Below are positions 1 through 64,000 of a stretch of 64,000 nt of DNA, piece after piece. Made by a program: the position numbers and the translations under genes. Location: the NCBI RefSeq assembly GCF_003383095.1, contig NZ_PSYW01000003.1, positions 1-64,000 on the forward strand, written 5' to 3'. The DNA is from Haloferax sp. Atlit-12N (GTDB lineage: Archaea > Halobacteriota > Halobacteria > Halobacteriales > Haloferacaceae). Under the pieces are notes generated by a model. That model saw only the letters and a list, made by a program, of their open reading frames with translations. It searched no databases and was not told where the DNA came from. The first letter of the stretch is position 1. Every line of letters starts with the position of its first letter.

Positions 1-132
1 CTCGTCGAGGAGACGGTCATCGAGGACGGTTACATCGAGATTCCGGAGAAGCCGGGCCTCGGCGTGACGCTGGACATGGACACCGTCGAAGAGCACATGG
101 TCGACGGCGAGACGCTGTTCGACGAGGAGTGA
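1..132 (+). CDS. Enolase-superfamily sugar-acid dehydratase, C-terminal end only
   Basis: The first 43 codons of the window are the tail of a gene that starts upstream. They read in frame from base 1 to a TGA at 130-132. The ending, with EIPEKPGLGVTLD followed by HMVDGETLF, is the C-terminal pattern of mandelate racemase/muconate lactonizing-type enzymes, as in haloarchaeal gluconate, xylonate or galactonate dehydratases. These cytoplasmic enzymes dehydrate a sugar acid to a 2-keto-3-deoxy acid. The catalytic part lies outside the window, so the substrate cannot be read. The last codons (Phe-Asp-Glu-Glu-stop) form the first unit of the repeat array that follows. Confidence 0.7.
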   Translation, partial: LVEETVIEDGYIEIPEKPGLGVTLDMDTVEEHMVDGETLFDEE

Positions 133-300
133 AACAACTCGTCGAGCCAGCAGCACGGAGTGCTGCGCTGTTCGACGAGGCGTAAGCCGAAGTCGAATCA
201 GTCGAGCTTCGCTCGACAGTATTCGACGAGGAGTGAAACAACTCGTCGAGCCAACAGACGCGTAGCGTCTGTTATGTTCGACGAAGCGTAAGCCGAAGTC
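118..300. repeat. Alternating A-B-A-B repeat array with three different hairpins
   Basis: Unit A (about 32 bp, starting TTCGACGAGGAGTGAAAC) occurs at 118-149 and 222-253. Unit B (about 25 bp, starting TTCGACGAGGCGTAAGCC, with one mismatch in copy 2) occurs at 171-195 and 277-300. Each unit is followed or preceded by a different perfect hairpin with a 3-nt loop: CAGCAC-GGA-GTGCTG at 151-165, GTCGAGC-TTC-GCTCGAC at 201-217, and a 9-bp stem with loop GTA at 253-273. The first A unit includes the last codons of the dehydratase gene. The array could act as an mRNA 3' end or as a REP-like element. No ORF in it looks real. Confidence 0.8.
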
Positions 301-339
301 AATTCTCTATCTTATCAGTCCTGCCTATTGCAAATTGAA

Positions 340-463
340 GGCTCTGTTGAAACCCTCTTGTCGTCTTGCTATTTGTTGAGAGACTAGTTTTTACTGTGGT
401 CCACGGAAACAGCCAGAAGGTGCGCTCTCTCCAATGTCATCGCTGAAGGATTTCAACAGAGCC
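340..463. mobile_element. MITE with IS6-type terminal inverted repeats
   Basis: The left end reads GGCTCTGTTGAAAC at 340-353 and the right end TTTCAACAGAGCC at 451-463, a 13-bp perfect terminal inverted repeat. The interior (124 bp in total) has no usable ORF. The flanks AAATTGAA (332-339) and AAATCGAA (464-471) match at 7 of 8 positions, consistent with an old 8-bp target duplication. Ends of the form GGnnCTGTTGnAAA and 8-bp duplications are typical of the IS6 family. A non-autonomous IS6-derived element is therefore inferred. Confidence 0.72.
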
Positions 464-921
464 AAATCGAACACACACCGGATGCCAGTATTTTAGATAT
501 AATACAAACCAGAAGAAACCAAGTCAAAATTCAAAATATCTGAATACCTCAGATAATTTCTGATATTAATCTTTTATCTCGGATATAGTTATAGATGATT
601 CCTATAATCCAATTAAAATTTATATAATCTTCTCAAAACAAGAAGTAGGATCAATTTATCTACCCACCTAATCCTTTAACCGATCTTCCCCACACGCCAA
701 ATTTCGGACATGGAACAATTCTACTTGGCGTGCGATTGATCTCACTATCCGCATATTCGTTTGTCTACTCGCATGGTAACAACATCTGGTCCCGCACGTA
801 GCCATCTCCGATACTATTTATACCAGAAGCAATATGGAAGTGACATGAGCGGACAGCGACAGCGCAGAGTGTTAGCCGAACGTTTCAGACCGCCGAACCG
901 ACTCCCCGTGGAGGGTAACCA
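464..921. other. AT-rich gene-free stretch before the AEC transporter
   Basis: No credible gene is present. Base composition falls far below that of the neighbouring coding DNA. The part from about 515 to 645 shows a 9-bp rhythm, described separately. The last hundred bases should carry the promoter of the permease gene, with the AT-rich stretch ATACTATTTATACC at 812-825 as a TATA candidate. Confidence 0.6.
515..645. repeat. Short patch of 9-bp-periodic AT-rich DNA
   Basis: Four consecutive 9-mers read TTCAAAATA (530-538), TCTGAATAC (539-547), CTCAGATAA (548-556) and TTTCTGATA (557-565). Weaker copies continue to about 645. The pattern (three pyrimidine-rich, three purine-rich, three mostly A/T bases) and the exact unit CTCAGATAA recur in the long periodic region at 41373-42045. 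The patch has no long ORF. Confidence 0.5.
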
Positions 922-1875
922 ATGTCGTTGACGGGGGCGTTCACGAACGCGATTCTCCCGATTCTCGGCGTCGCCGTCGTCGGCTATCTGTTGGCGCGAA
1001 CGACGGACATCGACGTCGGACCGATAAACACCCTCGGACTGTACGTGCTCATCCCGGCGTTGGCGTTCCACAGCATCGCCACGACGACCCTCGACGGCGG
1101 TGAAGTGCTCAAACTCGGCGTCGGCGTCGTCGGCTACGCGCTCCTCATGATTGCTATCGCGTGGGGCGTCGGCCGGCTCGCAGGCGAGTCGGGGCCGCTC
1201 CTCGGCGCGCTCATGCTGGCGGCGGCGTTCCCGAACTCGGGCTTCGTCGGTATCCCGCTTTCCGGGTTCGCGTTCGGCGAAGTCGGACGAACGACCGCCG
1301 TCATCTATCTCACCATCCAGAACCTCGTGGTCTACACGCTCGGCGTCTACATCGCCTCGAACGGCTCCGATAGCGGAGTTCTCGACGCAGTCACGGAGAT
1401 ATTCCGCCTCCCCCTCCTGTACGCCATCATCGCCGGTGTCATCGCCCGCGCGCTCGGCCTCGTCCCGCCGGCCGACTCGGCGCTCATGGAGACCGTCGGA
1501 CTCGTCGGCGACGCGTCGATTCCGGTCATGTTGCTCATCCTCGGCATCCAGCTGGCGGAGACCAACGTGTCCGTCATATCGCGGTCGCTCGCGCCGACGG
1601 CGCTGAAACTCGTCGTCGCGCCGCTCGTCGGATTCGGCCTCGCGCTCGCGTTGGGGTTCGGCGACCCGACCGTCGCGAAGGTGTTCGTCCTCGAGTGTGC
1701 CACGCCCGCCGCGGTCATCCCGCTGGCGCTCACCATCGAGTACGCCGACGAGACGGCGGTCGACGGCATCACCGCCCCGGAGTATCTCAGCACGACCATC
1801 TTCACCACCACCGTCGCCAGCGTCGGCGTCCTGACCGTCCTCGTGGCGGTCTTGCAGGCGGGCGCGCTGTTCTGA
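922..1875 (+). CDS. AEC-family transporter (auxin efflux carrier/malonate-type permease)
   Basis: The 317-residue membrane protein has about ten hydrophobic segments in two halves of five, the usual AEC (PF03547) layout. The N-terminus ends its first helix in GVAVVGYLLAR. The conserved FPNSGFVGIPL stretch (about residues 104-114) and the C-terminal ATPAAVIPLAL (about 260-270) carry the helix-breaking Asn/Pro residues typical of this family. AEC proteins move organic anions such as malonate, malate or auxin-like acids across the cytoplasmic membrane. Start choice is supported by GGAGG at 910-914, seven bases before ATG. It stands alone, downstream of a sugar-acid dehydratase, so an organic acid is a reasonable but unproven substrate. 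Confidence 0.88.
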   Translation: MSLTGAFTNAILPILGVAVVGYLLARTTDIDVGPINTLGLYVLIPALAFHSIATTTLDGGEVLKLGVGVVGYALLMIAIAWGVGRLAGESGPLLGALMLAAAFPNSGFVGIPLSGFAFGEVGRTTAVIYLTIQNLVVYTLGVYIASNGSDSGVLDAVTEIFRLPLLYAIIAGVIARALGLVPPADSALMETVGLVGDASIPVMLLILGIQLAETNVSVISRSLAPTALKLVVAPLVGFGLALALGFGDPTVAKVFVLECATPAAVIPLALTIEYADETAVDGITAPEYLSTTIFTTTVASVGVLTVLVAVLQAGALF

Positions 1876-2225
1876 GCGCCCCGACGACGGAGCGACTCCG
1901 TTGACGGCGGTATTCGGCATTCTCACCGACAACACACCAAACTTCACATTTCGAGAATGCTGTTTTGGGATCTCTACTCGCGTTTCATCTGCGCCCTCGA
2001 ATGACGGTCTCATCGCCCGCCGCGGAGCAGTTCGGTTGAGATCTCGTAAACGGACTGTGCCCGCGTACTGGTCGCTTTTCCCGCGGGACTTGCGGGAGCG
2101 CTAGCGTCACGAGGGGTCTCGCACCTATACGGAACGTGTCGTACAGAACTGGGTGGTTGGTCCCACGACTGTCTTCTCTTCGTCTCGTAAACCACGGACA
2201 CTGGTGGGGAGGTGGCGAGTGAATA

Positions 2226-2274
2226 TTACAGACATATGTTTGTAATTAGTCCATCACAAACATATGATTGTAAT
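2226..2274. promoter_or_regulatory. Tandem pair of palindromes centred on CATATG
   Basis: The first site, ATTACAGACATATGTTTGTAAT, spans 2226-2247 and is palindromic at 20 of 22 positions. The second, ACAAACATATGATTGTAAT, lies around 2256-2274 with the same core. Both fit ACAnnCATATGnnTGT. Their centres (2235.5 and 2263.5) are 28 bp apart. The arrangement looks like a two-site operator for a dimeric regulator. Which gene it controls is unknown, since the nearest starts are hundreds of bases away. Confidence 0.55.
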
Positions 2275-2792
2275 GTCTATCGAAGATACGAACCAAGCAC
2301 CGGTGCAGAGAGTCTCCACTCTCGTGACTCCGCGTTGGATTTTCGATATGAAAATGGATGTTTGAGAGCTATCTGGTTTGTCATCACATCACACGCGTCC
2401 GACGCCCGAACAACGGCTGTCGTCGCCGGTTGAACCCCGTTCCGTCCGCGTGAGTAGAACAGTCGCTCGGGACCAACGAGCAGGAAATCCCCGTACGCCG
2501 GTCCGATTCCGCTCGTTCTCGGAGCGTCCATTCCTCAGTCACCGACCGATTCCGTCACGGTTCGCCCCGCGATTGTATTGGTCTATTAATAATTTACAAC
2601 ACGCGAACGAAACGGAGCGCCCACGTGACCGCCACCGACTCGAATAGTGACGAATCGCCGTGTGAGGCCACCTACCACTAGTTCAGTCGCGTTGGTCGTC
2701 GGCTCCGGATCTGCGCCTCGATTTTCCTCTCGAAAATAGTGTGGATAGCCCGCGAACGCTCGACGAACTTCTGACCGCGTTTCGGTCACCAA

Positions 2793-2804
2793 AATATTTA
2801 ATAA
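2793..2804 (+). promoter_or_regulatory. TATA-like promoter of the cupin gene
   Basis: The AT-rich element AATATTTAATAATT begins at about 2793, about 27-36 bases before the ATG at 2830. That spacing implies a very short or absent 5' leader, which is common in haloarchaea. Confidence 0.55.
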
Positions 2805-2829
2805 TTGATACTGTTTGACTCAACACGTC

Positions 2830-3240
2830 ATGGTATCCGAAAAGCGGTTCGTCCAGGCAGACGACGTAGAGACGATTCAACTGGACTGGGGCACGCTGAA
2901 GTGGATGAACACGCCCGAGGTCACCGCCTCGGAGGGACTCAGCGCCGGCGTCGTGTTGCTCGAACCCGGGAAGGGCCACGAGCGACACACGCACCCCGAC
3001 AGCGAGGAGATACTGTACTTCCTCGGCGGCGAGGGCGAACAGACCATCGAAGACGAGACCCGGACGGTCGGCGCGGGCGACATGGTTCACATCCCCAGCG
3101 GCGTCGAACACAGCACCATCAACACCTCGTGGGAGCCGCTTCGCTTCCTCGCGGTGTACTGCCCGCCCGGCCCGGAAGCCGTGATTCGCGAGGACGACGA
3201 CGCGACGGTCTTCCCGCCTGGCGAGTTCCCGGACAACTGA
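2830..3240 (+). CDS. Small cupin-domain protein
   Basis: The protein has 136 residues and a single double-stranded beta-helix. Cupin motif 1 is seen as GHERHTHPDSEEILYFLGGEG (His-x-His plus a downstream Glu, about residues 49-69). Motif 2 is GDMVHIPSGVEHSTINT (about 84-100, Pro-Ser-Gly and metal His). Such proteins bind one metal and act as isomerases, oxygenases, decarboxylases or sugar/acid sensors in the cytoplasm. An in-frame TTG at 2815 could also start translation, but ATG 2830 follows the TATA element at leaderless spacing. It is 124 bp upstream of the PEP-hydrolase-like gene on the same strand, so a role in the same degradation pathway is possible. Confidence 0.85.
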   Translation: MVSEKRFVQADDVETIQLDWGTLKWMNTPEVTASEGLSAGVVLLEPGKGHERHTHPDSEEILYFLGGEGEQTIEDETRTVGAGDMVHIPSGVEHSTINTSWEPLRFLAVYCPPGPEAVIREDDDATVFPPGEFPDN

Positions 3241-3327
3241 TTCGCGCGGACGAGCGCCTTCTTATCGAGACCGTTTCGGTCGAGGCAGTCGCCGTCGAGG
3301 ACGCCCGGCCTCGGTCGATTCTTCCGA

Positions 3328-3338
3328 AATATTAAAGT
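3328..3338 (+). promoter_or_regulatory. TATA-like promoter of the PEP-hydrolase-like gene
   Basis: GAAATATTAAAG at about 3327-3338 lies 25-36 bases before the ATG at 3364, the same spacing as in front of the preceding cupin gene. It suggests a separate, nearly leaderless transcript. Confidence 0.5.
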
Positions 3339-3363
3339 CGTATGCGATGGCCTGTCAACTCGG

Positions 3364-4197
3364 ATGAAGTATACTCGTGCTGAATCACTCGACCGTATCG
3401 AATCCACGATCGAATCCGGCGACCCCGTCATCGGCGCCGGTGCCGGAACCGGCATCTCCGCGAAGTTCGCGGAACGCGGTGGCGTCGATCTGCTTATCAT
3501 CTACAACTCGGGCCGTTACCGGATGAACGGTCGGGGCTCGCTGGCCGGTCTCCTGCCGTACGGCGACGCCAACGAAATCGTCGTCGAGATGGGCCACGAG
3601 GTCATCCCGGTCGTCGAAGACACGCCGGTGCTCGCCGGCGTCAACGGGACCGACCCCTTCCGCGAGATGAGCGTGTTCATCGAAGACCTGCGTCGTCGCG
3701 GCTTCTCCGGCGTCCAGAACTTCCCGACCGTCGGACTCATCGACGAGGACAGCAGCTACCGGAAGAACCTCGAAGAGACCGGCATGGGCTACGACAAGGA
3801 AGTCGAGATGATTCGCGAGGCGAGCGAGCAGGGCATGCTGACGTGCCCGTACGTCTTCACCGAGGAGCAGGCCAAAGCGATGACCGAAGCCGGTGCCGAC
3901 GTCATCGTCTCCCACATGGGCCTGACGACCTCCGGCGACATCGGCGCGGAGACGGCGCTCGACCTCGACGACGCGGCCGAGCGCGTGCAGGCGCACCACG
4001 ACGCCGCCAAGTCGGTCCGAGACGACGTGCACGTCATTTGTCACGGCGGCCCCATCGCGTGGCCCGACGACGCGGAGTACGTCCTCAACAACACCGAGGG
4101 CGTCGTCGGCTTCTTCGGCGCGTCGAGCATCGAGCGCCTCGCCACGGAGGAAGCCATCGAGAATCAAGCGCGCAAGTTCAAGGAAATCGACTTCTGA
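3364..4197 (+). CDS. PEP-hydrolase-like TIM-barrel protein (PF09370 family)
   Basis: The 277-residue soluble protein matches the phosphoenolpyruvate hydrolase-like/TIM-barrel signal-transduction family. Visible hallmarks are GAGAGTGISAKFAERGG (about residues 21-37), the Asn-rich YNSGRYRMNGRGSLAGLLPY segment, GVNGTDPF, GVQNFPTVGLIDED and the C-terminal GFFGASSIERL. In plants and many bacteria this domain is the C-terminal half of Tm-1-type proteins, whose N-terminal half is an UPF0261 ATP-binding domain. The UPF0261 partner is here a separate gene at 11219-12430 on the opposite strand, with an ABC importer between. The reaction is not established. A C-C bond or enol-pyruvate chemistry on an imported acid is an inference. 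Confidence 0.85.
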   Translation: MKYTRAESLDRIESTIESGDPVIGAGAGTGISAKFAERGGVDLLIIYNSGRYRMNGRGSLAGLLPYGDANEIVVEMGHEVIPVVEDTPVLAGVNGTDPFREMSVFIEDLRRRGFSGVQNFPTVGLIDEDSSYRKNLEETGMGYDKEVEMIREASEQGMLTCPYVFTEEQAKAMTEAGADVIVSHMGLTTSGDIGAETALDLDDAAERVQAHHDAAKSVRDDVHVICHGGPIAWPDDAEYVLNNTEGVVGFFGASSIERLATEEAIENQARKFKEIDF

Positions 4198-4280
4198 GGG
4201 CTTTCGAGACGTTCTCGTTCGAGCGATTGCTACCGCTTCGGTAACCAGTCGTCGCGGAGGCGGTCTCGCGTACAGTCAGA

Positions 4281-5540
4281 CTACTCGACCGCGTACACCT
4301 TCGCGTCGGTCCCGCCGAAGTACAGTCGCCCGTCGACGAGCGCCGGGCTGGACCCGACGCCCCGCCCGTCGATTTCCATGAACCACTCTTCTTGCCCGTC
4401 AGTCGTGATGGCGTGGACACCGACGCCGTCGCCGTCCGACTGTCGGTGCGTCCCGACGTAGAGCGTGTCTTCAGTCAGGACGGGACTGCTTCCGACTTCC
4501 AGCGCGGGCGTCTCGAAGCTCCAGTTCTCAGCGCCGCTTTCGCGGTCGAAGCGGAACACCTTCGCGTGGTTCGTCGTCGGGTCGTCGAGCGTGTTGTACG
4601 GCGTGTGACCGACGTAGACGGCCTCCTCGCCGACGGCGACGGACCCCGAGATGTATCGGCCCGCCGTGTCGGCGAGCCACTCTCGCTCGCCCGTCGCCGC
4701 GTCGGCGGCGTGAACGTTGCCGTTCCAGTCAGTGAAGTACACGGAGCCGTAGGCGACCGCCGGACTCGACCAGATCATGTCGCGGGTCTCGTACCGCCAC
4801 TCGACCTCGCCGGTCGAGCGCGACAGCGCGTACAGCGCTTCGTCCGAGGAGCCGACGTACACGCGGTTGTCCGTGACTGCCGGACTGCTGACCACTTCGT
4901 CGCCGACCTCGTACTGCCACTCCGTCTCGCCGGTCTCGGCGTCGAGCGCGTACACCCATCCGGTCTCCGAGACGTTGGCCTCCTCCGCGTACCACGCGCA
5001 CGCGAGGTTGTGACAGCCGACGCCGGTGTAGACCGTCCCGTCCCAGACCGTCGGGCTCCCTCGAATCAGCCCGTCGAACGCCCGGGACCACCGTTCCTCG
5101 CCGGTCTCGGCGTCGATAGCGTACAGATGCTTGTCGTACGACCCGATGTAGACGATACCGTCGGCGTAGGCTGGCGTCCCCTCGATTCGGTGCCCGGACT
5201 CGAAGGACCACCGTTTCTCGCCGGTCTCGGCGTCGATGGCGTACAGCGAGCTATCGGCGCTCCCGATGTAGACGGTGCCGTCGGCGACGATTGGGCTCCC
5301 CCAGAACGCCCCGTCGGCCTCGAAGGTCCACTCCACCGAGGGCTCCGAGTCGAGTGGGGACACGTCGCCGATGTAGCCGGTGTTGAACCGTCCTCCGCGG
5401 AACGTCGGCCACGAGGTGACCGGTTCGGACACGGGGTGGCTCTGCGACGCTGACGCGACCGGTCGCTGACACCCCGCGGTGAACGCAAACGCGGACGAGG
5501 AGAACGCGGCGAGAAATCGTCGTCGGTTGGTCCGTTTCAT
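4281..5540 (-). CDS. PQQ-like beta-propeller lipoprotein (BamB-like repeats)
   Basis: The 419-residue protein starts with a Tat signal (NRRRFLAAF) and a lipobox ending FTAGC, so it should be a lipid-anchored extracytoplasmic protein. The rest is a beta-propeller of about 40-residue repeats, each with a form of LYAIDAETGEERW, the PQQ-enzyme/BamB blade signature. Haloarchaea have many such proteins. They may serve as scaffolds, and no catalytic dehydrogenase residues were recognised. It converges on the TIM-barrel gene and lies downstream of the Liv-type importer on the same strand. A TATA-like AATATTATTTC at about 5564-5574 precedes it. Confidence 0.85.
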   Translation of the reverse strand: MKRTNRRRFLAAFSSSAFAFTAGCQRPVASASQSHPVSEPVTSWPTFRGGRFNTGYIGDVSPLDSEPSVEWTFEADGAFWGSPIVADGTVYIGSADSSLYAIDAETGEKRWSFESGHRIEGTPAYADGIVYIGSYDKHLYAIDAETGEERWSRAFDGLIRGSPTVWDGTVYTGVGCHNLACAWYAEEANVSETGWVYALDAETGETEWQYEVGDEVVSSPAVTDNRVYVGSSDEALYALSRSTGEVEWRYETRDMIWSSPAVAYGSVYFTDWNGNVHAADAATGEREWLADTAGRYISGSVAVGEEAVYVGHTPYNTLDDPTTNHAKVFRFDRESGAENWSFETPALEVGSSPVLTEDTLYVGTHRQSDGDGVGVHAITTDGQEEWFMEIDGRGVGSSPALVDGRLYFGGTDAKVYAVE

Positions 5541-5764
5541 GTCCCGTGTCTTCGAGTGTCACGAAATAATATTGTCGACTGACTGACGGCGACCGAGGGT
5601 GAAGAACCGCCCCCGAAATGCGAGACTGAGCGCCGGGGAAGGAACCGGAACGAGAGCCGGAACAAGAACTGAGGAGAGAATCGAAACGAGAACGGACCGA
5701 CACGGAAGCGAGGTGGGAGAAAAAGAGCGCGTCGGTCGCGCCGAGGGGCGCGCGTTCGGCGCGG

Positions 5765-6508
5765 TCAGACGACGAGGTACTCGTCGAGGTCCTCGGATTC
5801 GAGTTCGTCCACGGTGCCTCTGTAGACGATGTCACCCTGGTCGAGCACGTAGCCGCGGTCCGCGATGCGGAGCGCCTCGCGGACGTTCTGCTCGATGAGG
5901 AGCACCGTCAGCCCTTGGTCGGCGATTTCCGCGACGGAGTCGCCCACCGTCTTGACGATTTGTGGGGCCAGTCCCTCGGTCGGTTCGTCCAGCAACAGCA
6001 GTTTCAGGTTCGGGAGCCTGAGCGTCCGCGCGATGGAGAGCATCTGCTGTTCGCCGCCCGAGAGCGTCCCGGCCTGTTGGGCCCGCCGCTCGTCGAGCCG
6101 CGGGAACAGGTCGTACAGCTCGTCTATCGACATCGTGCTCTCGCCGCCGCCGAGACCGCCCCGGCGGATGGTGTTCCACCAGCCGCGGGTGATTTTCGAC
6201 ATCTCGAGGTTCTCCTCGACCGTCAGTTCGGAGAACAGTCGCCGACCCTCCGGGACGACGCCGATGCCGCCCATAGCGATGTTGTCGGCCGGCCAGTCCG
6301 TGATGTCGTCGCCGTCGAATCGAATCGACCCGGACCGAATCGCCGGCGGTTCGGTCCCGGCGATGCTGCGGACCGTCGTCGTCTTCCCCGCGCCGTTGCG
6401 GCCGAGGAGCGTGACGACCTCGCCCTCGTCGATGTCGAGGGAGACGCCGCGGAGGATGTGGCTCGGTCCGTAGTAGGCGTGCACATCGTCGAGTTCGAGC
6501 AGGCTCAT
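5765..6508 (-). CDS. livF: ABC importer ATP-binding subunit, LivF type
   Basis: The 247-residue ATPase has Walker A GRNGAGKTT (residues 36-44), signature LSGGEQQ and Walker B LLLLDEP followed by TEGLAP, the LivF-specific wording. It powers uptake by the branched-chain-amino-acid (HAAT) type importer encoded by the four upstream genes and works as a heterodimer with LivG at the membrane. The frame stays open far upstream, but ATG at 6508 matches the family N-terminus (MSLLELDDVHAYYG) and overlaps the LivG stop by 4 bp, a sign of translational coupling. The imported compound may be an aliphatic amino acid, an amide, or an acid handled by the neighbouring enzymes. Confidence 0.92.
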   Translation of the reverse strand: MSLLELDDVHAYYGPSHILRGVSLDIDEGEVVTLLGRNGAGKTTTVRSIAGTEPPAIRSGSIRFDGDDITDWPADNIAMGGIGVVPEGRRLFSELTVEENLEMSKITRGWWNTIRRGGLGGGESTMSIDELYDLFPRLDERRAQQAGTLSGGEQQMLSIARTLRLPNLKLLLLDEPTEGLAPQIVKTVGDSVAEIADQGLTVLLIEQNVREALRIADRGYVLDQGDIVYRGTVDELESEDLDEYLVV

Positions 6509-7263
6509 TGTTCCCCACCTCCGAGGTAGGCCTCGCGAACGGCTGGATTCTCCCGAATCTCCTCGGGGGTACCCTGCGCGATGAGCCGTCCTTGGTGGAG
6601 CGTGAAGATGCGGTCGGACACGTCGAAGACGATGTCCATGTCGTGTTCGACGAGGAAGATGGTCATCCCCCAGTCGGCCAGTAGGTCGTGGATGAGGTCG
6701 ACCGTTATCTCGGTCTCCGTCGGCGACATGCCGGCGGTCGGCTCGTCCATGAACAGCAGGTCCGGGTCGGTCGCGAGTCCGATAGCGACCTCTAAGCGCC
6801 GCTTGTCCCCGTACGGGAGCGAACCGGCTTCCATCCGGGCCTTCGAGTCGAGACCGATAGTCTCCAGGATGTCGTTCGTCCGCGCTTGGACCTCGTCGAA
6901 GGAGTCCCGCCGGCGGAAGAAGTTGACCCGGAACGAGCCGTGTTCGGCCGCGAACGACGCGACCTGCACGTTCTCGCGCACCGTGAGTTCGGGGAGAATC
7001 GACGCGGTCTGGAACGACCGGCCGACGCCGAGTTGGGCGATTTCGAACGGCTTCATGCCGACGAGTTCGTTCCCGGCGTAGAACACCTCGCCTTCGGTCG
7101 GACGCAGTCGACCGGTAATCGTGTTGATGAGCGTGGACTTGCCGGCACCGTTGGGGCCGATGAGGGAGACGAGCTCGCCCTCTTCGACTTCGATGTCGAC
7201 GCCGTCGAGTGCCGTGAGTCCGCCGAACTCCTTGGTGAGTCCGTGGGTTTCGAGCAGCGCCAT
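6505..7263 (-). CDS. livG: ABC importer ATP-binding subunit, LivG type
   Basis: The 252-residue ATPase has Walker A GPNGAGKST (residues 36-44), a LivG-style degenerate signature (LPYGDKRRLE) and Walker B LLFMDEPTAGMSP. It pairs with the LivF protein. It overlaps the LivF start by 4 bp and touches the LivM stop, so the five transporter genes are tightly packed apart from the gap after the binding protein. The C-terminus (RENPAVREAYLGGGEQ) is the standard end of the family. Confidence 0.92.
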   Translation of the reverse strand: MALLETHGLTKEFGGLTALDGVDIEVEEGELVSLIGPNGAGKSTLINTITGRLRPTEGEVFYAGNELVGMKPFEIAQLGVGRSFQTASILPELTVRENVQVASFAAEHGSFRVNFFRRRDSFDEVQARTNDILETIGLDSKARMEAGSLPYGDKRRLEVAIGLATDPDLLFMDEPTAGMSPTETEITVDLIHDLLADWGMTIFLVEHDMDIVFDVSDRIFTLHQGRLIAQGTPEEIRENPAVREAYLGGGEQ

Positions 7264-8405
7264 CAGTTCTCACCTCCCGAGGAGTCGCCGGTCGAGTCGC
7301 CACCCGTGAGGGAGTCGAGCAGTTCTCTGGGCTCGCGGAGCGCGCCGGTGAGGGCGGTCGTCATCCCCCAGATACCGTCGCGGTAGACCCACACGACCGT
7401 GGTAAACGAAAGCGAGAGCAGGAGGAGCCAGTAGTTGCCGAGCGTCGGGAAGCCGTTGACGATGCCTTTGAAGTAGAAGAACACGAACGTCCCGATGACC
7501 GGGCCGGCGAGCGTGCCGAGTCCGCCGAGGACGGTCATGACGACGACGTCGCCGCTGACGGACCAGTAGAGTCGTTCGACGCCCGCGAACTGGGTGTTGA
7601 CGGCCATCAGGCCGCCGGCGAGGCCGACGATGGACGCGGAGAGGAGGAACGCCGCGAACTTGTAGCGCCAGACGTCGAGACCGACGAACGCCGTCCGCGT
7701 CTCGTTCTCGCGAATCGCCTTGAAGATGAGCCCGTAGGGCGACTTGCGGATGCGCGTGATGGAGACGACGACGCCGACGAAGAAGACGCCGACGAAGAGG
7801 TAGAGGTTGTTCACGATGAGTTCGCCGAGGAACCCGCCGTACTGGTGTTCCAGTTCGAAGAACCCGAGGACGGGCGACCGCGGCACTTCGAGGCCGTTTA
7901 TGCCCTTCGTGATTTCCACGAGCGGTTCTCGGGCGAGAAAGTAGAGGAACTGGCCGATAGCCAGCGCCACGATGGAGAAGTACACCGTGTGGAGGCGCAG
8001 GAGAATCAGCGCCGCGATTGCCCCGAGGGCGACCGCAGCCAACGTCCCGACGACGATGACCGCAAGCGGGTCGTTGTACACGTGAATCGCGAACAACGCC
8101 GAGGCGTAGCTCGCGGTCCCGAAGAACATGGCGTGCCCGAACGAGAGGAGGCCGGTCTGGCCCAACAGGAGGTTGAACCCGAGCGCGAATATCGACCAGA
8201 TGAGGATGGTAACCGCGAGTCCGTGATATCCCTGGAAGATATCCGAGACGACCGGTGCGCGGCCGAACGCGTACGAGAACGTCAGGACGAACAACACCGA
8301 CGCCAGGAAGACGAACGACTCGGTGTGCTTGATTCCGTCCCAGGTGTCCCAGCTAATCAACGACGATTCTTCGTCTACGGTCTTGTGGATGTTGTCCGTG
8401 CTCAT
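7263..8405 (-). CDS. livM: ABC importer permease, LivM type
   Basis: The 380-residue protein has roughly ten membrane segments. The LivM motifs are readable: LLGQTGLLSFGHAMFFGTASY (about residues 101-121) and, near the cytoplasmic coupling loop, FKAIRENETRTAFVGLDVWRYK. The C-terminal tail is hydrophilic and Gly/Asp rich. It forms the translocation path with LivH. Its start overlaps the LivH stop by 4 bp. Confidence 0.92.
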   Translation of the reverse strand: MSTDNIHKTVDEESSLISWDTWDGIKHTESFVFLASVLFVLTFSYAFGRAPVVSDIFQGYHGLAVTILIWSIFALGFNLLLGQTGLLSFGHAMFFGTASYASALFAIHVYNDPLAVIVVGTLAAVALGAIAALILLRLHTVYFSIVALAIGQFLYFLAREPLVEITKGINGLEVPRSPVLGFFELEHQYGGFLGELIVNNLYLFVGVFFVGVVVSITRIRKSPYGLIFKAIRENETRTAFVGLDVWRYKFAAFLLSASIVGLAGGLMAVNTQFAGVERLYWSVSGDVVVMTVLGGLGTLAGPVIGTFVFFYFKGIVNGFPTLGNYWLLLLSLSFTTVVWVYRDGIWGMTTALTGALREPRELLDSLTGGDSTGDSSGGEN

Positions 8406-9343
8406 TGTCCGACCTCCGCCGAGGGGAAGATGCCGCTCGGCCTAATCGTCAGCACCACGATGGCCAGCAGATAGATGCTGGCCTGCGTCATGCTCGGTTC
8501 GAGTTCCGTCGCCACCGCGAAGGTGAGTCCGGCGAGCAGCGCGCCGACAACGGTCCCGCGCAAACTGCCGACGCCGCCCATGATGACGATGACCAGCGAC
8601 GGGATGATTATCTCCATGCCGATTTCGGAGGTCACGTTGAACAGCGACCCCCCGAGGACACCGGCGAGTCCGGCGTACGCGGCACCGACGGCGAATATCA
8701 GGAGGAACGGCCGGCCGACGCGGATACCGAGCATCTGCGTCATCTCGGAGTCTTCGGTGCCCGCCCGCACGGCCAGCCCGTAGTCGGTGTATTTGAAGAA
8801 CGCGAAGATGCCGGCGACGAGCAACAGCGTGAGCGCGACGACGAGGACGCGTATCGTCGAGGCCGCGCTCATCCCCGGCGGCGTACCGATGACGGGAAGC
8901 GAAATCGCGCCCGTGAGCCACTCGGGTCGGGGGTAGATGGTCCCCGTCCGGCCGAAGAGGATGGCGACCAGCTCTTGAGCGGCGATGAGAATTCCGAATG
9001 TCACTAGCAGTTGGTCGAGCAGTTCTCGCTCGTAGAACGGTTTCGCGATCCAACGCTCCATAGCGACGCCGAGGACGAAGATGACCACCGGCGTCAACAC
9101 GAGCGCGGGGACGAACCCCCAATCGAGTCCGACCTGCCCGAAGTCACCTAAGAGCCCACCGTACTGTTCGCTCGACGCGATGAGGAGCCCGATGTACGCG
9201 CCGCTCAGGTAGAGGACCCCGTGAGCCATATTCACGTATTTGAGCGACCCGAACACGATGGATAGACCGACCGCGACGAGCAGGTACAGCGACGCGACGC
9301 TCAGCGCGATGAAGAGGAACCCGACGACACCGTCGATGTTCAT
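8402..9343 (-). CDS. livH: ABC importer permease, LivH type
   Basis: The 313-residue membrane protein carries the LivH hallmarks GSLKYVNMAHGVLYLSGAY near the N-terminus and GGVGSLRGTVVGALLAG near the C-terminus. The frame is open to 9400, but the ATG at 9343 is preferred: it is preceded by the Shine-Dalgarno-like GAGGTGG about five bases upstream, and the protein then begins with the usual hydrophobic helix (MNIDGVVGFLFIAL). It is separated from the binding-protein gene by 277 bp, which contains a 12-bp palindrome CTGGCATGCCAG at 9439-9450, so the permease genes may have their own promoter or receive only part of the upstream transcript. Confidence 0.9.
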   Translation of the reverse strand: MNIDGVVGFLFIALSVASLYLLVAVGLSIVFGSLKYVNMAHGVLYLSGAYIGLLIASSEQYGGLLGDFGQVGLDWGFVPALVLTPVVIFVLGVAMERWIAKPFYERELLDQLLVTFGILIAAQELVAILFGRTGTIYPRPEWLTGAISLPVIGTPPGMSAASTIRVLVVALTLLLVAGIFAFFKYTDYGLAVRAGTEDSEMTQMLGIRVGRPFLLIFAVGAAYAGLAGVLGGSLFNVTSEIGMEIIIPSLVIVIMGGVGSLRGTVVGALLAGLTFAVATELEPSMTQASIYLLAIVVLTIRPSGIFPSAEVGQ

Positions 9344-9620
9344 GGCTTCCACCTCGGTACAGATGTGAGTAAGCACTTCATGGTGTGCACGATTATTCAT
9401 ACATTCTTCAGTATGTTAATCTTGTGTTTCGCTGACTTCTGGCATGCCAGCGGGCCGCTCTCCGGGTTCGGCGGGGGCGGTCCCGGGTGTCAGCGAGACA
9501 CGAATGCAGTCGAGTTGGGAGAATGGCGTGCGCGCGGCCGAGAACGCCGGTTGCCGCTCGCGGATTACCAACTGCAGAAAATGGGAGTAAGGTACGTCGT
9601 ATCGAGGCTTGGACCGGCCG

Positions 9621-11039
9621 TTACTCGTCTCCGTACTCGTTGTCGCCCATGGCGCAGTTCGACGCCGGGAACTCGCTGCACTCGTAGACGAGCGGGTCGG
9701 TCGTCTCGACGATTTCCGTCCGGATGCCGAGTTCCTCGGCGCGGTCGTCGCCGACGCCCTGCACCATGTACCACGGTCGCTCGACTTGGTGGTCGCACGA
9801 CCGGTACGAGGAGTCGCCCCACGCGAGGCTCCACTCGAAGTCTTCGAGCGTTCGAACCACCGTCGGCGGGTGGAACGTGCCGGCCTCCTCGACGGCGGCG
9901 GCGTACACCATCATCGACTCGTAGGTGTGCAGCGAACTCTGGTTCGGCGTCTCGTCGTACTCGGCTCGGTAGGCCTCGACGAACGCTTGGCTCGCTTCGT
10001 TGTCGGCGTTCGGGTTCCACGGCTCCATACCGAGGACGCCCTCCGCGTCCGCACCGAGCGGGTCGAGGGTGAACGCGCTGACGTGCGGGATGATGACGTC
10101 GATGTCGTCGGTCAGGCCGGCGTCCCGCAGTTGCGCGAGGCCGCTGGCCGCGAAGTTACCGAAGCTGGAGAAGTACAGCGTGTCGGCTCCCGAGTCTTCG
10201 AGCGCCTGAATCTGGGAGCTGTGGTCGGTCTCGCCTTCCGCGATGGCGGCACCGCCGGCGTCCTCCCACGGCCCCTGCTCGGTGAGGTACTTGCGGGCGG
10301 CGTCGCGGTTCGACTGCCCGTAGGAGTAGTCCATGTAGATGTGGAACAGCGAGCGGTCCTCGCCGAGGACCGAGGGCGCGGCCTCGCCCATCGCCATCCC
10401 GATAATCTCTGCGTGGAACGTCGGGTGGAAGTAGTATCGCGAGCAGTTCTCGCCGGAGATGCCGGCGGACGTGGAGTTGCCGCCCATGAACGGGACTTTC
10501 TCCCGCTGGGCGACGTTCTGCATCGCCATCGTCACCGTACTGGACATGCCGCCCGTCCAGAACTGGATGTTGTCCCGCTGAATCATCCGGTCGATGTTGT
10601 CCTGGGCCGTGTCGGCGCTGCCGGCGGTGTCGGCCTTCGTCGGCTCGACCTGGTAGCCCATGATGCCGTCGCCGCTCAGTCGGTCCCAGTAGTCGACGAG
10701 GCCGCCGCCCTCGTTCAGGTGCTTGACCGCGAGGTCGAAGCCTTTCTCCTGGTCTTGACCGTCGGGACCCAACGCGCCGGAGGTCGGCCCGTTGAATCCG
10801 ATGCTCACGGAGTTCCCTTCGGGCGGGAAGTTCCCGATGGGCTCGTAGTCTTCGCCGCTGTCGTCGCCGCCGGACGTGTCCCCGCCAGAGGAATCGTCGC
10901 CGCCCCCACCGCCAGTGTTCTCGGTCTCGGAACCGCCCCCACCGGCACAGCCCGCAAGGCCGGCCGTGAGTCCGGCCGTCCCGATTGCTTTCAGATAGCG
11001 TCGCCTGGATTCGTCAGTTAGCGCTGGTTGATCAGTCAT
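9621..11039 (-). CDS. Substrate-binding lipoprotein of the Liv-type importer
   Basis: The 472-residue protein has a Tat motif (SRRRYLK), a lipobox LAGC and a long Gly/Asp/Ser linker, typical of haloarchaeal binding lipoproteins outside the membrane. The mature part is a periplasmic-binding-protein type 1 fold of the ANF-receptor/LivK family: FNGPTSGALGPDGQDQEKGF at the entrance, then FWTGGMSSTVTMAMQNVA. Several regions (VPFMGGNSTSAGISGENCSR and IIPHVSAF) resemble amide/urea or unusual-substrate members more than strict leucine binders. ATG 11039 is chosen over 11066 because it directly precedes the Tat segment. It is the first gene of the transporter cluster and has an operator-like palindrome upstream. 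Confidence 0.88.
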   Translation of the reverse strand: MTDQPALTDESRRRYLKAIGTAGLTAGLAGCAGGGGSETENTGGGGGDDSSGGDTSGGDDSGEDYEPIGNFPPEGNSVSIGFNGPTSGALGPDGQDQEKGFDLAVKHLNEGGGLVDYWDRLSGDGIMGYQVEPTKADTAGSADTAQDNIDRMIQRDNIQFWTGGMSSTVTMAMQNVAQREKVPFMGGNSTSAGISGENCSRYYFHPTFHAEIIGMAMGEAAPSVLGEDRSLFHIYMDYSYGQSNRDAARKYLTEQGPWEDAGGAAIAEGETDHSSQIQALEDSGADTLYFSSFGNFAASGLAQLRDAGLTDDIDVIIPHVSAFTLDPLGADAEGVLGMEPWNPNADNEASQAFVEAYRAEYDETPNQSSLHTYESMMVYAAAVEEAGTFHPPTVVRTLEDFEWSLAWGDSSYRSCDHQVERPWYMVQGVGDDRAEELGIRTEIVETTDPLVYECSEFPASNCAMGDNEYGDE

Positions 11040-11060
11040 GTTTCTTCGGAACGCTGGTAG

Positions 11061-11090
11061 TGACATGGTGTCATGGTATAGTTAAACTTT
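11061..11090 (-). promoter_or_regulatory. Promoter with palindrome upstream of the binding-protein gene
   Basis: TGACATGGTGTCA at 11061-11073 is a 5-bp-arm inverted repeat. On the minus strand it lies just downstream of the TATA-like TTTAACTATA (about 11077-11086), around 22-34 bases before the ATG at 11039. A repressor bound there would cover the transcription start. This is inferred from position only. Confidence 0.45.
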
Positions 11091-11218
11091 GTGATTATCC
11101 GGGTAGAAAACAGGTCACGAGACTGACTGCGGGTGGGAAATCCCGCGCGTCGGCGCTCAGAATATCGGCTCTCGGGGCGCGACCCTCGAGTCTCGTTCTC
11201 GATTCGGAAACGGTCGTC

Positions 11219-12430
11219 TCACGCCGACGCCCGCATGCGGCTGTCGATGGCCTTCGCGAGCGTGAGCGCGAACTCCTCGTCGTTGATGTTGGCCGCCGAC
11301 TCGACGACTTCTACGTGGCCGTCGAGGTGCTCGCGCAGCGCGTCGAACAGCGCGTCGTCGGCTTCGGGGTCGTAGAACTCCTCGCCCTCCGCGTCGAGCA
11401 TCGAGACGCCGCCGAGCGGGAGCGCGAGCGTGGTCGGCCCGGTCGCGGCGTTGAGTTTCTCCGCGATGATTCGGCCCAGTTCGGCGTTCTCCTCTGGGGT
11501 CGTCCGCATCAGCGTCACCTGCGGGTTGTGGACGTGGAACTGCCGGCCGTCGAACTCGTCGGAGATGGAGTCTTTCGGCCCGAAGTTGACCATGTCGAGC
11601 GCGCCGGTTGAGACGACCTGTGGGATGCCGCGCTCGGCCGCGGCGTCGAGTCGGTCGGGACCCGCCGCGAGGACGCCGCCGACCAGTTCGTCGGCCCACT
11701 CGGTCGTCGTGACGTCGAGCACGCCGTCGATGACGCCCTCCTCGATGAGCGACTCCATCGCCCGGCCACCGGTTCCGGTCGCGTGGAAGACGATGGTCTC
11801 GTAGCCGCGCGCTTCGAGCCAGTCGCGCGCCGTCTGGACGCAGGGCGTGGTGACGCCGAACATCGTGATTCCGATGGTCGGTTTGTCCTCGGTCTCCACG
11901 TCCGGCTCGTTCGACACCATGCCGACCATCGCGAGTGCCGCGTTGGAGATGACGGTCCGCGAGAGTTGGTTGAGCCCCTCGATGTCGGCGACGGAGTACA
12001 TCATCGCGATGTCGTGGTAGCCGATGTACGGCTCCGTGTCGCCCGAGGCCATCGTGGAGAGCATCAGTTTCGGGACCCCCATCGGGAGTGCGCGCATCGC
12101 GGCCGTCGCGACCGACGTGTTCCCGCCGCCTCCCAGACCGAGGACGCCGTCGAGTCGGCCTTCCGCGTGGAGTCGCGACGCGACGACGGCCGCACCGTCG
12201 CCCATGGTTTCGATGGCCTTGCCGCGGTCGCCGGCCTCCCGAAGCGCTTCGAGGGTGCTGCCGCCCGCCTCGGCCACGGCCGCGGCGTCGGTGTTCGGTT
12301 CGATTTCTGGCTCACCTATCACGCCGACGTCGACGAGGTGTACTTCGATTCCCTGCCCTTCGAGTACCTCGCGGGCGAATCCTATCTCCTCGCCCTTGGT
12401 ATCGAGCGTGCCGACGATGACGACGCTCAT
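11219..12430 (-). CDS. Tm-1-like ATP-binding protein (UPF0261 family)
   Basis: The 403-residue soluble protein begins with VVIVGTLDTKGEEIGFAREV, the family signature, and continues with the glycine-rich GVLGLGGGGNTSVATAAMRA (about residues 93-112), LPMGVPKLMLSTMASG and VFHATGTGGRAMESLI. It is the N-terminal half of the plant virus-resistance protein Tm-1 and of two-gene bacterial systems whose other half is the PEP-hydrolase-like TIM barrel, found here at 3364-4197. The family binds nucleotide, and its metabolic reaction is not settled. The location between the importer and the giant secreted protein suggests catabolism of a compound brought in by the importer. Length is normal for the family. 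Confidence 0.88.
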   Translation of the reverse strand: MSVVIVGTLDTKGEEIGFAREVLEGQGIEVHLVDVGVIGEPEIEPNTDAAAVAEAGGSTLEALREAGDRGKAIETMGDGAAVVASRLHAEGRLDGVLGLGGGGNTSVATAAMRALPMGVPKLMLSTMASGDTEPYIGYHDIAMMYSVADIEGLNQLSRTVISNAALAMVGMVSNEPDVETEDKPTIGITMFGVTTPCVQTARDWLEARGYETIVFHATGTGGRAMESLIEEGVIDGVLDVTTTEWADELVGGVLAAGPDRLDAAAERGIPQVVSTGALDMVNFGPKDSISDEFDGRQFHVHNPQVTLMRTTPEENAELGRIIAEKLNAATGPTTLALPLGGVSMLDAEGEEFYDPEADDALFDALREHLDGHVEVVESAANINDEEFALTLAKAIDSRMRASA

Positions 12431-12885
12431 CGGTCACCCGCGGTGGACCGCTCGCGTCGGGTCGGTCCGCCCCCGTCGTTCGAAACCTCGACGCCGCGCG
12501 GCGTCGCCGCCGGTGCGACTGGTTGTGTGTATGCGCGGTTCATACTTGCAATCGTGGCAACACTACAGACTGTAATCAATATTGGGGTCAGTCCAACGTT
12601 CACCGGCTAGTGAAGCAGTGAGACATGTGGACACGACTTGCCGCCGGACAGTACATTCAAGTAATGTTAGTTCATGAGATTTGGTAGCCCAAATCAATGA
12701 GCCGACGGGAATAATGGCTATACTTCCGTTACACCTCGCCGTCCATTCGGGCGAGAACGCGGGGAGAGAGCCGTCCGTCCGTTCGGCGCATTGGCGGGGT
12801 ACACGGCTGGGTTGCCGTTCGCGAGAGCAGCGCAGTCCTGTAATCGCACAGTGACCAACGACGACAGCGACCGACGCAACACACT
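12431..12885. other. Divergent intergenic region between UPF0261 and the giant secreted protein
   Basis: The 455 bp hold no gene. It must contain two divergent promoters. A short inverted repeat GTATG-cgcggtt-CATAC lies around 12528-12544 and AT-rich sequence at about 12570-12720. No site repeated elsewhere in the window was found here. Confidence 0.5.
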
Positions 12886-15800
12886 ATGACACACGACGAC
12901 GACACGACACGGGAATCGAATCCCGACGACGGCGACAGCAAAGGTCTGAACATCAACCGACGCAACTTCATGAAAGTGAGCGGCGTCGGGGCGGCGAACT
13001 TCCTCGGAGCCAGCGGCGTCGCACAGGCGAAACAGCTCACCACCGACGACACGATTCGCCTCGTCGCGACGGAGGGTGACGTCCTCGCGGCGTACACGAA
13101 CGAGGAGTCGGTCATCGAGGGGTCGGGTCTCGCCGACGCGATATCCGACTGGCGTCAGGGTGGCCTGACGACTGACTCCCTGTTGAAGGGAATCAACAGT
13201 TGGCGAAACGGGACGGAGATAGAGACCTCGGCGGACTCGTTCTCGTGGGTCGCGACCGCTCCCTCCGAGATGGAGGACACGACCAACCCGACGCTCGTCA
13301 TGCACGAGGGCGAGGAGTACGAAATCGAGCTCTCGAACGTCATGGACGAGGACGTCACGTTCGTCCTCGCGGACCCGACCGGCGAGGAGATGCAGTCGTT
13401 CTCCACGATGCAGGCGTCGGGCGGCTCGGAGACGATCAGCTTCACCGCCGAGTCGTCGATGGCGATGTACTACGCCGAAGAGCACCCCGAGCAGATGCGG
13501 GGGAGCGTCGAGATAACCCCGCCGCCGGCCGAAGACAACATCAGCGTCCTCATGATGGGCGGCCCGCAGGGCGGCAGCCACAACGCGCCAGCCCGGCAGG
13601 TCCAGCTCACCGAGTACATGCTGAACCGGGGTATCGAGGTCCAGTACACCGACCGTCTCGAAGACCTCGAACCCGACGTGCTCCACCGCTACGACGCGTG
13701 GATCATGATGGACAACCGCGGGGCGAACTACGGCCAAGAGCTGACCGCGGAACAGGAGGAGTCCATCGTCGAGTTCGTCGAGAACGGCGGCGGCTTCATC
13801 CCGATTCACAGCGCCTCGGCCTGTTTCACCGAGTCGGACGCCTACATGAACCTCGTCGGCGGCGAGTTCGCCGACCACAACTTCGGTGAGATGACGACGA
13901 GCTTCGCCCAGCCGAGCCACCCGATTCTGTCGAATCTCGACCCCATCACGGTGCAGGACGAGACGTATCGCCACATGAACCTCAACGACGACATCAATGT
14001 GCTCGCTCACGGGCAGTTCCCCGACGGCGACAGCATCCCCGAGTACGACGAGGGACGCGACCAGGGCGAGCCGTGGTCGTGGACTCGCACGCAGGGCGAC
14101 GGTCGCGTCTTCTACACCGCGTGGGGTCACGGCAGAGCGCCGTGGGCGACCGACGGCTTCAAAGCGCTCATCGAGAACGCGATTCGCTGGGTCACGAAGA
14201 ACGAAGACACCATCGCCGACGACACCAAGGTCCTCAACGACCTGGAGTTCATCGACGCCGACATCCCGTACTATCCGCCGCCGGAGGGGAGTCTCCTGAC
14301 GCCGGAGGTCCCAGAGGAGGTCGGCAGCGGGACGAGCTGGAACAAGATGCAGCGGGCGCTGAACCCCAGCGAGACGGTCCGTCGAACGATTACGCCGGAA
14401 GGGTTCGACCTCAAGCCGTTCGTCACCGAGACCGACCTGCCGGACGACGCGAAGGGGAACATCCTCGACGCGAAGTTCGACGAACAGGGTCGCGTCTGGC
14501 TGTCGGTCACTCGCGACTATCCCAACGAACTGGGGCAGGGCCGCGACAAAATCGTCGTCTGCGAAGACACCGACGGCGACGGACAGGCCGACGAGTTCAC
14601 CATCTTCGCAGACGGGCTCTCGGTTCCGCCGAGCATGGTGGTCGTCGACGACGGCGTCGTCGTCGCCGACCTCGACGACCCCGACGAGAGCGGGAAGCTG
14701 GTCCACCTCGTCGACACGGACGGCGACGGGCAGGCCGACGAACGAAACGTCCTGTTCTCCGGGTACGGTAACGGCGACACCCACGCCGGCCCCAACGAAC
14801 TGGTCCACGGTCTCGACAACTGGATCTGGGGACAGGTCGGCTACTCCGGGTTCAGCGGCACCATCGCCGGTGAGGAGCGGAACTTCACCTCCTCGGTCTA
14901 CCGATTCAAGTTAGAAGACGGTTCCGTCACCGACTTCGAAATCGTCGGGGCGCTCCCGGGGAACCAGGCCGGCCTCGGCTTCACCGAGGAGGGCCTCGCC
15001 TTCGGTTCGGCGGCGACCGCCGGGCGACCGAGCAACTACTTCGCCATCCCGCATCAGTACTACGACCTCATCGAGGGGACCGGGCCGAACGACTTCGGCG
15101 CGGCGTCGGACACGAACCGGTTCCTCCCCGTCACCGACCGCGTCCGGCAGGTCGACCTCCACGGCGGGTACACCGCGGCGACCGGTCACACCATCTACAC
15201 GGCGCGTGAGTATCCCGAGAAGTACTGGAACAACACCGGCTTCGTCGGCGGCGGAACGGGTCACCTACTCGGGACGTTCTTCCTCTCGCAGGACGGAGCG
15301 GGCTACAACACCCACTACGCCCACAACATCGCCGGCGGCACCGACGCGTGGTTCGCGCCGTCGTACTCCTCCGTCGGCCCGGACGGCATGCTGTGGTTCA
15401 TCGACTGGTACAACTACATCTACCAGCACAACCCGACGCCCGGCGGCTTCGAGAACGGCCCCGGAAACGCGTACATGACCGAGGTACGCGACCACGCGAC
15501 CGCCCGGCTCTTCCGCGTCGTCTACGGCGACGACGACAGCTACGAGCCGACCGACCTCACAGACGCGAGCGTCTCGGAACTCGTCGACACGCTGTCGAGT
15601 TCGAACATGTTCTGGCGGCGGACGGCCCAGCGGCTGTTGGTCGAACGGAACGAGACGGGCGCGCTTTCCTCGCTCGTCGACCTCGTCACGACGGAGACGC
15701 TCGACGAAACCGGTCTCGACCCGGCGGCGATTCACGCGCTGTGGACGATGCACGGCCTCGGCGCGCTCGACGCCGACACCGGAAACAGCACCGCGATTCA

Positions 15801-18105
15801 GGCCGCGCTCGGCGCGCTGACGCACTCCTCGGCCGGTGTCAGGCTCACCGCGCTCCGCGTTCTCCCGTCGACGACGGACACGCGGGAGGCAATTCTCGAC
15901 AACGGCCTCCTCAACGACGAGGACGGCCGAGTCGCCATGTGGGCGCTCGTCGCGCTCGCGCAGACGCCGTCCGACGACGCGTCCGGCGAGGCGGTCTACC
16001 AGATGATTAGCGACGAATCGAACTACCGGGACACGGTTCTCGTGGACGCGGCGTCGCTCGCCGGCGCGACCCACGCCGACGGCTTCATCCCGGCGTACGA
16101 GGCCAACGAGGACACGAGCGACGGCGGGAACGACGACGACGAACTGCCGAACCTCATGGAAAACCCCTCGTTCGAGACGCCCGCTGGCGGCGATACCGGC
16201 GGCGACTCCGACCCGATACCCGTCGGCTGGTCGAACACGGGGTACACCGGTTCACCCGAATTCACGTACGCCGAGACGGGCTACGAGGGCGACCGGAGCG
16301 TCCAGGTATCGTCCACCGAGGGCGCGGACGCCTCGTGGAACACGACGGTCGCGGTCGACCCGAACACCGAGTACACTCTCTCCGCGTACGTCAGGACCGA
16401 GAGCGTCCAACTCGTGGACGGAAGCGGCTTCGGCGAGGGTCCGCTCGGCGCGACCGTCAGCGTCGAGCAGATAGCGAACACGGACTCGGGAACCCAGTGG
16501 GACACGATTCCGGCCGGACTGACCGGCACCAACGACTGGACCGAGGTGAGCACCACCATCAACAGCGGCGACCTCGAAGAACTCCAGATTAACTGCCTGT
16601 TCGGCGGCTACGGCGAGGTGACCGGCACGGCGTGGTACGACAGCGTCTCGCTGACTGACCCCGACGGCAACGACGTGCTCTCGAACGGCTCGTTCGAGGA
16701 GAGCACCGGCAGCAGCGACCCCGCCATGCCCGCCGACTGGTCGACGAACACGTTCGCGGGGACGGCGCAGTACACCTACGCGGACACCGGTCAAGACGGC
16801 AGTCAGAGCGTCCAAATCACGTCTTCGGAGGGCGCGGACGCGGTCTGGCTCGCCGACGGCATCTCGGTCCAGCCCGAGACGGAGTACACCCTCAGCGGCT
16901 GGATAAAGACCGAGAACGTCCAGACGAGCGATTCGGCACGCGGCGCGCTGTTCAACGTCCACACGACGGACTTCGAGACGGACCCGCTGACCGGCACCAA
17001 CGACTGGACGGAGGTGAGCACCACGTTCACGACCGGTGCCGACACCACGACGGTCCAGATCAACTGCCTGTTCGGCGGCTACGGCACGGCAACCGGGACG
17101 GCGTGGTTCGACAACGTCTCGCTGACCGACCCCGACGGGAACAACGTCCTGCCGAACGCCTCGTTCGAGGAGGGCGCGAGCACCGACTCGTCGTCGGACC
17201 CCGAGAGCCCGGCGAACTGGGAGGGAATCACCTACGGCGGGTCGGCCGAGTTCACCTACACCTCGGACGTGGCGCGGACGGGCGATTACAGCGTCCGCGT
17301 CGACTCCACGGAGGGCGCGGACGCGTCGTGGACGCAGTACCGCGACGACCTCGAACCGAACTCCGAGTACCGCTTCCGCGCGTGGGTCAGGACCTCGGAC
17401 GACTTCAGCAACTCCGAGGACGGCTTCGGCGAAATCGGCAGTTCCTACGGCGTCACCATCAACGTCCACGGCCTCGGACAGGGTTCCGTCACGGACTACT
17501 ACACGGAGCCCGTCGAGGACTGGCAACTGCTGGAGACGACGTTCTCGACCGGCGCGTCGCCCGGCCAGTTCCAGCTCAACCTACTGTTCGGCGGCTGGGG
17601 CAACGCCACCGGCACCGTCTGGTTCGACGACACCGAACTGAAGCGCGTCGGCGGCTCCGGCAACGGGCTGGAACTCGTCTACGACCGCGTCACCGCGCAC
17701 GTCGAGGCGACCGGCGGCGGCGGCGACGACGGTGGTAGCGACGACGGCGGCAGCGACGCCATCCCCTCGGGCTCGACCATCGAACTGGAAGCCGGGAGTA
17801 ACGAGGGTTGGACCGGCGTCTCGCCGTCCGGCATCGCGGACGCGACTGACCCGACGCTGACTCTCGAAGCCGGCGGCGAGTACACGGTCACGTGGACGAA
17901 CCGCAACGGTGCGCCTCACAACTTCGAAATCGTCAACGGCGACGACTCCGTCGTGAACGACATCTCCACGTCGTACCTCGCGACGCAGGGCGAGTCACAG
18001 AGCGTCACGTTCACCGTCACCGACGCGATGGCGGAGTACGTCTGTCGCGCCCACAGCTTCCGGATGCGCGGCACCATCGAAATCGTGAGTTCGGGAGGTA
18101 ACTAA
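12886..18105 (+). CDS. Giant secreted ThuA-dehydrogenase-HEAT-CBM-blue copper protein
   Basis: The 1739-residue protein opens with a Tat signal (RRNFMKVSG, cleavage near VAQA). In order: a dockerin-like helix pair (about 79-109); a degenerate cupredoxin (about 112-210); a ThuA/glutamine-amidotransferase-like domain (about 218-438); a propeller of the membrane-bound dehydrogenase type known from Planctomycetes/Verrucomicrobia (about 520-885, with EDTDGDGQADEF repeats); HEAT-like helices (about 905-1065); three carbohydrate-binding modules (from about 1087, 1262 and 1420, each with a form of NPSFE at the start and INCLFGGYG near the end); and a C-terminal plastocyanin-like domain with intact ligands His1678, Cys1720, His1723 and Met1727. 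It is likely an extracellular sugar or polyol oxidoreductase that passes electrons to copper. The carbohydrate substrate is unknown. Confidence 0.85.
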   Translation: MTHDDDTTRESNPDDGDSKGLNINRRNFMKVSGVGAANFLGASGVAQAKQLTTDDTIRLVATEGDVLAAYTNEESVIEGSGLADAISDWRQGGLTTDSLLKGINSWRNGTEIETSADSFSWVATAPSEMEDTTNPTLVMHEGEEYEIELSNVMDEDVTFVLADPTGEEMQSFSTMQASGGSETISFTAESSMAMYYAEEHPEQMRGSVEITPPPAEDNISVLMMGGPQGGSHNAPARQVQLTEYMLNRGIEVQYTDRLEDLEPDVLHRYDAWIMMDNRGANYGQELTAEQEESIVEFVENGGGFIPIHSASACFTESDAYMNLVGGEFADHNFGEMTTSFAQPSHPILSNLDPITVQDETYRHMNLNDDINVLAHGQFPDGDSIPEYDEGRDQGEPWSWTRTQGDGRVFYTAWGHGRAPWATDGFKALIENAIRWVTKNEDTIADDTKVLNDLEFIDADIPYYPPPEGSLLTPEVPEEVGSGTSWNKMQRALNPSETVRRTITPEGFDLKPFVTETDLPDDAKGNILDAKFDEQGRVWLSVTRDYPNELGQGRDKIVVCEDTDGDGQADEFTIFADGLSVPPSMVVVDDGVVVADLDDPDESGKLVHLVDTDGDGQADERNVLFSGYGNGDTHAGPNELVHGLDNWIWGQVGYSGFSGTIAGEERNFTSSVYRFKLEDGSVTDFEIVGALPGNQAGLGFTEEGLAFGSAATAGRPSNYFAIPHQYYDLIEGTGPNDFGAASDTNRFLPVTDRVRQVDLHGGYTAATGHTIYTAREYPEKYWNNTGFVGGGTGHLLGTFFLSQDGAGYNTHYAHNIAGGTDAWFAPSYSSVGPDGMLWFIDWYNYIYQHNPTPGGFENGPGNAYMTEVRDHATARLFRVVYGDDDSYEPTDLTDASVSELVDTLSSSNMFWRRTAQRLLVERNETGALSSLVDLVTTETLDETGLDPAAIHALWTMHGLGALDADTGNSTAIQAALGALTHSSAGVRLTALRVLPSTTDTREAILDNGLLNDEDGRVAMWALVALAQTPSDDASGEAVYQMISDESNYRDTVLVDAASLAGATHADGFIPAYEANEDTSDGGNDDDELPNLMENPSFETPAGGDTGGDSDPIPVGWSNTGYTGSPEFTYAETGYEGDRSVQVSSTEGADASWNTTVAVDPNTEYTLSAYVRTESVQLVDGSGFGEGPLGATVSVEQIANTDSGTQWDTIPAGLTGTNDWTEVSTTINSGDLEELQINCLFGGYGEVTGTAWYDSVSLTDPDGNDVLSNGSFEESTGSSDPAMPADWSTNTFAGTAQYTYADTGQDGSQSVQITSSEGADAVWLADGISVQPETEYTLSGWIKTENVQTSDSARGALFNVHTTDFETDPLTGTNDWTEVSTTFTTGADTTTVQINCLFGGYGTATGTAWFDNVSLTDPDGNNVLPNASFEEGASTDSSSDPESPANWEGITYGGSAEFTYTSDVARTGDYSVRVDSTEGADASWTQYRDDLEPNSEYRFRAWVRTSDDFSNSEDGFGEIGSSYGVTINVHGLGQGSVTDYYTEPVEDWQLLETTFSTGASPGQFQLNLLFGGWGNATGTVWFDDTELKRVGGSGNGLELVYDRVTAHVEATGGGGDDGGSDDGGSDAIPSGSTIELEAGSNEGWTGVSPSGIADATDPTLTLEAGGEYTVTWTNRNGAPHNFEIVNGDDSVVNDISTSYLATQGESQSVTFTVTDAMAEYVCRAHSFRMRGTIEIVSSGGN

Positions 18106-18224
18106 GCGGGCGAGACGCGTTCCGACTGCGGTCTGTGGCGGCTTTTCTTTCGTATCGTACTCTCGAACTCGAACCGAGCGACGCGGAAAATCAGTACTTC
18201 GAGCGCGTCGCGGCGGTGCCGGAC

Positions 18225-19625
18225 CTACACCTGTGGGCCGGCGAACAGCGACGGGCGCTCGAACGCGAGCGACACGTCCTCTGCGATGCCGAGCAGGTCC
18301 GCAACCGTCGGCGCGAACCGCCGCGAATCAACGACGCCGCCGGACGAGCCGTCGGGTGACGCCGGCCCGCCGAAGCCGTAGAAGCCGCGCGTCTCGGGGT
18401 CGATGCGGCCGTGCGACCCCGACACCTTGGTCGGGTCGAGCGCCACGAGTCCCTCGTCGCCGAGGAACAGTTCGCACGGGTCGAAGCCGGGCTTGGCGTG
18501 GATATCCATCTCCGTCGCGTACGACGGCGCGTCGGCGTCATCGGTCCACCAGTAGTACTGGAACCACGCGTCCGCGTCCGCCACGACGACGAGGTCGCCG
18601 GCGTTCGGGTGGTTCGCACCGCCCCGCGCCTCGCCTTCGACCACGTCGTCGACGCCGGGAAGCGATTCGAGAGCCTCCCGGGCGGCCGCCGGCCGGTCGG
18701 TGTACACGTGCGCGATTTGGTGGTCGACCATCGCGAACGCCGACGACGCGGCGATGTCCACCGCCTCGCCGCCCTCGCCGTCGTCGCGCACCGAGAGCAG
18801 GCCCGCGTCGCGGAGCTCCCGGTTCGGAAACACGGGGGTATCGACCGCGTTGAAGCCGTACTCGTTGACGACGCCGACCGCCGTCTCGGACCAGCGAGGC
18901 GTCGATTTGAGCCAGTCGAGGAACTCCCCGACGAGGTCGTCGACGACGCCGACGGCCTCCCGGAGTTCCGGCGAGTCGGGGCCGTGCCGTTGCGCGTCGT
19001 AATCGAGATGCGGCACGTACACCCACAGCAGGTCCGGGTCGTACCGCGCTATCGACTCTCGTGCGGCCGCGAGAATCCACTCGCTGCTCCGCTCGTCGGC
19101 GACCGGCCCCCAGTAGTTGTGCAGCGGGAAGTGTCCGTACTCCTCGCGGAGGGCGTCGTAGAAGCCGTCGGGGTTCGTCCAGCAGTCCATCTCGATGAGG
19201 TTGTTGTCCTCGTCTTCGATGGGCGACGGCGTGACGGCCACGTCCGCGCTCGTGCCGATGAGGTGTTGGAAGAACAGCGCGCCCGTCGTGAGGCCCGCCT
19301 CGTCGCTCGCGGCCTCCCACAGCCGGGTTCGCGTTCCTCGGTCGCGCTCCCAGAACTCGGCGACCTGTCGCTCGCGGTCGAACTCGCCGCTGGACACGTC
19401 GCCGTGGGCCGCGGGTGACTGCCCGGTCGAGAGCGTCGTCTGTGCGGGCACCGTGACGCTCGGAAACGGCGGTTCGAGCGGCCCACACGGCTTTCCAGCC
19501 AGCAAGTCGGCGATGTTCGGTGCCAGTTCCTCGTCGAGATGCTCCTCTTGGAGTCCGACGATATCGAGGACGACGACGCGCCCGGCACCGGCCGCGGCCG
19601 CGTCCGAGGGTCTGCGAGCCGTCAC
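18225..19625 (-). CDS. eboF: EboF-like alkaline phosphatase/phosphodiesterase family protein
   Basis: The 466-residue enzyme belongs to the nucleotide pyrophosphatase/alkaline phosphatase family. It shows VVVLDIVGL with the metal Asp near the N-terminus, PSVTVPAQTTLSTG with the nucleophile Thr, VYVPHLDYDAQRHGPDSP, and a closing ADHQIAHVYT-like His cluster. The stretch FPLHNYWGPVADERSSEWI resembles the FPLFDFWGP region of bacterial EboF. The frame is open far upstream, but GTG at 19625 follows GGAGGGAAC and forms a 4-bp GTGA overlap with the stop of the inositol-phosphate synthase gene. It probably dephosphorylates or cleaves a phosphodiester of the cyclitol product. The bacterial Ebo pathway is linked to export of a precursor to the periplasm. 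Confidence 0.85.
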   Translation of the reverse strand: MTARRPSDAAAAGAGRVVVLDIVGLQEEHLDEELAPNIADLLAGKPCGPLEPPFPSVTVPAQTTLSTGQSPAAHGDVSSGEFDRERQVAEFWERDRGTRTRLWEAASDEAGLTTGALFFQHLIGTSADVAVTPSPIEDEDNNLIEMDCWTNPDGFYDALREEYGHFPLHNYWGPVADERSSEWILAAARESIARYDPDLLWVYVPHLDYDAQRHGPDSPELREAVGVVDDLVGEFLDWLKSTPRWSETAVGVVNEYGFNAVDTPVFPNRELRDAGLLSVRDDGEGGEAVDIAASSAFAMVDHQIAHVYTDRPAAAREALESLPGVDDVVEGEARGGANHPNAGDLVVVADADAWFQYYWWTDDADAPSYATEMDIHAKPGFDPCELFLGDEGLVALDPTKVSGSHGRIDPETRGFYGFGGPASPDGSSGGVVDSRRFAPTVADLLGIAEDVSLAFERPSLFAGPQV

Positions 19626-20818
19626 GTTCCCTCCGCGTGGCGCTCCGCGTAGTCGTAGAGGAGACGGAACTGCTCGGACAGTTCGTGACGGTCCACGCCC
19701 TCGGGCGACTTGAAGAAGGACGCGAGCTGCGGCATCGTCCCGCCCTCGCCGCGCTCGTCGGCGAAGGCGGCCAGCCGGACCATGTCGAGGACGAGCGGGG
19801 CGGCGAGCGCCGAATCGGCCCCCTCCCACGTGAACTGCATCTTCATCTTCGTCCCGAGGAAGCCCTCGAAGTGGACGTGGTCCCACGCGGTCTTCCAGTC
19901 GCCGAGCGACGGCGTGTAGTCGATGCGGACGGCGTTGTGGGTCTCGTAGCCGAGGATGTCGTCCAGCAGGCTGCCCTTGCTCTCTATCTTCCCCGCCTTG
20001 TTCGCGTCGTCTTCGAGGACCAGACCGTCGCTGTTTCCGAGGATGTTGTGGCCCTCCCACGAGAGGACGTGCAGGTTCCGTCCCGCGAACATCGGCCCGA
20101 GCGCGGACTTCATCAGCGTCTCGCCGGTCTTCCCGTCGCGGCCCATGTGCGGCACTTCGTTTCGCTCTGCGAGTTCGCGGAGGCCACCGAGCGAGGAGCC
20201 GGTGCTGGGGGTGAAGTTGATGTACGGGTGGCCGTCGAGGAGCGCCGCGTACGCGTACAGGGAACTTGCGGGAAGGTTCGGGTCGTCCCGCTCGACCGCC
20301 GCCTCGAACGCCTCCAGCGTCTCGTAGTCGCCGGGCGTCGGAATCGGCGGCTCGGTCGACGCGGCGTTCACGACGACCAGTCGGTCGACGTCCTGCGAGT
20401 CGGCGAAGGCGGCGTAGTCGGCCCGTATCTCCTCGACGATGTCGGCGACCGACACGTCGTCGCTCGCCGTCTCCGAGGACATTCCCTCGACCGCCTCGCC
20501 GCACCGGCGCGCGGTTCCGAGTTCGACGCGCTCGTCGATTTCGCGCAGGTCGTCGCGGACCGCGTCGAGGGTGTCGGGTGCCACGACGCCGCCGTGGCCC
20601 GCCATCTCCTCGGCGGTCTCCTCGATTCGCTGAGAACGGATGTCGTGACCCCCGAACACGAGGTCGCCGACGGCGGGCAGGTCGAGCGCGGCCACCGGTT
20701 CGCGGGCCGTCACCATCCCGGTCGTGTCCGCGACGCCGCGGGCGATTGCGCGCGCGCCGGTCATCGAGACGCTCGCGACGTTACCTCTGGCTCCGATTAT
20801 CCAAACTCCGACTGTCAT
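19622..20818 (-). CDS. ino1: Inositol-3-phosphate synthase (myo-inositol-1-phosphate synthase family)
   Basis: The 398-residue enzyme has the NAD-binding start WIIGARGNVAS (residues 6-16) and family motifs VVNAASTEP, YINFTPSTGSSLGG, GRDGKTGETLMKSALGPMFA and SWEGHNILGNSDG. These enzymes convert glucose 6-phosphate to inositol phosphate in the cytoplasm by an NAD-dependent oxidation, cyclisation and reduction. The next gene, coupled by a 4-bp overlap, encodes an EboF-like phosphatase. In bacterial ebo operons this position is taken by EboD, a dehydroquinate-synthase-like cyclase, so a different cyclitol source is inferred. A palindrome CAATCATGATTG at 20859-20870 lies in its promoter region. 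Confidence 0.9.
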   Translation of the reverse strand: MTVGVWIIGARGNVASVSMTGARAIARGVADTTGMVTAREPVAALDLPAVGDLVFGGHDIRSQRIEETAEEMAGHGGVVAPDTLDAVRDDLREIDERVELGTARRCGEAVEGMSSETASDDVSVADIVEEIRADYAAFADSQDVDRLVVVNAASTEPPIPTPGDYETLEAFEAAVERDDPNLPASSLYAYAALLDGHPYINFTPSTGSSLGGLRELAERNEVPHMGRDGKTGETLMKSALGPMFAGRNLHVLSWEGHNILGNSDGLVLEDDANKAGKIESKGSLLDDILGYETHNAVRIDYTPSLGDWKTAWDHVHFEGFLGTKMKMQFTWEGADSALAAPLVLDMVRLAAFADERGEGGTMPQLASFFKSPEGVDRHELSEQFRLLYDYAERHAEGT

Positions 20819-20899
20819 CGACTCACGATTGCGGTGGCCGATACATAACCTTGTCCGTCAATCATGATTGTTTCCGCGTCGGTGCCGGCGGGCGACCGC

Positions 20900-21109
20900 T
20901 CACCAGTCGAGGGAGGTGTCGTCGTCCCGCCTGTCGAGTTGGTCGCCGTGTTTGCTGAAATCGAGGTTCCGGTCGAGGACCGTCTCCTCGGGGTGTCGCC
21001 ACGTCTCGTCGCAGTCGACGCAGCGCCACTCCTCGTAGGGGCGGCCGTCCTCGGGAGTGACGCGGTTCGATTCTATCGGCTCGCCGCAGAACGGACAGTG
21101 TTCAGGCAT
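20900..21109 (-). CDS. Small double-CxxC zinc-ribbon protein
   Basis: The 69-residue protein reads MPEHCPFCGEP at its start and has Cys5, Cys8, Cys30 and Cys33 in two CxxC pairs, with WRCVDCDETW around the second. This is a zinc ribbon as in many small haloarchaeal proteins of unknown role. ATG 21109 puts the first knuckle at residue 5. An in-frame extension upstream would have a basic, shadow-like composition. It lies 81 bp upstream of the inositol-phosphate synthase gene on the same strand and diverges from the EboB gene. Confidence 0.7.
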   Translation of the reverse strand: MPEHCPFCGEPIESNRVTPEDGRPYEEWRCVDCDETWRHPEETVLDRNLDFSKHGDQLDRRDDDTSLDW

Positions 21110-21230
21110 GCGACTACGGGGTCTGCGCGGACGAGTAAATAGCTGTCTCCGCCGTCGCTCGCGGTCGCTTTGCCCGGTCGCTTCGCCCGGTCGTTGCGCC
21201 CTCGTCCCGCGGCCGTCACCGAATCCACCG

Positions 21231-21260
21231 AAACAATGATTAACTACCATCAGAGAGGTA
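21231..21260 (+). promoter_or_regulatory. Promoter and ribosome binding site of the EboB operon
   Basis: AAACAATGATTAAC at 21231-21244 resembles a haloarchaeal BRE-TATA element. GAGAGGTAGG at 21253-21262 gives a Shine-Dalgarno match a few bases before the ATG at 21267. Similar AAACAATnATT sequence occurs before the second TIM-barrel gene (24012-24022). Confidence 0.45.
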
Positions 21261-21266
21261 GGTCAC

Positions 21267-22073
21267 ATGTCGATACCAATTATCGACCCGCACATGCACA
21301 TGGTGTCTCGCTCGACGAGCGACTACGAGCGCGCCCGGCTCGCGGGCGTGGAATGCTGCGTCGAACCCGCGTTCTGGAGCGGGACGGACAAGCAGCACGC
21401 GGCGTCGTTCTTCGACTACTTCGAGCAGATAATCGAGTTCGAGACCGACCGGGCCGAACGGGCGGCGGGCATCGACCACTACGTCACCGTCGGCCTCGAA
21501 CCGAAGGAAGCGAACTACCCCGAGATGGCGGAGGCCGTGATGGACGGCCTCCCCGAGTATCTCGACCGCGAGCACGTCGTCGGACTCGGCGAAATCGGGC
21601 TCGACCAGGGGACCGAAGCCGAGGAGTACGCGTTCAGACGCCAACTCAGGATGGCCGAGGAGCGCGAACTACCGGTCATCATCCACACCCCGCACACCCA
21701 GAAGCCAGAGGGGACCGAGCGACTCGTGGAGATGATTCAGGGCGAAGACGTGACCGAGGAGCGAATCGTCATCGACCACAACACCGAGAACACGGTCGAC
21801 ATCTCGCTGCAGACCGACTGTTGGCTCGGCTTCACGCTCTATCCCGGAAAGATAGACGCCGAGACGACCATCGACATCCTCGAGGAGTACGGCACCGACA
21901 AGATGCTGCTCAACAGCGCCGCCGACTGGGACCCCTCCGACCCGCTTGCGGTCCCGAAAGCCCGAGACAAGATGCTCGACCGCGGCTGGGACCGAGACGA
22001 GGTCCGGAAGGTCGTCTACGACAACCCCCGGGAGTTCTTCGGCCAGTCGCCGAACTTCCACTACGAGGTGTGA
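21267..22073 (+). CDS. eboB: EboB-like TatD-family metal hydrolase
   Basis: The 268-residue amidohydrolase-fold protein has the metal pair DPHMH (residues 7-11), GLGEIGLDQ with the bridging Glu, VIIHTPHTQK and VIDHNTENT. The opening DPHMHMVSRSTSDYE, the VEPAFWSG stretch, VTVGLEPKEANYPEMAE and LLNSAADWDPSDPLAVPK are close to the wording of bacterial EboB rather than generic TatD nucleases. Bacterial EboB is a cytoplasmic member of the ebo pathway with unknown reaction. The gene starts the operon and is separated by three bases from the next one. Confidence 0.88.
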   Translation: MSIPIIDPHMHMVSRSTSDYERARLAGVECCVEPAFWSGTDKQHAASFFDYFEQIIEFETDRAERAAGIDHYVTVGLEPKEANYPEMAEAVMDGLPEYLDREHVVGLGEIGLDQGTEAEEYAFRRQLRMAEERELPVIIHTPHTQKPEGTERLVEMIQGEDVTEERIVIDHNTENTVDISLQTDCWLGFTLYPGKIDAETTIDILEEYGTDKMLLNSAADWDPSDPLAVPKARDKMLDRGWDRDEVRKVVYDNPREFFGQSPNFHYEV

Positions 22074-22076
22074 CCG

Positions 22077-22952
22077 ATGGAGTTCGGCTTCTCGATGAAC
22101 GCGTTCCGACAGCGAACCCTCACCGAAGGCGTCGAGGCGATAGCCGACGCCGGCTACGACGGCGTCGAAATCCTGCTCGACGACCCGCACCTGTTTCCGG
22201 GGACGGCCGACGGCGACGACTTCGAACGCGTTCGGACGCTCCTCGACGACTGCGGCATCGAAGTCAGCAACTGTAACGCGTTCATGCTCAGCGCCATCGA
22301 GCCCTCCGCGGAGAGCCGGGCGGCGACGTTCAACCGCGACACCGAGGCGTTTCACCACCCCTCGTTCGTCGAACTCGCCGCCGAGGACCGGCAGGCGCGG
22401 GTCGAGCACACGAAACACGCGCTCGCCACGGCGGCCGCGCTCGGTTCCGAGAGCATCTCGATTCCGCCGGGCGGACCCGTCCCGGAGCGCATGTCACGGG
22501 CGGACGCGCTCGACGCGTTCATCTGGGGGCTCCGCGAGGTCGCCGACGTCGCGGAGACGCTCGGCGTCGACGTGCTGGTCGAACCCGAACCCCACCTGCT
22601 CATCGAGACCTCCGAGGACTTCCTCGACCTCGTGGACCGCGTGGACTCGCCCCGCATCGGCTGTAACTTCGACGCGGGACACTTCTATTCGGTCGGCGAG
22701 GACCCGGTCGAACTGGTGGAGACGCTCGCGCCCCACACACCGCACTACCACCTCGAAGACATCCCGGGGGACAGAACGCACGAACACACCCAACTCGGCG
22801 AGGGGGCGATGGACATCGACGGCTTCCTCGAAGCGGTCGAGGCGACCGGCTACGACGGCTACGTCACGGTCGAACTGTACCCCTATCAGGAGACCGCGGC
22901 GGAGACGGCCCGAACCGCGATGGAGTACCTCGAAGCCCATGGGTGGGCCTGA
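22077..22952 (+). CDS. EboE-like xylose-isomerase-type TIM-barrel protein
   Basis: The 291-residue protein belongs to the AP-endonuclease-2/xylose-isomerase-like TIM barrels (PF01261). Likely metal ligands are the Glu in LVEPEPH, the Asp and His in NFDAGHF, the His in HLEDI and the Glu in VELYPY. Family enzymes isomerise, epimerise or dehydrate sugars and inosose (IolE, IolI). In ebo operons such a barrel is EboE. Its N-terminus (FSMNAFRQRT) and core (YDGVEILLDDPHLF) match the paralogue at 24047-24898 closely. It sits between the EboB and EboC genes, 3 bp after the first. Confidence 0.85.
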   Translation: MEFGFSMNAFRQRTLTEGVEAIADAGYDGVEILLDDPHLFPGTADGDDFERVRTLLDDCGIEVSNCNAFMLSAIEPSAESRAATFNRDTEAFHHPSFVELAAEDRQARVEHTKHALATAAALGSESISIPPGGPVPERMSRADALDAFIWGLREVADVAETLGVDVLVEPEPHLLIETSEDFLDLVDRVDSPRIGCNFDAGHFYSVGEDPVELVETLAPHTPHYHLEDIPGDRTHEHTQLGEGAMDIDGFLEAVEATGYDGYVTVELYPYQETAAETARTAMEYLEAHGWA

Positions 22953-22997
22953 CCGCCTCGCTCGGACGCGAGCACCCGACCCAGCGATCGACCGACG

Positions 22998-23951
22998 ATG
23001 AACCGAACGAACGCGACACCCTCGACCGGCGGCCTTCGACGCTCGCTCGCGAGCCTCGCCAGACTCGTCCGCGTCCCGAACCTGTTCACCACGCCGCCTG
23101 ACGTCATCCTCGGAGCGGTGTTGGTCAGCGGCGGCCGCCCGTCGGTTCCGCTCTCGTCGCTCGCCGGCGTCGCGCTCGCCTCGGTGCTGCTGTACGCGGC
23201 GGGCACGACGCTCAACGACTACACCGACGCCGACGAGGACGCACAGCACCGTCCGGAGCGCCCGATTCCGTCTGGAGACGTGTCGCGCACGCGAGCTCGG
23301 AACCTCGGCGTCGCGCTCCTCTGTGCCGGCGTCGTCGTCGCCGCAGCCGCCGGGGGACCGTCCACCGGCATCGTCGCCGCCGTCCTCGGCCTACTCGTCG
23401 CGCTCTACGACGGCGTGCTCAAGGGTACGTCCCTCGGGTTCGCGGCGATGGGTGGCTGTCGGGGGGCGAACGTCGCCCTCGGCATGGCAGTCGTCGTAGG
23501 GTCGCCCTCGGCTCCGACACCCCCGACGTGGGTGTTCCTCGTGCCGGTCGTCGTCGCGCTCTACATCGCCGGCGTCACGTACATGGCCGAGTCGGAGACC
23601 GGCGCGGGCGACTCGGGAGCGGTGCTGGTCGGAATGGCCGGCGTGGGGCTCGCCGTTGGGTCGGTGGTCGTGGTCGCCACGGCGGTCGGCATCGACCCAA
23701 GCGACCCCGCGACGCTCGCCGTGGCTGGCGGACTACTCGTCTGGTTCGCGGCGTGGACCGGCCGTGACCTCCTGACCGCCTACGCCGACCCCCGTCCGGG
23801 AACTATCGGCCCCGCGGTCGGCACGTGCGTCCTCGCGCTCGTCGTGTTGAACGCGGCGGTCGCCGGGCTGCTGAGCCCCGCATGGGGTATTGTCGCGGCG
23901 GCGTTCGTCGTCCCCGCAGTCGGCCTCTCGTCGGCGTTCGACGTGTCGTGA
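22998..23951 (+). CDS. eboC: UbiA-family prenyltransferase, EboC-like
   Basis: The 317-residue membrane protein has about nine hydrophobic helices. The first Asp-rich motif is NDYTDADED and is followed by RPERPIPSGDVSR. The second half has LYDGVLKGTS and MGGCRGANVALGMAV. The GxCRGxNxxLGM wording is characteristic of EboC among UbiA proteins. The family transfers a prenyl chain from a prenyl diphosphate to an acceptor at the membrane. Here the acceptor could be the cyclitol made by the inositol-phosphate synthase. Only 45 bp separate it from the TIM-barrel gene before it. Confidence 0.88.
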   Translation: MNRTNATPSTGGLRRSLASLARLVRVPNLFTTPPDVILGAVLVSGGRPSVPLSSLAGVALASVLLYAAGTTLNDYTDADEDAQHRPERPIPSGDVSRTRARNLGVALLCAGVVVAAAAGGPSTGIVAAVLGLLVALYDGVLKGTSLGFAAMGGCRGANVALGMAVVVGSPSAPTPPTWVFLVPVVVALYIAGVTYMAESETGAGDSGAVLVGMAGVGLAVGSVVVVATAVGIDPSDPATLAVAGGLLVWFAAWTGRDLLTAYADPRPGTIGPAVGTCVLALVVLNAAVAGLLSPAWGIVAAAFVVPAVGLSSAFDVS

Positions 23952-24032
23952 CCGGCGGGTCGTCTCAACGACTCAGTCCACGTTTTTCTGCCCCGAACGA
24001 TTGGCAGTACCAAAACAATTATTCATGTGTGA

Positions 24033-24055
24033 CTGTACCACGACATATGGTACAG
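24033..24055 (+). promoter_or_regulatory. Inverted repeat covering the start codon of the second TIM-barrel gene
   Basis: CTGTACC at 24033-24039 and GGTACAG at 24049-24055 form 7-bp arms around nine bases. The ATG at 24047 lies in the right part. It could be an operator over the transcription start or an RNA hairpin masking initiation. AAAACAATTATTCA at 24012-24025 is the likely core promoter. Confidence 0.5.
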
Positions 24056-24898
24056 TTAGCCTTCTCTACGAACGCGTACACGCGTTTCGACCTGCCGGAG
24101 GCGATCAGACGAATCGCCGACCACGGCTACGACGGGGTCGAGCTACTGGCGGACGTGCCGCACGCGTTTCTCGCCGACTTCGACGAGACCGACCGCGAGC
24201 GCGTCCTGACGGCGCTGGACGAGACTGGACTCTCGGTGTCGAATATCAACGCGAACACGACTTGCGGCTACTACGACGACGCGCCGCCGTCGGCGTTCTT
24301 CGACCCGACGCTCATCTCGGCCGACAAGGAAGACCGCCGGTGGCGTATCCAGTACACGAAGGCCGCCATCGACTTCGCCGCGCTGGTCGACGCGCCCGCG
24401 GCGTGCGTCGCCAGCGGGTCGTCGCTTCCCGGAACGCCGCCGAGTGAGGCTTACGAGTACCTACTCGAATCGCTCGACGAACTCACGGCGTACGCCGAGG
24501 ACGCCGGGGTCGACCTCGGCATCGAGTTCGAACCGGAGCTCCTCGTCGAGTGTACCGAAGAGGTGTTGACGCTCATCGACGACGTGGGGAGCGACGCGCT
24601 CGGCGTCAACTTCGACGTCGGCCACGCGGCCGTCTACGGCGAGGACCCGGCCGAGAGCATTCGCCAGTGCGCCGGCCGCATCACGGGCATCCATCTCGAA
24701 GACATCAAGGGCGGCCGTGGGGGGAAACACTATCACCTCATCCCCGGCGAGGGTGACCTCGACTTCGGACCCGTCTTCGGCGCGCTCGACGACATCGGGT
24801 ACGACGGCTTCGCGACGTTCGAACTCTACACCTATCCCGACGACCCCGACGACGCGGCCCGGCGCGCGCGAGACGAACTGGCCGAATACGCCCGCTGA
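24047..24898 (+). CDS. Second xylose-isomerase-type TIM-barrel protein of the Ebo-like cluster
   Basis: The 283-residue protein is a clear paralogue of the barrel at 22077-22952: LAFSTNAYTRF, YDGVELLADVPHAF, VSNINAN, NFDVGHA and HLEDIKGG line up with it. Expected metal ligands are the Glu in IEFEPE, Asp/His in FDVGHA, His in HLEDI and Glu in FELYTY. The open frame extends further upstream, but ATG 24047 gives the family N-terminus. It lies 95 bp after the EboC gene with its own promoter-like element, so it may be expressed separately. A sugar or cyclitol isomerase or epimerase is the best guess. Confidence 0.82.
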   Translation: MVQLAFSTNAYTRFDLPEAIRRIADHGYDGVELLADVPHAFLADFDETDRERVLTALDETGLSVSNINANTTCGYYDDAPPSAFFDPTLISADKEDRRWRIQYTKAAIDFAALVDAPAACVASGSSLPGTPPSEAYEYLLESLDELTAYAEDAGVDLGIEFEPELLVECTEEVLTLIDDVGSDALGVNFDVGHAAVYGEDPAESIRQCAGRITGIHLEDIKGGRGGKHYHLIPGEGDLDFGPVFGALDDIGYDGFATFELYTYPDDPDDAARRARDELAEYAR

Positions 24899-25266
24899 AC
24901 GGCGGGATATCGACGCGAATTCACGGCGCGAGACACCGACTATCGCCCCCGAACGGGTTCGGACGCTCACGAGCGGCGTCGCGTGAGTGGCGTCGCGGTC
25001 TTCCCGGCGCGAAACCTTTCTCAGATAATCGTTAACTATTTGCATGGCGCTTTTGATTCACACGCTGATTGCATGCTTTCCAGCGAGAGCGAGCTATCCG
25101 CATCCAGAGGTAGCGCGCGCACGAGACGTCAGTCTCCCGACCGACGAGTCGAACAGACACCGCCGGTGACCGCGACCCACCGAGCCGAACCGAAGCGTCC
25201 GACGGTCGCTTCGCACGTCGCTCGCAGGGCGAGTTCACCGTCGCAATCGAACGTCGCTTACTCATC
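24899..25266. other. Intergenic region before the surface-protein gene
   Basis: No gene is apparent in 368 bp. The AT-rich CTCAGATAATCGTTAACTAT at 25020-25039 is a promoter candidate. It would leave an mRNA leader of about 200 bases. The ten bases CTCAGATAAT also occur in both 9-bp-periodic patches. Confidence 0.45.
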
Positions 25267-27642
25267 ATGAGTCCGGACAGTCCACGTTCGGAGCGGTCGG
25301 CGGACCTCCGGAACGCCCTTCCGGTCGTCGCGATGGCGGCCCTCTTGGTGGTCGGTTCGCTCGGACTGGGTGCGGCTATCGCGCCGGTCGCCGCGGACGC
25401 CCACGGTGGAACGCTCACGCGAACGGTCGATGACACCACGCTCGCGCCCGGTGAGTCCACCACCGTCACGGTCGAGGTGAACGCCTCCGAACGGGGGAAC
25501 TTCACCGTGGTCGAAGAGCTGAGTCCGGGCTTCGAGTCGGTCGAAATCGTCGACGCCGACGGCGCGGATTTCTCTGGCGTGCGGAACGCAGACGACGAAC
25601 TGTTCGCGACCTACGGCGACCGCGAGAGCGTCACGCTCGTCTACGAGGTGACCGCGGCCGACGACGCGAACGCGACGACCCACGAACTCACCGGATACGG
25701 CGACTTCGGCCTCGAAGACGTCCGGGCCTCGACGACCGGTGACGGTGAAATCAGCGTCTCGACCGACGACGGGGCGAGCGTGGTCCGCTCGGTCGACGAC
25801 GCGACCCTCGCGCCCGGCGAATCGGCGACCGTCTGGGTGGCTGTCGAACGGGACGAGGCGGCGAACTTCACGCTCGTCGAGGAGTTCAGCCCCGCGTTCG
25901 GCTCGGTCGAAATCGTCGATGCCGACGGCGCGGACTTCTCGGACGTGCGGAACGCCAACGACGAACTGTTCGCCACCTACGGCGACCGCGAGTTGGCCAC
26001 ACTCGTCTACGAGGTAACCGCGGCCGACGACGCGGCGGCCGGCACGGTCTACGAACTCGACGGGTTCGCGGACGTGAACGGCTCGCAGTCGGCGACCGAT
26101 GGGACCGCCGAAATCAGCGTGCAGGAGTCGAGCGACGACGGCGGCGCGGCCGTCCGGTCCGTCGACGATGCGACCCTCGCGCCGGGTGAATCGACCACGG
26201 TCCGGGTCGCCTTCGACCGGGACGAGGCGACGAACTTCACGCTCGTCGAGGAGTTCAGCCCCGCATTCGGCTCGGTGGAGATAGTCGACGACGACGGTGC
26301 GGACTTCTCGGCCGTACGCGACGCCAACGACGAACTGTTCGCGACCTACGGCGACCGCGAGTTGGCCACGCTCGTCTACGAGGTGACCGCCGACAACGAC
26401 GCGACGACCAGCACGGTCTACGAGTTCGGCGGCTTCGCGGACGTGAACGGCTCGCAGTCGGCGACCAATGGAACCGCCGAAATCAGCGTCCAGGCGTCGG
26501 ACGACGGTGACTCCGGTGCGGTTCGGTCGGTCGACGACGAGACCCTCGCGCCGGGCGAATCCACCACCGTCACGGTCGAGGTCGACCGGGACGAGGCGGC
26601 GAACTTCACGCTCATCGAGGAGTTCAACCCCGCCTTTGGTTCGGTCGAAATCGTCGACGACGACGGCGCTGATTTCTCCGGTGTGCGGAACGCCAACGAC
26701 GAACTGTTCGCCACCTACGGCGACCGCGAGAGCGTCACGCTCGTCTACGAGGTGACCGCGGGCGACGACGCGGCCGGCACGGCCTACCAGTTCGACGGCT
26801 TCACCGACGTGAACGGCTCGGAGGTGACGACCGGCGGCACCGACGAACTCGACGTTCAGAGCGAGTCCGACGACGACAACTGGGACCTCACCCGGTCGGC
26901 CGACGACACGACGCTCGAACCCGGTGAATCGACCGTCGTCTCGGTCGAAATCACCGGCAGCGAGGCGACGAACTTCACCGTCATCGAGGAGTTCAACCCC
27001 GGATTCGCATCGGTCGAAATCGTCGATGACGACGGCGCGGACTTCTCGGGCGTGCGGAACGCCAACGACGAACTGTTCGCGACCTACGGTGACCGCGAGA
27101 ACGTCACCCTCCAGTACCGTGTGACCGCCGGTGAGGACATGGACGAGGACGCCTCGTACGAACTCAGCGGGTTCGCGCAGTTCGACGCCGGCGACAAGGA
27201 GATGGACGTCGACGGCCTCGAATCGCTCTCTGTCGGCACTGACGGAGACAGCGGTGACGACGACGGCGACGACGGCGATGATAACGACGGTGACGATGGC
27301 GACGATGGCGACGACGGCGACGACGGCGATGATAACGACGGTGACGATGGCGACGATGGCGACGACGGCGACGACGGCGATGATAACGACGGTGATGACG
27401 GTGATGACGGCGATGACGACGATAACAACGGAGATGACGACGGTGATGACTCAGACGATGGTTCCGACGGCTCGGACGGTGACGACGGCTCGGACGACGG
27501 AACGACCGAGACGACGACGGCCGACCCCAACACGCCCGCGACGACCACGACTGACACGCCCGTTCCCGGGTTCGGTGTCTCGGTTGCGCTCGCCGCGCTC
27601 GTGATGGGCTCGGTCCTTCTCGCGCGCCGGCGAACGAGCTAA
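25267..27642 (+). CDS. PGF-CTERM surface protein with five tandem beta-domains
   Basis: The 791-residue secreted protein has an N-terminal hydrophobic signal (VVAMAALLVVGSLGLGAA, about residues 19-36), then five near-identical domains of about 122 residues starting near 45, 172, 294, 417 and 538. Each begins with a form of VDDATLAPGES and contains VEEFSPAFGSVEIVD, NANDELFATYGDRE and LVYEVTA. A long Asp/Gly linker (about 659-745) leads to TPVPGFGVSVALAA and a terminal Arg cluster, the PGF-CTERM signal processed by archaeosortase A, which lipid-anchors surface proteins. The domains resemble haloarchaeal adhesin- or cohesin-like beta sandwiches, and binding partners are unknown. The nearby laccase is also exported. 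Confidence 0.85.
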   Translation: MSPDSPRSERSADLRNALPVVAMAALLVVGSLGLGAAIAPVAADAHGGTLTRTVDDTTLAPGESTTVTVEVNASERGNFTVVEELSPGFESVEIVDADGADFSGVRNADDELFATYGDRESVTLVYEVTAADDANATTHELTGYGDFGLEDVRASTTGDGEISVSTDDGASVVRSVDDATLAPGESATVWVAVERDEAANFTLVEEFSPAFGSVEIVDADGADFSDVRNANDELFATYGDRELATLVYEVTAADDAAAGTVYELDGFADVNGSQSATDGTAEISVQESSDDGGAAVRSVDDATLAPGESTTVRVAFDRDEATNFTLVEEFSPAFGSVEIVDDDGADFSAVRDANDELFATYGDRELATLVYEVTADNDATTSTVYEFGGFADVNGSQSATNGTAEISVQASDDGDSGAVRSVDDETLAPGESTTVTVEVDRDEAANFTLIEEFNPAFGSVEIVDDDGADFSGVRNANDELFATYGDRESVTLVYEVTAGDDAAGTAYQFDGFTDVNGSEVTTGGTDELDVQSESDDDNWDLTRSADDTTLEPGESTVVSVEITGSEATNFTVIEEFNPGFASVEIVDDDGADFSGVRNANDELFATYGDRENVTLQYRVTAGEDMDEDASYELSGFAQFDAGDKEMDVDGLESLSVGTDGDSGDDDGDDGDDNDGDDGDDGDDGDDGDDNDGDDGDDGDDGDDGDDNDGDDGDDGDDDDNNGDDDGDDSDDGSDGSDGDDGSDDGTTETTTADPNTPATTTTDTPVPGFGVSVALAALVMGSVLLARRRTS
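27277..27390 (+). repeat. 51-bp tandem repeat inside the Asp/Gly linker
   Basis: GATGATAACGAC recurs at 27277, 27328 and 27379, exactly 51 bp apart, with almost identical sequence between. The unit encodes 17 residues of Asn/Asp/Gly spacer. Because 51 is a multiple of three, copy-number change would keep the frame and vary the stalk length of the surface protein. Confidence 0.8.
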
Positions 27643-27727
27643 CGAGGCGACTCGTCTTCCCGCGCCAGCGCACGTTCTCGAATTCCCTCCGCCCCCGCTT
27701 TCGGCTCTAACTCGGTCATTCAGAAGA

Positions 27728-27740
27728 TTTAATATAATAA
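27728..27740 (+). promoter_or_regulatory. TATA-like promoter of the laccase gene
   Basis: TTTAATATAATAA at 27728-27740 is a strong haloarchaeal TATA-like box 28-40 bases before the ATG at 27768. Confidence 0.6.
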
Positions 27741-27767
27741 CTCCCAAGTCGTAGTTCAGGGTCCATC

Positions 27768-29513
27768 ATGACAGACTGGTCTAGGCGGCGGTTTCTACAG
27801 ACAGGCGCAGCCCTCGGCATCGCCGGAACGCTCCCGCAGACGACGACGAACGTCTCCGCGGCGTCACCGGCGTTGGATAAGTTCGTGCAACCGCTTCCGG
27901 TTCCGTCGGTCCGGGAACCGGACGGGCAGCGAGACGGCGCGGACGCCTACGAGATATCGGTCACCGAATTCACTCAACAACTCCACCCGGACCTCCCGGA
28001 GACGACGGTCTGGGGGTTCGACGGGTCGTATCCCGGCCCAACCATCGAAGCGGACGCCGGGAGTCCAGTCCACGTTCGGTTCGACAACAGCGAACTCCCG
28101 AGCGACCACCTGTTCAACGTCGACGAGCGAATCGGTGGCACGACCACGGAGAACCACGCCGGCTACGACGGCCCAGTCCCGGAGGTTCGGACCGTCACCC
28201 ACTTCCACGGCCTGGAAGTCGACCCCGCGAACGACGGGCAGTCCGACATGTGGACCTCGCCGAGCGGGGTCGAGGGGCCGCGGTTCGACTCGGAGTGGCA
28301 GGAACTCCCGATGGAACAGGGGCGCACCACCTCGACGTACCACGACCACACGCTGGGTATCACCCGGCTCAACGCCTACGCCGGGCTCCTCGGACTCTAC
28401 TCGATTACGACCGACGCCGAGCGCGAACTCGGCCTGCCGTCGGGCGACTACGACATCCCGCTGTTGCTGCAGGACAAGGAGTTCAACGACGACGGCTCGC
28501 TGCACTACCCAGACGAGTTCGCCTCGGCGTTCCTCGGCGACACGGCCGTCGTCAACGGTGCCGTGTGGCCGTACGTCGAGGTCGAACCGCGTCGGTACCG
28601 CTTCCGCATCCTGAACGGTGCGAACCACCGCTCGTTCGACCTCCAGTTCGAGAACGAAAGCGGGTCGGGCGTCCCGACGATGTACCAGTTCGCGCCCGGC
28701 CACGGCTTCCTCGAATCGGTCGTTCCCATCGGCCCGAACGGCGACCTCGACTCGCTGTTGCTCACGCCCTTCGAGCGCGGCGAACTCATCGTCGACTTCT
28801 CCGACCACGCAGGCGAGACGCTCACGCTCACCAACGGGGCCGACATGGGTCCCGATCTGACCGACCTCGTCCAGTTCCGCGTCTCGGACCCTGAGACGCC
28901 GCCCGAAGACGCGAGCGCCGACCCGACGGACCTGTCGCTTCCCGCGCCGACCTCGTACGACGAGAGCGACGCACGGGTGACTCGCGAGATGACGCTGGGA
29001 ACCAAGGTCGACGTTGAAAACAACCTCATCATGCACACCCTGAACGGGTACGTCTTCGGCGACGAGGACGCACCCGTCTACCCGCAACTCGGGTCGACCG
29101 AGATATGGGAACTGCAGAACGAGTCGGGGGGACGACACCCGATTCACCTGCATCTGGTCACCTTCAGGGTCATCGGCCGCGGCCCCGACGGGACGCAGCC
29201 ACCGGACCCCAACGAGTTGGGACCGAAAGACACCGTCCGCGTCGACCCCGACGAGCGCGTGCGGATAATCGCCACGTTCGAGGGGTACACCGGGCAGTTC
29301 CCGTGGCACTGCCACATGCTCGAACACGAGGACAACAAGATGATGATTCCGTTCGTCGTCGAGAACCCCATCGCGGACTACGCGAACGACAGCGACATCG
29401 TGGACGCGACGGGGCTGACCGACGCGGTGAGCGACTGGCGGAACGACGACCTCGAAACCGAGGTGCTCCTCGAAGTCATCGACCAGTGGCGGAGCGGCGA
29501 CGAAGTCGCCTGA
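27768..29513 (+). CDS. lccA: Multicopper oxidase (laccase, LccA-like)
   Basis: The 581-residue exported enzyme begins with a Tat signal (WSRRRFLQTGAAL, cleavage near VSAA). All four copper motifs are present: THFHGLE, TYHDHTLG, HPIHLHL and the type-1/trinuclear HCHMLEHEDNKMM. It should oxidise phenols, amines, bilirubin or metal ions with reduction of oxygen to water, as the secreted Haloferax volcanii laccase does. After the last cupredoxin the chain ends in a dockerin-like helix pair (about residues 546-578; LTDAVSDWRN and IDQWRSG) also found near the N-terminus of the giant protein at 12886. It follows the surface-protein gene by 125 bp. Confidence 0.92.
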   Translation: MTDWSRRRFLQTGAALGIAGTLPQTTTNVSAASPALDKFVQPLPVPSVREPDGQRDGADAYEISVTEFTQQLHPDLPETTVWGFDGSYPGPTIEADAGSPVHVRFDNSELPSDHLFNVDERIGGTTTENHAGYDGPVPEVRTVTHFHGLEVDPANDGQSDMWTSPSGVEGPRFDSEWQELPMEQGRTTSTYHDHTLGITRLNAYAGLLGLYSITTDAERELGLPSGDYDIPLLLQDKEFNDDGSLHYPDEFASAFLGDTAVVNGAVWPYVEVEPRRYRFRILNGANHRSFDLQFENESGSGVPTMYQFAPGHGFLESVVPIGPNGDLDSLLLTPFERGELIVDFSDHAGETLTLTNGADMGPDLTDLVQFRVSDPETPPEDASADPTDLSLPAPTSYDESDARVTREMTLGTKVDVENNLIMHTLNGYVFGDEDAPVYPQLGSTEIWELQNESGGRHPIHLHLVTFRVIGRGPDGTQPPDPNELGPKDTVRVDPDERVRIIATFEGYTGQFPWHCHMLEHEDNKMMIPFVVENPIADYANDSDIVDATGLTDAVSDWRNDDLETEVLLEVIDQWRSGDEVA

Positions 29514-29528
29514 GCGACTGTCGCCGAG

Positions 29529-30134
29529 TTACTGCACCGGTTCGGCCGAGCGGTCCGAGAACCACCGACTCCGGACGACGTACGCGACGAGGACGACCGC
29601 GGTGGCGACGCCGATAATCGAGTACACGTCGACCTCGGTGAGCGACCGGGCGGCCTCGCCGAGATAGACCGCGAGCAGCGCTTCGATGGTGTACCGACCG
29701 CCGCGCCCGAGCACTGACGCCGCCAGATACGTCCGGAGGTCGAGGTCGAACACGCCGGACCCGATAGAAAGCAGTTCGTACCCCTCGGGAATCGGCGCGA
29801 ACGCCCCGAACGCGACCGTCACGAATCCCGAGCGCTCGAAGTATCGCTCGACCTTGTGAATCCGCTCGCCCGCGAACCGCGAGTCCAGCGCGCGACGGCC
29901 GCCTTTCTTGCCCATGAGGAACCCGACCAGCCCCGCCGACACCGACCCGACAGTAGCGACGACCGCGTACAGGAGCGCGAACTCGGGGTTCGTCGCCGAC
30001 AGCGGGACGAGCACCAAGTCCGGCGGGACAGGGAGCAAGAAGAATTCGAGGAACGCCACGAGCAGCAGCCCCGGCGCGCCGAGCGAGGCGAAAAACGCGG
30101 TCGATAGTTCGATAGACTCCAGTACGTCTAGCAT
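29529..30134 (-). CDS. VTT/DedA-type membrane protein
   Basis: The 201-residue protein has about five membrane segments and the VTT (SNARE-associated, YqaA/DedA-like) layout: GAPGLLLVAFLEFFLLPVPP, VGSVSAGLVGFLMGKKGG, then FGAFAPIPEGYELLSIGSG. DedA-type proteins act in lipid flipping and envelope maintenance. The open frame runs to 30239, but ATG 30134 (MLDVLESIELS) gives a normal family start. It converges on the laccase gene with 15 bp between stops. Confidence 0.8.
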   Translation of the reverse strand: MLDVLESIELSTAFFASLGAPGLLLVAFLEFFLLPVPPDLVLVPLSATNPEFALLYAVVATVGSVSAGLVGFLMGKKGGRRALDSRFAGERIHKVERYFERSGFVTVAFGAFAPIPEGYELLSIGSGVFDLDLRTYLAASVLGRGGRYTIEALLAVYLGEAARSLTEVDVYSIIGVATAVVLVAYVVRSRWFSDRSAEPVQ

Positions 30135-30333
30135 CGTCGTCTCTACGACGCCGCTACTGTCAGTAATAATTATCGCTGTTTGTGACCCTCGACTCCGAGA
30201 GACGGAGGCTGCGAAACGAGAAACTCGCCGCGGGTGCAAGGCGGCGGGTTCGATGCTGGTTCGTGAATCGCGTCAGGCTGGCTGGTTCGCGGGGGAGCGC
30301 GTCAGGCTATGCTGTCGGCTGTCGGTGACGTGG

Positions 30334-33300
30334 TCAGTCGAGGGCTTCGGCCATCTTCTCGATGGGGTGCGGCGGGCGGGATTCGCCGGGTCTGTCGCCG
30401 AGTTGGGAGCGACACGACGCGCCGGGTGCCGTGACGACGTCGCCGGGGCTCTCGTCGACCTGCCCGAACAGGATTTCGCCGATGCCCTTCGAGAGTTCGT
30501 AGTGCTCTTCTTCGTAGCCGAACGACCCGGCCATCCCGCAGCAACTGGAGTCGAGCGGGTCGACGGCGTAGCCGGAGCGACGCAGGACGCCCACCGCGTG
30601 GTGATCCTTGTTCGTCGCCTTCTGGTTGCAGTGGCCGTGGTACGTCAGCGTCTCGGCGGGGGCGTCGAAGTCGAGGTGGTCGTCGGCGCGCACGACGTCG
30701 AGGTACTCCATGATACCGTAGGCCGACCCCGAGACGAGTTCGACGCCCGTCCCGTCGAGGAGGTCGAGGTACTCGTCTTGGAACATCACCGCGTCGGAGG
30801 GTTCGACGAAGACGACCGACCAACCGTCGTCGACGTAGGGACGGAGTCGCCCGACGTTGTGTTGCGCTCGGTCGCGGGCCGTGTCGAGCATCCCCATCGA
30901 GAACGCGGCGCGGCCGCTCGCCTCGAGGTCGCTCGGAATCTGTACGTGGACGTTCGCGGCTTCGAGGACCTCCACGGCGGCCTTGCCGGGTTCGGGGTAG
31001 TTGTAGTTGGTGTAGGTGTCGGGGAACAGAAGCACCTTCCCTCGGGCGTCGGCGGGCGACACGGACGACCCGCCCCGAGCCTCGAACCACTCCTTGAGCG
31101 ACTCGCTGCTGAAGGTCGGCAGGTCGCGCTCGCTGGAGATACCGAGGACCTTCTCCATCACGAGGCGGCTTCCCGGAAGCTCCGCGGCGGCGTTCGAAAG
31201 CGGGGCGAGTTTGCTCCCGATTTTCGACAGGGTGTCGATGTTGCCGAACACTCGCGAGCGGAGGCTTGTGCCCTCTTTCTGGTGGTACTGGTGTTTCACC
31301 TCGGATTTCAGCTTCGCCATGTCGACGCCGGTCGGGCAGTCGCTCTTACAGCCCTTACAGCCGACACAGAGGTCCAGTACCTCGGTCTGGAAGCGCTCGG
31401 AGTACAGTTCGTCCTCGGGGAGTTCGCCCGAGATAGCGGCCCGAAGCATGTTCGCCCGCCCGCGGGTCGTCTGGACTTCCTCTTTCGAGGCGCGGTAAGT
31501 CGGGCACATGGTGTTCGAATCGGTCTGCCGGCAGGTGCCACAGCCGTTACAGAGTTCGACGAGGTGCGAGAAGCCGCCCTCGTCGTCGAAGTCGAGGTCG
31601 GTCTGCGGCTCGACGGACTGGTAGTCCGGACCGTACCGGAGATTCTCGCGCATGTCCGCGCCGACGCCGCGGTCGCTGTCCGGCCCCGGGTCCGAGGGGC
31701 CGTCGCGGTAGACGACGTTCCCGGGGTTGAACATCCAGTCGGGGTCGAACGCCGTCTTCAGCTCCTTGAATGCGCCCCAGAGTTCGGGCCCGTACATCTT
31801 CGGGTTGAACTCGGTCCGGGCCATCCCGTCGCCGTGCTCGCCGGAGAACGCGCCGTGGTGCTCGACGACGAGGTCGGTCACGTCGTCGGTGATGGAGTGC
31901 ATCTTCTCGATGCCCTCGTTCTCTTTGAGGTTCAGAATCGGGCGGATGTGGAGCGTTCCCGACCCGGCGTGGGCGAAGTACGCGGCCGACGTGTCGTGGT
32001 CCTCAAGGACTTCCTCGAACTTCTGGACGTACTCCGCGAGTTCCTCGGGTGGCACGGTCGCGTCCTCGATGAACGGGTAGGGTTTCGGGTCGCCTTCGAG
32101 GCTCATCAACAGCGGAATCGCCGCCTTACGGAGCTTCCACAGTCGGCCTTGGCTCTCCTCGGAGTAGGCTTCGAGCACGTCGAACGCCGCGCCGGAGTCG
32201 ACGAAGTGGGCGTTCGTGTCTGAGACCGCGGCCTCGAAGTCGTCGACGAGTTCGTCGTCCCACTCGAGCATCAGCGCCGCTTTCGCCCCCTCGGGAATGG
32301 GTTCGGCGTACTCGGCGTAGCCCTCCGACTCGCGAGCGAGGCGGAACACCTCGTCGTCCATGAGTTCGACTGCGCTGACGGGGAATTCGAGCGCCTCCGG
32401 AACGGCCTCCATCGCGTCTACGAGGTCGTCGAAGCAGTACAGCGCGAGCGCCGTCTCGTCCGGCTTGGTGACGAGCGAGACGGTCGCCTCGACGATGACG
32501 CCGAGGGTGCCCTCCGCGCCGACGAACAGCTTCGAGAGGTTGATGACCTCCTCGCCGTCGCCGTTCTCGTAGATGACTTTCTGGAGGTTATACCCCGACA
32601 CCGAGCGCTTGAGCGACGGATACTTGTTCTCTATTTCTGACTCGTGGTTCTCGACGAGTTCCCGAACCGTCCGGTAGATGTTCGCCTCTAAGTCGTCTTG
32701 GGTGAGGATGGATTCGTACTCGTCGCTGTCGAGGACGACTTCGCGGGTGTGTATCAGCGAACCGTCGGCCAGAATCACCTCCAACTCCTCGGTGTAGGCG
32801 TCAGTAATGCCGTAGCGGACCGAGTGCGCGCCCGTAGAGTTGTTGCCGATGCCGCCGCCGACGGTCGAGCGATTTGACGAGGCGGGGTCCGGCGCGAACT
32901 TCAATCCGTGGTCCGCGAGCGCGGCGTCGAGGTGGTCTTGGACGCACCCCGGTTGGACGGTCGCGCGCTTCGCCGACGGGTCGATATCGACGATGTCGTC
33001 CATGTACTTCGTGAAATCGATGACGACGCAGCCCCGCCCGACGGTCTGGCCACCCAACGAGGAACCCGTTCCGCGTGGCAGAACGGGGACGCCGTGGCTC
33101 GTCGCGATTTCGACGGCGGCGCGGACGTCGTCTACGTCCTTCGGCAAGACGACCCCCGCGGGTCGCGCCTGGTAGATGCTGCCGTCGGTCGCGTACAGTA
33201 CCTGCGCGTATTCGTCGAACTTCACCTCTCCATCGACGCGGGAGCGTAACTCTGTCGCCAACGCCGAATATTCCGCGGCGTCCGGCCGGTCGAGGTCTAA

Positions 33301-33363
33301 CGTCGTTGCCGATGTCTCTCTTCCCCGAGGGGAATCGAGCGTGTCTTCGACTGCCATCATCAT
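30334..33363 (-). CDS. FAD and Fe-S 2-hydroxyacid dehydrogenase (D-lactate/glycolate type)
   Basis: The roughly 1009-residue fusion has an FAD-binding PCMH domain (PRGTGSSLGGQTVGRGCVV, then VGGGIGNNSTGAHS), an FAD-oxidase C domain (HAGSGTLHIRPIL, SGEHGDGMARTEF), a 4Fe-4S pair (CNGCGTCRQ and CVGCKGCKSDCPTG) and C-terminal cysteine-rich domains (YHGHCNQKA, SSCCGMAGSFGY). It should oxidise D-lactate, glycolate or a similar acid and feed electrons to the quinone pool at the membrane. One of three adjacent ATGs (33363, 33360, 33357) is the start. TTTAAT about 24 bases upstream suggests a leaderless mRNA. With malate synthase and an IclR regulator nearby, glycolate is an attractive substrate, but D-lactate is equally compatible with sequence alone. 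Confidence 0.88.
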   Translation of the reverse strand: MMMAVEDTLDSPRGRETSATTLDLDRPDAAEYSALATELRSRVDGEVKFDEYAQVLYATDGSIYQARPAGVVLPKDVDDVRAAVEIATSHGVPVLPRGTGSSLGGQTVGRGCVVIDFTKYMDDIVDIDPSAKRATVQPGCVQDHLDAALADHGLKFAPDPASSNRSTVGGGIGNNSTGAHSVRYGITDAYTEELEVILADGSLIHTREVVLDSDEYESILTQDDLEANIYRTVRELVENHESEIENKYPSLKRSVSGYNLQKVIYENGDGEEVINLSKLFVGAEGTLGVIVEATVSLVTKPDETALALYCFDDLVDAMEAVPEALEFPVSAVELMDDEVFRLARESEGYAEYAEPIPEGAKAALMLEWDDELVDDFEAAVSDTNAHFVDSGAAFDVLEAYSEESQGRLWKLRKAAIPLLMSLEGDPKPYPFIEDATVPPEELAEYVQKFEEVLEDHDTSAAYFAHAGSGTLHIRPILNLKENEGIEKMHSITDDVTDLVVEHHGAFSGEHGDGMARTEFNPKMYGPELWGAFKELKTAFDPDWMFNPGNVVYRDGPSDPGPDSDRGVGADMRENLRYGPDYQSVEPQTDLDFDDEGGFSHLVELCNGCGTCRQTDSNTMCPTYRASKEEVQTTRGRANMLRAAISGELPEDELYSERFQTEVLDLCVGCKGCKSDCPTGVDMAKLKSEVKHQYHQKEGTSLRSRVFGNIDTLSKIGSKLAPLSNAAAELPGSRLVMEKVLGISSERDLPTFSSESLKEWFEARGGSSVSPADARGKVLLFPDTYTNYNYPEPGKAAVEVLEAANVHVQIPSDLEASGRAAFSMGMLDTARDRAQHNVGRLRPYVDDGWSVVFVEPSDAVMFQDEYLDLLDGTGVELVSGSAYGIMEYLDVVRADDHLDFDAPAETLTYHGHCNQKATNKDHHAVGVLRRSGYAVDPLDSSCCGMAGSFGYEEEHYELSKGIGEILFGQVDESPGDVVTAPGASCRSQLGDRPGESRPPHPIEKMAEALD

Positions 33364-33480
33364 TGATACACATACGCACGGATTAAATGCTCTGGTGTTG
33401 CGACACGTTTCCGCCCCCGAATAGCCCGTCACGACCGACGTGGGGATTTATATTCACGTCCTCGGTACGTAACGACATTC

Positions 33481-34395
33481 ATGGTCAGGTCACCGAACTG
33501 GAATCAAACTGACGTGGCACGCGCTGTCCCGACAGCATCGGAAACGGAGGTCGACCAACTACTCGCGAGCCTCCAGCGGCTGACCGGTATCGGCGTGTGG
33601 TCGTACGACGTCTCGCGCGAGGAACTGTGGTGGAGCGACGAGGCAAAGCGGATACACGGCTTCGACGCGTCGGCGATGCCGACCGTCTCGGACGTCGTCG
33701 AACAGTACGCCGAAGGCGACCAAGACGAGGTGCTCGCCTACCTCGCGGACGCAATCGAACACGGCGAGTCCTTCTCCGTCGACGTGCGGTACGCGAGCGA
33801 GCGGACGACTGAGCAGTCGATACGGCTGGCCTGCGAACCGCTGGTCGAAGACGGTCAGACGGTCGACCTCCACGGCGTCGTACAGGACGTAACCGACACC
33901 AAGCGCCAGGAACAGCGCATCGAGATTCTCCGACGGACGAGCCAAGAGCTTCGGAACGCGAGTTCGAAGGCGGAAGTCGCCGAGATACTCGCCGACGCGG
34001 CAAAGAACGTCCTCGGCCTCGTCAACACGACCGTTCGGCTGGTCGACGAGAACCGGAGCATGCTCCAGACTATCGAGGCGACCGAGGAGTGTCTGGAACG
34101 CGCCGGCGACCGACCGAACTACTCGGTCAGCGAGGACACGCCGGCGGCACGGACGTACCGGACGGGCGAACCGGTCATCCACGCGAACCACGAACACACC
34201 GAAGACGACCACAGTCGAGGGGCTCTCCAGTCCGGGTTGTACGTCCCCATCGGAAGCCACGGCGTGCTCAGCGCCGGCGACGTCGTCGTCAACGCGTTCG
34301 AAGAACACGACCTCGAAGCCGCGAGTCTCCTCGGCCAACTCGGCGCGGAGGCCATCACGCGCATCGGTTGGGTGAAACGGTCGCGGGCGATTTGA
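33481..34395 (+). CDS. PAS-GAF sensor protein without a recognised output domain
   Basis: The 304-residue cytoplasmic protein contains a PAS domain (about residues 30-135, with GVWSYDVSREELWWSDEA and a PAC end VVQDVTDTKRQE) and a GAF domain (about 150-300, with NTTVRLVDE and LYVPIGSHGVLSAGD). No histidine-kinase, receiver, cyclase or HTH domain follows, so it may act through protein contact or be the sensing half of a split regulator. It is divergent from the dehydrogenase gene with 117 bp between starts. The ligand is not predictable. Confidence 0.8.
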   Translation: MVRSPNWNQTDVARAVPTASETEVDQLLASLQRLTGIGVWSYDVSREELWWSDEAKRIHGFDASAMPTVSDVVEQYAEGDQDEVLAYLADAIEHGESFSVDVRYASERTTEQSIRLACEPLVEDGQTVDLHGVVQDVTDTKRQEQRIEILRRTSQELRNASSKAEVAEILADAAKNVLGLVNTTVRLVDENRSMLQTIEATEECLERAGDRPNYSVSEDTPAARTYRTGEPVIHANHEHTEDDHSRGALQSGLYVPIGSHGVLSAGDVVVNAFEEHDLEAASLLGQLGAEAITRIGWVKRSRAI

Positions 34396-34441
34396 CGCAC
34401 ACTGAACGCTCTCCTCGTCACGAAACTCGACGCTGGTGGAG

Positions 34442-34458
34442 GCGAACCGTGAGTTCGC
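34442..34458. terminator. Hairpin after the PAS-GAF gene
   Basis: GCGAAC-CGTGA-GTTCGC at 34442-34458 is a 6-bp stem 46 bases after the stop codon. No T-run follows directly, so its role as a terminator is uncertain. Confidence 0.3.
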
Positions 34459-34583
34459 GACGCTCGGATTAACGGACTAGGTGGTATCGGCGTCCGTGCT
34501 CGCCCCGACGTTCTGTTTGTTCCCGGTGTAGTCGGGTAGAAACATGTTCGAATTGATAGGCCTAGCTCGCTAGTTCAGCCGAT

Positions 34584-34628
34584 TTACATTATGGCAACAG
34601 TTATCAACCATCAACATAATAGTTGAGG
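34584..34628 (+). promoter_or_regulatory. Promoter/operator region of the IclR gene
   Basis: TTACATTATG (34584-34593) is repeated exactly upstream of malate synthase (36994-37003). TCAAC-ATAATA-GTTGA at 34611-34626 is an inverted repeat ending just before the ATG at 34630. GAGG at 34625-34628 may serve as ribosome binding site. Autoregulation by the IclR protein is inferred. Confidence 0.5.
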
Positions 34629-34629
34629 C

Positions 34630-35394
34630 ATGATTGAGAACGTGACCGGGCGACGGCTCAAGACGACCCAAGCCTCGTTGGAGATTCTCAGCCTCATTTT
34701 GGAACACGACGGCCTCACGCTCGCCGAACTGGACTCCATGGTCGACAGTTCGAAGAGTTCCATCTGCAGTCACCTCAACACGCTCTTGGAGAGCCGATAC
34801 TTGGTCAAACACGACGGCGTCTACCACGTCAGTTTCAGGGTGGCGCTGTTGGGCGAACGCGCTCGACACCGCTATCCGAACGACGGGGTCGTCGAGCAGG
34901 TCGTCGACGAACTGGCTCGCGCGACCGACCAAGAGGCGAACTTCACGATTTTCGAACACGGTCGGCTGCTCATGTGTTATGGGTCGTCGACCGAGGAGGG
35001 GAGAGACGCGAACGGCACCCGGTATCGGTCGGAGTATCACCTGCACAACACGGCCGCGGGGAAAGCCATCCTCGCGGAACTGGACCGCGACGAGGTCGAG
35101 TCGATAATCGACTACTGGGGCCTGCCGCGGGAGTCGGAGGGAACGATTACGAACCCCGACCAACTGTTCGACGCGCTGGACGAAATCGCGACTCAGGAGT
35201 ACGCCGTCGTCGACGAGGAGTTCGCACCGAACCTCATCGCCATCGGTGCACCGGTCCACGACGGCGACGGGCGTATCGTCGGTGGGCTCAGCGTCGGCGG
35301 ACCGAAGTATCAGGTGGACATGACGCGGCTCGAACGCGAGTTCGCCGACGAGCTACTGAACGCCGTCGAGTCGCTGGAATCGGCGCTCGCGTAG
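34630..35394 (+). CDS. IclR-family transcriptional regulator
   Basis: The 254-residue protein has an N-terminal winged HTH (about residues 10-70; LTLAELDSMVDSSKSSICSH is the recognition region) and the IclR effector domain (EANFTIFEHGRLLMCY; HNTAAGKAILAEL; a C-terminal VGGLSVGGPKYQ). IclR regulators typically sense small carboxylates such as glyoxylate, pyruvate or aromatic acids, and IclR itself controls the glyoxylate bypass in Escherichia coli. It converges on malate synthase 123 bp away, and TTACATTATG occurs in front of both genes. Control of the malate synthase and perhaps the dehydrogenase is therefore likely, though unproven. Confidence 0.88.
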   Translation: MIENVTGRRLKTTQASLEILSLILEHDGLTLAELDSMVDSSKSSICSHLNTLLESRYLVKHDGVYHVSFRVALLGERARHRYPNDGVVEQVVDELARATDQEANFTIFEHGRLLMCYGSSTEEGRDANGTRYRSEYHLHNTAAGKAILAELDRDEVESIIDYWGLPRESEGTITNPDQLFDALDEIATQEYAVVDEEFAPNLIAIGAPVHDGDGRIVGGLSVGGPKYQVDMTRLEREFADELLNAVESLESALA

Positions 35395-35517
35395 ACTGCG
35401 ACCGTCTCGTGGGTCTCGCGAGTCACCACAGCTTCGCTCGCGGTCAGGTCGGACGTCACGCGAAAAGGACAGACGCGGTTGGTTGGACTTGTCTGGGTGG
35501 CTGACTGACGGTGTGCG

Positions 35518-36828
35518 TTAGTCGTCTGTCCCGACTGCCATCGCGCGCTCGACGATGTCGGCGCCGTACATCTCTTCGAGCGCGTCGTGTTGGTCCGGGC
35601 GGTGCTCGTACACGTCCTGGAACAGGGCGACAGGCGTCATCGCTGCCTGATACGTCGCCTCGTCCCACATGCGGTCCTTGGCGATGTCGACTTCGACGCC
35701 GTCGATGACGAGCGTCGTCGCTTGCGTCATCGCAATCGCGCCCTTGCCGGCCTCCTTGGCCGCCTCGAACTCCTCCATGGAGTCGACGATGTCGTCCATG
35801 CTCGGGACGTAGGTGGTCAGGTCGAGGAGCTCCTCGTGGAGTTCCTCGCCGTCGAGTTCCTGTTCTTCGCCGTCGACGCGGAGCACGTAGCTGTCGTCGT
35901 CGACCTGTTCGAGCGAGAGTTCGTCGCCGTCGTACACCTGGCGACCGTCCTCGTCGTCGAGTTCGATTTCGTCGTCGTCGAGTTCGAGGAGCCAACTGCC
36001 GGTCTTCGGCGGCAGGGGAGCCTCGTTGGCGGTGACGACCTGTCCGGGCGTGAGCGCCCAGATGCCCGTCATCCCCATGGCGCGGTTCTCGACCATGCGC
36101 TCGCGGTAGCCTTCGACGTCGCGGATGTCGTCGTACGGGCCGTCGACGGCGATGCAGTTGGCGGCACTCGCGCCGCGGGAGGTGTTGTGTCGAAGTTCGG
36201 CCCACGCCGGAAGCTCGCCGGTCGGCGTCATGGCGCGCATGTCCTTCGTGTAGTCGACCTGCCCGTCGACCAGGAGGAACAGCCGTTCGAGGTTGTTGGA
36301 CGGCTTGCCCTTCTCCGCGCGGAGATCGCTCATCGCGAGTTCGGCTTCACCGCTCTCGATGATGACCGACATCGACAGGCTTCCCTCTTCGAGGCCGTGT
36401 TCGTTCTCGATGATGGTGATGAACTCGTCGGCCTTCTTCCAGTCGTCGAGGTCGCCGACTTCGGGGATGACGAAGCCGTCGATGTGCTCGACCGCACCGT
36501 TTTCGGGGTCGGTGATTTCGAGCATCTGCTTGAAGCCCTCGTAGCGGGTCGTGGGGTCGTCGCGGTGCCACACGACGCGGGGATGAATCTCGCCGGGGAA
36601 GTCGGCCCCGTGTTCGGAGACGACCTCGACGAGGTTCTGGACGCCTTCGGCCCGCATCGACGGCGCGGTGGCGTCTTCGTTGTCCGGAATCCAGGTGTCG
36701 GGGGCCTGCATCCCCCGCAGTTGTGCCGCGCTCTGCAACATCTTCGCCGAGTTCTCGCCGCTGACCGCCGTCGGCGAGGTGAAGAACGTACGTACGAACT
36801 CTCGTTCGTAGTTTCTGTCGCTACTCAT
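35518..36828 (-). CDS. aceB: Malate synthase, haloarchaeal type (MSH)
   Basis: The 436-residue enzyme matches the short haloarchaeal malate synthase known from Haloferax: REFVRTFFTSPTAV at the start, then WIPDNEDATAPSMR, GEIHPRVVWHRDDPTTRYEG, GFVIPEVGDLDDWKKADEF, RHNTSRGASAANCIAVDGP and YVPSMDDIVDSMEEFEAAK. It condenses glyoxylate with acetyl-CoA to give malate in the cytoplasm. In Haloferax the gene is next to isocitrate lyase, but no isocitrate lyase lies in this window, so glyoxylate may come from glycolate oxidation instead. ATG 36828 gives the family start. A TATA-like ATATTTAATATG lies at about 36860-36871. Confidence 0.93.
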   Translation of the reverse strand: MSSDRNYEREFVRTFFTSPTAVSGENSAKMLQSAAQLRGMQAPDTWIPDNEDATAPSMRAEGVQNLVEVVSEHGADFPGEIHPRVVWHRDDPTTRYEGFKQMLEITDPENGAVEHIDGFVIPEVGDLDDWKKADEFITIIENEHGLEEGSLSMSVIIESGEAELAMSDLRAEKGKPSNNLERLFLLVDGQVDYTKDMRAMTPTGELPAWAELRHNTSRGASAANCIAVDGPYDDIRDVEGYRERMVENRAMGMTGIWALTPGQVVTANEAPLPPKTGSWLLELDDDEIELDDEDGRQVYDGDELSLEQVDDDSYVLRVDGEEQELDGEELHEELLDLTTYVPSMDDIVDSMEEFEAAKEAGKGAIAMTQATTLVIDGVEVDIAKDRMWDEATYQAAMTPVALFQDVYEHRPDQHDALEEMYGADIVERAMAVGTDD

Positions 36829-37672
36829 ATCGACAGTGGAAACGTCTCTTCCGAAACATATTAAATATTTAGACTCGCCCAATCGGTGGCTTGCGATTCG
36901 ACGGTCGCCGGCGGTTCAGATATCGGAAGCCGTCTCGGCGACCATGGTCGCCGAACGCCTCCCCCGAGCGAACGACATCTGGATGTCACTAACTTACATT
37001 ATGTAAACGAGTGCAATGTCACGTGTTCACATTATACAGATATGAGGAATTAAATCGACTTGTGTTACAAGTATAGCTTTGTAATCTTAGTCGGGTATTA
37101 CCCACAACAGCACGAGACGTTCGGATTATGTAAATGAGTTCGCCGCCTCTCGGTTCTCACGTTCCTCTCGATATCGAAAACTCGCGAGCGTCAACCGTCG
37201 TCCGACAGCGACCCGAAGTCCCTCCGTGTTCGACTCGGTGCGACGAGTTCAGGTGGACATTATGAGATATCGTATCAGAAAACAATAATAGTTTGGATGT
37301 TGATGAATATCTATTGTCTTCTTTTTCACTTATTATGTCTTATTGTATGTTTTCTATGCCTATATCTGCGATAATTATTGTATATACTTAGTTATCTCGT
37401 TTTGAGGTTCTAAAGCAGGTAAGTTTGTGTGGGTTCAGACATACGAGAGCGTTCCTGAGACATTTACACTCCCGCGTCATACGCGGTTTAGAGCTGATTT
37501 TGAGGGCATCTGTATAATGACCTTCTGCTCCCCGACCCTACAAATATATCATATATTAGAATACTTGTTGGAGATACTTCTCATCTGATAACTATCGTTC
37601 GCTACGGCCGCGGCGTCCACGCGTGGCTGCACCGGCGTTCAGTCGCTGCCGGGCGGGACCTTCGAGCCATCG
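36829..37672. other. Long AT-rich intergenic region upstream of malate synthase
   Basis: About 840 bp without a gene. It holds the malate synthase promoter, the palindrome TTACATTATGTAA at 36994-37006, a related TTCACATTATAC at 37027-37038 and an inverted half-copy TTATGTAAA at 37126-37134. From about 37260 to 37430 it is strongly T-rich. The remainder shows no recognisable feature. Confidence 0.6.
36994..37006. promoter_or_regulatory. Palindromic operator candidate upstream of malate synthase
   Basis: TTACATTATGTAA has perfect 6-bp arms around a central T. It lies 166 bp upstream of the malate synthase ATG. Ten of its bases recur at 34584-34593 before the IclR gene, which makes it the best candidate IclR binding site in the window. 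Confidence 0.5.
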
Positions 37673-38152
37673 TTACCACTCGTATTCTCGGTGAACTCGG
37701 CGGGCTTCCTCGTTCAGCACGGGTCCGACTACCGCGGTGATACCATCGAGAATTGCCGCCGACCGGACGCCGGGACTCGAACCCGTGAACTCTCCGATTT
37801 CGTCGCCGCCGACGCCGTACACGACGCGCGCGAAGCCAGCGGTCGCCATCCCGCCGGCACACATGGGACAGGGTTCGGTGCTGGTGTACATCACCGTCTC
37901 CGCCCGCTCGTCGGGGTCGTACTCTCGGCACGCCCGATAGGCGAGGTGTAACTCGGGGTGCCGACGAATGTCGGACTCCGTCACGATGCGGTTCGAGTCG
38001 CGCATGACGACCTCGTCGTCGCGAACGAGGACGGAGCCGAACGGTTCGTCGCCCCGCGCGGCGGCCTCGCGGGCGAGTTCGAAACACTCGCGCATGTGCG
38101 CCTCGTGGTCGAAGTCGTCGAAGTGAGTCGTCACGTCGCCTACGGTCTCCAC
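37673..38152 (-). CDS. Nucleoside/guanine deaminase-like protein (CDA fold)
   Basis: The 159-residue zinc enzyme has the deaminase motifs HPELHLAYRAC (His and proton-shuttle Glu) and TEPCPMCAGGMATAG (two zinc Cys). The order and length fit the guanine deaminase/TadA-like cytidine deaminase superfamily. It would hydrolytically remove an amino group from a purine or pyrimidine base or nucleoside in the cytoplasm. The GDEPFGSVLVRDD stretch is typical of guanine deaminase GuaD and tRNA adenosine deaminase relatives. The exact substrate cannot be decided by eye. It is a single gene between a long AT-rich region and a small zinc-ribbon gene. Confidence 0.85.
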   Translation of the reverse strand: METVGDVTTHFDDFDHEAHMRECFELAREAAARGDEPFGSVLVRDDEVVMRDSNRIVTESDIRRHPELHLAYRACREYDPDERAETVMYTSTEPCPMCAGGMATAGFARVVYGVGGDEIGEFTGSSPGVRSAAILDGITAVVGPVLNEEARRVHREYEW

Positions 38153-38194
38153 GCCGAGCGGCTTAAATCGAACGACGGCCGCGCCCTCGCGTGG

Positions 38195-38338
38195 TTACTC
38201 AATCGCCGTCCGTCGGTTGCGCATCGCCCCGCCGCAGTCCGGACAGCGCAGCGGGTTGTGCTCGGTGAGGACGATACCGCCACACTCGAAGCATTCGTAC
38301 GTTCCTTCCTCGCCGGGGGTGGATTCGACATCTCTCAT
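38195..38338 (-). CDS. Tiny rubrerythrin-like zinc-ribbon protein
   Basis: The 47-residue protein reads MRDVEST at the start and has Cys pairs in YECFECGG and LRCPDCGGAMRNR, ending in a form of RRTAIE. This is the common haloarchaeal small zinc-ribbon (annotated as rubrerythrin-like domain), whose function is unknown. ATG 38338 is chosen because it gives the conserved MRDVE opening. It lies 42 bp upstream of the deaminase gene on the same strand. Confidence 0.75.
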   Translation of the reverse strand: MRDVESTPGEEGTYECFECGGIVLTEHNPLRCPDCGGAMRNRRTAIE

Positions 38339-38453
38339 AGTTCGCGAGCGCCGGTCGTGTCCCAGACGCTCTACCGATGTGTAATAGGTGTACAAGGGAA
38401 TATGGGGTAGTTGAGTAACAAACCAACTGAAACGGCACCGGTTAGATAACGAA

Positions 38454-41318
38454 CTACTTAGCCCGTCCGGAGACGGAACCGGAGTGCTCGTCGAACAGCG
38501 TCGCGAACAGTTTCCGCTGGACGGTCCGCACGTGTTTGTAGAACGCCGGCGGGGAGATACCAAGCGTGGCGGCGACCTCCTCGCCCGTGTTCTCTCGTGG
38601 CGATTCGAAGTAGCCGCTGTAGTAGGCCGTCTGGAGCACCTCGAGCTGCCGCTCTGTCAGCTTGTCGAGGAACCGCGAGAAGAGGTCGCGCTCGGTCGAT
38701 TGGTCGAGCGTCTGTTTGGTCCGGAGTTCGACGCCGGCGAACGCTTCGTCGACGAGATGCGTGACGTTTCGAACGTCGATGCTCTCGGGGACGTCGACGA
38801 CGAGCGTCGTCTCCTCGGGGGTCGCCCGCACCTCGCCGAGGACGGCACCGTGGTCCGCAAGCTCCGGTGCGAGAAACGGCTGCGTCAAGCGGAGACGCAG
38901 GACGCCGGCGTCCCCGTCGGTGCTTATCCGTCGCACGTCGGCGACGGCGACCAGTTCGTCGGCCGCGGCCGCGACGGATTCGACCGCTCCGTCCTCGACG
39001 GTGATGAACACGTAGTTCCCTTCGGCGGACTGCTGGACTCCTCCTTGGTAAGTGAGCGTGCACTCCGCGTCGCGGGCGAGCCGCGAGAGGACGAACGTGG
39101 GGTCGTCGACGACGAACCCGACGCGGGTGACGGCCGTGGTGAGCAGTGCGTTCTTCCGTTCGAGGGCGCTCAGCGCCGACGCGATGGTCTCGCCGAGTTC
39201 GGCCAAGACGGCGGTCGCCGTCTCGTCGAAGGCGTCGTGTGTCGTCGCGTACACCGTCAACACGCCGTGCGAGAGGTCGTTATAGACGAGCGGGATGCTG
39301 AGAACCGACAGGTAGTCACGGGTGAGCGCGCCCTTCCGCCAGGGTTCGTCCCGGAAGCCGGACGCGACGTTGGGAACGGTGGTCACCTCTCCGGTCGCCG
39401 CCGTGCGTCCCGCCGGCTCGACCGACGACGCCGCGATGTCGAACGTAGTGCTGTCGAGATAGCCCCGCTCGTCGCCGGCCCACGCGCGGGGCTCAACGGT
39501 CTCGTCGACGGGGTCGACGGAGCCGACCCACGCGAACGCAAACCGGTCGGCGGCGGTCAGTAGCTCGCAGACGGTGTAGTCTATCTCCTCTCGCGTCTGG
39601 GCTCCGACGAGCGCTTGGTCGATTTCGCGGATGGTCTCGTTGATTCGGTTTAGCTCGGTGAGCCGGTCGTTCTGTCGCTGGAGCGTGCGGTCCTGTTCGC
39701 GGAGCCGGGATTCGCGCGTGACGCGGTCGAGCGCCGCCTCGGCAGTCACCGCGAGTAGGTCGGTCAATTCCTGCGCCACCGCGTCGAAGGCTCCGACATC
39801 GGTCGAGCCGGCGACGAACACGCCGTGGTCGCCGAGTGGGACGTACGCGACGCTCCGGAGGCCAGTCACGGCGTTCTCCAACCGGTCGGACTCGTGCACG
39901 TCATCGAAGTACAGCGGACTGTCCTCGACGAAACTGTGGCTCGGAAGGGTCTCCCCGTCCGCGGGCACTGTCGGGAGCGGGCCGTGAGCCTCGCGCATCG
40001 CCGGCGAGTACGCCGCCGGCCTGAGCACGTTGGCGTCGGCATCGAAGAGATAGACGGCGCTCGCATCGAGCGCGAGCACGCCGGGAGTATCGTCGACGAC
40101 GCGCTGGGCGATTTGCCGGTGAGTCCCCGTGTAGAGGAACTCGCGAGCCGTCTCGTGGAGCGTCGTCAGCGCGTCCTCGCGCTGCTTGCGCTTCGTGATG
40201 TCGCGGCAGCTGAAAAGCAACGTCCCGTCCCGAATCGAGACCTCGCGGACGTTGATGAGGAGGGTGTGCTCGCGGCCGGCTTTGTCGGTCACCGTGCTCT
40301 CGATGTTTTTCAGGACGCCGCGCTCCGAAAGTTCGTCGCGGTCGAAGAGGTCCGCCCCCAGCAGTTCGTCGATGGGGACCCGTTCACGCAACTCGTCTGC
40401 GGTGTAGCCGAAGATGAAGTGGACGTTTGGACAGACGTAGGTGTACGCCCCCTCCTCGTCGGTGATGAGGACCGTATCGGTCATGTTGTTGAGCGTGACA
40501 CGGTGGAGTTCCTCGGAGCGGCGGAGGTCTCGTTCGAGCGACACCCGCGCTGTGATGTCGATACCTTCGACTACGACCGACGCGACCTCTCCGCGCTCGT
40601 CGGTCACGGGGCGAACCGATAGCTCGACGATGCGGCGGCTTCCGGCTTCTGACGGCTGTGGGACCACCGCGTTCCCGGCCGTCCCTTCGAGCGCGTTCTT
40701 GACGAGCCGTCGCACGTCGTCGCTCGTCGGGTCGTCTCCTCCCGTCCACCACGGGAGTGACCAGAAGGCCCCACCGACGAGCGGGTCGACGGGTGCGTCG
40801 AGGAGTTCGCGCGCCGTCTGATTCGCCCGAGTCAGCGACCCCTCGCCATCGAGTACCCACGTCGCCGTCCGTTCGTCGTCGAACATCGCGTCGAACTGCC
40901 TGGCCCGTTCGCGCTCGCCGGCCGACTGTCGCGCCGACTGGAGCGCCCGTCCGGTCCGCGTGAGGAGTGTTTCGACGTCCGGCGAGTCGGCGTCAAGCGC
41001 GACGTAGCCAGTCGCGCCCGAACCGAGGACCTCGCTCGCGAGAACGTCACTCCCACCGTCCGCGGCGATGACGACGGGGAGAGTTGTGACCGTCGAGCGA
41101 ACGTCCGTGAGGAGTTCGACGGCGGTCGCGTCCGCGAGGTCGGCGTCGGCCACGACGCAGTCGACCTCACCCGCTTCGACTGTGCGAAGCGCCGCCGCCT
41201 TCGTCTCGGCTTCCAGCACGGTGACGCCGGGTCGCGAACCGAGTTCCTCGGCGAACCGCGTCACCCAGTCGCTCTCGCCGACGACCAGCACGCTGCCAGA
41301 ATCGGGGACACCGGACAT
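38454..41318 (-). CDS. Bacterio-opsin-activator-like multi-sensor transcription regulator
   Basis: The 954-residue protein has a receiver-like domain (about 5-115), two PAS domains (about 140-260 and 265-390), two GAF domains (about 395-540 and 575-735), a BAT-type regulatory domain (about 740-875) and a C-terminal HTH_10 (about 882-945, LTERQLEVLQTAYYSGYFES). This is the haloarchaeal Bat architecture, which integrates redox, light or ligand signals and binds DNA. The receiver-like domain keeps DCVVADADL but lacks the usual Lys after the fifth strand (GYVALDADS), so it may not be phosphorylated. ATG 41318 follows no clear ribosome site. The 9-bp-periodic DNA begins just upstream. Confidence 0.85.
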   Translation of the reverse strand: MSGVPDSGSVLVVGESDWVTRFAEELGSRPGVTVLEAETKAAALRTVEAGEVDCVVADADLADATAVELLTDVRSTVTTLPVVIAADGGSDVLASEVLGSGATGYVALDADSPDVETLLTRTGRALQSARQSAGERERARQFDAMFDDERTATWVLDGEGSLTRANQTARELLDAPVDPLVGGAFWSLPWWTGGDDPTSDDVRRLVKNALEGTAGNAVVPQPSEAGSRRIVELSVRPVTDERGEVASVVVEGIDITARVSLERDLRRSEELHRVTLNNMTDTVLITDEEGAYTYVCPNVHFIFGYTADELRERVPIDELLGADLFDRDELSERGVLKNIESTVTDKAGREHTLLINVREVSIRDGTLLFSCRDITKRKQREDALTTLHETAREFLYTGTHRQIAQRVVDDTPGVLALDASAVYLFDADANVLRPAAYSPAMREAHGPLPTVPADGETLPSHSFVEDSPLYFDDVHESDRLENAVTGLRSVAYVPLGDHGVFVAGSTDVGAFDAVAQELTDLLAVTAEAALDRVTRESRLREQDRTLQRQNDRLTELNRINETIREIDQALVGAQTREEIDYTVCELLTAADRFAFAWVGSVDPVDETVEPRAWAGDERGYLDSTTFDIAASSVEPAGRTAATGEVTTVPNVASGFRDEPWRKGALTRDYLSVLSIPLVYNDLSHGVLTVYATTHDAFDETATAVLAELGETIASALSALERKNALLTTAVTRVGFVVDDPTFVLSRLARDAECTLTYQGGVQQSAEGNYVFITVEDGAVESVAAAADELVAVADVRRISTDGDAGVLRLRLTQPFLAPELADHGAVLGEVRATPEETTLVVDVPESIDVRNVTHLVDEAFAGVELRTKQTLDQSTERDLFSRFLDKLTERQLEVLQTAYYSGYFESPRENTGEEVAATLGISPPAFYKHVRTVQRKLFATLFDEHSGSVSGRAK

Positions 41319-41372
41319 GGCTAGAACCCAACCCCCCGTTGACAAAGGCGTTCGCTATCTTACCGTCGCAGC

Positions 41373-42045
41373 TAGCAATAGCTCAAGAATTTTGAATAAT
41401 CTGAATTTTTTAGATAATGGAAGTGTGTTGGGAGTTTTGAATTTCTCAGGAAACGTGGGTTCTTCCAGCCACGTAGGTTGTCCGCGGTTGCTTCCTCCTG
41501 TGCATTGCGCGGGGTAGTCAGGCGGCCCAAACTATTCACATGCTCTAGACAATCCACATAGCTCAGATAATCTGAACTCTTCGCCTGTCGTCACCTCCGC
41601 ACAGTATCGAACTCATAGGGATTCTGCACGAGTCGCAGATTATTCAGATAACCACAAAAATCAGAACGGCCCACATGGCTTGGATTAGGCGCATGTGTGG
41701 ATAACGGAAGCTGCGTGGATAGCCTCGATAACGGTGGTTCTTCGACTAACTGGAGTTCTCAGTACTACCGTGTTTCTCTGACCGCTCTCCCCGTCGCGTA
41801 CGAGCGGGATTAGTCGCTTCCGGCCCGCTTCGAGGTCGAGCCAGGTCCAGTTAGTAATCCAAATAATCTGGATATCCCGAAGTATGGTACTGTTCCGGCT
41901 CGCGTTCCTCGACGGCTAGCTTCGTAATGTCTGCATTGCCGGGATACTGTGAGTTCCCTGACGAACTTCCAGTATTAGGGAAATCTAAATAACCTAGGTT
42001 ATCTGAAAAGTCTAAACTACTCAGATGGCCCAAGTAATGTCCAAT
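41373..42045. repeat. Long 9-bp-periodic degenerate repeat, non-coding
   Basis: Almost the whole gap between two regulators follows a 9-nt rhythm of three pyrimidine-rich, three purine-rich and three mixed bases. The clearest run is at 41526-41579: CCCAAACTA, TTCACATGC, TCTAGACAA, TCCACATAG, CTCAGATAA, TCTGAACTC. Another begins at 41373 (TAGCAATAG, CTCAAGAAT, TTTGAATAA, TCTGAATTT, TTTAGATAA). Phase slips and unpatterned stretches occur (about 41490-41520, 41590-41635, 41780-41860). On the minus strand the period corresponds to tripeptides such as Leu-Asp-Phe, but no ORF spans the region. Nature unknown. Confidence 0.65.
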
Positions 42046-42052
42046 AGCCACC

Positions 42053-43618
42053 TCAGTTCTCCAGCGCGGGGAGTCTGAGTTCGACCGTTGACCCGCCCTC
42101 AGCGCGGTCCGAGATAGACACCTCGCCGTCGAACTGCGTGACGAACCAGTGGACGGTCCACAGCCCCATTCCGCTCCCATGCGTTAGGGGTGTCTCTTTC
42201 CCGCGTTTCAGAATCTCCCGTTCGGTCTGTGGGATACCGGGACCGTTGTCCTCGACCGCGATTGCGACTCGCTCTCCTGAGAGGCGTCGCGACCAGACCG
42301 CGACGACGGGGCGGTCCTCGTCGTTGTGGACGATGGCGTTCTGTACGAGTTCGTCGAGCGCGAGGTACAGCGAGTGCGTGCTCGCGAGCACGGTCTGTTC
42401 GCTCTGCCCGATTCGAATCTCCGCCTCGGGATGCTTCCGCTCGTACGTCTGTTTGAGGTCAGCGAAAACGTCGCCGACGCCGACCGGGTGTCTGTCGGTG
42501 CTCCCCTCCACGGCGTTCTCGAACTGCCGGGCTTTCTCGCCGGTCGACACGAGGCTGTCGGCGTTCTCGATGATTCGGTCCGTCTTCGAGACCATCACTT
42601 CCGCCGAGAATTGACTCGCTGCGGCGACCAGCGTGTCGAGCGTCCGCAGTTCCGTATCGATGCCCCTGGTCGTCTCGCTCAGTTTCGCCAGCGTCTCGTG
42701 CAACCGGTCGTAGTCGCCTTCGTCTATCGACGGAGTGCCGAGCGCTTCGAGGTCTCGTTTCAACTCGCTCGCGTACCCGCTGACGACGTTGAGGTTGTTC
42801 CGAAGGTTGTGACGAAGCACTCGGTTCAACACCATGAGTCGCTCTTCGCGTTCTTTCCTGTCCGAGATGTCGCGCACCGCGCCGCGGACGTTGGCACCGC
42901 CGTCCGTCGGCTCACCGCGAACTTGCACCCACCGCGTTCGCCCGGTGGCCGTTATCACCCGCATTTCGACGTCGAACGGGTCGCCGTCGACCTTCGCACT
43001 CTCGATAGCTCCGTCGATGACAGAGCGGTCGTCCTCGTGAAAGAAGTCCCTGAGCCCGTCGATTGTCACCTCCGCGTCGGGCGGGATATCGACCAGCCGC
43101 TTGGTCCCGTCGGTCAGTCGTAGCTCGCCGGTTTCGTAGTCGACCTCCCAGCCGCCGATGTCGGCCAGTTGTTCGGTGCGTTCGAGGCGGTCGCGGCTCC
43201 GCTCTAACTCCTGGCGGTACTCGTAGGTCTCGGTGACGTCTCGGACGATTTTCGTGAAGGCTCTGAGCTCTCCGTCGTCGTCACGCAGCGCGCGGATGGT
43301 TACGTGCGCGAGGATGCGCGACCCGTCCTTCCGGACCCGCCACCCCTGTTCCTCGTAGCTTCCCTCGGACTCGGCGATCAAGAGCACTGTCTCGGGAGAC
43401 GTGCCGTCTCCCTCGGTGGGATAAAAGACGGACAGATGGCGACCGATAATCTCGTCTCGCTCGTAGCCCTTTATCCGTCTCGCACCCTCGTTCCACGTCG
43501 CCACGAACCCGTCCGCGTCGAGGAGAAATATCGCGTATTCGGTCACCTCCTGAAAGAACTCTCGAAGGATGAGGTCAGATTCGATGTGTCTGGGCAACTT
43601 GCCCCGCTCTCTTGACAT
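42053..43618 (-). CDS. PAS-domain sensor histidine kinase
   Basis: The 521-residue soluble kinase has two PAS domains (about residues 20-135, with AIFLLDADGFVATWNEGA, and about 140-265), a phosphoacceptor helix (NRVLRHNLRNNLNVVSGYAS, His near residue 279) and a HATPase domain with N box LVQNAIVHND, G1 box VEDNGPGIP and G2 box GSGMGLWTVHWF. It should autophosphorylate in the cytoplasm. No cognate receiver is adjacent, as is common in haloarchaea. ATG 43618 is used rather than the longer frame because it matches typical starts of the family. The 9-bp-periodic region abuts its stop codon. Confidence 0.88.
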   Translation of the reverse strand: MSRERGKLPRHIESDLILREFFQEVTEYAIFLLDADGFVATWNEGARRIKGYERDEIIGRHLSVFYPTEGDGTSPETVLLIAESEGSYEEQGWRVRKDGSRILAHVTIRALRDDDGELRAFTKIVRDVTETYEYRQELERSRDRLERTEQLADIGGWEVDYETGELRLTDGTKRLVDIPPDAEVTIDGLRDFFHEDDRSVIDGAIESAKVDGDPFDVEMRVITATGRTRWVQVRGEPTDGGANVRGAVRDISDRKEREERLMVLNRVLRHNLRNNLNVVSGYASELKRDLEALGTPSIDEGDYDRLHETLAKLSETTRGIDTELRTLDTLVAAASQFSAEVMVSKTDRIIENADSLVSTGEKARQFENAVEGSTDRHPVGVGDVFADLKQTYERKHPEAEIRIGQSEQTVLASTHSLYLALDELVQNAIVHNDEDRPVVAVWSRRLSGERVAIAVEDNGPGIPQTEREILKRGKETPLTHGSGMGLWTVHWFVTQFDGEVSISDRAEGGSTVELRLPALEN

Positions 43619-43960
43619 TATAAATTGATTACCATCCACATGGCCATAAACTGCTCGGCGGTTCGAGAGGTGAACGGGCGGGAGAGCGTCTCGTCCGGGC
43701 GGTGAACCATCCGTCAACGAACCGAGTGACGATTGACGATGGTCGTCTCGGCGACGAACGCCTGAACGAGACCCTACTGGTGGGCGCAGACCCTCTCCCG
43801 AGTTCGGGTTGGGCTAGTGGAGGGCGTCGTATCCCGGCCATCTCGTCCGCGGAGGGAGTCGCTACCGGTCCGGTCGGGTTCGACTGCCCCAGTCGTCCAG
43901 AAGTATTTAGCCGTCGGCCCCCAGACACGCAGTCGAACTCCCTGTCAGAGTACACCCAGC
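43619..43960. other. Divergent promoter region between kinase and LolA-like gene
   Basis: No gene in 342 bp. TTATAAATTGATTACC at 43619-43634 supplies an AT-rich stretch directly before the kinase start. AAGTATTTAG at about 43902-43911 is a TATA candidate 50-59 bases before the ATG at 43961. Confidence 0.5.
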
Positions 43961-45145
43961 ATGACTCGCCCTCCACTCCGACTCAACCGACGCACACTCG
44001 CCGTGTTCGTGCTCGTCGCCGTCGCACTCCCCGCGGTCCTCTGGACGACGGGCGGCGCAATCGGCGACGCGGGCCCCTCGGTCGACGCGAACGTAACCGA
44101 GCGCTACCGCGCAATCGACGCGCTCACCGGAACGCAGACGGTCGAGATTCGAACCGATGGAACGGTGACGTCTCGCACCGTCGCCGACGTGACGCTCGTC
44201 CCGGAGACGGAGCGGAAGCGCGTTCACTTTCGGAACGCGGCGAACCGACAGTACGACTGGCAGGTCTCGAACGGCTCGATGCTCTGGCTTCACGACACTG
44301 ACGAGGACACCGTGACCGCCATCGAGCTCACGGGCCCGCCGACCGAGTCGCGGACGGCCGAGCGACTCCAACTCCTCGTCGCGGCCGCGGGGCTGACCGA
44401 CGACGCCGGTCGCCCGCAGTCTATCGGCGTGTCACCGCTGCCCGTCGTGCCGCGACACGCCGGTGCCGCCCCGCGGGCCGACGCGAATTACAGCTACGTC
44501 GTCGAGTTCGTCGAGACCGACACCGTCGGCGGGCGCGAGGCGTACGTCATCGACATCGCGCCCGAGACGAACCGGAGCGAGGCGGGCTACCACCAGCGGC
44601 TGTGGCTCGACAGCGAGCGGTTCTACCCGCTTCGCAAACAGACGGCGTGGACGGCCGACGGGTCTCGACACTCTGTGACGACCACGTACACGAACGTCAC
44701 CTTCGACGCCGCCGTGTCGGCGGACACGTTCCGGCCGGAGATAGGCGCGAACACGACCGTCGAGCGACCGAACACGCCGAACACGGAGTGGTTCCGGAGC
44801 AGGGGCGACTTGGAAGCGCGGAGTTCGATTTCGGTCCCCGACCCGACGGTCCCGTCCGCGTTCGAACTGGTCTACGCCACGCGGACCACCGGCCGCATCG
44901 ACGGGGTCGGACTCCGCTACGCCGCCGGTGGCCGCGAACTCACGGTGGCGAAGTTCAACTACACGCTCGACATCGACGCCGACGAGCGCGACACGATGGT
45001 GGCAGGTCGGCCAGCGACTATCGACTACGGACCGACCACCTCGGTATCGTGGAACTGCGACGGCTACGGCTACACCGTCCGCGGGACTGGTGTCGAGACG
45101 GACCGCCTCGTCGAAGTCGGTCACTCGGTCGGCTGTCCCGCCTGA
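43961..45145 (+). CDS. LolA-like secreted protein (lipoprotein-sorting fold)
   Basis: The 394-residue protein starts with a hydrophobic segment (RTLAVFVLVAVALPAVLWT, residues 11-29) without a lipobox Cys, so it is probably exported or N-terminally anchored. The rest is a half-barrel fold like LolA/outer-membrane lipoprotein-sorting proteins, a family common in haloarchaea: RTVADVTLVPETERKRVHF, then YVVEFVETDTVGGREAYVIDI, LWLDSERFYPLRKQT, and a second copy near the end with LTVAKFNYTLDID. There is no outer membrane in archaea, so the role is unknown; lipid or hydrophobic ligand binding is plausible. It is a single gene. Confidence 0.75.
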   Translation: MTRPPLRLNRRTLAVFVLVAVALPAVLWTTGGAIGDAGPSVDANVTERYRAIDALTGTQTVEIRTDGTVTSRTVADVTLVPETERKRVHFRNAANRQYDWQVSNGSMLWLHDTDEDTVTAIELTGPPTESRTAERLQLLVAAAGLTDDAGRPQSIGVSPLPVVPRHAGAAPRADANYSYVVEFVETDTVGGREAYVIDIAPETNRSEAGYHQRLWLDSERFYPLRKQTAWTADGSRHSVTTTYTNVTFDAAVSADTFRPEIGANTTVERPNTPNTEWFRSRGDLEARSSISVPDPTVPSAFELVYATRTTGRIDGVGLRYAAGGRELTVAKFNYTLDIDADERDTMVAGRPATIDYGPTTSVSWNCDGYGYTVRGTGVETDRLVEVGHSVGCPA

Positions 45146-45488
45146 AATCGCGCGAATTTCTGGGTCAGAAACTGGCCCCCTTTTTATATCATCTACCGGC
45201 GCATCGGTTGAACTGCGATGGGCCCCGCCGAACCGATACCGTACTGCCCTCCCGAGCAGTACCGTTCTGTGCCCTCTGACAGCACTCCGGCACCCATCGC
45301 GGTCATCGCTGACGCGACAGCCCCTCCACAGCATCGCCGTGTTGCCCCGCAGCACCGTCGAACCAATCCGAAGCCCCACCGTGCTATCCCGACAGCCCCA
45401 TCGTACACCCGTCCCGAATCGGTCGCCGCGACCAACAGGGGTGGAAACCCATGGGCCTATTAGTCCGACGAGCAGTCATTCGACCACC
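45146..45488. other. GC-rich intergenic stretch with stem-loops before the HTH gene
   Basis: A T-run (CCCCCTTTTTATAT, 45176-45189) after the LolA-like gene may terminate it. The region then contains inverted repeats ATCGGTT/AACCGAT (45203-45209/45231-45237) and GTACTGC/GCAGTAC (45241-45247/45256-45262), and many short CCCC-containing blocks. No ORF looks coding. It may be a structured leader or low-complexity DNA. Confidence 0.45.
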
Positions 45489-45860
45489 GTGAGTGAGGAA
45501 CCGGCGCTGGGTGATGTTCTCGACCTCCTCAGCGACGAGTACGCCCGGGACATCCTCGCAGCGACGAGTACCAAACCAATGTCCGCACAAGAGCTTGCCG
45601 ACGAGTGTGAGATGTCCAAACCGACGGTCTACCGTCGGGTGGAACGATTACAAGCGTACGGACTCCTCGACGAGCAGACCGAGATTCGAACCAGTAACAA
45701 CCACTACAGCGTCTACACCGCCACGCTCTCCGAGTTCTCCGTCGAATTAGACGACGGCTCGTTCGAGGCGTCGCTGACGCGCACCGCCGACGAGTCGTTC
45801 CCCGGCGAGGGAGAGACCGACACCGCCGACCGCTTCAAACGGATGTGGGAGGACCTCTGA
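45489..45860 (+). CDS. ArsR-like winged-helix transcription regulator
   Basis: The 123-residue protein begins at GTG 45489 (VSEEPALGDVLDLLSDEYA) and contains a winged HTH: AQELADECEMSKPTVYRRVE (about residues 38-57) followed by a wing and a short C-terminal tail. Haloarchaea often pair such an ArsR-like protein with a small membrane protein, as here: the next ATG is 2 bp after its stop. The GTG is preferred because the HTH starts at the normal distance and the open frame before it is unlike protein. Confidence 0.8.
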   Translation: MSEEPALGDVLDLLSDEYARDILAATSTKPMSAQELADECEMSKPTVYRRVERLQAYGLLDEQTEIRTSNNHYSVYTATLSEFSVELDDGSFEASLTRTADESFPGEGETDTADRFKRMWEDL

Positions 45861-45861
45861 G

Positions 45862-46173
45862 ATGGCGACGCTGTCGGCGGTCCTCGACTGGCTCATCGTC
45901 TCGCTCGCGCTCGGGTCGACACTCGTCGGGAGCTATGTCGGCTATCAGGCCTATCGCGGCTACCGCCGTCACGACAGCCGGACGATGCGGGCGCTCTCCG
46001 CGGGTCTGTTCCTCCTCACCGCCCTCGCGTTCGGCGTCGCCTTCGTTGGGTCGGTGCTCCTGCGCCAGGGCTACATCGGCCTCCAGTACCAACAGCCGCT
46101 CACGCTCGTCACGCGGCTGTTTCAGTTCTGTGGCGTCGTACTCATCGCCTACTCGTTACATTCGCGAGGGTAG
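45862..46173 (+). CDS. Small three-helix membrane protein (DUF7521-like)
   Basis: The 103-residue protein has three hydrophobic helices (about residues 9-31, 43-66 and 81-100) with basic loops (YRGYRRHDSRTMR). It resembles the haloarchaeal DUF7521 membrane proteins that sit after an ArsR-type regulator. It is translationally coupled to the HTH gene. The pair may form a membrane-signal/repressor module. No function is known. Confidence 0.7.
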   Translation: MATLSAVLDWLIVSLALGSTLVGSYVGYQAYRGYRRHDSRTMRALSAGLFLLTALAFGVAFVGSVLLRQGYIGLQYQQPLTLVTRLFQFCGVVLIAYSLHSRG

Positions 46174-46282
46174 TCCGTCCGCGGGTCGTCGCAGGCGGCC
46201 TCGTCGTGGCGCTACTCGTTTCCTCACGCGCCTTCTTCTGCTCACGTTTTCGTTCGTCACAAACCGCTCTGTTCGTCTCACC

Positions 46283-47707
46283 TCACGAGTGCGCGAGCTT
46301 CCAGAACCCCTTGGGGACGATGGCGAACGCCGGAAACAGGAACAACGCGAGCAGCCAACTCGTGGACGGGCCGAGCGGGGTGGCCACCACGGCGACGACG
46401 CCAGCCGCGGTGAGGACGATCGAGGCCACGGCCGCCCCGGCGAACCGGCGGTCGAGTGGCGCGAGTCCGGTCGACTCGACCGGTAGGTCGAACGCGTCGA
46501 CGAACGCCTCGGCGTCCGCGACAGGCCCGAGCGTGCGTTCCGTCTCGTCGTCGCCCCATCCGACCGTCGCCGTGAACGTTCGCGTCCCAAGATAGCGGTC
46601 GGTCGGTCGAGTCGCCACGACCTCGGCGTCGCGGAGGTCGCCGACCGTCACCGCCCACTGCGGCTCGTTCGTCAGACGGTCGTGAACGACGAGCCGGTCG
46701 TCGAAACGACGGTAGGTCAGCCACCCGCTTGCGAGCGTGTCCTCGACCACGTCGCCGACGAGCATGAACGCGAGGAGGGCGAGTCCGAACACGCCGAACC
46801 CGACCCAGACTGCGAGCGAGGCCTCCTCGGCGACGAAGGCGGTTCCACCGATCCAGACCATCGCAGCCATGGTGACGTAGAACGGCCCCGTCGTGGTGAC
46901 CGCGCGCCAGACCGCGGCCGCGACGACTGCGCGACGGTCCGCGTCGATTGCGGCCGATGGATGGCCGTCGGGAACGGCGACCTCGTCGCGAATCGCGTCG
47001 CTGTCGGGACCGGAGAGCCAACTGGTGAGCCGGCCGCCACTCTGCTCTGCACGGAAGCCGGACCACTCGAAGAGCAGTTTCACGAACACGAACCCCGCGA
47101 GCGCAACGGTTGCGCCACCGAGAGCGACGAAGAACAGGAGACACGCGAGGAACATCGCCTGCCGGGCGGGAATCTCGACGAGGGCGTACGGCGAGCGCTC
47201 CGCGTATCGGTCGCGCCGGAGGAACGTGGCGGCGGTCTCGCCAGCCTGCCCGATGACGAGCGCGGCGACGCTGACGACCGCCTCCGGGCGGGCGAGTACG
47301 TCGAGCACCGAGACGACCTCTGAGAGCGGCGCGAGGAGGAAGACGCCCACCCACGCGCCGCCGCTGACGACGGCGGTCGCAAACGGAACGTTCCGCGGAT
47401 ACACCGGCGGCAGACGCTCGTGAACGGTGACGCTTCCGCGCTTGTCGACGAGGTCGTTGTCGGACAGGCTGAAGACGCCGCCCTCGCGGGACGAAGTCGG
47501 CGGCCGGCCGGCGAACAGCGCTTTCACGCCCGAAAGCGGGAACAGCAACAGCAGTTCGAGGACGTAGACCGCGAGGAGCGTCCCGGGGTTCCAGCCGAAC
47601 CACAGCACGCCGGCGAGGGGAAGGAGATTCGCCGAAAGCACCGGGAGGAATCCGATGCCGGCGGGGAGAGACGAAGTCGGAACGTCGCCGTACCGTGGAG
47701 GGGACAT
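46283..47707 (-). CDS. DUF6498-type polytopic membrane protein
   Basis: The 474-residue protein has about ten hydrophobic segments. The N-terminal LPLAGVLWFGWNPGTLLAVY followed by VLELLLLF and GVKALFAG matches the DUF6498 start. A soluble middle part (DRLVVHDRLTNEPQWAVTV) is followed by two helices. The gene at 48251-49564 on the other strand is a paralogue (VPLVGVLALDWSLVALLAVY). ATG 47707 begins MSPPRYGDVPT; an ATG at 47728 is also possible. Function is unknown. Confidence 0.75.
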   Translation of the reverse strand: MSPPRYGDVPTSSLPAGIGFLPVLSANLLPLAGVLWFGWNPGTLLAVYVLELLLLFPLSGVKALFAGRPPTSSREGGVFSLSDNDLVDKRGSVTVHERLPPVYPRNVPFATAVVSGGAWVGVFLLAPLSEVVSVLDVLARPEAVVSVAALVIGQAGETAATFLRRDRYAERSPYALVEIPARQAMFLACLLFFVALGGATVALAGFVFVKLLFEWSGFRAEQSGGRLTSWLSGPDSDAIRDEVAVPDGHPSAAIDADRRAVVAAAVWRAVTTTGPFYVTMAAMVWIGGTAFVAEEASLAVWVGFGVFGLALLAFMLVGDVVEDTLASGWLTYRRFDDRLVVHDRLTNEPQWAVTVGDLRDAEVVATRPTDRYLGTRTFTATVGWGDDETERTLGPVADAEAFVDAFDLPVESTGLAPLDRRFAGAAVASIVLTAAGVVAVVATPLGPSTSWLLALFLFPAFAIVPKGFWKLAHS

Positions 47708-47780
47708 CGAGTGCGTCGTTTCGCACATCCAGTCATATAGCTGATGGAAATCGCTCTCGAATCGCCCCGGCGGCGTGCGA

Positions 47781-48158
47781 CTACTCGGGGAGCGACTCGT
47801 AGTCGGCGACCGTGAGCGCCTGGCCGAAGAACATCAATCCGATTCCGGTGATGCCAGCCGGAATCGAGACGTTGAGCAACAGCGAGAAGCTGAGCGCGCC
47901 GATGCCGCCCCCGAGCGCCCCCCGCTTTCGGTCGCTCCAGCGTTGGTTTCCGAATCGGAAGAGTCGCTTCCACCCGTCGCGGTGGCGGAGGACGAGCGCG
48001 GTGGTCGCCGCGTACAACGGGGCGATTGCCACGGGAAGGAACCCCGGCGTGTTGGCGACCGAGACGGCCACACCGGCGACGACGAGACCGACGACGAGCG
48101 AGACGAGATATCGAAGCGAGGAACGCACGCGTTCTGGATAATTCGCTGACAGTATCAA
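47781..48158 (-). CDS. Small hypothetical membrane protein
   Basis: The 125-residue protein has three to four hydrophobic segments (YLVSLVVGLVVAGVAVSVA, FLPVAIAPLYAATTALVL, GGGIGALSFSLLLNVSIPAG and a C-terminal IGLMFFGQALTV) separated by a basic loop (RHRDGWKRLFRFGNQRW). No family was recognised. It lies between two divergent DUF6498 paralogues and may belong to the same membrane system. Confidence 0.6.
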   Translation of the reverse strand: MILSANYPERVRSSLRYLVSLVVGLVVAGVAVSVANTPGFLPVAIAPLYAATTALVLRHRDGWKRLFRFGNQRWSDRKRGALGGGIGALSFSLLLNVSIPAGITGIGLMFFGQALTVADYESLPE

Positions 48159-48250
48159 CGCTTGGTTTCCAGTCGCGGAAGCGCGGTTCCGACCGCCCGA
48201 CGCGAGTCAGACTACCTAACTGTCCCGAGCGAAATGTCTCTCTATCAACA

Positions 48251-49564
48251 ATGCTCACTCCCAGTGAGAAACGGCGAGCGAAGGTGGCGGTGTTGATGGC
48301 GGTGAACGCCGTCCCGCTCGTTGGCGTGCTCGCGCTCGACTGGTCGCTCGTGGCGCTGTTGGCGGTCTACTGGGTCGAACTCGGCGCGTGCCTCGTCGGT
48401 GCCGCGGTGAAGGCGCTGTTCGCGGAGGGCAAGCCGGTCTACGAGGCGAACGGCTTCTCGTGGCTCGTGTTCGGTGCCCTGGCCGAAAAGCGCGGGCGCA
48501 TCAATCTCCCCGTCCTACCGCTGTCGATTCAGGTCGCGAACCTCCCCGCCATCCTGATGGCGCTCGCCGTCGGAAGCGTAGGCTGGGCGCTCTTTGGCGC
48601 AATCGGTGTCGGCGGTGTCGGGGAGACCACGGGCACGGCGATGACCGACGCCGAATCGCTCTCTGTCGGCTTGGGTGTGCTCGCCGTCATCTTCGGTCGA
48701 GCCGTCGACGTGGGTCGGTACTTGCTCGGAGGAACCTACGCCTCGGTCCCACCGCAGCAGCCGCTTCGGTCGGCGCTCACGTCTATGGCCGGAACCGGCT
48801 CGGCGCTCCTCATCGGTGGGGGGTTCGTCATCTCGGGTGCCCCGCCGCCGTTCGTGCTTGCGTTCGTCCTCGCGGTGAAACTCCTCGCCGACATCGTCGA
48901 TGTCTACCGCGACCGACTGGAGGCGTTCGACGAGCGCACGTCGGTCGAACTCGGATTCGCTCCTGACACACCCGAGTGGGAGCGAATCGAGAGTTCGCGG
49001 GACGGGTCTGAAATCATCCGTCCGAGGCCGTCGGCGGTCGTCGTTGGCGGGGTCGTCCGCGGGCTTCGCTCTCCGCTCTCGCTCGTCGTGGGCGGGGCGC
49101 TGATGCTGATTGGCCTACTCAGTACCGCGACGACCTCCGGCGTCGCGGTCGAACTGCTCGGGGGAGCCGTGGTCGTCGCTGGAGCGTTCACCGCGCTGGG
49201 CGTCTTCGACTGGTCGTTCCGGTATCTGGCGATGGAGTACCGCATCGAGGACGAGGATGACAAGGAGGCCGAGGACGCCGGCCCCGGGCGAGTCGTCGGC
49301 TACGACCGACTGTTCGGGCCGCAGTGGCGACTCGCCCCCGAGTCGCGGGCGGAACTAGAGCGCGTCCGGACTGCCACCGACCGCCTGTTCGGAACTGAGA
49401 CGCTCCAACTCGAACGCGATGACCGTGTGTACCGACTGCCGCACCTCCCGTCGGACGCCGTCGAAATCGCGCCGCTGCAGTCGAATCACCAGCTGACGAA
49501 CGGGAGGTCGGGCGCGTCGAGTGCGACGAACTCCGAGACGAACTCGTTCGCCGGCGATTCGTAG
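48251..49564 (+). CDS. DUF6498-type polytopic membrane protein (paralogue)
   Basis: The 437-residue protein has about eight to ten membrane segments. The DUF6498 N-terminal block reads PLVGVLALDWSLVALLAVYW then AAVKALFAEG. It is shorter than the paralogue at 46283-47707 and ends in a soluble Ser/Asn-rich tail (SGASSATNSETNSFAGDS). Its last 79 bp overlap the 3' end of the oppositely oriented ABC ATPase gene. ATG 48251 follows TCTCTATCAACA. Function unknown. Confidence 0.75.
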   Translation: MLTPSEKRRAKVAVLMAVNAVPLVGVLALDWSLVALLAVYWVELGACLVGAAVKALFAEGKPVYEANGFSWLVFGALAEKRGRINLPVLPLSIQVANLPAILMALAVGSVGWALFGAIGVGGVGETTGTAMTDAESLSVGLGVLAVIFGRAVDVGRYLLGGTYASVPPQQPLRSALTSMAGTGSALLIGGGFVISGAPPPFVLAFVLAVKLLADIVDVYRDRLEAFDERTSVELGFAPDTPEWERIESSRDGSEIIRPRPSAVVVGGVVRGLRSPLSLVVGGALMLIGLLSTATTSGVAVELLGGAVVVAGAFTALGVFDWSFRYLAMEYRIEDEDDKEAEDAGPGRVVGYDRLFGPQWRLAPESRAELERVRTATDRLFGTETLQLERDDRVYRLPHLPSDAVEIAPLQSNHQLTNGRSGASSATNSETNSFAGDS

Positions 49565-50226
49565 ATTTCTCGGGGCGGTCCGACCTGTTCGACGCGACCC
49601 TCGTTCAGCACCGCGACGCGGTCGCACATCACCATCGCCTCCTCTTGGTCGTGGGTGACGTAGAGGCCGGTGACGTCCAACTCGGCGAGGAGCGCGCCGA
49701 TTTCGGTCCGCAGGCGCGCCTTCAGTTGGGCGTCGAGCCCCGTCATCGGCTCGTCCAACAGGAGGATGTTCGGCTCGATAGCGAGTGCGCGAGCCAGCCC
49801 GACGCGCTGTTGCTGGCCGCCGGAGAGCGTCGTCGGGTCGCGGTCGCCCATCTCGCCAATATCGAGCAGTTCGAGCAGTTCCTCGGCCCGAGTCCGTCGC
49901 TCGTGCTTCCCGACGCCCCGCATCTTCAGCCCGAACGCGACGTTCTCGGCGACGGTCATGTTGTCGAACAGAGCGTACTCCTGGAACACCAACCCGACGT
50001 TGCGGTTCTCCGGGGGGACGTTCGTCACGTCCTCGCCGTCGAACCTGACCGTGCCGTCGGTCGGCGTCTCGAAGCCGGCGACGGTCCGGAGCGTCGTCGT
50101 CTTCCCGCATCCCGAGGGACCGAGTACGCCCAGAATCTCGCCGTCCGAGACGGTGAGCGAAACGCCGTCCAGCGCCGTCGTGTCGTCGTAGTCCTTTCGG
50201 ACCGCATCTAGTGTCACGTCTGCCAT
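49486..50226 (-). CDS. ABC importer ATPase (polyamine/iron/thiamine type), no TOBE domain
   Basis: The 246-residue ATPase has Walker A GPSGCGKTT (residues 36-44), Q-loop FQEYALFDNMTV, signature LSGGQQQR and Walker B ILLLDEPMTGLD. It belongs to the PotA/FbpC/ThiQ-like group. Most PotA/FbpC proteins have about 350 residues with a C-terminal TOBE domain, and this one stops just after ANEFVSEFVALDAPDLPF, so the TOBE domain is missing. It energises the importer made by the two permeases and the binding protein upstream and overlaps the permease stop by one base. Its stop lies within the 3' end of a DUF6498 gene on the other strand. Confidence 0.88.
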   Translation of the reverse strand: MADVTLDAVRKDYDDTTALDGVSLTVSDGEILGVLGPSGCGKTTTLRTVAGFETPTDGTVRFDGEDVTNVPPENRNVGLVFQEYALFDNMTVAENVAFGLKMRGVGKHERRTRAEELLELLDIGEMGDRDPTTLSGGQQQRVGLARALAIEPNILLLDEPMTGLDAQLKARLRTEIGALLAELDVTGLYVTHDQEEAMVMCDRVAVLNEGRVEQVGPPREIYESPANEFVSEFVALDAPDLPFVSW

Positions 50227-51113
50227 TAGCTACCTCTGATGTCGAATCCGCGGCGACCGACCCGCTGTAGGAGGAGGGTGACCGCGACGATGATGAAAAA
50301 GAACATCGACACGGCGGCCGCCGCCTTGGTGAACGAACTGTTCGAGATGTGTCGCTGCAAGAAGAGCGCGAGCGGCTGGGTGCCTTTCGCCCAGACGATG
50401 TACGAGAAGTTGAACTCCGCGGCCGCGAGCGCCCAACAGATGATGGCTCCCGAGACGATGCCCGAGCGGGCGTTCGGCACGATGACCGTCAGGAACGTCC
50501 GCGGCCACGACGCGCCCAGCGAGCGAGCCGATTCCTCCAGTTGTCGGAGCGGCATCGACTCGAACTCGCTTTTGACTGCCATCACCATGAACGGCGCTTT
50601 CAGGAGCGAGTAGCCGACGATGAGCCCAAAGCTCGTCGCCGAGAGGTCTGGATACGCCCGGAGGAACGCGACGCCCAAGATGACGCCCGGCACGAGCGGG
50701 AGCACCGAGAGCGCGTTGACCCACTCTTTCCCCGGGAACTCGTAGCGAGCGACCGCGTACGCGATAGGGACGCCGACGACGAGGTTGATGAGGACGCCGC
50801 CGAGCGCCAGCCCGATGCTGAACGCCAACTCCGCCGGGACCAACACCGTCAGCGTCTCGCCGCCGAGCGGGAGCCTGAACAGGGGGCTCCATCCCATGCT
50901 GCGCTGTGAGCCAATCGTGTCCGCGAGCCCCAGCACCGCCCGCCAGTTCTCGAAGGTGACGAACCCGGAGGGGAGGACGCCGGTCCAACTCGTGGCGAAC
51001 GAGGCGACGACGGTGAGGACGATGGGCGCGATGAGGAACGCGACCGTCGCGAACAGGGCCAGCGCCACGACAGACCGCCCGAACCGACGCGAGAGGGACG
51101 GGGACGGCCTCAT
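50226..51113 (-). CDS. ABC importer permease (PotC/FbpB-like)
   Basis: The 295-residue membrane protein has six helices and the coupling EAA loop, read as LRQLEESARSLGASWPRTFLTVIVPNARSG without its most conserved Gly replaced. Sequence near the N-terminus (TIGSQRSMGWSP) is extracytoplasmic. It pairs with the permease at 51110-52048, overlapping it by 4 bp. The complex would translocate a substrate delivered by the binding lipoprotein. Confidence 0.85.
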   Translation of the reverse strand: MRPSPSLSRRFGRSVVALALFATVAFLIAPIVLTVVASFATSWTGVLPSGFVTFENWRAVLGLADTIGSQRSMGWSPLFRLPLGGETLTVLVPAELAFSIGLALGGVLINLVVGVPIAYAVARYEFPGKEWVNALSVLPLVPGVILGVAFLRAYPDLSATSFGLIVGYSLLKAPFMVMAVKSEFESMPLRQLEESARSLGASWPRTFLTVIVPNARSGIVSGAIICWALAAAEFNFSYIVWAKGTQPLALFLQRHISNSSFTKAAAAVSMFFFIIVAVTLLLQRVGRRGFDIRGS

Positions 51114-52048
51114 ATGCCGACCTCCGCGCTGGTGTACCGAAGTCCGAAGACGGTGAACAGGAACGTGAACGCGAAGTAGACGGTCGCCATCGCGCCGGCG
51201 ACCTGCACGTCGTAGCCGACGCCGAGTTCCCGCGAGAGTTGGAGCGTCCAGACGACGAGCGTCTGGATGACGACGAGCGTCCCGAAAATCGCCAGTCCCG
51301 TCCGGAACGTAAGTATCAGCGCCCCGGTGATACCCGGTCGAATCTGCGGGAGTGTGACGTGCCGGAACGTCTCGAACGGCGTCGCGCCGAGCGCCTGGGC
51401 TGCCTCCTCGGCGGCCGAGTCGACCTCGGCGTACGTCCCGCGGAGGATGAGCGTCGCGCGCGGCACCATCGAGTACACGAAGGCGACGAACAGCCCCGGA
51501 ACGCTCACCGCAAAGGCGAGGTCAGTGGGTCGGCTCCCGGTGAGGGTGGCCGCGAGCGCCGTGACGACGCCGTTGTTCCCGAACAGCACCAGAATCATGA
51601 ACGCGGCGACGATGCCGGGGAGACTGATGGGAAACGAGACGAGCGTGACGAGGAGGTCTTCGCCGGGGAGGTCGTACTTCTCGAGGGCGTGCGCGATGGG
51701 GACGGCGAGTCCGACCGAGACGAGCGTCGTCCCGGTGGTCAGCCACAGAGAGTTGAACGCCACCTGTCGGTAGTAGGGGTCGCCGAACAGCGTCGCGTAG
51801 GCGTCGAGCGAGAATCCGACCGACCGGTACTGGGCCGTCGAGACGCTGATGCGAACGACTTCGGAGAGCGGATACAGACCCGCGACGAGCAACAGCACGG
51901 CAAACGGCGCGCACAGCGCGACGATGCGGCGGGACTCGCGCTCTCGTTCGGTGACGGGGTTCGCGACGGTCTCGAACGCGCCGACGACTCGCGCCGTGAG
52001 CGCCCGGAGCGTCGAGTGCGGACTGTTCTCGGCGTGTCGGTCGGACAT
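51110..52048 (-). CDS. ABC importer permease (PotB/FbpB-like)
   Basis: The 312-residue membrane protein has six helices after a basic N-terminal extension, and an EAA-loop EEAAQALGATPFETFRHVTL (about residues 216-235). It overlaps the second permease by 4 bp and starts 2 bp after the binding-protein stop, so the operon order is binding protein, permease, permease, ATPase. The two permeases are of the polyamine/iron/phosphonate superfamily. Confidence 0.85.
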   Translation of the reverse strand: MSDRHAENSPHSTLRALTARVVGAFETVANPVTERERESRRIVALCAPFAVLLLVAGLYPLSEVVRISVSTAQYRSVGFSLDAYATLFGDPYYRQVAFNSLWLTTGTTLVSVGLAVPIAHALEKYDLPGEDLLVTLVSFPISLPGIVAAFMILVLFGNNGVVTALAATLTGSRPTDLAFAVSVPGLFVAFVYSMVPRATLILRGTYAEVDSAAEEAAQALGATPFETFRHVTLPQIRPGITGALILTFRTGLAIFGTLVVIQTLVVWTLQLSRELGVGYDVQVAGAMATVYFAFTFLFTVFGLRYTSAEVGI

Positions 52049-52050
52049 CC

Positions 52051-53199
52051 TCAGATGTTCGCGCCGCGCGTTATCTCTCGGATGATGTCCTCCTGTTTCT
52101 CGACCAACTGACCGTAGTCGACTTGGAACTCCGTCCGGTCGTACTCGGACGGGTCGATGAACTCGTCGGGAAGCTCCAGCTCCGAGGAGCGAATCGGCCT
52201 GACGTAGGCGTCGAGGAACTGCTGTTGGCCCTCCAGCGAGAGGACGTAGTCCATGAACAGTTTGCCCGCGGCCGGATTCGGCGCACCCTCCAAGAGCGCG
52301 TAGCCGTACGGCATGTTGAGCGCGCCCTTGTTCCCGTTTTCGCCGCCCAAGAGCGCGACGCCGACGTTCTCTTCTGCGACCTCGTCGTTGTTGTACTTGA
52401 GGTCGAGCCCGGAGTAGTCGTACCGGATGAACGTCGCGTACTCGCCGCGGGAGAACTGCGCGAGGAAGTTGTCGGTGAACTCAGCGCCGCCCTCCTGAAT
52501 CCGCTCGTAGTAGTCGATGACGGGCTGGAGGTCGTCCATGCTGCCGCCGTGGGCGTTGTTGACCGATAACGCTGCCGCGAGCCCGACCGCCGCCTGCGGG
52601 GTCTGGAGCGCGAGGTCCTGCATGATTTCGGGTTGGAGCAGGTCCTCCCACGTGGTCGGCTCGTCGAGGCCGCGTTCCTCGTAGATATCCTTCCGGTAGG
52701 TCACGGCCGTCGTCACCCGGCGGGTCGCCGTAACGTGGCCGTCGTCGGTCTTGAGCGAGTCCGGAACCTTGTCCCACCCCTTCGGCTTGTACGCCTGCGT
52801 GAAGCCCTCGTTCCGGGCGACGATGCCGTAGGTGTAGCCGCCGTTGTATCCGGAGTGGGTCATGTTGTTCGAGTGGGAGCGCATGTGCTGGAGCGCCTCG
52901 CCCGACGAGCGGTCGTCGTCGTGGACGGCCACGCCGTAGGAGTCCTCGAACGACTGCATCAGCGACGGCCAGTTCATCCATCCGGACTGGACGCAGTAGA
53001 AGTACAGCATATCGGGGAACGCGGTGGCCTCGATGTTCGTCTGGAAGTCCTGATAGCCGACCTCGTACGTCTCCCCGTCGCCGCCACCGGAACCCGTCGA
53101 GTCGGCGTCGCTCTCGGAACTGCTCGTCGTCAGACAGCCGGCGAGACCCGCCACCGCCGCGGCAGAACCCCCGATGAAACTTCGCCTGGTTGATACCAT
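52051..53199 (-). CDS. Extracellular solute-binding lipoprotein (PotD/Fbp-like)
   Basis: The 382-residue protein has a Tat motif (STRRSFIGG), a lipobox LAGC and a Ser/Gly/Asp spacer. The mature part is a type-2 binding fold of the family-1 extracellular binding proteins: FEDSYGVAVHDDDRSSGEAL, VTYRKDIYEERGL, PTTWEDLLQPEI, GYALLEGAPNPAAGKLFMDY. The last stretch is typical of iron(III), polyamine or 2-aminoethylphosphonate importers. No Tyr-rich iron site could be read with certainty, so the substrate remains open. It is the first gene of the operon. Confidence 0.85.
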   Translation of the reverse strand: MVSTRRSFIGGSAAAVAGLAGCLTTSSSESDADSTGSGGGDGETYEVGYQDFQTNIEATAFPDMLYFYCVQSGWMNWPSLMQSFEDSYGVAVHDDDRSSGEALQHMRSHSNNMTHSGYNGGYTYGIVARNEGFTQAYKPKGWDKVPDSLKTDDGHVTATRRVTTAVTYRKDIYEERGLDEPTTWEDLLQPEIMQDLALQTPQAAVGLAAALSVNNAHGGSMDDLQPVIDYYERIQEGGAEFTDNFLAQFSRGEYATFIRYDYSGLDLKYNNDEVAEENVGVALLGGENGNKGALNMPYGYALLEGAPNPAAGKLFMDYVLSLEGQQQFLDAYVRPIRSSELELPDEFIDPSEYDRTEFQVDYGQLVEKQEDIIREITRGANI

Positions 53200-53407
53200 C
53201 GCCCGAGAAACATGACTGTCTGCTAAAGGGAATTGCTATGAGCCTAACGTAGCCGTTTCGATTGCTGAGACGGTCACATAGCGCTATTTGGGGGACAATA
53301 GAGACGGACGTTCTGTCGAATCTCGCGTGATTTCGGTCTCCGACACGCCCCACCTCGCCGAGGTCGACGGCGACGCCACCGAGTCCTCGACGGGACCACT
53401 TCTCGGG

Positions 53408-53941
53408 TTACTCCCGCGAGAGAACCGCGTAGCCGACCGTCACCGGGAGCGCGAACACGACGTGGCCGAGCACGCTCCACAGTTTCTCGGGCATCGAGAG
53501 GTCGGGGAACGCGGGCGCGAAGGGATACTGCACCGCCGCTAACCACAGCGGCATCAGGAGAACTGACAAGACGAGCGTCGTCCCCACGCCGACAGCGACG
53601 GCGAACAGGACCGCACCACGCAGGGACGCCGCCGGTCGTTCGAGCGGCCGCCACTGCACCGCGGCGACGTACGCGAGCGCGAGCACGACGCCGTGGAACT
53701 GGTGAATCGTCCAACCCAGCACGATGTCGGGACCGGCGAAGCCGTACATCCTCGGAAGCGCGAGCGCGAGAAGCGGTTCGGGATTCCCGTACTGCATCAT
53801 CAACCCGAGCGGGACGCTCCCGAGGAACCCGGTGAGTATCGCGGCGAGCCATTGCGCGGGCGGCACGTCTCGAATCGCGGCCCGAATTCGGGTTCGTCTG
53901 CGTCGCCAGCCGTTCCGCGTCCGCGTGGCGTCTTCGTTCAT
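53408..53941 (-). CDS. Hypothetical four-helix membrane protein
   Basis: The 177-residue protein has a basic N-terminus (RRRRTRIRAAIRD) and four hydrophobic segments (WLAAILTGFLGSVPLGLMM, IHQFHGVVLALAYVAAV, GAVLFAVAVGVGTTLVL, LWSVLGHVVFALPVTVGYAV). No family was securely recognised. ATG 53941 is chosen because promoter and first codons closely resemble those of the racemase gene at 54809. A 12-bp palindrome GTGAGTACTCAC at 53980-53991 lies upstream of the TATA element. Confidence 0.65.
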   Translation of the reverse strand: MNEDATRTRNGWRRRRTRIRAAIRDVPPAQWLAAILTGFLGSVPLGLMMQYGNPEPLLALALPRMYGFAGPDIVLGWTIHQFHGVVLALAYVAAVQWRPLERPAASLRGAVLFAVAVGVGTTLVLSVLLMPLWLAAVQYPFAPAFPDLSMPEKLWSVLGHVVFALPVTVGYAVLSRE

Positions 53942-53991
53942 TGAACGACTATTCGTAGACGAGGATATAACTCTACTGAGTGAGTACTCAC
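53939..53991 (-). promoter_or_regulatory. Promoter of the membrane-protein gene with palindrome
   Basis: On the minus strand a TATA-like GTTATATCC at about 53965-53973 is followed by CTCGTCTACGAATAG and the ATG at 53941. GTGAGTACTCAC at 53980-53991 is a perfect 12-bp palindrome just upstream of the TATA element. The part from TATA to the second codon is nearly repeated before the racemase gene. Confidence 0.55.
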
Positions 53992-54074
53992 TTGAAAATA
54001 GATGACCGGAATCGTCGTGGCGAACGATTACTCGACTGGCCGCACCCGGAGAACACTCGAAGCGACAGCCTCCG

Positions 54075-54809
54075 TTACGTGTCTGTCTGCCCGAGGCTTC
54101 GTTCGACGGCCCGCTCGGCGTGGAGCGCCGTCGTGTCGAACAGCGGCACACCCGGTCGGTCAGTCTGTTCGACGAGGAGTTCGATTTCCGTGCACCCGAG
54201 GACGATACCCTCGGCACCCCGCTCGACCAGGCTGTCGATGGCTCCCAGATAGAACGCGCGAGACGACTCGCGGACCTCGCCCTTGGTCAACTCCTCGAAG
54301 ATGATTCGGTCGAGTTCGTCGAAACGCGACCTGTCGGGGACGATAACGTCGATGCCGCGTGCTTCGAATCGCTCCCGGTAAAACGCGCCGTCCATCGTGG
54401 CCCGAGTCCCCAAGACGCCGACCGCGTCCAATCCCTCGGCGTGAATCGCGTCCGCGGCCGGGTCGACGATGTGGACGAACGGAACCGACAGCGCCGCCTC
54501 GATGCGCGGGGCGACCCTGTGCATCGTGTTCGTCGCCATGACGACGAAGTCCGCGCCGCCCGCTTCGAGGTCGACCGCGGCATCGGCGAGGTACTCTCCC
54601 GCGTCGTCCCACTGCTCGGTTTTGATAAAGCGCTCGACGGTGCCGAAGTCGACGCTCCGAATCAGGAGTTCCGCCGCGTGATGGCCGCCGCGAGCGTCGT
54701 TGATACCCTCGTCGATGAGTCGGTAGTACTCCACCGTCGATTGACTGCTCATACCGCCGAGAATGCCGACCGTTCGTCGTTCGCCGCCGCCCGCGTCGTC
54801 TCCGTTCAT
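54075..54809 (-). CDS. Aspartate/glutamate racemase-family protein
   Basis: The 244-residue enzyme shows VGILGGMSSQSTVEYYRLI at the start, VVMATNTMHRV in the middle and GIVLGCTEIELLV near the end. The second catalytic Cys (GCTE) is present, while the first position, Cys in glutamate racemases, is Thr (ATNT). The same Thr/Cys pair is known from YgeA-type racemases. It would interconvert amino-acid enantiomers in the cytoplasm or act on a related acid. Promoter and first codons resemble the next gene downstream (53408-53941). Confidence 0.85.
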   Translation of the reverse strand: MNGDDAGGGERRTVGILGGMSSQSTVEYYRLIDEGINDARGGHHAAELLIRSVDFGTVERFIKTEQWDDAGEYLADAAVDLEAGGADFVVMATNTMHRVAPRIEAALSVPFVHIVDPAADAIHAEGLDAVGVLGTRATMDGAFYRERFEARGIDVIVPDRSRFDELDRIIFEELTKGEVRESSRAFYLGAIDSLVERGAEGIVLGCTEIELLVEQTDRPGVPLFDTTALHAERAVERSLGQTDT

Positions 54810-54850
54810 GTTGAGTGAACAACCACTCGTTCACGAGGATAAATATCGCT
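54807..54850 (-). promoter_or_regulatory. Promoter of the racemase gene with inverted repeat
   Basis: On the minus strand ATATTTATCC (TATA-like) is followed by CTCGTGAACGAG, a 5-bp-arm palindrome, then TGGTTGTTCAC and the ATG at 54809. GTGAAC and GTTCAC also pair. The layout is nearly the same as at 53939-53973. Confidence 0.55.
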
Positions 54851-54869
54851 CGGCGGGCGTCCAGACGCG

Positions 54870-55844
54870 CTAGTTCTTGAACGCGCCCGCAACGAGGAGC
54901 GGGAAGACGAGCGTCGCCTCGACTTCGATTTGCGTGTAGTTCGTGTCGTGGTCCTTGATTTTCCCCCACGACACGGCTTCGTTCGGGGGCGCGCCCGACA
55001 GCGAGCCGTCGCCCTCCATCCCCGTCGAGATGTAGACGACGTAGTCCGCGCCGCCGCGGAAGAGGTTCGTCATGATGGCGTGGTGCTTGGGGACGCCCCC
55101 GCCGACGGCGATGAGACCGGTCTCGTCTGCGAGGAGGCCGTTCTGGATGAGCGAGTCGTAGTCGTCGAGAATCTCGATGCCGACGTCCTTGTCGTAGCCC
55201 TGCCGGTAGTAGTAGAGGAAGTTACCAACCTCGGCGTCGGTGAGCGCCGGGCAGTAGACCGGTACGTCGTTGTCGGCCGCCTGCTTCAACACCGAGTGTT
55301 CGTCGTCGAGCGTCTCGCCCAGTTCGCGGGCGAAGGCCGTCGGCGTTCGAACCTTCTCCTCCGCGAAGAAGTCCTCGAAGAAGTCGTAGAGGTACTCTTC
55401 GAGCCAGACGTACCGGTCGGAGGGGACGTAGATGTTGCCGAGGCGGTTGATGCCGCGCTCGCGGAGTTCACCCTCGTCGGCGTCCCACGAGCCCATCTTG
55501 AACGGCTTGGCGGTCTTGATAACGTCCTCGGTCAGCGAACCGGACGTCGTGATGAGCACGTCGACGAAGCCCTCGCGGACGAGGTAGGCGACGGCCTCGC
55601 GCAGGCCCGACGAGATGATGTTCGAGGTGAACGTCAGATAGACGGTCGCGTCCGCGTCCTGCATCTCCTCGGCGATGTCGATGGCTTCGGCGAGCTGTGT
55701 CGCCTGAAAGCCGGTCGTCGCGTACGCGTCGAGGAACTCGTCGAAGTCGAACGCGCCGTCGAAGTCGTACCCCCGAACGTCGGCCGAATCGATGGCCTCG
55801 TCGCTTCCGGGGACGACGTGGTCGTGAGTGTCGTCTTCGGTCAT
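54870..55844 (-). CDS. dys: Deoxyhypusine synthase
   Basis: The 324-residue enzyme carries the family landmarks TFTSNIISSGLREAVAYLVR, DVLITTSGSLTEDVIK, GNIYVPSDRYVWLEEYL, VYCPALTDAEVGNFLYYYRQ, GLIAVGGGVPKHHAIMTNLF and the catalytic-lysine region NEAVSWGKIKD. It transfers a 4-aminobutyl group to a Lys of translation factor aIF5A, the first step of hypusine formation. It is a core archaeal gene. ATG 55844 begins MTEDDTHDHVV; the longer open frame upstream is not protein-like. The gene follows the racemase promoter region on the same strand and is not obviously coupled to it. Confidence 0.95.
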   Translation of the reverse strand: MTEDDTHDHVVPGSDEAIDSADVRGYDFDGAFDFDEFLDAYATTGFQATQLAEAIDIAEEMQDADATVYLTFTSNIISSGLREAVAYLVREGFVDVLITTSGSLTEDVIKTAKPFKMGSWDADEGELRERGINRLGNIYVPSDRYVWLEEYLYDFFEDFFAEEKVRTPTAFARELGETLDDEHSVLKQAADNDVPVYCPALTDAEVGNFLYYYRQGYDKDVGIEILDDYDSLIQNGLLADETGLIAVGGGVPKHHAIMTNLFRGGADYVVYISTGMEGDGSLSGAPPNEAVSWGKIKDHDTNYTQIEVEATLVFPLLVAGAFKN

Positions 55845-55940
55845 CGGATACGGCTCGCACCGGCGCGCTTGAATCAGTTCCGTTCGGTTCCGAAAACAGC
55901 CGGACAGCGTGGGGCTCGGCACCGACTCACTCGGTGACGG

Positions 55941-56384
55941 TCACCGGCTCGGAGACGAGTCGACTCCGCCGTCTGACTCCGGGCGGGTGTACCACCACGC
56001 CCACGCGACGAGCACGCCCTGAAGCGGCAGTCGAAGCCACAGCGCGGCGTCCGAGGGCTCTCGAAGCGCCGCCGGGACGCCTTCGAGGACGATATCGCTC
56101 GTCGCCATGTAGACGTTTGCGGGAAAGACCGCGACCAGTAGCGCGATGAGTCCCCACGCGGCGATGCGTTGGGTGCGGCGGAAGACGACGCCGACGCCGA
56201 GAGCGATTTCGGCGACGCCCGAGACGTAGACGAGCGCGAGCGCCGCCGGGAAGACCGGTGGGACGACCTGTGCGTACGCGTCGGGTACGACGAAGTGCAT
56301 CACACCGGCGAGGACGTAGAGCGCGCCCATCACGTATCGGAGCGGCGTCTTGAATCGGGTGAGTCGTTCGGCATCGAGAGCCAT
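55941..56384 (-). CDS. DoxX-family membrane protein
   Basis: The 147-residue protein has four hydrophobic helices in the DoxX layout: YVMGALYVLAGVMHFVVPDA, then VFPAALALVYVSGVAEIALG, WGLIALLVAVFPANVYMAT and LRLPLQGVLVAWAWWY. The GVMHF and GVAEI motifs are family typical. DoxX-like proteins are implicated in quinol or thiosulfate metabolism or redox stress, but most have no assigned function. A single gene 97 bp upstream of deoxyhypusine synthase on the same strand. Confidence 0.82.
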   Translation of the reverse strand: MALDAERLTRFKTPLRYVMGALYVLAGVMHFVVPDAYAQVVPPVFPAALALVYVSGVAEIALGVGVVFRRTQRIAAWGLIALLVAVFPANVYMATSDIVLEGVPAALREPSDAALWLRLPLQGVLVAWAWWYTRPESDGGVDSSPSR

Positions 56385-57074
56385 CTCGAATCGACGTTGG
56401 ACCGGCGGCCAAAGACGCTGTCGGCGACAGCGAAGCGACAGTCGTACGCGTATTCGAAAATCACTATTTAGACAGTAAAACAGTATAAATTCTGATTAGT
56501 CTGACATTAGAGTTCACGAGAGTCGGTCGGGAGCCAGACCCGACACAGACGGCCGGCGGGTCGTGAGTATCGACCGCGAGACGCCCCCTGTTGAACCGTC
56601 CATACTAACGACAGAGTGGTTCGTCACGAACGGACGAATTGCTGCTGGTAGTTCTGCAAACGACAGTCTCGGGTCCGGTAGACCGAGACAAATCGCGTCG
56701 TGAGTTAGCGGATTCCCCGGGCACGAATGGGTCCCGCAGTGCGCCCGAATTACGCTCTTCCGAGTCTCTCTTCACGACCACCAGTCACGGGGAGTTAAAA
56801 CGACGTATTTGAGCCTAACAGTCCCTGATTAGGGAATATCAAGACGTGAAACTCAGTCCGACGGGACATCACGTTTATCGGCGTTCGACACCGAATTCTA
56901 CGACGCTATTTCATGTAATAATACGAATCTATAACAGTTTTCCTTTCTGAGTAATCGGTATCGAATTCGGTGGACACCGGCCCAGTCGAACGAGTCGTTC
57001 GAGCTACTGATAGTACGGGTCGATATATATCGCTACTAGCAATTGACTTGTAGGTGTTGTAGAGAACCTGGGTT
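56385..57074. other. Long intergenic region before the ComB-like gene
   Basis: About 690 bp without a credible gene. Visible structure: TCCCT-GATT-AGGGA at about 56822-56835, and the 12-bp perfect palindrome CGATATATATCG at 57021-57032. The rest has no recognised feature. Confidence 0.55.
57021..57032 (+). promoter_or_regulatory. Palindromic TATA element before the ComB-like gene
   Basis: CGATATATATCG is a perfect palindrome 43 bases upstream of the ATG at 57075. Its centre can act as TATA box, giving a leader of about 20 bases. Confidence 0.45.
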
Positions 57075-57812
57075 ATGTCCGCAGATGGACGACAGACAGA
57101 GCCGTTCGTAGAGACGTTGATAGAGGGCTGTGAGAACATCCCGGCAGACCCGGAACCGGGCGACTACGTCGTGGTGGACGTGACTCACTTCTCGGCGACC
57201 GTCGCGGAACTGCTCGCGCTCGGCGCGGAGTACGTCCACGTGACCGACGAGCGCGGCGACGAACCGGCGTATCAGGAGGACCACCCCGAGTGTCTCATCG
57301 GCGGCGGCAAGACCGACGACTACGAGCCGAACCCCGGCTACGACTTCTTCAACTCGCCGAGCTACGTCCAGCGACTGGACCTCGAGGGGCGACCGACCGC
57401 GATGACCTCCACGAACGGCGGGCGCGCCGTCTCGACGCTCCGCGAGCGCGGCGGGTCCGACGTCGAGGTGTTCGTCGGCGGCTACACGAACGCCGCGGCG
57501 GTCGCGGACCTGCTCGAAGACCGCGGGCGGCCGGTCACTATCGTCGCCAGCGGGTCGAGCGGCCAGCCGACGCCCGACGACACCCTCGGCGCGGCGCTCA
57601 TCGACGAGTGCCTTCACGGCGACGGCCTCACCGACCGCGACCGCGAGCGGTACGCGCGTCTCCTCGTGACGGCGAAAGGGCCGCGATACGAGCAGAAACA
57701 CGAGATTCGGCGGCGCGACCTCCATGAGTTCGAGACGGAAATCGACTCCCGGTCGGTCGTGCCCGTCCTCCGTGGCGACCGCCTCGTCCCCGCGAGCCGG
57801 GTCGATGTCTGA
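57075..57812 (+). CDS. comB: ComB-like 2-phosphosulfolactate phosphatase
   Basis: The 245-residue enzyme matches the ComB family: VVVDVTHFSATVAELLALGA, CLIGGGKTDDYEPNPGYDFF NSP in two halves, TSTNGGRAVSTL, FVGGYTNAAAVADLL and VASGSSGQPTPDD. ComB removes the phosphate of 2-phosphosulfolactate to give sulfolactate in coenzyme M synthesis of methanogens and in sulfolactate formation of some bacteria. Haloarchaea do not make coenzyme M, so a sulfolactate or a related phosphate ester is the likely product. The ComA synthase was not found in the window. It overlaps the downstream TIM-barrel gene by 8 bp. Confidence 0.82.
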   Translation: MSADGRQTEPFVETLIEGCENIPADPEPGDYVVVDVTHFSATVAELLALGAEYVHVTDERGDEPAYQEDHPECLIGGGKTDDYEPNPGYDFFNSPSYVQRLDLEGRPTAMTSTNGGRAVSTLRERGGSDVEVFVGGYTNAAAVADLLEDRGRPVTIVASGSSGQPTPDDTLGAALIDECLHGDGLTDRDRERYARLLVTAKGPRYEQKHEIRRRDLHEFETEIDSRSVVPVLRGDRLVPASRVDV

Positions 57813-58602
57813 GGTGACGCCCGTCCAGCGACCGCGGTTCGGCGCGTCGATGGACATCCGCTACGCCGACGAAGTCGCCTCGTTCGCCGAGTTCCTCCGC
57901 AGATTCGACCTGAACCACGTCGAACTCCGCGCGGGGTATCTGGACGTTCGGGCGGACGAGCGAGACGCCGAACGCCTGCGAGCGGTCGCCGAGGAGTTCG
58001 ACGTGAGCTACACGGTCCACGGTCCCCATCTCGATGTCGCGCCCGGGAACGTCAACGAGCGACTTCGAGAGGCCACGGTCGCGGCGACGCGAGACGCCAT
58101 CGAACTCGCCGCGGTAATCGACGCCGGCGGCGTTATCGTCCACGGAGGGACAGTTCGGACCCGCTATCCCGACCACGTCCGCGAACACACCCGCGAGCAG
58201 GCGGTCCAGACGCTCCGCGAGTGCGCCGAGTTCGCCGCCGAGGCGGGCGTTCCGGTCTGTCTCGAAAACCAGCGCGACAAACCGGGGACGCGTCGGCACA
58301 CGGCGACCCCGGACCGACTCGCCGCGTTCCTCGACGACGTCGGCGTCGGCGACGAGTTCCTGAAACTGACGCTCGACGTGGGCCACGCGAAGGCGACGGG
58401 CGTCGACTACCGACAATTCGTCGAGCGATTCGGCGGCCGCATTCAGGTCGCGCACCTCCACGACAACGACGGCACCGAAGACGCGCACGAACCGCTTCCG
58501 TCGTTCCGGTCGGTCGCCGCGGACATCGACGCTCCGTACAACGTCTTGGAGATGAAGTCCCGCGCGGACGTCGAGCGCTGCGTGGGCGCGCCCGACGCCT
58601 GA
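57805..58602 (+). CDS. Xylose-isomerase-like TIM-barrel protein coupled to ComB
   Basis: The 265-residue protein belongs to the AP-endonuclease-2/xylose-isomerase-like barrels: NHVELRAGYLDV, VHGPHLDVAPGN, VCLENQRDKPGT with the metal Glu, LTLDVGHAKATG with Asp/His, and VAHLHDNDG. Such enzymes are epimerases, isomerases or nucleases. ATG 57805 lies inside the end of the ComB-like gene with an 8-bp overlap, so the two are translationally coupled and probably act on one pathway. It is only distantly similar to the two barrels of the Ebo-like cluster. Confidence 0.8.
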   Translation: MSEVTPVQRPRFGASMDIRYADEVASFAEFLRRFDLNHVELRAGYLDVRADERDAERLRAVAEEFDVSYTVHGPHLDVAPGNVNERLREATVAATRDAIELAAVIDAGGVIVHGGTVRTRYPDHVREHTREQAVQTLRECAEFAAEAGVPVCLENQRDKPGTRRHTATPDRLAAFLDDVGVGDEFLKLTLDVGHAKATGVDYRQFVERFGGRIQVAHLHDNDGTEDAHEPLPSFRSVAADIDAPYNVLEMKSRADVERCVGAPDA

Positions 58603-58840
58603 CGGTCGGCGTCACCGTCATCGTCGCCGCCGCTCGGTTCTTTTTTCGACACGGACAGTCGCACTCAGTAGCATCCGAACCGCTCTGCGAGCGCCGCGAC
58701 CGGCCGGTATCCGGAGCGCAATATACTGGCGCGAGTTCTATGTACGTCCACCGATTGCTCCACAGGCTATAGTCAGCTATACAGTCGTACGCTGTGCTCA
58801 TACCAACGATTAAACAACTTGCTTAACCACCACCACCCGG

Positions 58841-59704
58841 ATGGTGACAACGTCCAGCAACTCGAGTAGTGCGTTCAGTTTCGACCATAGGGACATGATG
58901 GCGTTCATCCTCGTCATGTCGCTACACGGTCTGCAGAGCATGATTACGGAGCTCCTGCCGGAGTTCTCGATAGGCGGGTTAGGCGTCTCTATCGGACCGT
59001 TCTGGTTCGTCGCGATGTCGGTCGTTCTCCTCTTCCGCTCGTTTTGGGCCTGTCTCGCGATTCCGGTCGGCGGCATCGTCTTCGGAGAGATTCTCATCGG
59101 TGACTTCAGCGCGCTCGGAGCGGTCGAGGGGTTAATCGTCGTCACGCTATCGTGGTTCTTCGTGATGTCGCTCATCACGGACCCGAAGAACGTCAAACAG
59201 ATCGCGGCGTTGGGCTTCCTCGCGAAGGCGATGGAAGAGACCGCGGCGTGGTTCATCGACGTCGGGAAGTTCTACATCGGCGTCGAAGAACTCGAAGCGA
59301 TTTCGTGGCTCCCCGAGACCGTCTGGGCCACCGAGGGAATCGGTGCCCTACTACAGATTATTATCGCCGGCGTCGTCTTCGGGGCGATTCCGACACTGTT
59401 CCTCTACCCGCGGCTCCGCGGGAAAATCGAACCGCTGCTCGGCATGAGTCCCCTCGAGGGCCGCGACGGCCCGATGTTCACGCGCACGTCCCTGAAGCGA
59501 CTCATCGCGTGGGTGGCGCTGATTCCCGTCGCGTTCGCGTTCGAGACGCTGAGCGAGACCAGCGGTGGGCTCATCACGTTCACGCCGGAGTTCGTCGAAA
59601 CGTACGGCCAAGCGTTCCTGTTCGTGCCGATTGCCATCGCGGCGGTCATCTCGTTCGGACTCGTCGCCTACCGCCAGCGCAAGGTCGACGGCCTGCAGGA
59701 CTGA
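58841..59704 (+). CDS. Probable substrate-binding membrane subunit (S-component) of an ECF transporter
   Basis: The 287-residue protein has about seven hydrophobic segments (for example FILVMSLHGLQSMITELL, WFVAMSVVLLFRSFWACLA, LIVVTLSWFFVMSLI, IIIAGVVFGAIPTLFLY and a C-terminal FLFVPIAIAAVISFGLVAY). It is longer than typical S-components (about 180-220 residues), and no known vitamin-specific motif was recognised. Its position immediately before fused EcfA-type ATPases and EcfT identifies its role. The substrate could be a vitamin, metal or small organic molecule. Confidence 0.65.
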   Translation: MVTTSSNSSSAFSFDHRDMMAFILVMSLHGLQSMITELLPEFSIGGLGVSIGPFWFVAMSVVLLFRSFWACLAIPVGGIVFGEILIGDFSALGAVEGLIVVTLSWFFVMSLITDPKNVKQIAALGFLAKAMEETAAWFIDVGKFYIGVEELEAISWLPETVWATEGIGALLQIIIAGVVFGAIPTLFLYPRLRGKIEPLLGMSPLEGRDGPMFTRTSLKRLIAWVALIPVAFAFETLSETSGGLITFTPEFVETYGQAFLFVPIAIAAVISFGLVAYRQRKVDGLQD

Positions 59705-59722
59705 ATCCATTTTTTGTTTTTT
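59705..59722 (+). terminator. Oligo-T tract between S-component and ATPase genes
   Basis: The 18 bases between the stop and the next ATG contain TTTTTTGTTTTTT (59710-59722). Archaeal RNA polymerase pauses or terminates at such T-runs. Here it would lower expression of the ATPase and EcfT relative to the S-component. Confidence 0.4.
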
Positions 59723-61537
59723 ATGAGCAGCAACAACATCGTCGTCGAGAACCTGACGTTTCAGTACCCCGGCGGCGACGAGGCGGTATTGCGCGACGCG
59801 AGCGTGACGATAGAGCCGGGCGAGTTCACGGCCGTCGTCGGTGGCAACGGCAGCGGCAAGACGACCCTGTGTAAGACGTTCAATGGCCTCATCCCGCACT
59901 TCTTCGAGGGGACGTTCGACGGGCGCGTCACCGTCGCCGGCACCGACACCCGCGAGTCGGACGTCGCCGAACTCTCGAAGACGGTCGGCTACGTCTTCCA
60001 GGACTTCGAGAACCAACTCGTCCAGGAGACGGTCCGCGACGACGTGGAGTTCGCACCGCTCAACCACGGGCTCGACGACTACGCCGAGCGGGCGACCCGC
60101 GCGCTCGAAACCCTCGGTCTCGACCACCTCGAAGACCGGTTCATCTGGGAACTGAGCGGCGGCCAGCAACACCTCGTCGCGCTCGCTGGAGTGCTCGCGA
60201 TGGACCCCGAGTTCATCTTCGTCGACGAGCCCGCCGCACAGCTCGACCCCCGAAACGCCCGCGAGACGTACGAACAGCTCCGACGACTCAACGAGGAGCG
60301 CGACAAGACGATAATCGTCATCGAACACCACTCCGAGTTCATCGCCGACTACTGCGACGAGATGGTGCTCGTCTCCGACGGCGGGGTCGCCTGGAAGGAA
60401 CCGGTCGAGGTCGGACTCAACAGGCTCGACGACTTACTCGCCCACGACATCCACCCGCCGCAGGTCACACAAATCGCTGACGGCCTGCCGACCGAGGTGG
60501 GAACTCTACCCAGCGGTCGGTATCCCGTGACCGTCGACGAGGCGGCAACGGCGTTTCAGCCCGTCGCGACGCGTGAGTCGCGGGCCGCGGTCGACGGCGG
60601 CGCAGTAGCGGCAGCCGACGCAGACACCGCCCCGTCTCCCAATTCCGAACGGGACGCGCTGGTGACGATGCGCGGTGTCGGTCACGGTTACCCCACGCTT
60701 CGGGAAGGGTACAACCGCGTACTCGATGGGCTGGACCTCGAACTGCACGCGGGCGACCGGGTCGCCCTCGTCGGTGCCAACGGCTCCGGGAAGTCGACGC
60801 TGTTGCGATTGATGACGGGGTTAGAGTCCCCAGACCAAGGGAGAGTGACGGTCCTCGGGCGCGACACGAGTGAGACGCTCCCCGAGCAACTGGCCGACGA
60901 CACCGTCTACATCCACCAGAACCCCGAAGAGATGTTCGTCGAGGACACCGTCCGCAAGGACATCGCCTACTACCTCGAGAACCGCGACGCCCCGAACGTG
61001 GACGAACGCGTCGACGAGATTCTCGCGTATCTGGACCTCGAACACCTCGCCGACCGCGACGGTCGCCTGATGAGCCTCGGCCAACAGCGCCGCGCGTCGC
61101 TCGGCATCGGGCTCGCGACCGACCCGACGGTCGTCCTCCTGGACGAACCCACGGGCAGTCTCGACCTCCAGAGCCGACGCGAAGTGACCGGAATGCTCCG
61201 GAAAGCGGAGAGCCGCGTCGAGACAGTCGTCGTCGCCTCGCACGACCTGCAACTGGTCGCGGCGTGGGCCAACCGCGTCCTCGTCATGGGCGAGGGCGAG
61301 GTGCTCGCGGACGCACCGCCGGCGGCGGTGTTCTCCGACCCGGACCTCCTCGCCGAGACCGACCTGCGACAGCCGCAGGTGGTCGAACTGAGCCAGCGAC
61401 TCGGGCTGGAATCGCCCGCTCTCAGCACCGACGCGATGTGTGAGACACTGGCTCGTTCGTTCGAGGATGATGCGCTCGCCGATGGTGGTGTCGCCGATGT
61501 CAGCCGCGGGGGCGAGCCGAACGGAGGGATGCGATGA
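59723..61537 (+). CDS. ecfA: Fused tandem ECF-type ABC ATPase
   Basis: The 604-residue protein contains two ABC ATPase units. Unit 1 has Walker A GGNGSGKTT (residues 40-48), signature LSGGQQH (about 145) and Walker B FIFVDEPAAQLD. Unit 2, from about residue 313, has Walker A GANGSGKST (about 349), signature-like MSLGQQRRAS (about 450) and Walker B VLLDEPTGSLD. A linker of about 70 residues joins them. This EcfAA' fusion is the energising module of ECF (energy-coupling factor) importers. ATG 59723 follows the T-rich spacer; a TTG at 59714 is less likely. The stop overlaps the EcfT start by 4 bp. Confidence 0.92.
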   Translation: MSSNNIVVENLTFQYPGGDEAVLRDASVTIEPGEFTAVVGGNGSGKTTLCKTFNGLIPHFFEGTFDGRVTVAGTDTRESDVAELSKTVGYVFQDFENQLVQETVRDDVEFAPLNHGLDDYAERATRALETLGLDHLEDRFIWELSGGQQHLVALAGVLAMDPEFIFVDEPAAQLDPRNARETYEQLRRLNEERDKTIIVIEHHSEFIADYCDEMVLVSDGGVAWKEPVEVGLNRLDDLLAHDIHPPQVTQIADGLPTEVGTLPSGRYPVTVDEAATAFQPVATRESRAAVDGGAVAAADADTAPSPNSERDALVTMRGVGHGYPTLREGYNRVLDGLDLELHAGDRVALVGANGSGKSTLLRLMTGLESPDQGRVTVLGRDTSETLPEQLADDTVYIHQNPEEMFVEDTVRKDIAYYLENRDAPNVDERVDEILAYLDLEHLADRDGRLMSLGQQRRASLGIGLATDPTVVLLDEPTGSLDLQSRREVTGMLRKAESRVETVVVASHDLQLVAAWANRVLVMGEGEVLADAPPAAVFSDPDLLAETDLRQPQVVELSQRLGLESPALSTDAMCETLARSFEDDALADGGVADVSRGGEPNGGMR

Positions 61538-62493
61538 AGTACGTCGACGCGCTCACCGACATCTCGGTCGCCGACATCAAGGTCGATTTGATGCGGACGG
61601 CCTACGACAACGAGGACGCCCTGTTGAACAGCTTCGACCCACGAGTCGTCCTGCTGTGGACCGTGCTGTTCATGATTATCCCGTGGCTGTTCTACGACAC
61701 GCTTCCGCTGGCCATCTTGCTCGCGGCGGCCTTCGTGCTCGCCGCGCTCTCGCAGGTCAGCAAGTACCTGCTCGCGTTGCTCCTGTTCGGCCAAGTCACC
61801 AACGTCGGCTTCTTCGTGGTGTTGGTCCCGCTCATCGGCGGGGCGGTTCAAGCGGTAGGGTACTTGGGTGACAACGCTGGCCGGGTCGTCGCGGGCGTCA
61901 TGGCGGGCGACGCGAGCGTGTTCGCCGAGACTGGGAGCATCGTCGTGGCCGCGGTCGGTCGGGGCATCCACACCGCCACGACCAGCCAGGAAGTCGGAAT
62001 CGACGCCGTCGGGGCGCTCGTCCCGTTCTTCCTCAAGCTCACGATTATCTCGGTCATCAGCCTCGCCGTCTTCTCGGCGATGAGCCCGCAGAAACTCAGC
62101 AAGGGGATGTTGCGTCTGGGCGTCCCTCGACAGCTCACGTTCGCCATCGCGTACGGCTACCGGATGATGCCGCTCCTCGTCGAGGAGTACCACGCGCTCA
62201 TCAACTCCTTCCGCCTCCGGAGCAAGGTTCCCGAAAAGCAGGGGCTGTTCAGGTGGCGCTACTTCTACTACCTGCTGACGCTCTCGGTCAAGGCGTTCTA
62301 CCCGCTGATTTTCAACGTGGCGAAGCGCTCGCGGGTAACCGTGGAGGCGATGGAGACGAAGGGGTTCTCGCGCTCGCTGGGCGACGAACAGAGCCAAGCC
62401 CTCCGGACCGAGGGCATGATGGTTCGGACCAGAGACGTCACGTTCGTCTTTGGGTCGCTGCTGTTCGTCGCCGCGGTCTGGGTGTTTACCTGA
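61534..62493 (+). CDS. ecfT: ECF transporter transmembrane subunit EcfT
   Basis: The 319-residue protein has hydrophobic segments (VVLLWTVLFMIIPWLFY, LPLAILLAAAFVLAAL, LLALLLFGQVTNVGFFVVL, and a C-terminal DVTFVFGSLLFVAAVWVF) and the cytoplasmic coupling helices with the Ala-Arg-Gly-like motif region (VTVEAMETKGFSRS) used to contact the ATPases. It joins the S-component to the ATPases. The start overlaps the ATPase stop by 4 bp. Confidence 0.88.
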   Translation: MKYVDALTDISVADIKVDLMRTAYDNEDALLNSFDPRVVLLWTVLFMIIPWLFYDTLPLAILLAAAFVLAALSQVSKYLLALLLFGQVTNVGFFVVLVPLIGGAVQAVGYLGDNAGRVVAGVMAGDASVFAETGSIVVAAVGRGIHTATTSQEVGIDAVGALVPFFLKLTIISVISLAVFSAMSPQKLSKGMLRLGVPRQLTFAIAYGYRMMPLLVEEYHALINSFRLRSKVPEKQGLFRWRYFYYLLTLSVKAFYPLIFNVAKRSRVTVEAMETKGFSRSLGDEQSQALRTEGMMVRTRDVTFVFGSLLFVAAVWVFT

Positions 62494-62692
62494 GCTGACG
62501 GCACGCGTCGCCCCGCGGACTATTTTCGACTCCGTACGACTACCGAACACAGGGTACCGCTACCGAGCAGAAAGTGAGGCAGACAATCCACATAGCAACC
62601 ACTTCATCGGTCATCGCCGTCAACGAGAGTATGCGAACGAGACAGATGCCGCCGGTCGGACGCGGGAGGCGCTCGGGGCGTGGTGAGCCGAG

Positions 62693-63982
62693 ATGAACTC
62701 CGCAACGCGGGCGGAGAGAGTACCCGCCAACGACGAACCAGAATCCACAGGTGAGGAGCCCATCGGGGCCGCACATCGATACCTCCCGTGGGTAGTCGCC
62801 GCCGGGTCGGCTATCCCGGTCGGCGCGCAGGTCATGGTGCTCCCGCCGGACCCGACGACGACGGCGCTCGACCTCGTCGGCGAGGGCGTCGTCGTCGCCG
62901 TCCTCTTCGCGTGCCTGTTCGTGGTCCGACGAGTACGCGACCCGTTCGTCTTCTACCCGCTGGCGGGCGGCGTCGCGGCCTCGTACCTGTTCGCGCTGAC
63001 CGACTTCCTCGACGAGTTCGTCGAGCAGCCCGTCTGGTTCAGCTATCTGTTCGAAGACGGGGCACAGGCGGCCGGCGCGGCGCTCCTCGTGTTCGGCATC
63101 TACCGGTGGACCGTCGCGCGACAGCGACGGGAGACCGAACTCCGCCAACAGCGCGAACAGCTCGCCGTCCTCAACCGCGTCCTCCAACACGACATCCGAA
63201 ACGACGCGCTAGTCATCCGCGGGTGGGCGTCGGTCGTGCGGAAAGAGGCGGGGCCGGCGGCCGACGAACGGCTGGAGAACATCGTCGCCGCGAGCAACGG
63301 CATCATCGACCTCACCGAGAGCACGGCGCAGTTCACTGACGTGCTTACCTCGGAGCGGACCGCAGACCTCGAACCGAAGCCGCTGGCCGAGACCATCGAG
63401 GCGGAGCTTCGGAAGGTCCGAGCCGGACACGACACCGACGTAGCCGTCTCCGGAGACCTGCCCGAGGTGAACGTTCTCGCCCACAGCATGCTCTCCGCGG
63501 TCTTCCGAAACCTCCTCGTCACGGCCGTCGAGCGGGCGGACGCCGAGCGTCCGGGAATCCGCCTGCGCGCCGAGCGCGGCGCGGAGACCGTGACCGTCCG
63601 TATCTCCGACGACGGCCCGCCGTTCACGGAAGACGCCTTCCCGGACGCGGGCGAGACCGTCGCGGGGTCCCCCGAGTCCCGAGGTCTCTCGCTCGTCGCC
63701 GCGCTCGTCGAACAGTTCGACGGGACTGTCGCGGTCGAAAATCACCCCGAGGGCGGCGCTACCGTCGCCGTCACTCTCAAGCTCGCCGAACACGCCGCGA
63801 CTTCCCCCGCCGACCGAATCGTCGAGGGAGTCAACGAGAGCGAATCGTCACCCTCGACGTCGCGCCCGGTGACGGGCCTCGACGCGGACGACCGAGACGA
63901 CTTCGCCGCCGTGCACTCGGACCGCGAATCGCCGGCCGGTCGGGGTCCGTCTACTGGCCGCGGCGACGCCGCAAACTACTGA
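62693..63982 (+). CDS. Membrane-bound sensor histidine kinase
   Basis: The 429-residue protein has an N-terminal soluble stretch, about four membrane helices (VVAAGSAIPVGAQVMVL, VVVAVLFACLFVV, FYPLAGGVAASYLFAL, AQAAGAALLVFGIYRW) and the kinase core: phosphoacceptor LNRVLQHDIRNDALVIRGWA (His about residue 166), N box FRNLLVTAVERAD, D/F boxes ISDDGPPFTEDAF and G2 RGLSLVAALVEQF. The first N box is degenerate in haloarchaeal fashion. A long acidic Ser-rich tail follows. It is a transmembrane signal sensor with no receiver adjacent. Only 199 bp separate it from the ECF operon. Confidence 0.88.
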   Translation: MNSATRAERVPANDEPESTGEEPIGAAHRYLPWVVAAGSAIPVGAQVMVLPPDPTTTALDLVGEGVVVAVLFACLFVVRRVRDPFVFYPLAGGVAASYLFALTDFLDEFVEQPVWFSYLFEDGAQAAGAALLVFGIYRWTVARQRRETELRQQREQLAVLNRVLQHDIRNDALVIRGWASVVRKEAGPAADERLENIVAASNGIIDLTESTAQFTDVLTSERTADLEPKPLAETIEAELRKVRAGHDTDVAVSGDLPEVNVLAHSMLSAVFRNLLVTAVERADAERPGIRLRAERGAETVTVRISDDGPPFTEDAFPDAGETVAGSPESRGLSLVAALVEQFDGTVAVENHPEGGATVAVTLKLAEHAATSPADRIVEGVNESESSPSTSRPVTGLDADDRDDFAAVHSDRESPAGRGPSTGRGDAANY

Positions 63983-64000
63983 CCGCCCATCCCGACTTCG

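Follow-up and report, generated by a model that had tools for sequence, protein, structure and literature searches.

A haloarchaeal Ebo-type gene cluster with a myo-inositol-phosphate synthase in place of the cyclase EboD

Gene content of the locus

The sequence analyzed (the "window") was a 64,000-nucleotide stretch of Haloferax sp. Atlit-12N (RefSeq assembly GCF_003383095.1, contig NZ_PSYW01000003.1, positions 1 to 64,000). Within it, six genes are arranged in two divergent units, with MIPS (myo-inositol-1-phosphate synthase) and eboF on the minus strand and eboB, TIM1, eboC and TIM2 on the plus strand. An earlier note, made from sequence alone, had described an EboF-like phosphatase, an EboB-like hydrolase, an EboC-like UbiA prenyltransferase and EboE-like TIM barrels here, and this observation holds, as all of the genes named are present and intact (PF01663, PF01026, PF01040 and two PF01261 proteins). 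The sequence wording on which the note had relied is also conserved in bacterial Ebo proteins: NPKEAN and NSAADW.xSDPLAVPK in EboB, R155 of CRGAN (invariant) in EboC, and FPL...WGP...WI (invariant) in EboF. The note did not mention MIPS, which we consider the most informative gene of the cluster.

The eboF gene (18225..19625, minus strand) encodes a 466-aa hydrolase of the phosphodiesterase/nucleotide-pyrophosphatase fold (PF01663, 171.7 bits). It begins at a GTG at 19625 and overlaps the MIPS stop codon by 4 nt (GTGA). The protein is 34-41% identical to bacterial EboF and carries an (S/N)EYG active-site change, in which E255-Y256 is invariant in 37 haloarchaeal and 29 bacterial EboF proteins where NPP has Asp-His. 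The MIPS gene (19622..20818, minus strand; PF07994/PF01658) encodes the cyclase of the cluster, in place of EboD. Its product matches the MIPS of A. fulgidus (1u1i) with 299 bits, and D225, N255, D261, K274, K278, K306, D332 and K367 are conserved, so that the fold and the catalytic lysines and aspartates of this family are retained. It is 47% identical to the MIPS of the Streptomyces ebo cluster, whereas the five-membered cyclitol synthase Ari2 (6k96) is far more distant (42 bits). Neither 1u1i nor Ari2 lies in an ebo context. A 69-aa zinc-ribbon ORF (20900..21109, minus strand) lies between the units. It is conserved in the same place only in a subclade of haloarchaeal loci, and its membership in the cluster is uncertain.

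The eboB gene (21267..22073, plus strand) encodes a 268-aa hydrolase of the TatD/amidohydrolase fold that is 41-47% identical to EboB of classical ebo clusters, with 50 invariant columns in a 12-sequence alignment. By tblastn, the other PF01026 protein of the genome (L187) has no match to EboB. The eboC gene (22998..23951, plus strand) encodes a 317-aa membrane prenyltransferase of the UbiA superfamily. Its best NCBIfam model is EboC (NF035940, 168 bits), followed by SCO3242 (153 bits), and the first non-Ebo family scores 71 bits. Note that these values are below the curated cut-offs of 250 and 260, respectively, although the EboC model matches 16 of 16 haloarchaeal copies and a tree places the protein within bacterial EboC. 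The NDxxDxxxD motif, R155 and E200 are invariant, and the UbiA paralogue of the same genome (L002) has Thr and Ile in place of R155 and E200. The nearest solved fold is archaeal DGGGP synthase, which shares the first Asp-rich motif, followed by other archaeal UbiA homologues, with a membrane phosphoribosyltransferase also matched.

TIM1 (22077..22952, plus strand) is a xylose-isomerase-like TIM barrel (PF01261) with a predicted ketose-epimerase/IolI-like fold (model pLDDT 92), for which the best structural matches were D-tagatose 3-epimerase-like MJ1311, UlaE and IolI. TIM2 (24047..24898, plus strand; 283 aa) is a second xylose-isomerase-like barrel and is the counterpart of the TIM barrel next to SCO3242 in Streptomyces. 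It matches the profile of the actinobacterial protein, the sugar isomerase of that cluster, over its full length (E=6.9e-38) with 33-34% identity. The description of these barrels as EboE-like in the note was not supported as stated, as they are not EboE. The best haloarchaeal hits to the EboE model (NF035939) score 16-31 bits against a cut-off of 250, and EboE is set apart in the tree (in which the TIM2 clade was represented by other haloarchaea and not by the window protein; another PF01261 gene lies at 57955). They are nonetheless the EboE-model hits in these genomes, and profile comparison supports a distant relationship for TIM1 (E=8.5e-10) and TIM2 (E=7.4e-9).

Distribution in Halobacteria

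To determine whether the genes co-occur, a point the note had offered as a test of its reading, 292 Halobacteria genomes were searched. EboB is present in 37, all 37 also have MIPS, and only one further genome has MIPS alone (Fisher p=3e-46, not corrected for phylogeny). Presence is patchy inside single genera, yet the two genes travel together. All six genes lie within 20 kb in 30 of the 37 genomes, which is far beyond chance, and a chance assembly of housekeeping genes was rejected. In two genomes (G249 and G255) the module is split into MIPS-EboF and EboB-TIM1-EboC-TIM2 in different places and both halves are kept, while a plasmid of Natronococcus sp. CG52 has all six genes on one strand.

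EboA (NF035938) was detected in 0 of the 37 EboB-bearing genomes, whereas 3 of 3 positive controls were recovered; this genome-wide search did not extend to EboG. We also looked between the units for a small protein replacing EboA, and found no conserved ORF other than the clade-specific zinc ribbon. For EboD, the DHQ-synthase-like sugar-phosphate cyclase, a PF01761 search returned no hit in the Haloferax genome itself and no strong hit in the 37. With EboA, EboD and EboE sensu stricto missing, three of the six defining ebo genes are not there.

Because MIPS serves archaetidylinositol or di-inositol phosphate synthesis in other archaea (PMC9385802), we considered whether this is ordinary inositol phospholipid or osmolyte supply, with the ebo-like genes as chance neighbors. 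Halomarina and one other genome (G208) have a related MIPS beside glycosyltransferases or alone, without ebo genes. However, 37 of 38 MIPS-bearing haloarchaea carry EboB, the pair is inherited together, the MIPS and eboF reading frames overlap in a manner indicating translational coupling, and Archaeoglobus MIPS forms a separate clade without ebo neighbors. This explanation was rejected as very unlikely. A sugar-catabolism cluster, in which the barrels, the TatD-like hydrolase and the phosphodiesterase would degrade a sugar, was likewise rejected as a remote possibility. Flanking regions do hold ThuA, GSDH, FAA hydrolase and Gfo/Idh/MocA proteins typical of sugar use, but these neighbors are not conserved, and the core contains a biosynthetic MIPS and a membrane prenyltransferase.

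Comparison with bacterial clusters

The closest bacterial version is the actinobacterial SCO3242-type cluster, exemplified by a plasmid of Streptomyces sp. NBC_00376, in which MIPS (47% identity), the UbiA protein SCO3242, a TIM barrel matching TIM2, EboB (47%) and EboF (38%) occur without EboD. The Streptomyces clusters (MIPS-SCO3242-TIM-EboA-EboB-EboE-EboF) form a single operon and have EboA and a true EboE, both of which the haloarchaeal cluster lacks, while the latter has a second barrel, TIM1. Gemmatirosa provides a further arrangement, EboG-EboB-EboF-EboC-MIPS-TIM, and together with the Streptomyces clusters is independent bacterial precedent for MIPS in an ebo cluster. An initial MIPS tree without Archaeoglobus placed all ebo-associated MIPS proteins in one clade. 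When Archaeoglobus was added, haloarchaeal MIPS remained sister to Streptomyces ebo-MIPS (support 93/94) and apart from Archaeoglobus MIPS, but Gemmatirosa moved away, and so only the link between haloarchaea and Streptomyces is retained.

In the classical eboA-F operon of Bacteroidetes, Cyanobacteria and eustigmatophyte plastids (PMC5133447), EboB, EboC and EboF are homologous to the haloarchaeal proteins and clustered. Relative to this operon, the haloarchaeal cluster has MIPS in place of EboD, lacks EboA, and has distantly related TIM barrels in place of EboE. A scan of genome contigs with EboB returned mostly Planctomycetota, and yielded EboD-type clusters and a planctomycete variant but no further MIPS-type cluster. 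Among four planctomycete clusters (L108, L113, L138 and L170), EboC groups near the haloarchaeal protein, and L113, L138 and L170 carry an EboC-linked TIM barrel about 40% identical to TIM1 (L113 and L170 about 41-42% to TIM2, L138 38%). EboF was found in L108, L113 and L138, EboB is on the opposite strand, and no EboA, EboE, EboD or MIPS is in the locus. No locus examined has both EboD and MIPS, but the planctomycete loci indicate that a dedicated cyclase is not universal.

Interpretation

We interpret the cluster as an archaeal, inositol-based variant of the ebo pathway, and consider this reading more likely than not. What the analysis itself establishes is a conserved, co-inherited six-gene module whose B, C and F proteins are members of, or sisters inside, the bacterial Ebo families, with MIPS standing where other ebo clusters have EboD; the enzymatic steps, the product and any role in export are inferred. 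In this model, MIPS would cyclize glucose 6-phosphate to inositol 1(3)-phosphate, the job EboD is thought to do on sedoheptulose 7-phosphate. TIM1 and TIM2, as metal-dependent epimerase/isomerase-type barrels, would then change the stereochemistry or oxidation pattern of the ring. EboC would transfer a prenyl group, in haloarchaea most likely geranylgeranyl, to a ring hydroxyl within the membrane, as its nearest structural relative DGGGP synthase does on a glycerol phosphate. EboF would remove or rearrange a phosphate ester, and EboB would perform a further hydrolysis. The order of these steps is guesswork. The product would be a membrane-bound prenylated cyclitol acting as a specialized lipid, cofactor or carrier.

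The one characterized EboC homologue, from Maribacter, farnesylates aromatic quinolines in vitro and not cyclitols (PMC9235831), and UbiA enzymes mostly use aromatic acceptors. The ring made by MIPS might be oxidized and dehydrated by the TIM barrels, through IolE/AsbF-like chemistry, to a polyhydroxybenzene that EboC prenylates to give a quinol-like redox lipid. TIM1 also matches AsbF and IolE-type folds, and secreted sugar-dehydrogenase/cupredoxin proteins flank many loci. We regard this alternative as unlikely, since no dehydrogenase lies in the conserved core (and none is needed for the cyclitol reading) and the nearest folds of TIM1 are epimerases.

It is also possible, though doubtful as the main function, that the cluster is, as proposed for Nostoc, an export or carrier system that moves some small molecule across the membrane, with MIPS supplying part of the carrier. 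All ebo deletions in N. punctiforme trap the scytonemin monomer in the cytoplasm (PMC6282210), and secreted oxidative enzymes, including a multicopper oxidase in the window, sit beside the haloarchaeal clusters. However, no transporter is in the conserved core and the flanking enzymes vary. Note that the export and cyclitol readings are compatible.

The interpretation in the note, that an archaeal ebo cluster implies a new prenylated polar lipid or exported small molecule, is partly supported. The Ebo assignments of B, C and F and the co-occurrence across haloarchaea are upheld, a prenylated polar molecule is plausible but inferred, the evidence bears neither way on export, and the overlooked MIPS makes this an inositol-type variant rather than a copy of the A-F operon. 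We found no published archaeal or MIPS-type ebo cluster. More tentatively, the haloarchaeal and actinobacterial clusters may define a second, inositol-based form of the ebo pathway. Its product would then be a new class of lipid, with a prenyl group bonded directly to an inositol-derived ring rather than through glycerol phosphate, and the exchange of EboD for MIPS would reveal that the ebo head group is a cyclitol.

The ebo cluster is found across many bacterial phyla and in some algal plastids, yet its product has been unknown since the cluster was named in 2016. Most haloarchaea searched have no MIPS, so an inositol-containing compound appearing with the cluster would identify the product cleanly in a genetically tractable group. 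A variant in archaea in which the cyclase is an enzyme of known reaction points to inositol as the starting ring.

Genes of the cluster

Six long genes were found between 18225 and 24898 of the window, arranged in two divergent units. The minus-strand unit consists of MIPS (19622-20818) followed by an EboF-type phosphodiesterase (18225-19625), and these two genes overlap by four bases (GTGA), so that the MIPS stop and the EboF start share letters. The plus-strand unit consists of EboB (21267-22073), TIM1 (22077-22952), the UbiA protein EboC (22998-23951) and TIM2 (24047-24898). The earlier note, which described an Ebo-like cluster here, listed all of these genes except MIPS, and its observation stands. 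A 69-aa zinc-ribbon protein (20900-21109, minus strand) is divergent from eboB and is conserved in one subclade of haloarchaeal ebo loci.

Assignment to Ebo families

EboB is 41-47% identical to EboB from classical ebo clusters, with 50 columns invariant in a 12-sequence alignment, and the only other PF01026 protein in the genome has no BLAST match to bacterial EboB. For EboC, the NCBIfam EboC model is the best family (168 bits), followed by SCO3242 (153 bits) and a generic prenyltransferase (71 bits). Note that the score stays under the curated cut-off of 250, so automatic annotation does not name the protein. All 16 haloarchaeal copies tested match both the EboC and the SCO3242 model, which head the table of hits, and a tree places them as one clade inside bacterial EboC. 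Residues N73, D74, D77, D81, R155 and E200 are invariant or nearly so in haloarchaeal and bacterial EboC, whereas the genome's own UbiA paralogue (L002) has Thr and Ile at the last two positions. EboF is 34-41% identical to bacterial EboF. The Asp-His of the nucleotide pyrophosphatase metal site (SDHG in 2gsn) is Glu-Tyr in all 37 haloarchaeal and all 29 bacterial EboF sequences, a shared mark of this family.

The earlier note had also read the two TIM barrels as EboE-like. TIM1 and TIM2 score at most in the 20s to low 30s of bits against the EboE model (cut-off 250) and lie outside the EboE clade. They are nevertheless the proteins that the EboE model finds in these genomes, and profile comparison with EboE gives E values of about 1e-9 and 1e-8, respectively, over part of the length. 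TIM2 matches the TIM barrel beside SCO3242 in Streptomyces over its whole length (E=7e-38). EboA, for which a search beyond the window had been suggested beforehand, is absent from all 37 haloarchaeal genomes that carry EboB, while three control records were detected. The DHQ-synthase family that holds EboD is absent from the window's genome and without a strong hit in the other 36. The interpretation in the earlier note was partly supported, being right in kind but incomplete in detail: three Ebo families are present, three are not, and the key gene, MIPS, was overlooked.

Co-occurrence of MIPS with EboB

MIPS is part of the module. Among 292 Halobacteria genomes, 38 have MIPS and 37 have EboB, the 37 being a subset of the 38 (Fisher p=3e-46, not corrected for kinship). 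Within the window's own genus, 4 of 14 genomes carry both genes and 10 carry neither, so the pair comes and goes together. Thirty genomes keep all six genes within 20 kb. In two genomes (G249 and G255) the two units are apart and both are kept, and in a third (G020) MIPS is apart from EboB-TIM1-EboC. In Natronococcus sp. CG52 all six genes lie in one direction on a plasmid, and Haladaptatus pallidirubidus carries the EboB-TIM1-EboC-TIM2 and EboF genes on a plasmid without a MIPS in that stretch. The window enzyme keeps the catalytic residues of A. fulgidus MIPS.

Some copies are decaying (loci L056, L043 and L201): MIPS is broken in one of two ebo loci of genome G271, EboF is reduced to about 80 N-terminal residues in G264, and TIM2 is broken in one copy of G209. 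Haloarchaeal MIPS was also found without ebo genes, on a plasmid of Halomarina sp. BND7 (locus L091, 9980-12445), where it lies beside a GT4 glycosyltransferase, and in genome G208 (locus L073). These sequences are nested within the haloarchaeal ebo-MIPS clade and so were apparently reused.

Related clusters in bacteria

Two Streptomyces plasmid loci read MIPS, SCO3242 prenyltransferase, TIM barrel, EboA, EboB, EboE, EboF, with no EboD, and Gemmatirosa has EboE, EboG, EboB, EboF, EboC, MIPS, TIM. Classical clusters in Azospirillum, Aureibacter, Deinococcus, Roseivivax, Ketogulonicigenium and Mycetohabitans have the DHQ-synthase-like EboD and no MIPS, and among 80 EboB loci from a genome scan 26 have EboD and none has MIPS. 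No locus had both. Four Planctomycetota loci (L108, L113, L138 and L170) carry EboB with an opposite-strand unit that holds EboC, mostly with an EboC-linked TIM barrel and EboF (L113 also has the SCO3242-type TIM), but neither EboD nor MIPS, a third form of the cluster. The haloarchaeal MIPS is sister to that of Streptomyces with 93/94 support, and Archaeoglobus MIPS, which has no ebo neighbours, is separate.

A different cluster was encountered on plasmids of Hymenobacter and Roseomonas, combining MIPS, a TIM barrel like that of the actinobacterial ebo cluster, Gfo/Idh/MocA, YcaO-like and PIG-L deacetylase genes, while Methylobacterium shows the MIPS and TIM pair (loci L088, 7929-16630; L089, 7974-17149; L090, 8001-14803). 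This would represent an uncharacterized inositol-based pathway, possibly related to thiols or natural products.

Genes flanking the cluster

In 18 of 37 haloarchaeal loci, a Tat-secreted protein of the glucose/sorbosone dehydrogenase family with a cupredoxin domain lies nearby. The window has a large (1739-aa) Tat-secreted protein with ThuA, TIGR02604, carbohydrate-binding and plastocyanin domains on one side (12886-18105) and a multicopper oxidase on the other (27768-29513). This recalls the periplasmic oxidation step after ebo in scytonemin synthesis, but it is only a pattern and is not part of the conserved core. A secreted 791-aa protein made of about five repeats of a roughly 110-residue domain, with a long Asp/Gly-rich tail, is encoded at 25267-27642.

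Proposed pathway

The gene content, family assignments and co-occurrence were observed directly, whereas the steps proposed here for the TIM barrels, EboC, EboF and EboB, and any product or role in export, are inferred. Enzymes of the MIPS family turn glucose 6-phosphate into inositol phosphate. TIM1 is predicted to have the fold of ketose 3-epimerases and IolI (model pLDDT 92), so ring epimerization or isomerization is likely. EboC is predicted to have the UbiA fold, nearest to DGGGP synthase, which prenylates a hydroxyl of a glycerol phosphate, and a geranylgeranyl transfer to a ring hydroxyl is therefore likely in haloarchaea. EboF and EboB would act on phosphate and another hydrolyzable bond. 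Klicki et al. (PMC6282210) showed that ebo mutants of Nostoc keep the scytonemin monomer inside the cell, and Moghaddam et al. (PMC9235831) showed EboC homologues farnesylating quinolines in vitro. Neither paper mentions inositol or was found to describe an archaeal ebo cluster, and our literature searches, which covered only open-licence papers, found no archaeal or MIPS-type ebo cluster. An isoprenoid-cyclitol was already proposed for the classical operon by Yurchenko et al. (PMC5133447) on the basis of EboD. New relative to the papers covered is an archaeal cluster with EboB, EboC and EboF in which EboD is replaced by MIPS. The most economical reading is that MIPS and EboD are alternative cyclases for one kind of pathway, and the MIPS swap is independent support for the cyclitol half of the earlier proposal.

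Follow-up and report, generated by a model that had tools for sequence, protein, structure and literature searches.

A phase-locked 9-bp repeat array on a Haloferax megaplasmid as a putative centromere-like site of the par1 partition system

A noncoding stretch within the window (the 64,000-nucleotide stretch of Haloferax sp. Atlit-12N DNA analyzed here) is probably a centromere-like (parS) array, the putative parS of the par1 partition system of a Haloferax megaplasmid. The array is real, conserved, and functional looking, and it most likely represents a new, archaeal variety of plasmid centromere. We favor this reading because the code spelled by the array also precedes the parA gene of the plasmid and because most related plasmids have a 9-base beat of their own at that place.

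By segmentation with a cyclic HMM, the array spans 41375-42050 (675 bp of noncoding DNA) and contains ~75 unit places, 59 of them occupied by complete units (Table 1); an earlier sequence-only reading had placed its start correctly to within 2 bp, and its end lies near 42050. That reading had claimed a 9-bp rhythm, to be checked by autocorrelation against shuffled controls, and the expected peak was present. Base identity in 41373-42060 gave z scores of 4.4, 7.0, 5.7, and 5.6 at lags 9, 18, 27, and 36, respectively, and the purine/pyrimidine autocorrelation of the same region gave 6.7, 6.8, 6.0, and 5.6; for both measures, 0 of 500 dinucleotide shuffles matched any of these peaks. A 9-state cyclic HMM described the array with a log likelihood of -836.6, compared with -952.8 for the background model. 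Periods of 7, 8, 10, and 11 yielded -917 to -942, at least 80 nats worse than 9, and a period of 18 yielded -825.5 with twice as many parameters as period 9. A plain lag-9 score is unspecific in this GC-rich genome, since the period 3 of coding DNA lifts lag 9 as well. To deal with this confound, period 9 was set against other periods, and AT-rich or noncoding DNA served as control; period fits on mixed coding flanks were discarded because of codon periodicity. Among AT-rich 300-bp segments, the 40 top period-9-specific scores fell nearly all inside arrays of this kind.

The long in-phase runs that had been described were borne out, but the rhythm proved more regular than the "occasional slips" mentioned with them: segmentation found one slip only, 1 base short, near 41695. 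Two stretches match the model poorly (41761-41852 and 41898-41926), and phase is retained over both. The unit is degenerate and nearly dyad symmetric, with a consensus of approximately Y-R-R-A-T-W-A-Y-Y (typical units are CAGATAATC, TGAATAATC, TAGATAATG, and CACATAGCT), and a unit trained over several arrays is approximately its own reverse complement. The alternating pyrimidine-rich, purine-rich, and mixed triplets originally proposed thus gave way to a near-palindromic unit, and it is because of this symmetry that the array gives model scores on both strands. Tandem Repeats Finder reported only a two-copy fragment (41537-41572), since the copies are too divergent for it. The strong degeneracy of the units counts against the centromere reading. 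A profile model for genome searches was abandoned when MAFFT scattered the phased repeats across 127 columns. Elsewhere in the window, ~150 bp at 483-635 are very AT rich (25% GC) and do not fit the 9-bp model; 27241-27516 combines period 9 with longer tandem repeats, is rich in GAC/GGC codons, and looks like an acidic Asp/Gly-rich coding repeat distinct from the array; and a 369-bp unit occurs four times in tandem at 25537-27111, apparently encoding a protein domain that is repeated within a large coding region.

Table 1. Coordinates of the array, its neighbors, and related par features (positions without a contig name are those of the window).
Feature	Location	Strand	Basis or remark
Array segment A: ~43 successive 9-bp units, 35 slip-free, then 1-bp slip near 41695	41375..41761	.	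Cyclic HMM segmentation; near-dyad symmetry
Poor-match stretch inside array, phase retained	41762..41852	.	Unit starts at 41752 and 41860, 108 = 12 x 9 bp apart
Array segment B: ~5 units, e.g., CAAATAATC TGGATATCC	41853..41897	.	Cyclic HMM segmentation
Short poor-match stretch, phase retained	41898..41926	.	41887 to 41932 = 5 x 9 bp
Array segment C: ~13 units, e.g., TAAATAACC TAGGTTATC TGAAAAGTC; reaches stop codon of histidine-kinase gene	41927..42050	.	Cyclic HMM segmentation
PAS/histidine-kinase-like gene, 554 aa; 3' end abuts array; synteny marker outside array	42053..43717	-	ORF list; together with array in seven Haloferax genomes
Bacterio-opsin-activator-like regulator gene; start faces array	38454..41318	-	ORF list; plasmid matches named bacterio-opsin activator; synteny; start codon 41318 chosen within listed ORF
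parA of par1; promoter tract 263485-263589	C3:263593-264453		Profile matches AAA_31 (E 1.1e-32), CbiA/ParA
par1 small partner gene behind parA, overlapping it; 136-aa protein with acidic stretch	C3:264453-264863		ORF
Second, stronger 9-bp array, ~650 bp, different word (around TRCACTGTY), directly upstream of parA	C4:161804-162458		Same genome

The sequence-only reading had noted that no ORF covers the region, and indeed none of the six frames is open across it: each contains 7 to 16 stops, and no open stretch exceeds 76 codons. It had nonetheless entertained a decayed coding repeat of tripeptides, in whose favor one can say that 9 is a multiple of 3. We reject this explanation, whose probability we consider negligible, because stops occur in all six frames, the unit is nearly dyad symmetric, and the same period is spelled differently on other plasmids; moreover, when diverged arrays are aligned, many indels have lengths not divisible by 3. 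The argument that 9 bp is close to a helical turn carries no weight, since 9 bp amounts to ~0.86 of a turn.

In the Haloferax group to which the window belongs, seven genomes carry a long array at the corresponding site, adjoining the histidine-kinase gene and far from par. Between the window array and its H. marisrubri counterpart, identity is 93% with no indel; to arrays of a more distant Haloferax group it is 57 to 63%, with the 9-bp period persisting. Between the window and H. marisrubri, counts of the transition:transversion type were 43:8 in the array and 281:113 in the flanking genes, a transition excess in the array that is only suggestive (Fisher P = 0.06). The bacterio-opsin-activator-like gene is absent beside the array in three species that retain the array; therefore, the array is not simply a regulatory element of that gene, and the notion of a structural element between two regulator genes found no support as such.

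The window lies on C3, a 468-kb draft contig that also carries a Walker-type ParA gene. A pattern search placed nearly all further tracts of the code in this genome on C3, and a full scan of that contig with a refined model found the code only in the window array, in a 47-bp tract at 150.57 kb, and in the parA promoter (263485-263589). The scan covered all of C3 plus 352 kb sampled from other contigs; no window code was found in those 352 kb, the single weak match being a different array on contig C4. The tract at C3:150565-150611 lies between IclR-like and luciferase-like genes, and another short tract (C3:401466-401489) lies upstream of a peptidase-like gene; either could be an extra binding site.

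Par1 and the code pattern occur together in 13 of 15 Haloferax genomes, and the other 2 have neither. Matches are confined to the par1 contig in 11 genomes; in two fragmented genomes (G002 and G007), matches occur on further contigs as well, some of which are syntenic with the window. Outside Haloferax, matches to the pattern were no commoner than matches to a reversed control pattern. A promoter tract was present in all nine named Haloferax par1 loci, and a model for which the window array was the sole training sequence detected these nine promoters with z scores of 12 to 34, as well as the par-flanking arrays of four further genomes with z scores of 51 to 88. A model of the C4 array recognized neither these promoters nor these arrays. 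A model from Haloarcula locus L176 gave weaker signals on them, indicating that different systems can have partly overlapping codes.

On C3, 222 kb separate the window array from parA and 239 kb separate it from orc1/cdc6, distances that are unusual for a main centromere and count against that reading. Long arrays of the window code flank the par1 operon beside orc1/cdc6, lying between the two, in five other genomes (G005, G006, G010, G012, and G013, including H. mucosum and H. profundi), and several haloarchaeal plasmid par loci likewise adjoin orc1/cdc6. Such positions might be expected if the arrays belonged to replication origins, as initiator iterons or as an unwinding element, and were not centromeres. 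This is quite unlikely, given that the only orc1/cdc6 match on C3 (279782-280885) has no array beside it, the window array being remote from it, and that on C4 the array and orc1/cdc6 lie on opposite sides of parA. The C3 array is almost exactly half of C3 away from orc1/cdc6, where an element of the terminus region akin to matS or dif would sit opposite the origin. We regard such an element as very improbable: array-to-orc distances vary among the draft contigs of other species (~116, 235, 247, and 400 kb), and there are species in which the array adjoins orc. An antipodal position as a general rule was dropped, as it is not general across species. C3 resembles pHV3 of H. volcanii in its size (468 kb, compared with 438 kb) and its single orc1/cdc6 match (pHV3 has one orc) (PMC2841640, PMC3528665).

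The centromere reading of the window array gains from the second array in the same genome. C4 carries its own parA (44% identical to that of par1), a small acidic ORF, and orc1/cdc6, with the array immediately upstream of parA (Table 1). Another Haloferax par system uses words such as TACCTTAGG. The sequence-only reading had suggested a search of haloarchaeal genomes for similar period-9 patches, and such patches turned up at most of the plasmid par loci surveyed. In noncoding DNA upstream of parA, 9 was the best period among 5 to 15 at 21 of 24 haloarchaeal plasmid par loci, and 22 of the 24 had shuffle P values of <0.005; the corresponding controls gave 9 as the best period in 2 of 19 stretches downstream of the small gene and in 7 of 39 other intergenic stretches. 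Two of the three loci at which 9 was not the best period show no period-9 signal, and these exceptions speak against the centromere reading. All 16 par loci fitted by HMM favored period 9 over 7, 8, 10, and 11, with consensus sequences that differ among loci, and the plasmid loci examined share the arrangement of a small gene directly behind parA. Related genomes are not independent, but the plasmid survey spanned many genera in several families. One parA subfamily has little upstream noncoding DNA: L208 (NZ_CP010532.1) and L212 (NZ_CP034691.1) are without period 9, similar loci L210 and L214 have it, and the centromeres of the L208 and L212 plasmids may be located elsewhere.

For the role of centromere-binding protein, the obvious candidate is the small product of the gene behind parA. 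Its relatives have in common a short N-terminal motif, (D/N)PF.DL in most, a linker of acidic residues, and a conserved domain at the C terminus. Searches of Pfam and NCBIfam returned no match of any kind for the par1 partner, neither to a known DNA-binding family nor to the ParB, KorB, and HTH models by which the partner of a type Ia ParABS system would be recognized. AlphaFold predicts a helical C-terminal domain with low to middling confidence, and at that model confidence fold comparisons with the PDB gave no usable match. Both the missing family match and the weak structure prediction count against the centromere reading.

We propose that the small acidic partner would occupy neighboring near-symmetric 9-bp units and coat the array, and that it would engage the ParA ATPase, perhaps through the DPF.DL motif conserved at its N terminus, allowing the replicon to be moved or tethered. 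Units in the parA promoter would let the partner control its own operon, and a different word on each replicon would keep partition complexes apart. Partner binding, ParA contact, partition, and autoregulation are what we infer from this arrangement, with side-by-side binding modeled on the omega protein discussed below. The earlier suggestion of a protein-binding array appears to have been right in kind, judging from the code in the parA promoter and from a period that is kept between species while the sequence diverges. The same sites might instead serve as an operator or chromatin element, on which the par1 partner or another factor would act to repress or silence DNA or to shape plasmid chromatin, with no role in partition. 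Code in the parA promoter fits autorepression, and the short tract at 150.57 kb lies between genes, as such a role would allow. Nonetheless, we consider this alternative improbable: the window array is not tied to one neighbor, as its persistence in three species without the bacterio-opsin-activator-like gene indicates; ~75 units far exceed the usual need of an operator; and arrays are linked to parA in different genera.

Centromeres of the ParR/parC (type II) and ParG/ParF systems of bacterial plasmids are iterons, in which a small protein binds direct repeats located at the par promoter; they differ from the haloarchaeal arrays in the ATPase (ParM) or in repeat lengths. A close likeness is to delta/omega of pSM19035, whose centromere consists of contiguous 7-bp repeats that are bound by omega and that overlap par promoters (PMC9499535). 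Both systems have a Walker-type ParA, a small partner, contiguous short repeats overlapping par promoters, and several array sites per plasmid (PMC9499535). The pSM19035 units are heptads, 7 to 10 per array, whereas those of Haloferax are 9 bp long, near palindromic, far more degenerate, and present in up to ~75 unit places; omega is a ribbon-helix-helix protein, whereas the haloarchaeal partner is only predicted, with low to middling confidence, to be helical at its C terminus. Unlike pSM19035, moreover, the haloarchaeal systems are archaeal, have their own word per replicon, and can have a long array 200 kb from par. SegAB of the Sulfolobales and other archaea resembles par1 in having a ParA-type ATPase gene whose end is overlapped by the gene for a small protein specific to archaea (PMC5120986), but SegB is described with two discrete DNA sites beside segAB, whereas the haloarchaeal site is a long phased array, and SegAB is chromosomal. 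Tandem repeats of Haloferax that were proposed in 1995 to function in replicon partitioning are now known to be CRISPR arrays (PMC2841640). They share genus and proposed function with the window array, which differs from them in its makeup and in its link to parA.

The principle of a repeat-array centromere in par promoters is already known in bacteria. What appears to be new here is the 9-bp, degenerate, near-palindromic, phase-locked haloarchaeal form, the unannotated partner family, and the remote long array; we found no earlier description in openly licensed papers, and mention elsewhere is possible. With less assurance than for the window array itself, we lean toward the broader view that haloarchaeal plasmids share a class of centromere with a 9-bp beat, consisting of long, phase-locked, degenerate, near-palindromic arrays with their own spelling on each replicon, each read by its own diverging partner, such that several megaplasmids could be partitioned in one cell, and with the long array far from par in part of Haloferax. 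According to a review of archaeal genome segregation, the outstanding questions include the appearance of chromosome and plasmid centromeres, their clustered or dispersed arrangement, and the means by which halophiles segregate a chromosome together with several megaplasmids (PMC5120986). The array offers a specific, recognizable centromere candidate in a genetically tractable genus, and its pairing with a partner predicts which protein reads which array. The 9-bp beat would provide a signature by which par sites could be recognized in the sequences of haloarchaeal plasmids, and the different 9-bp words suggest how replicons may avoid cross talk.
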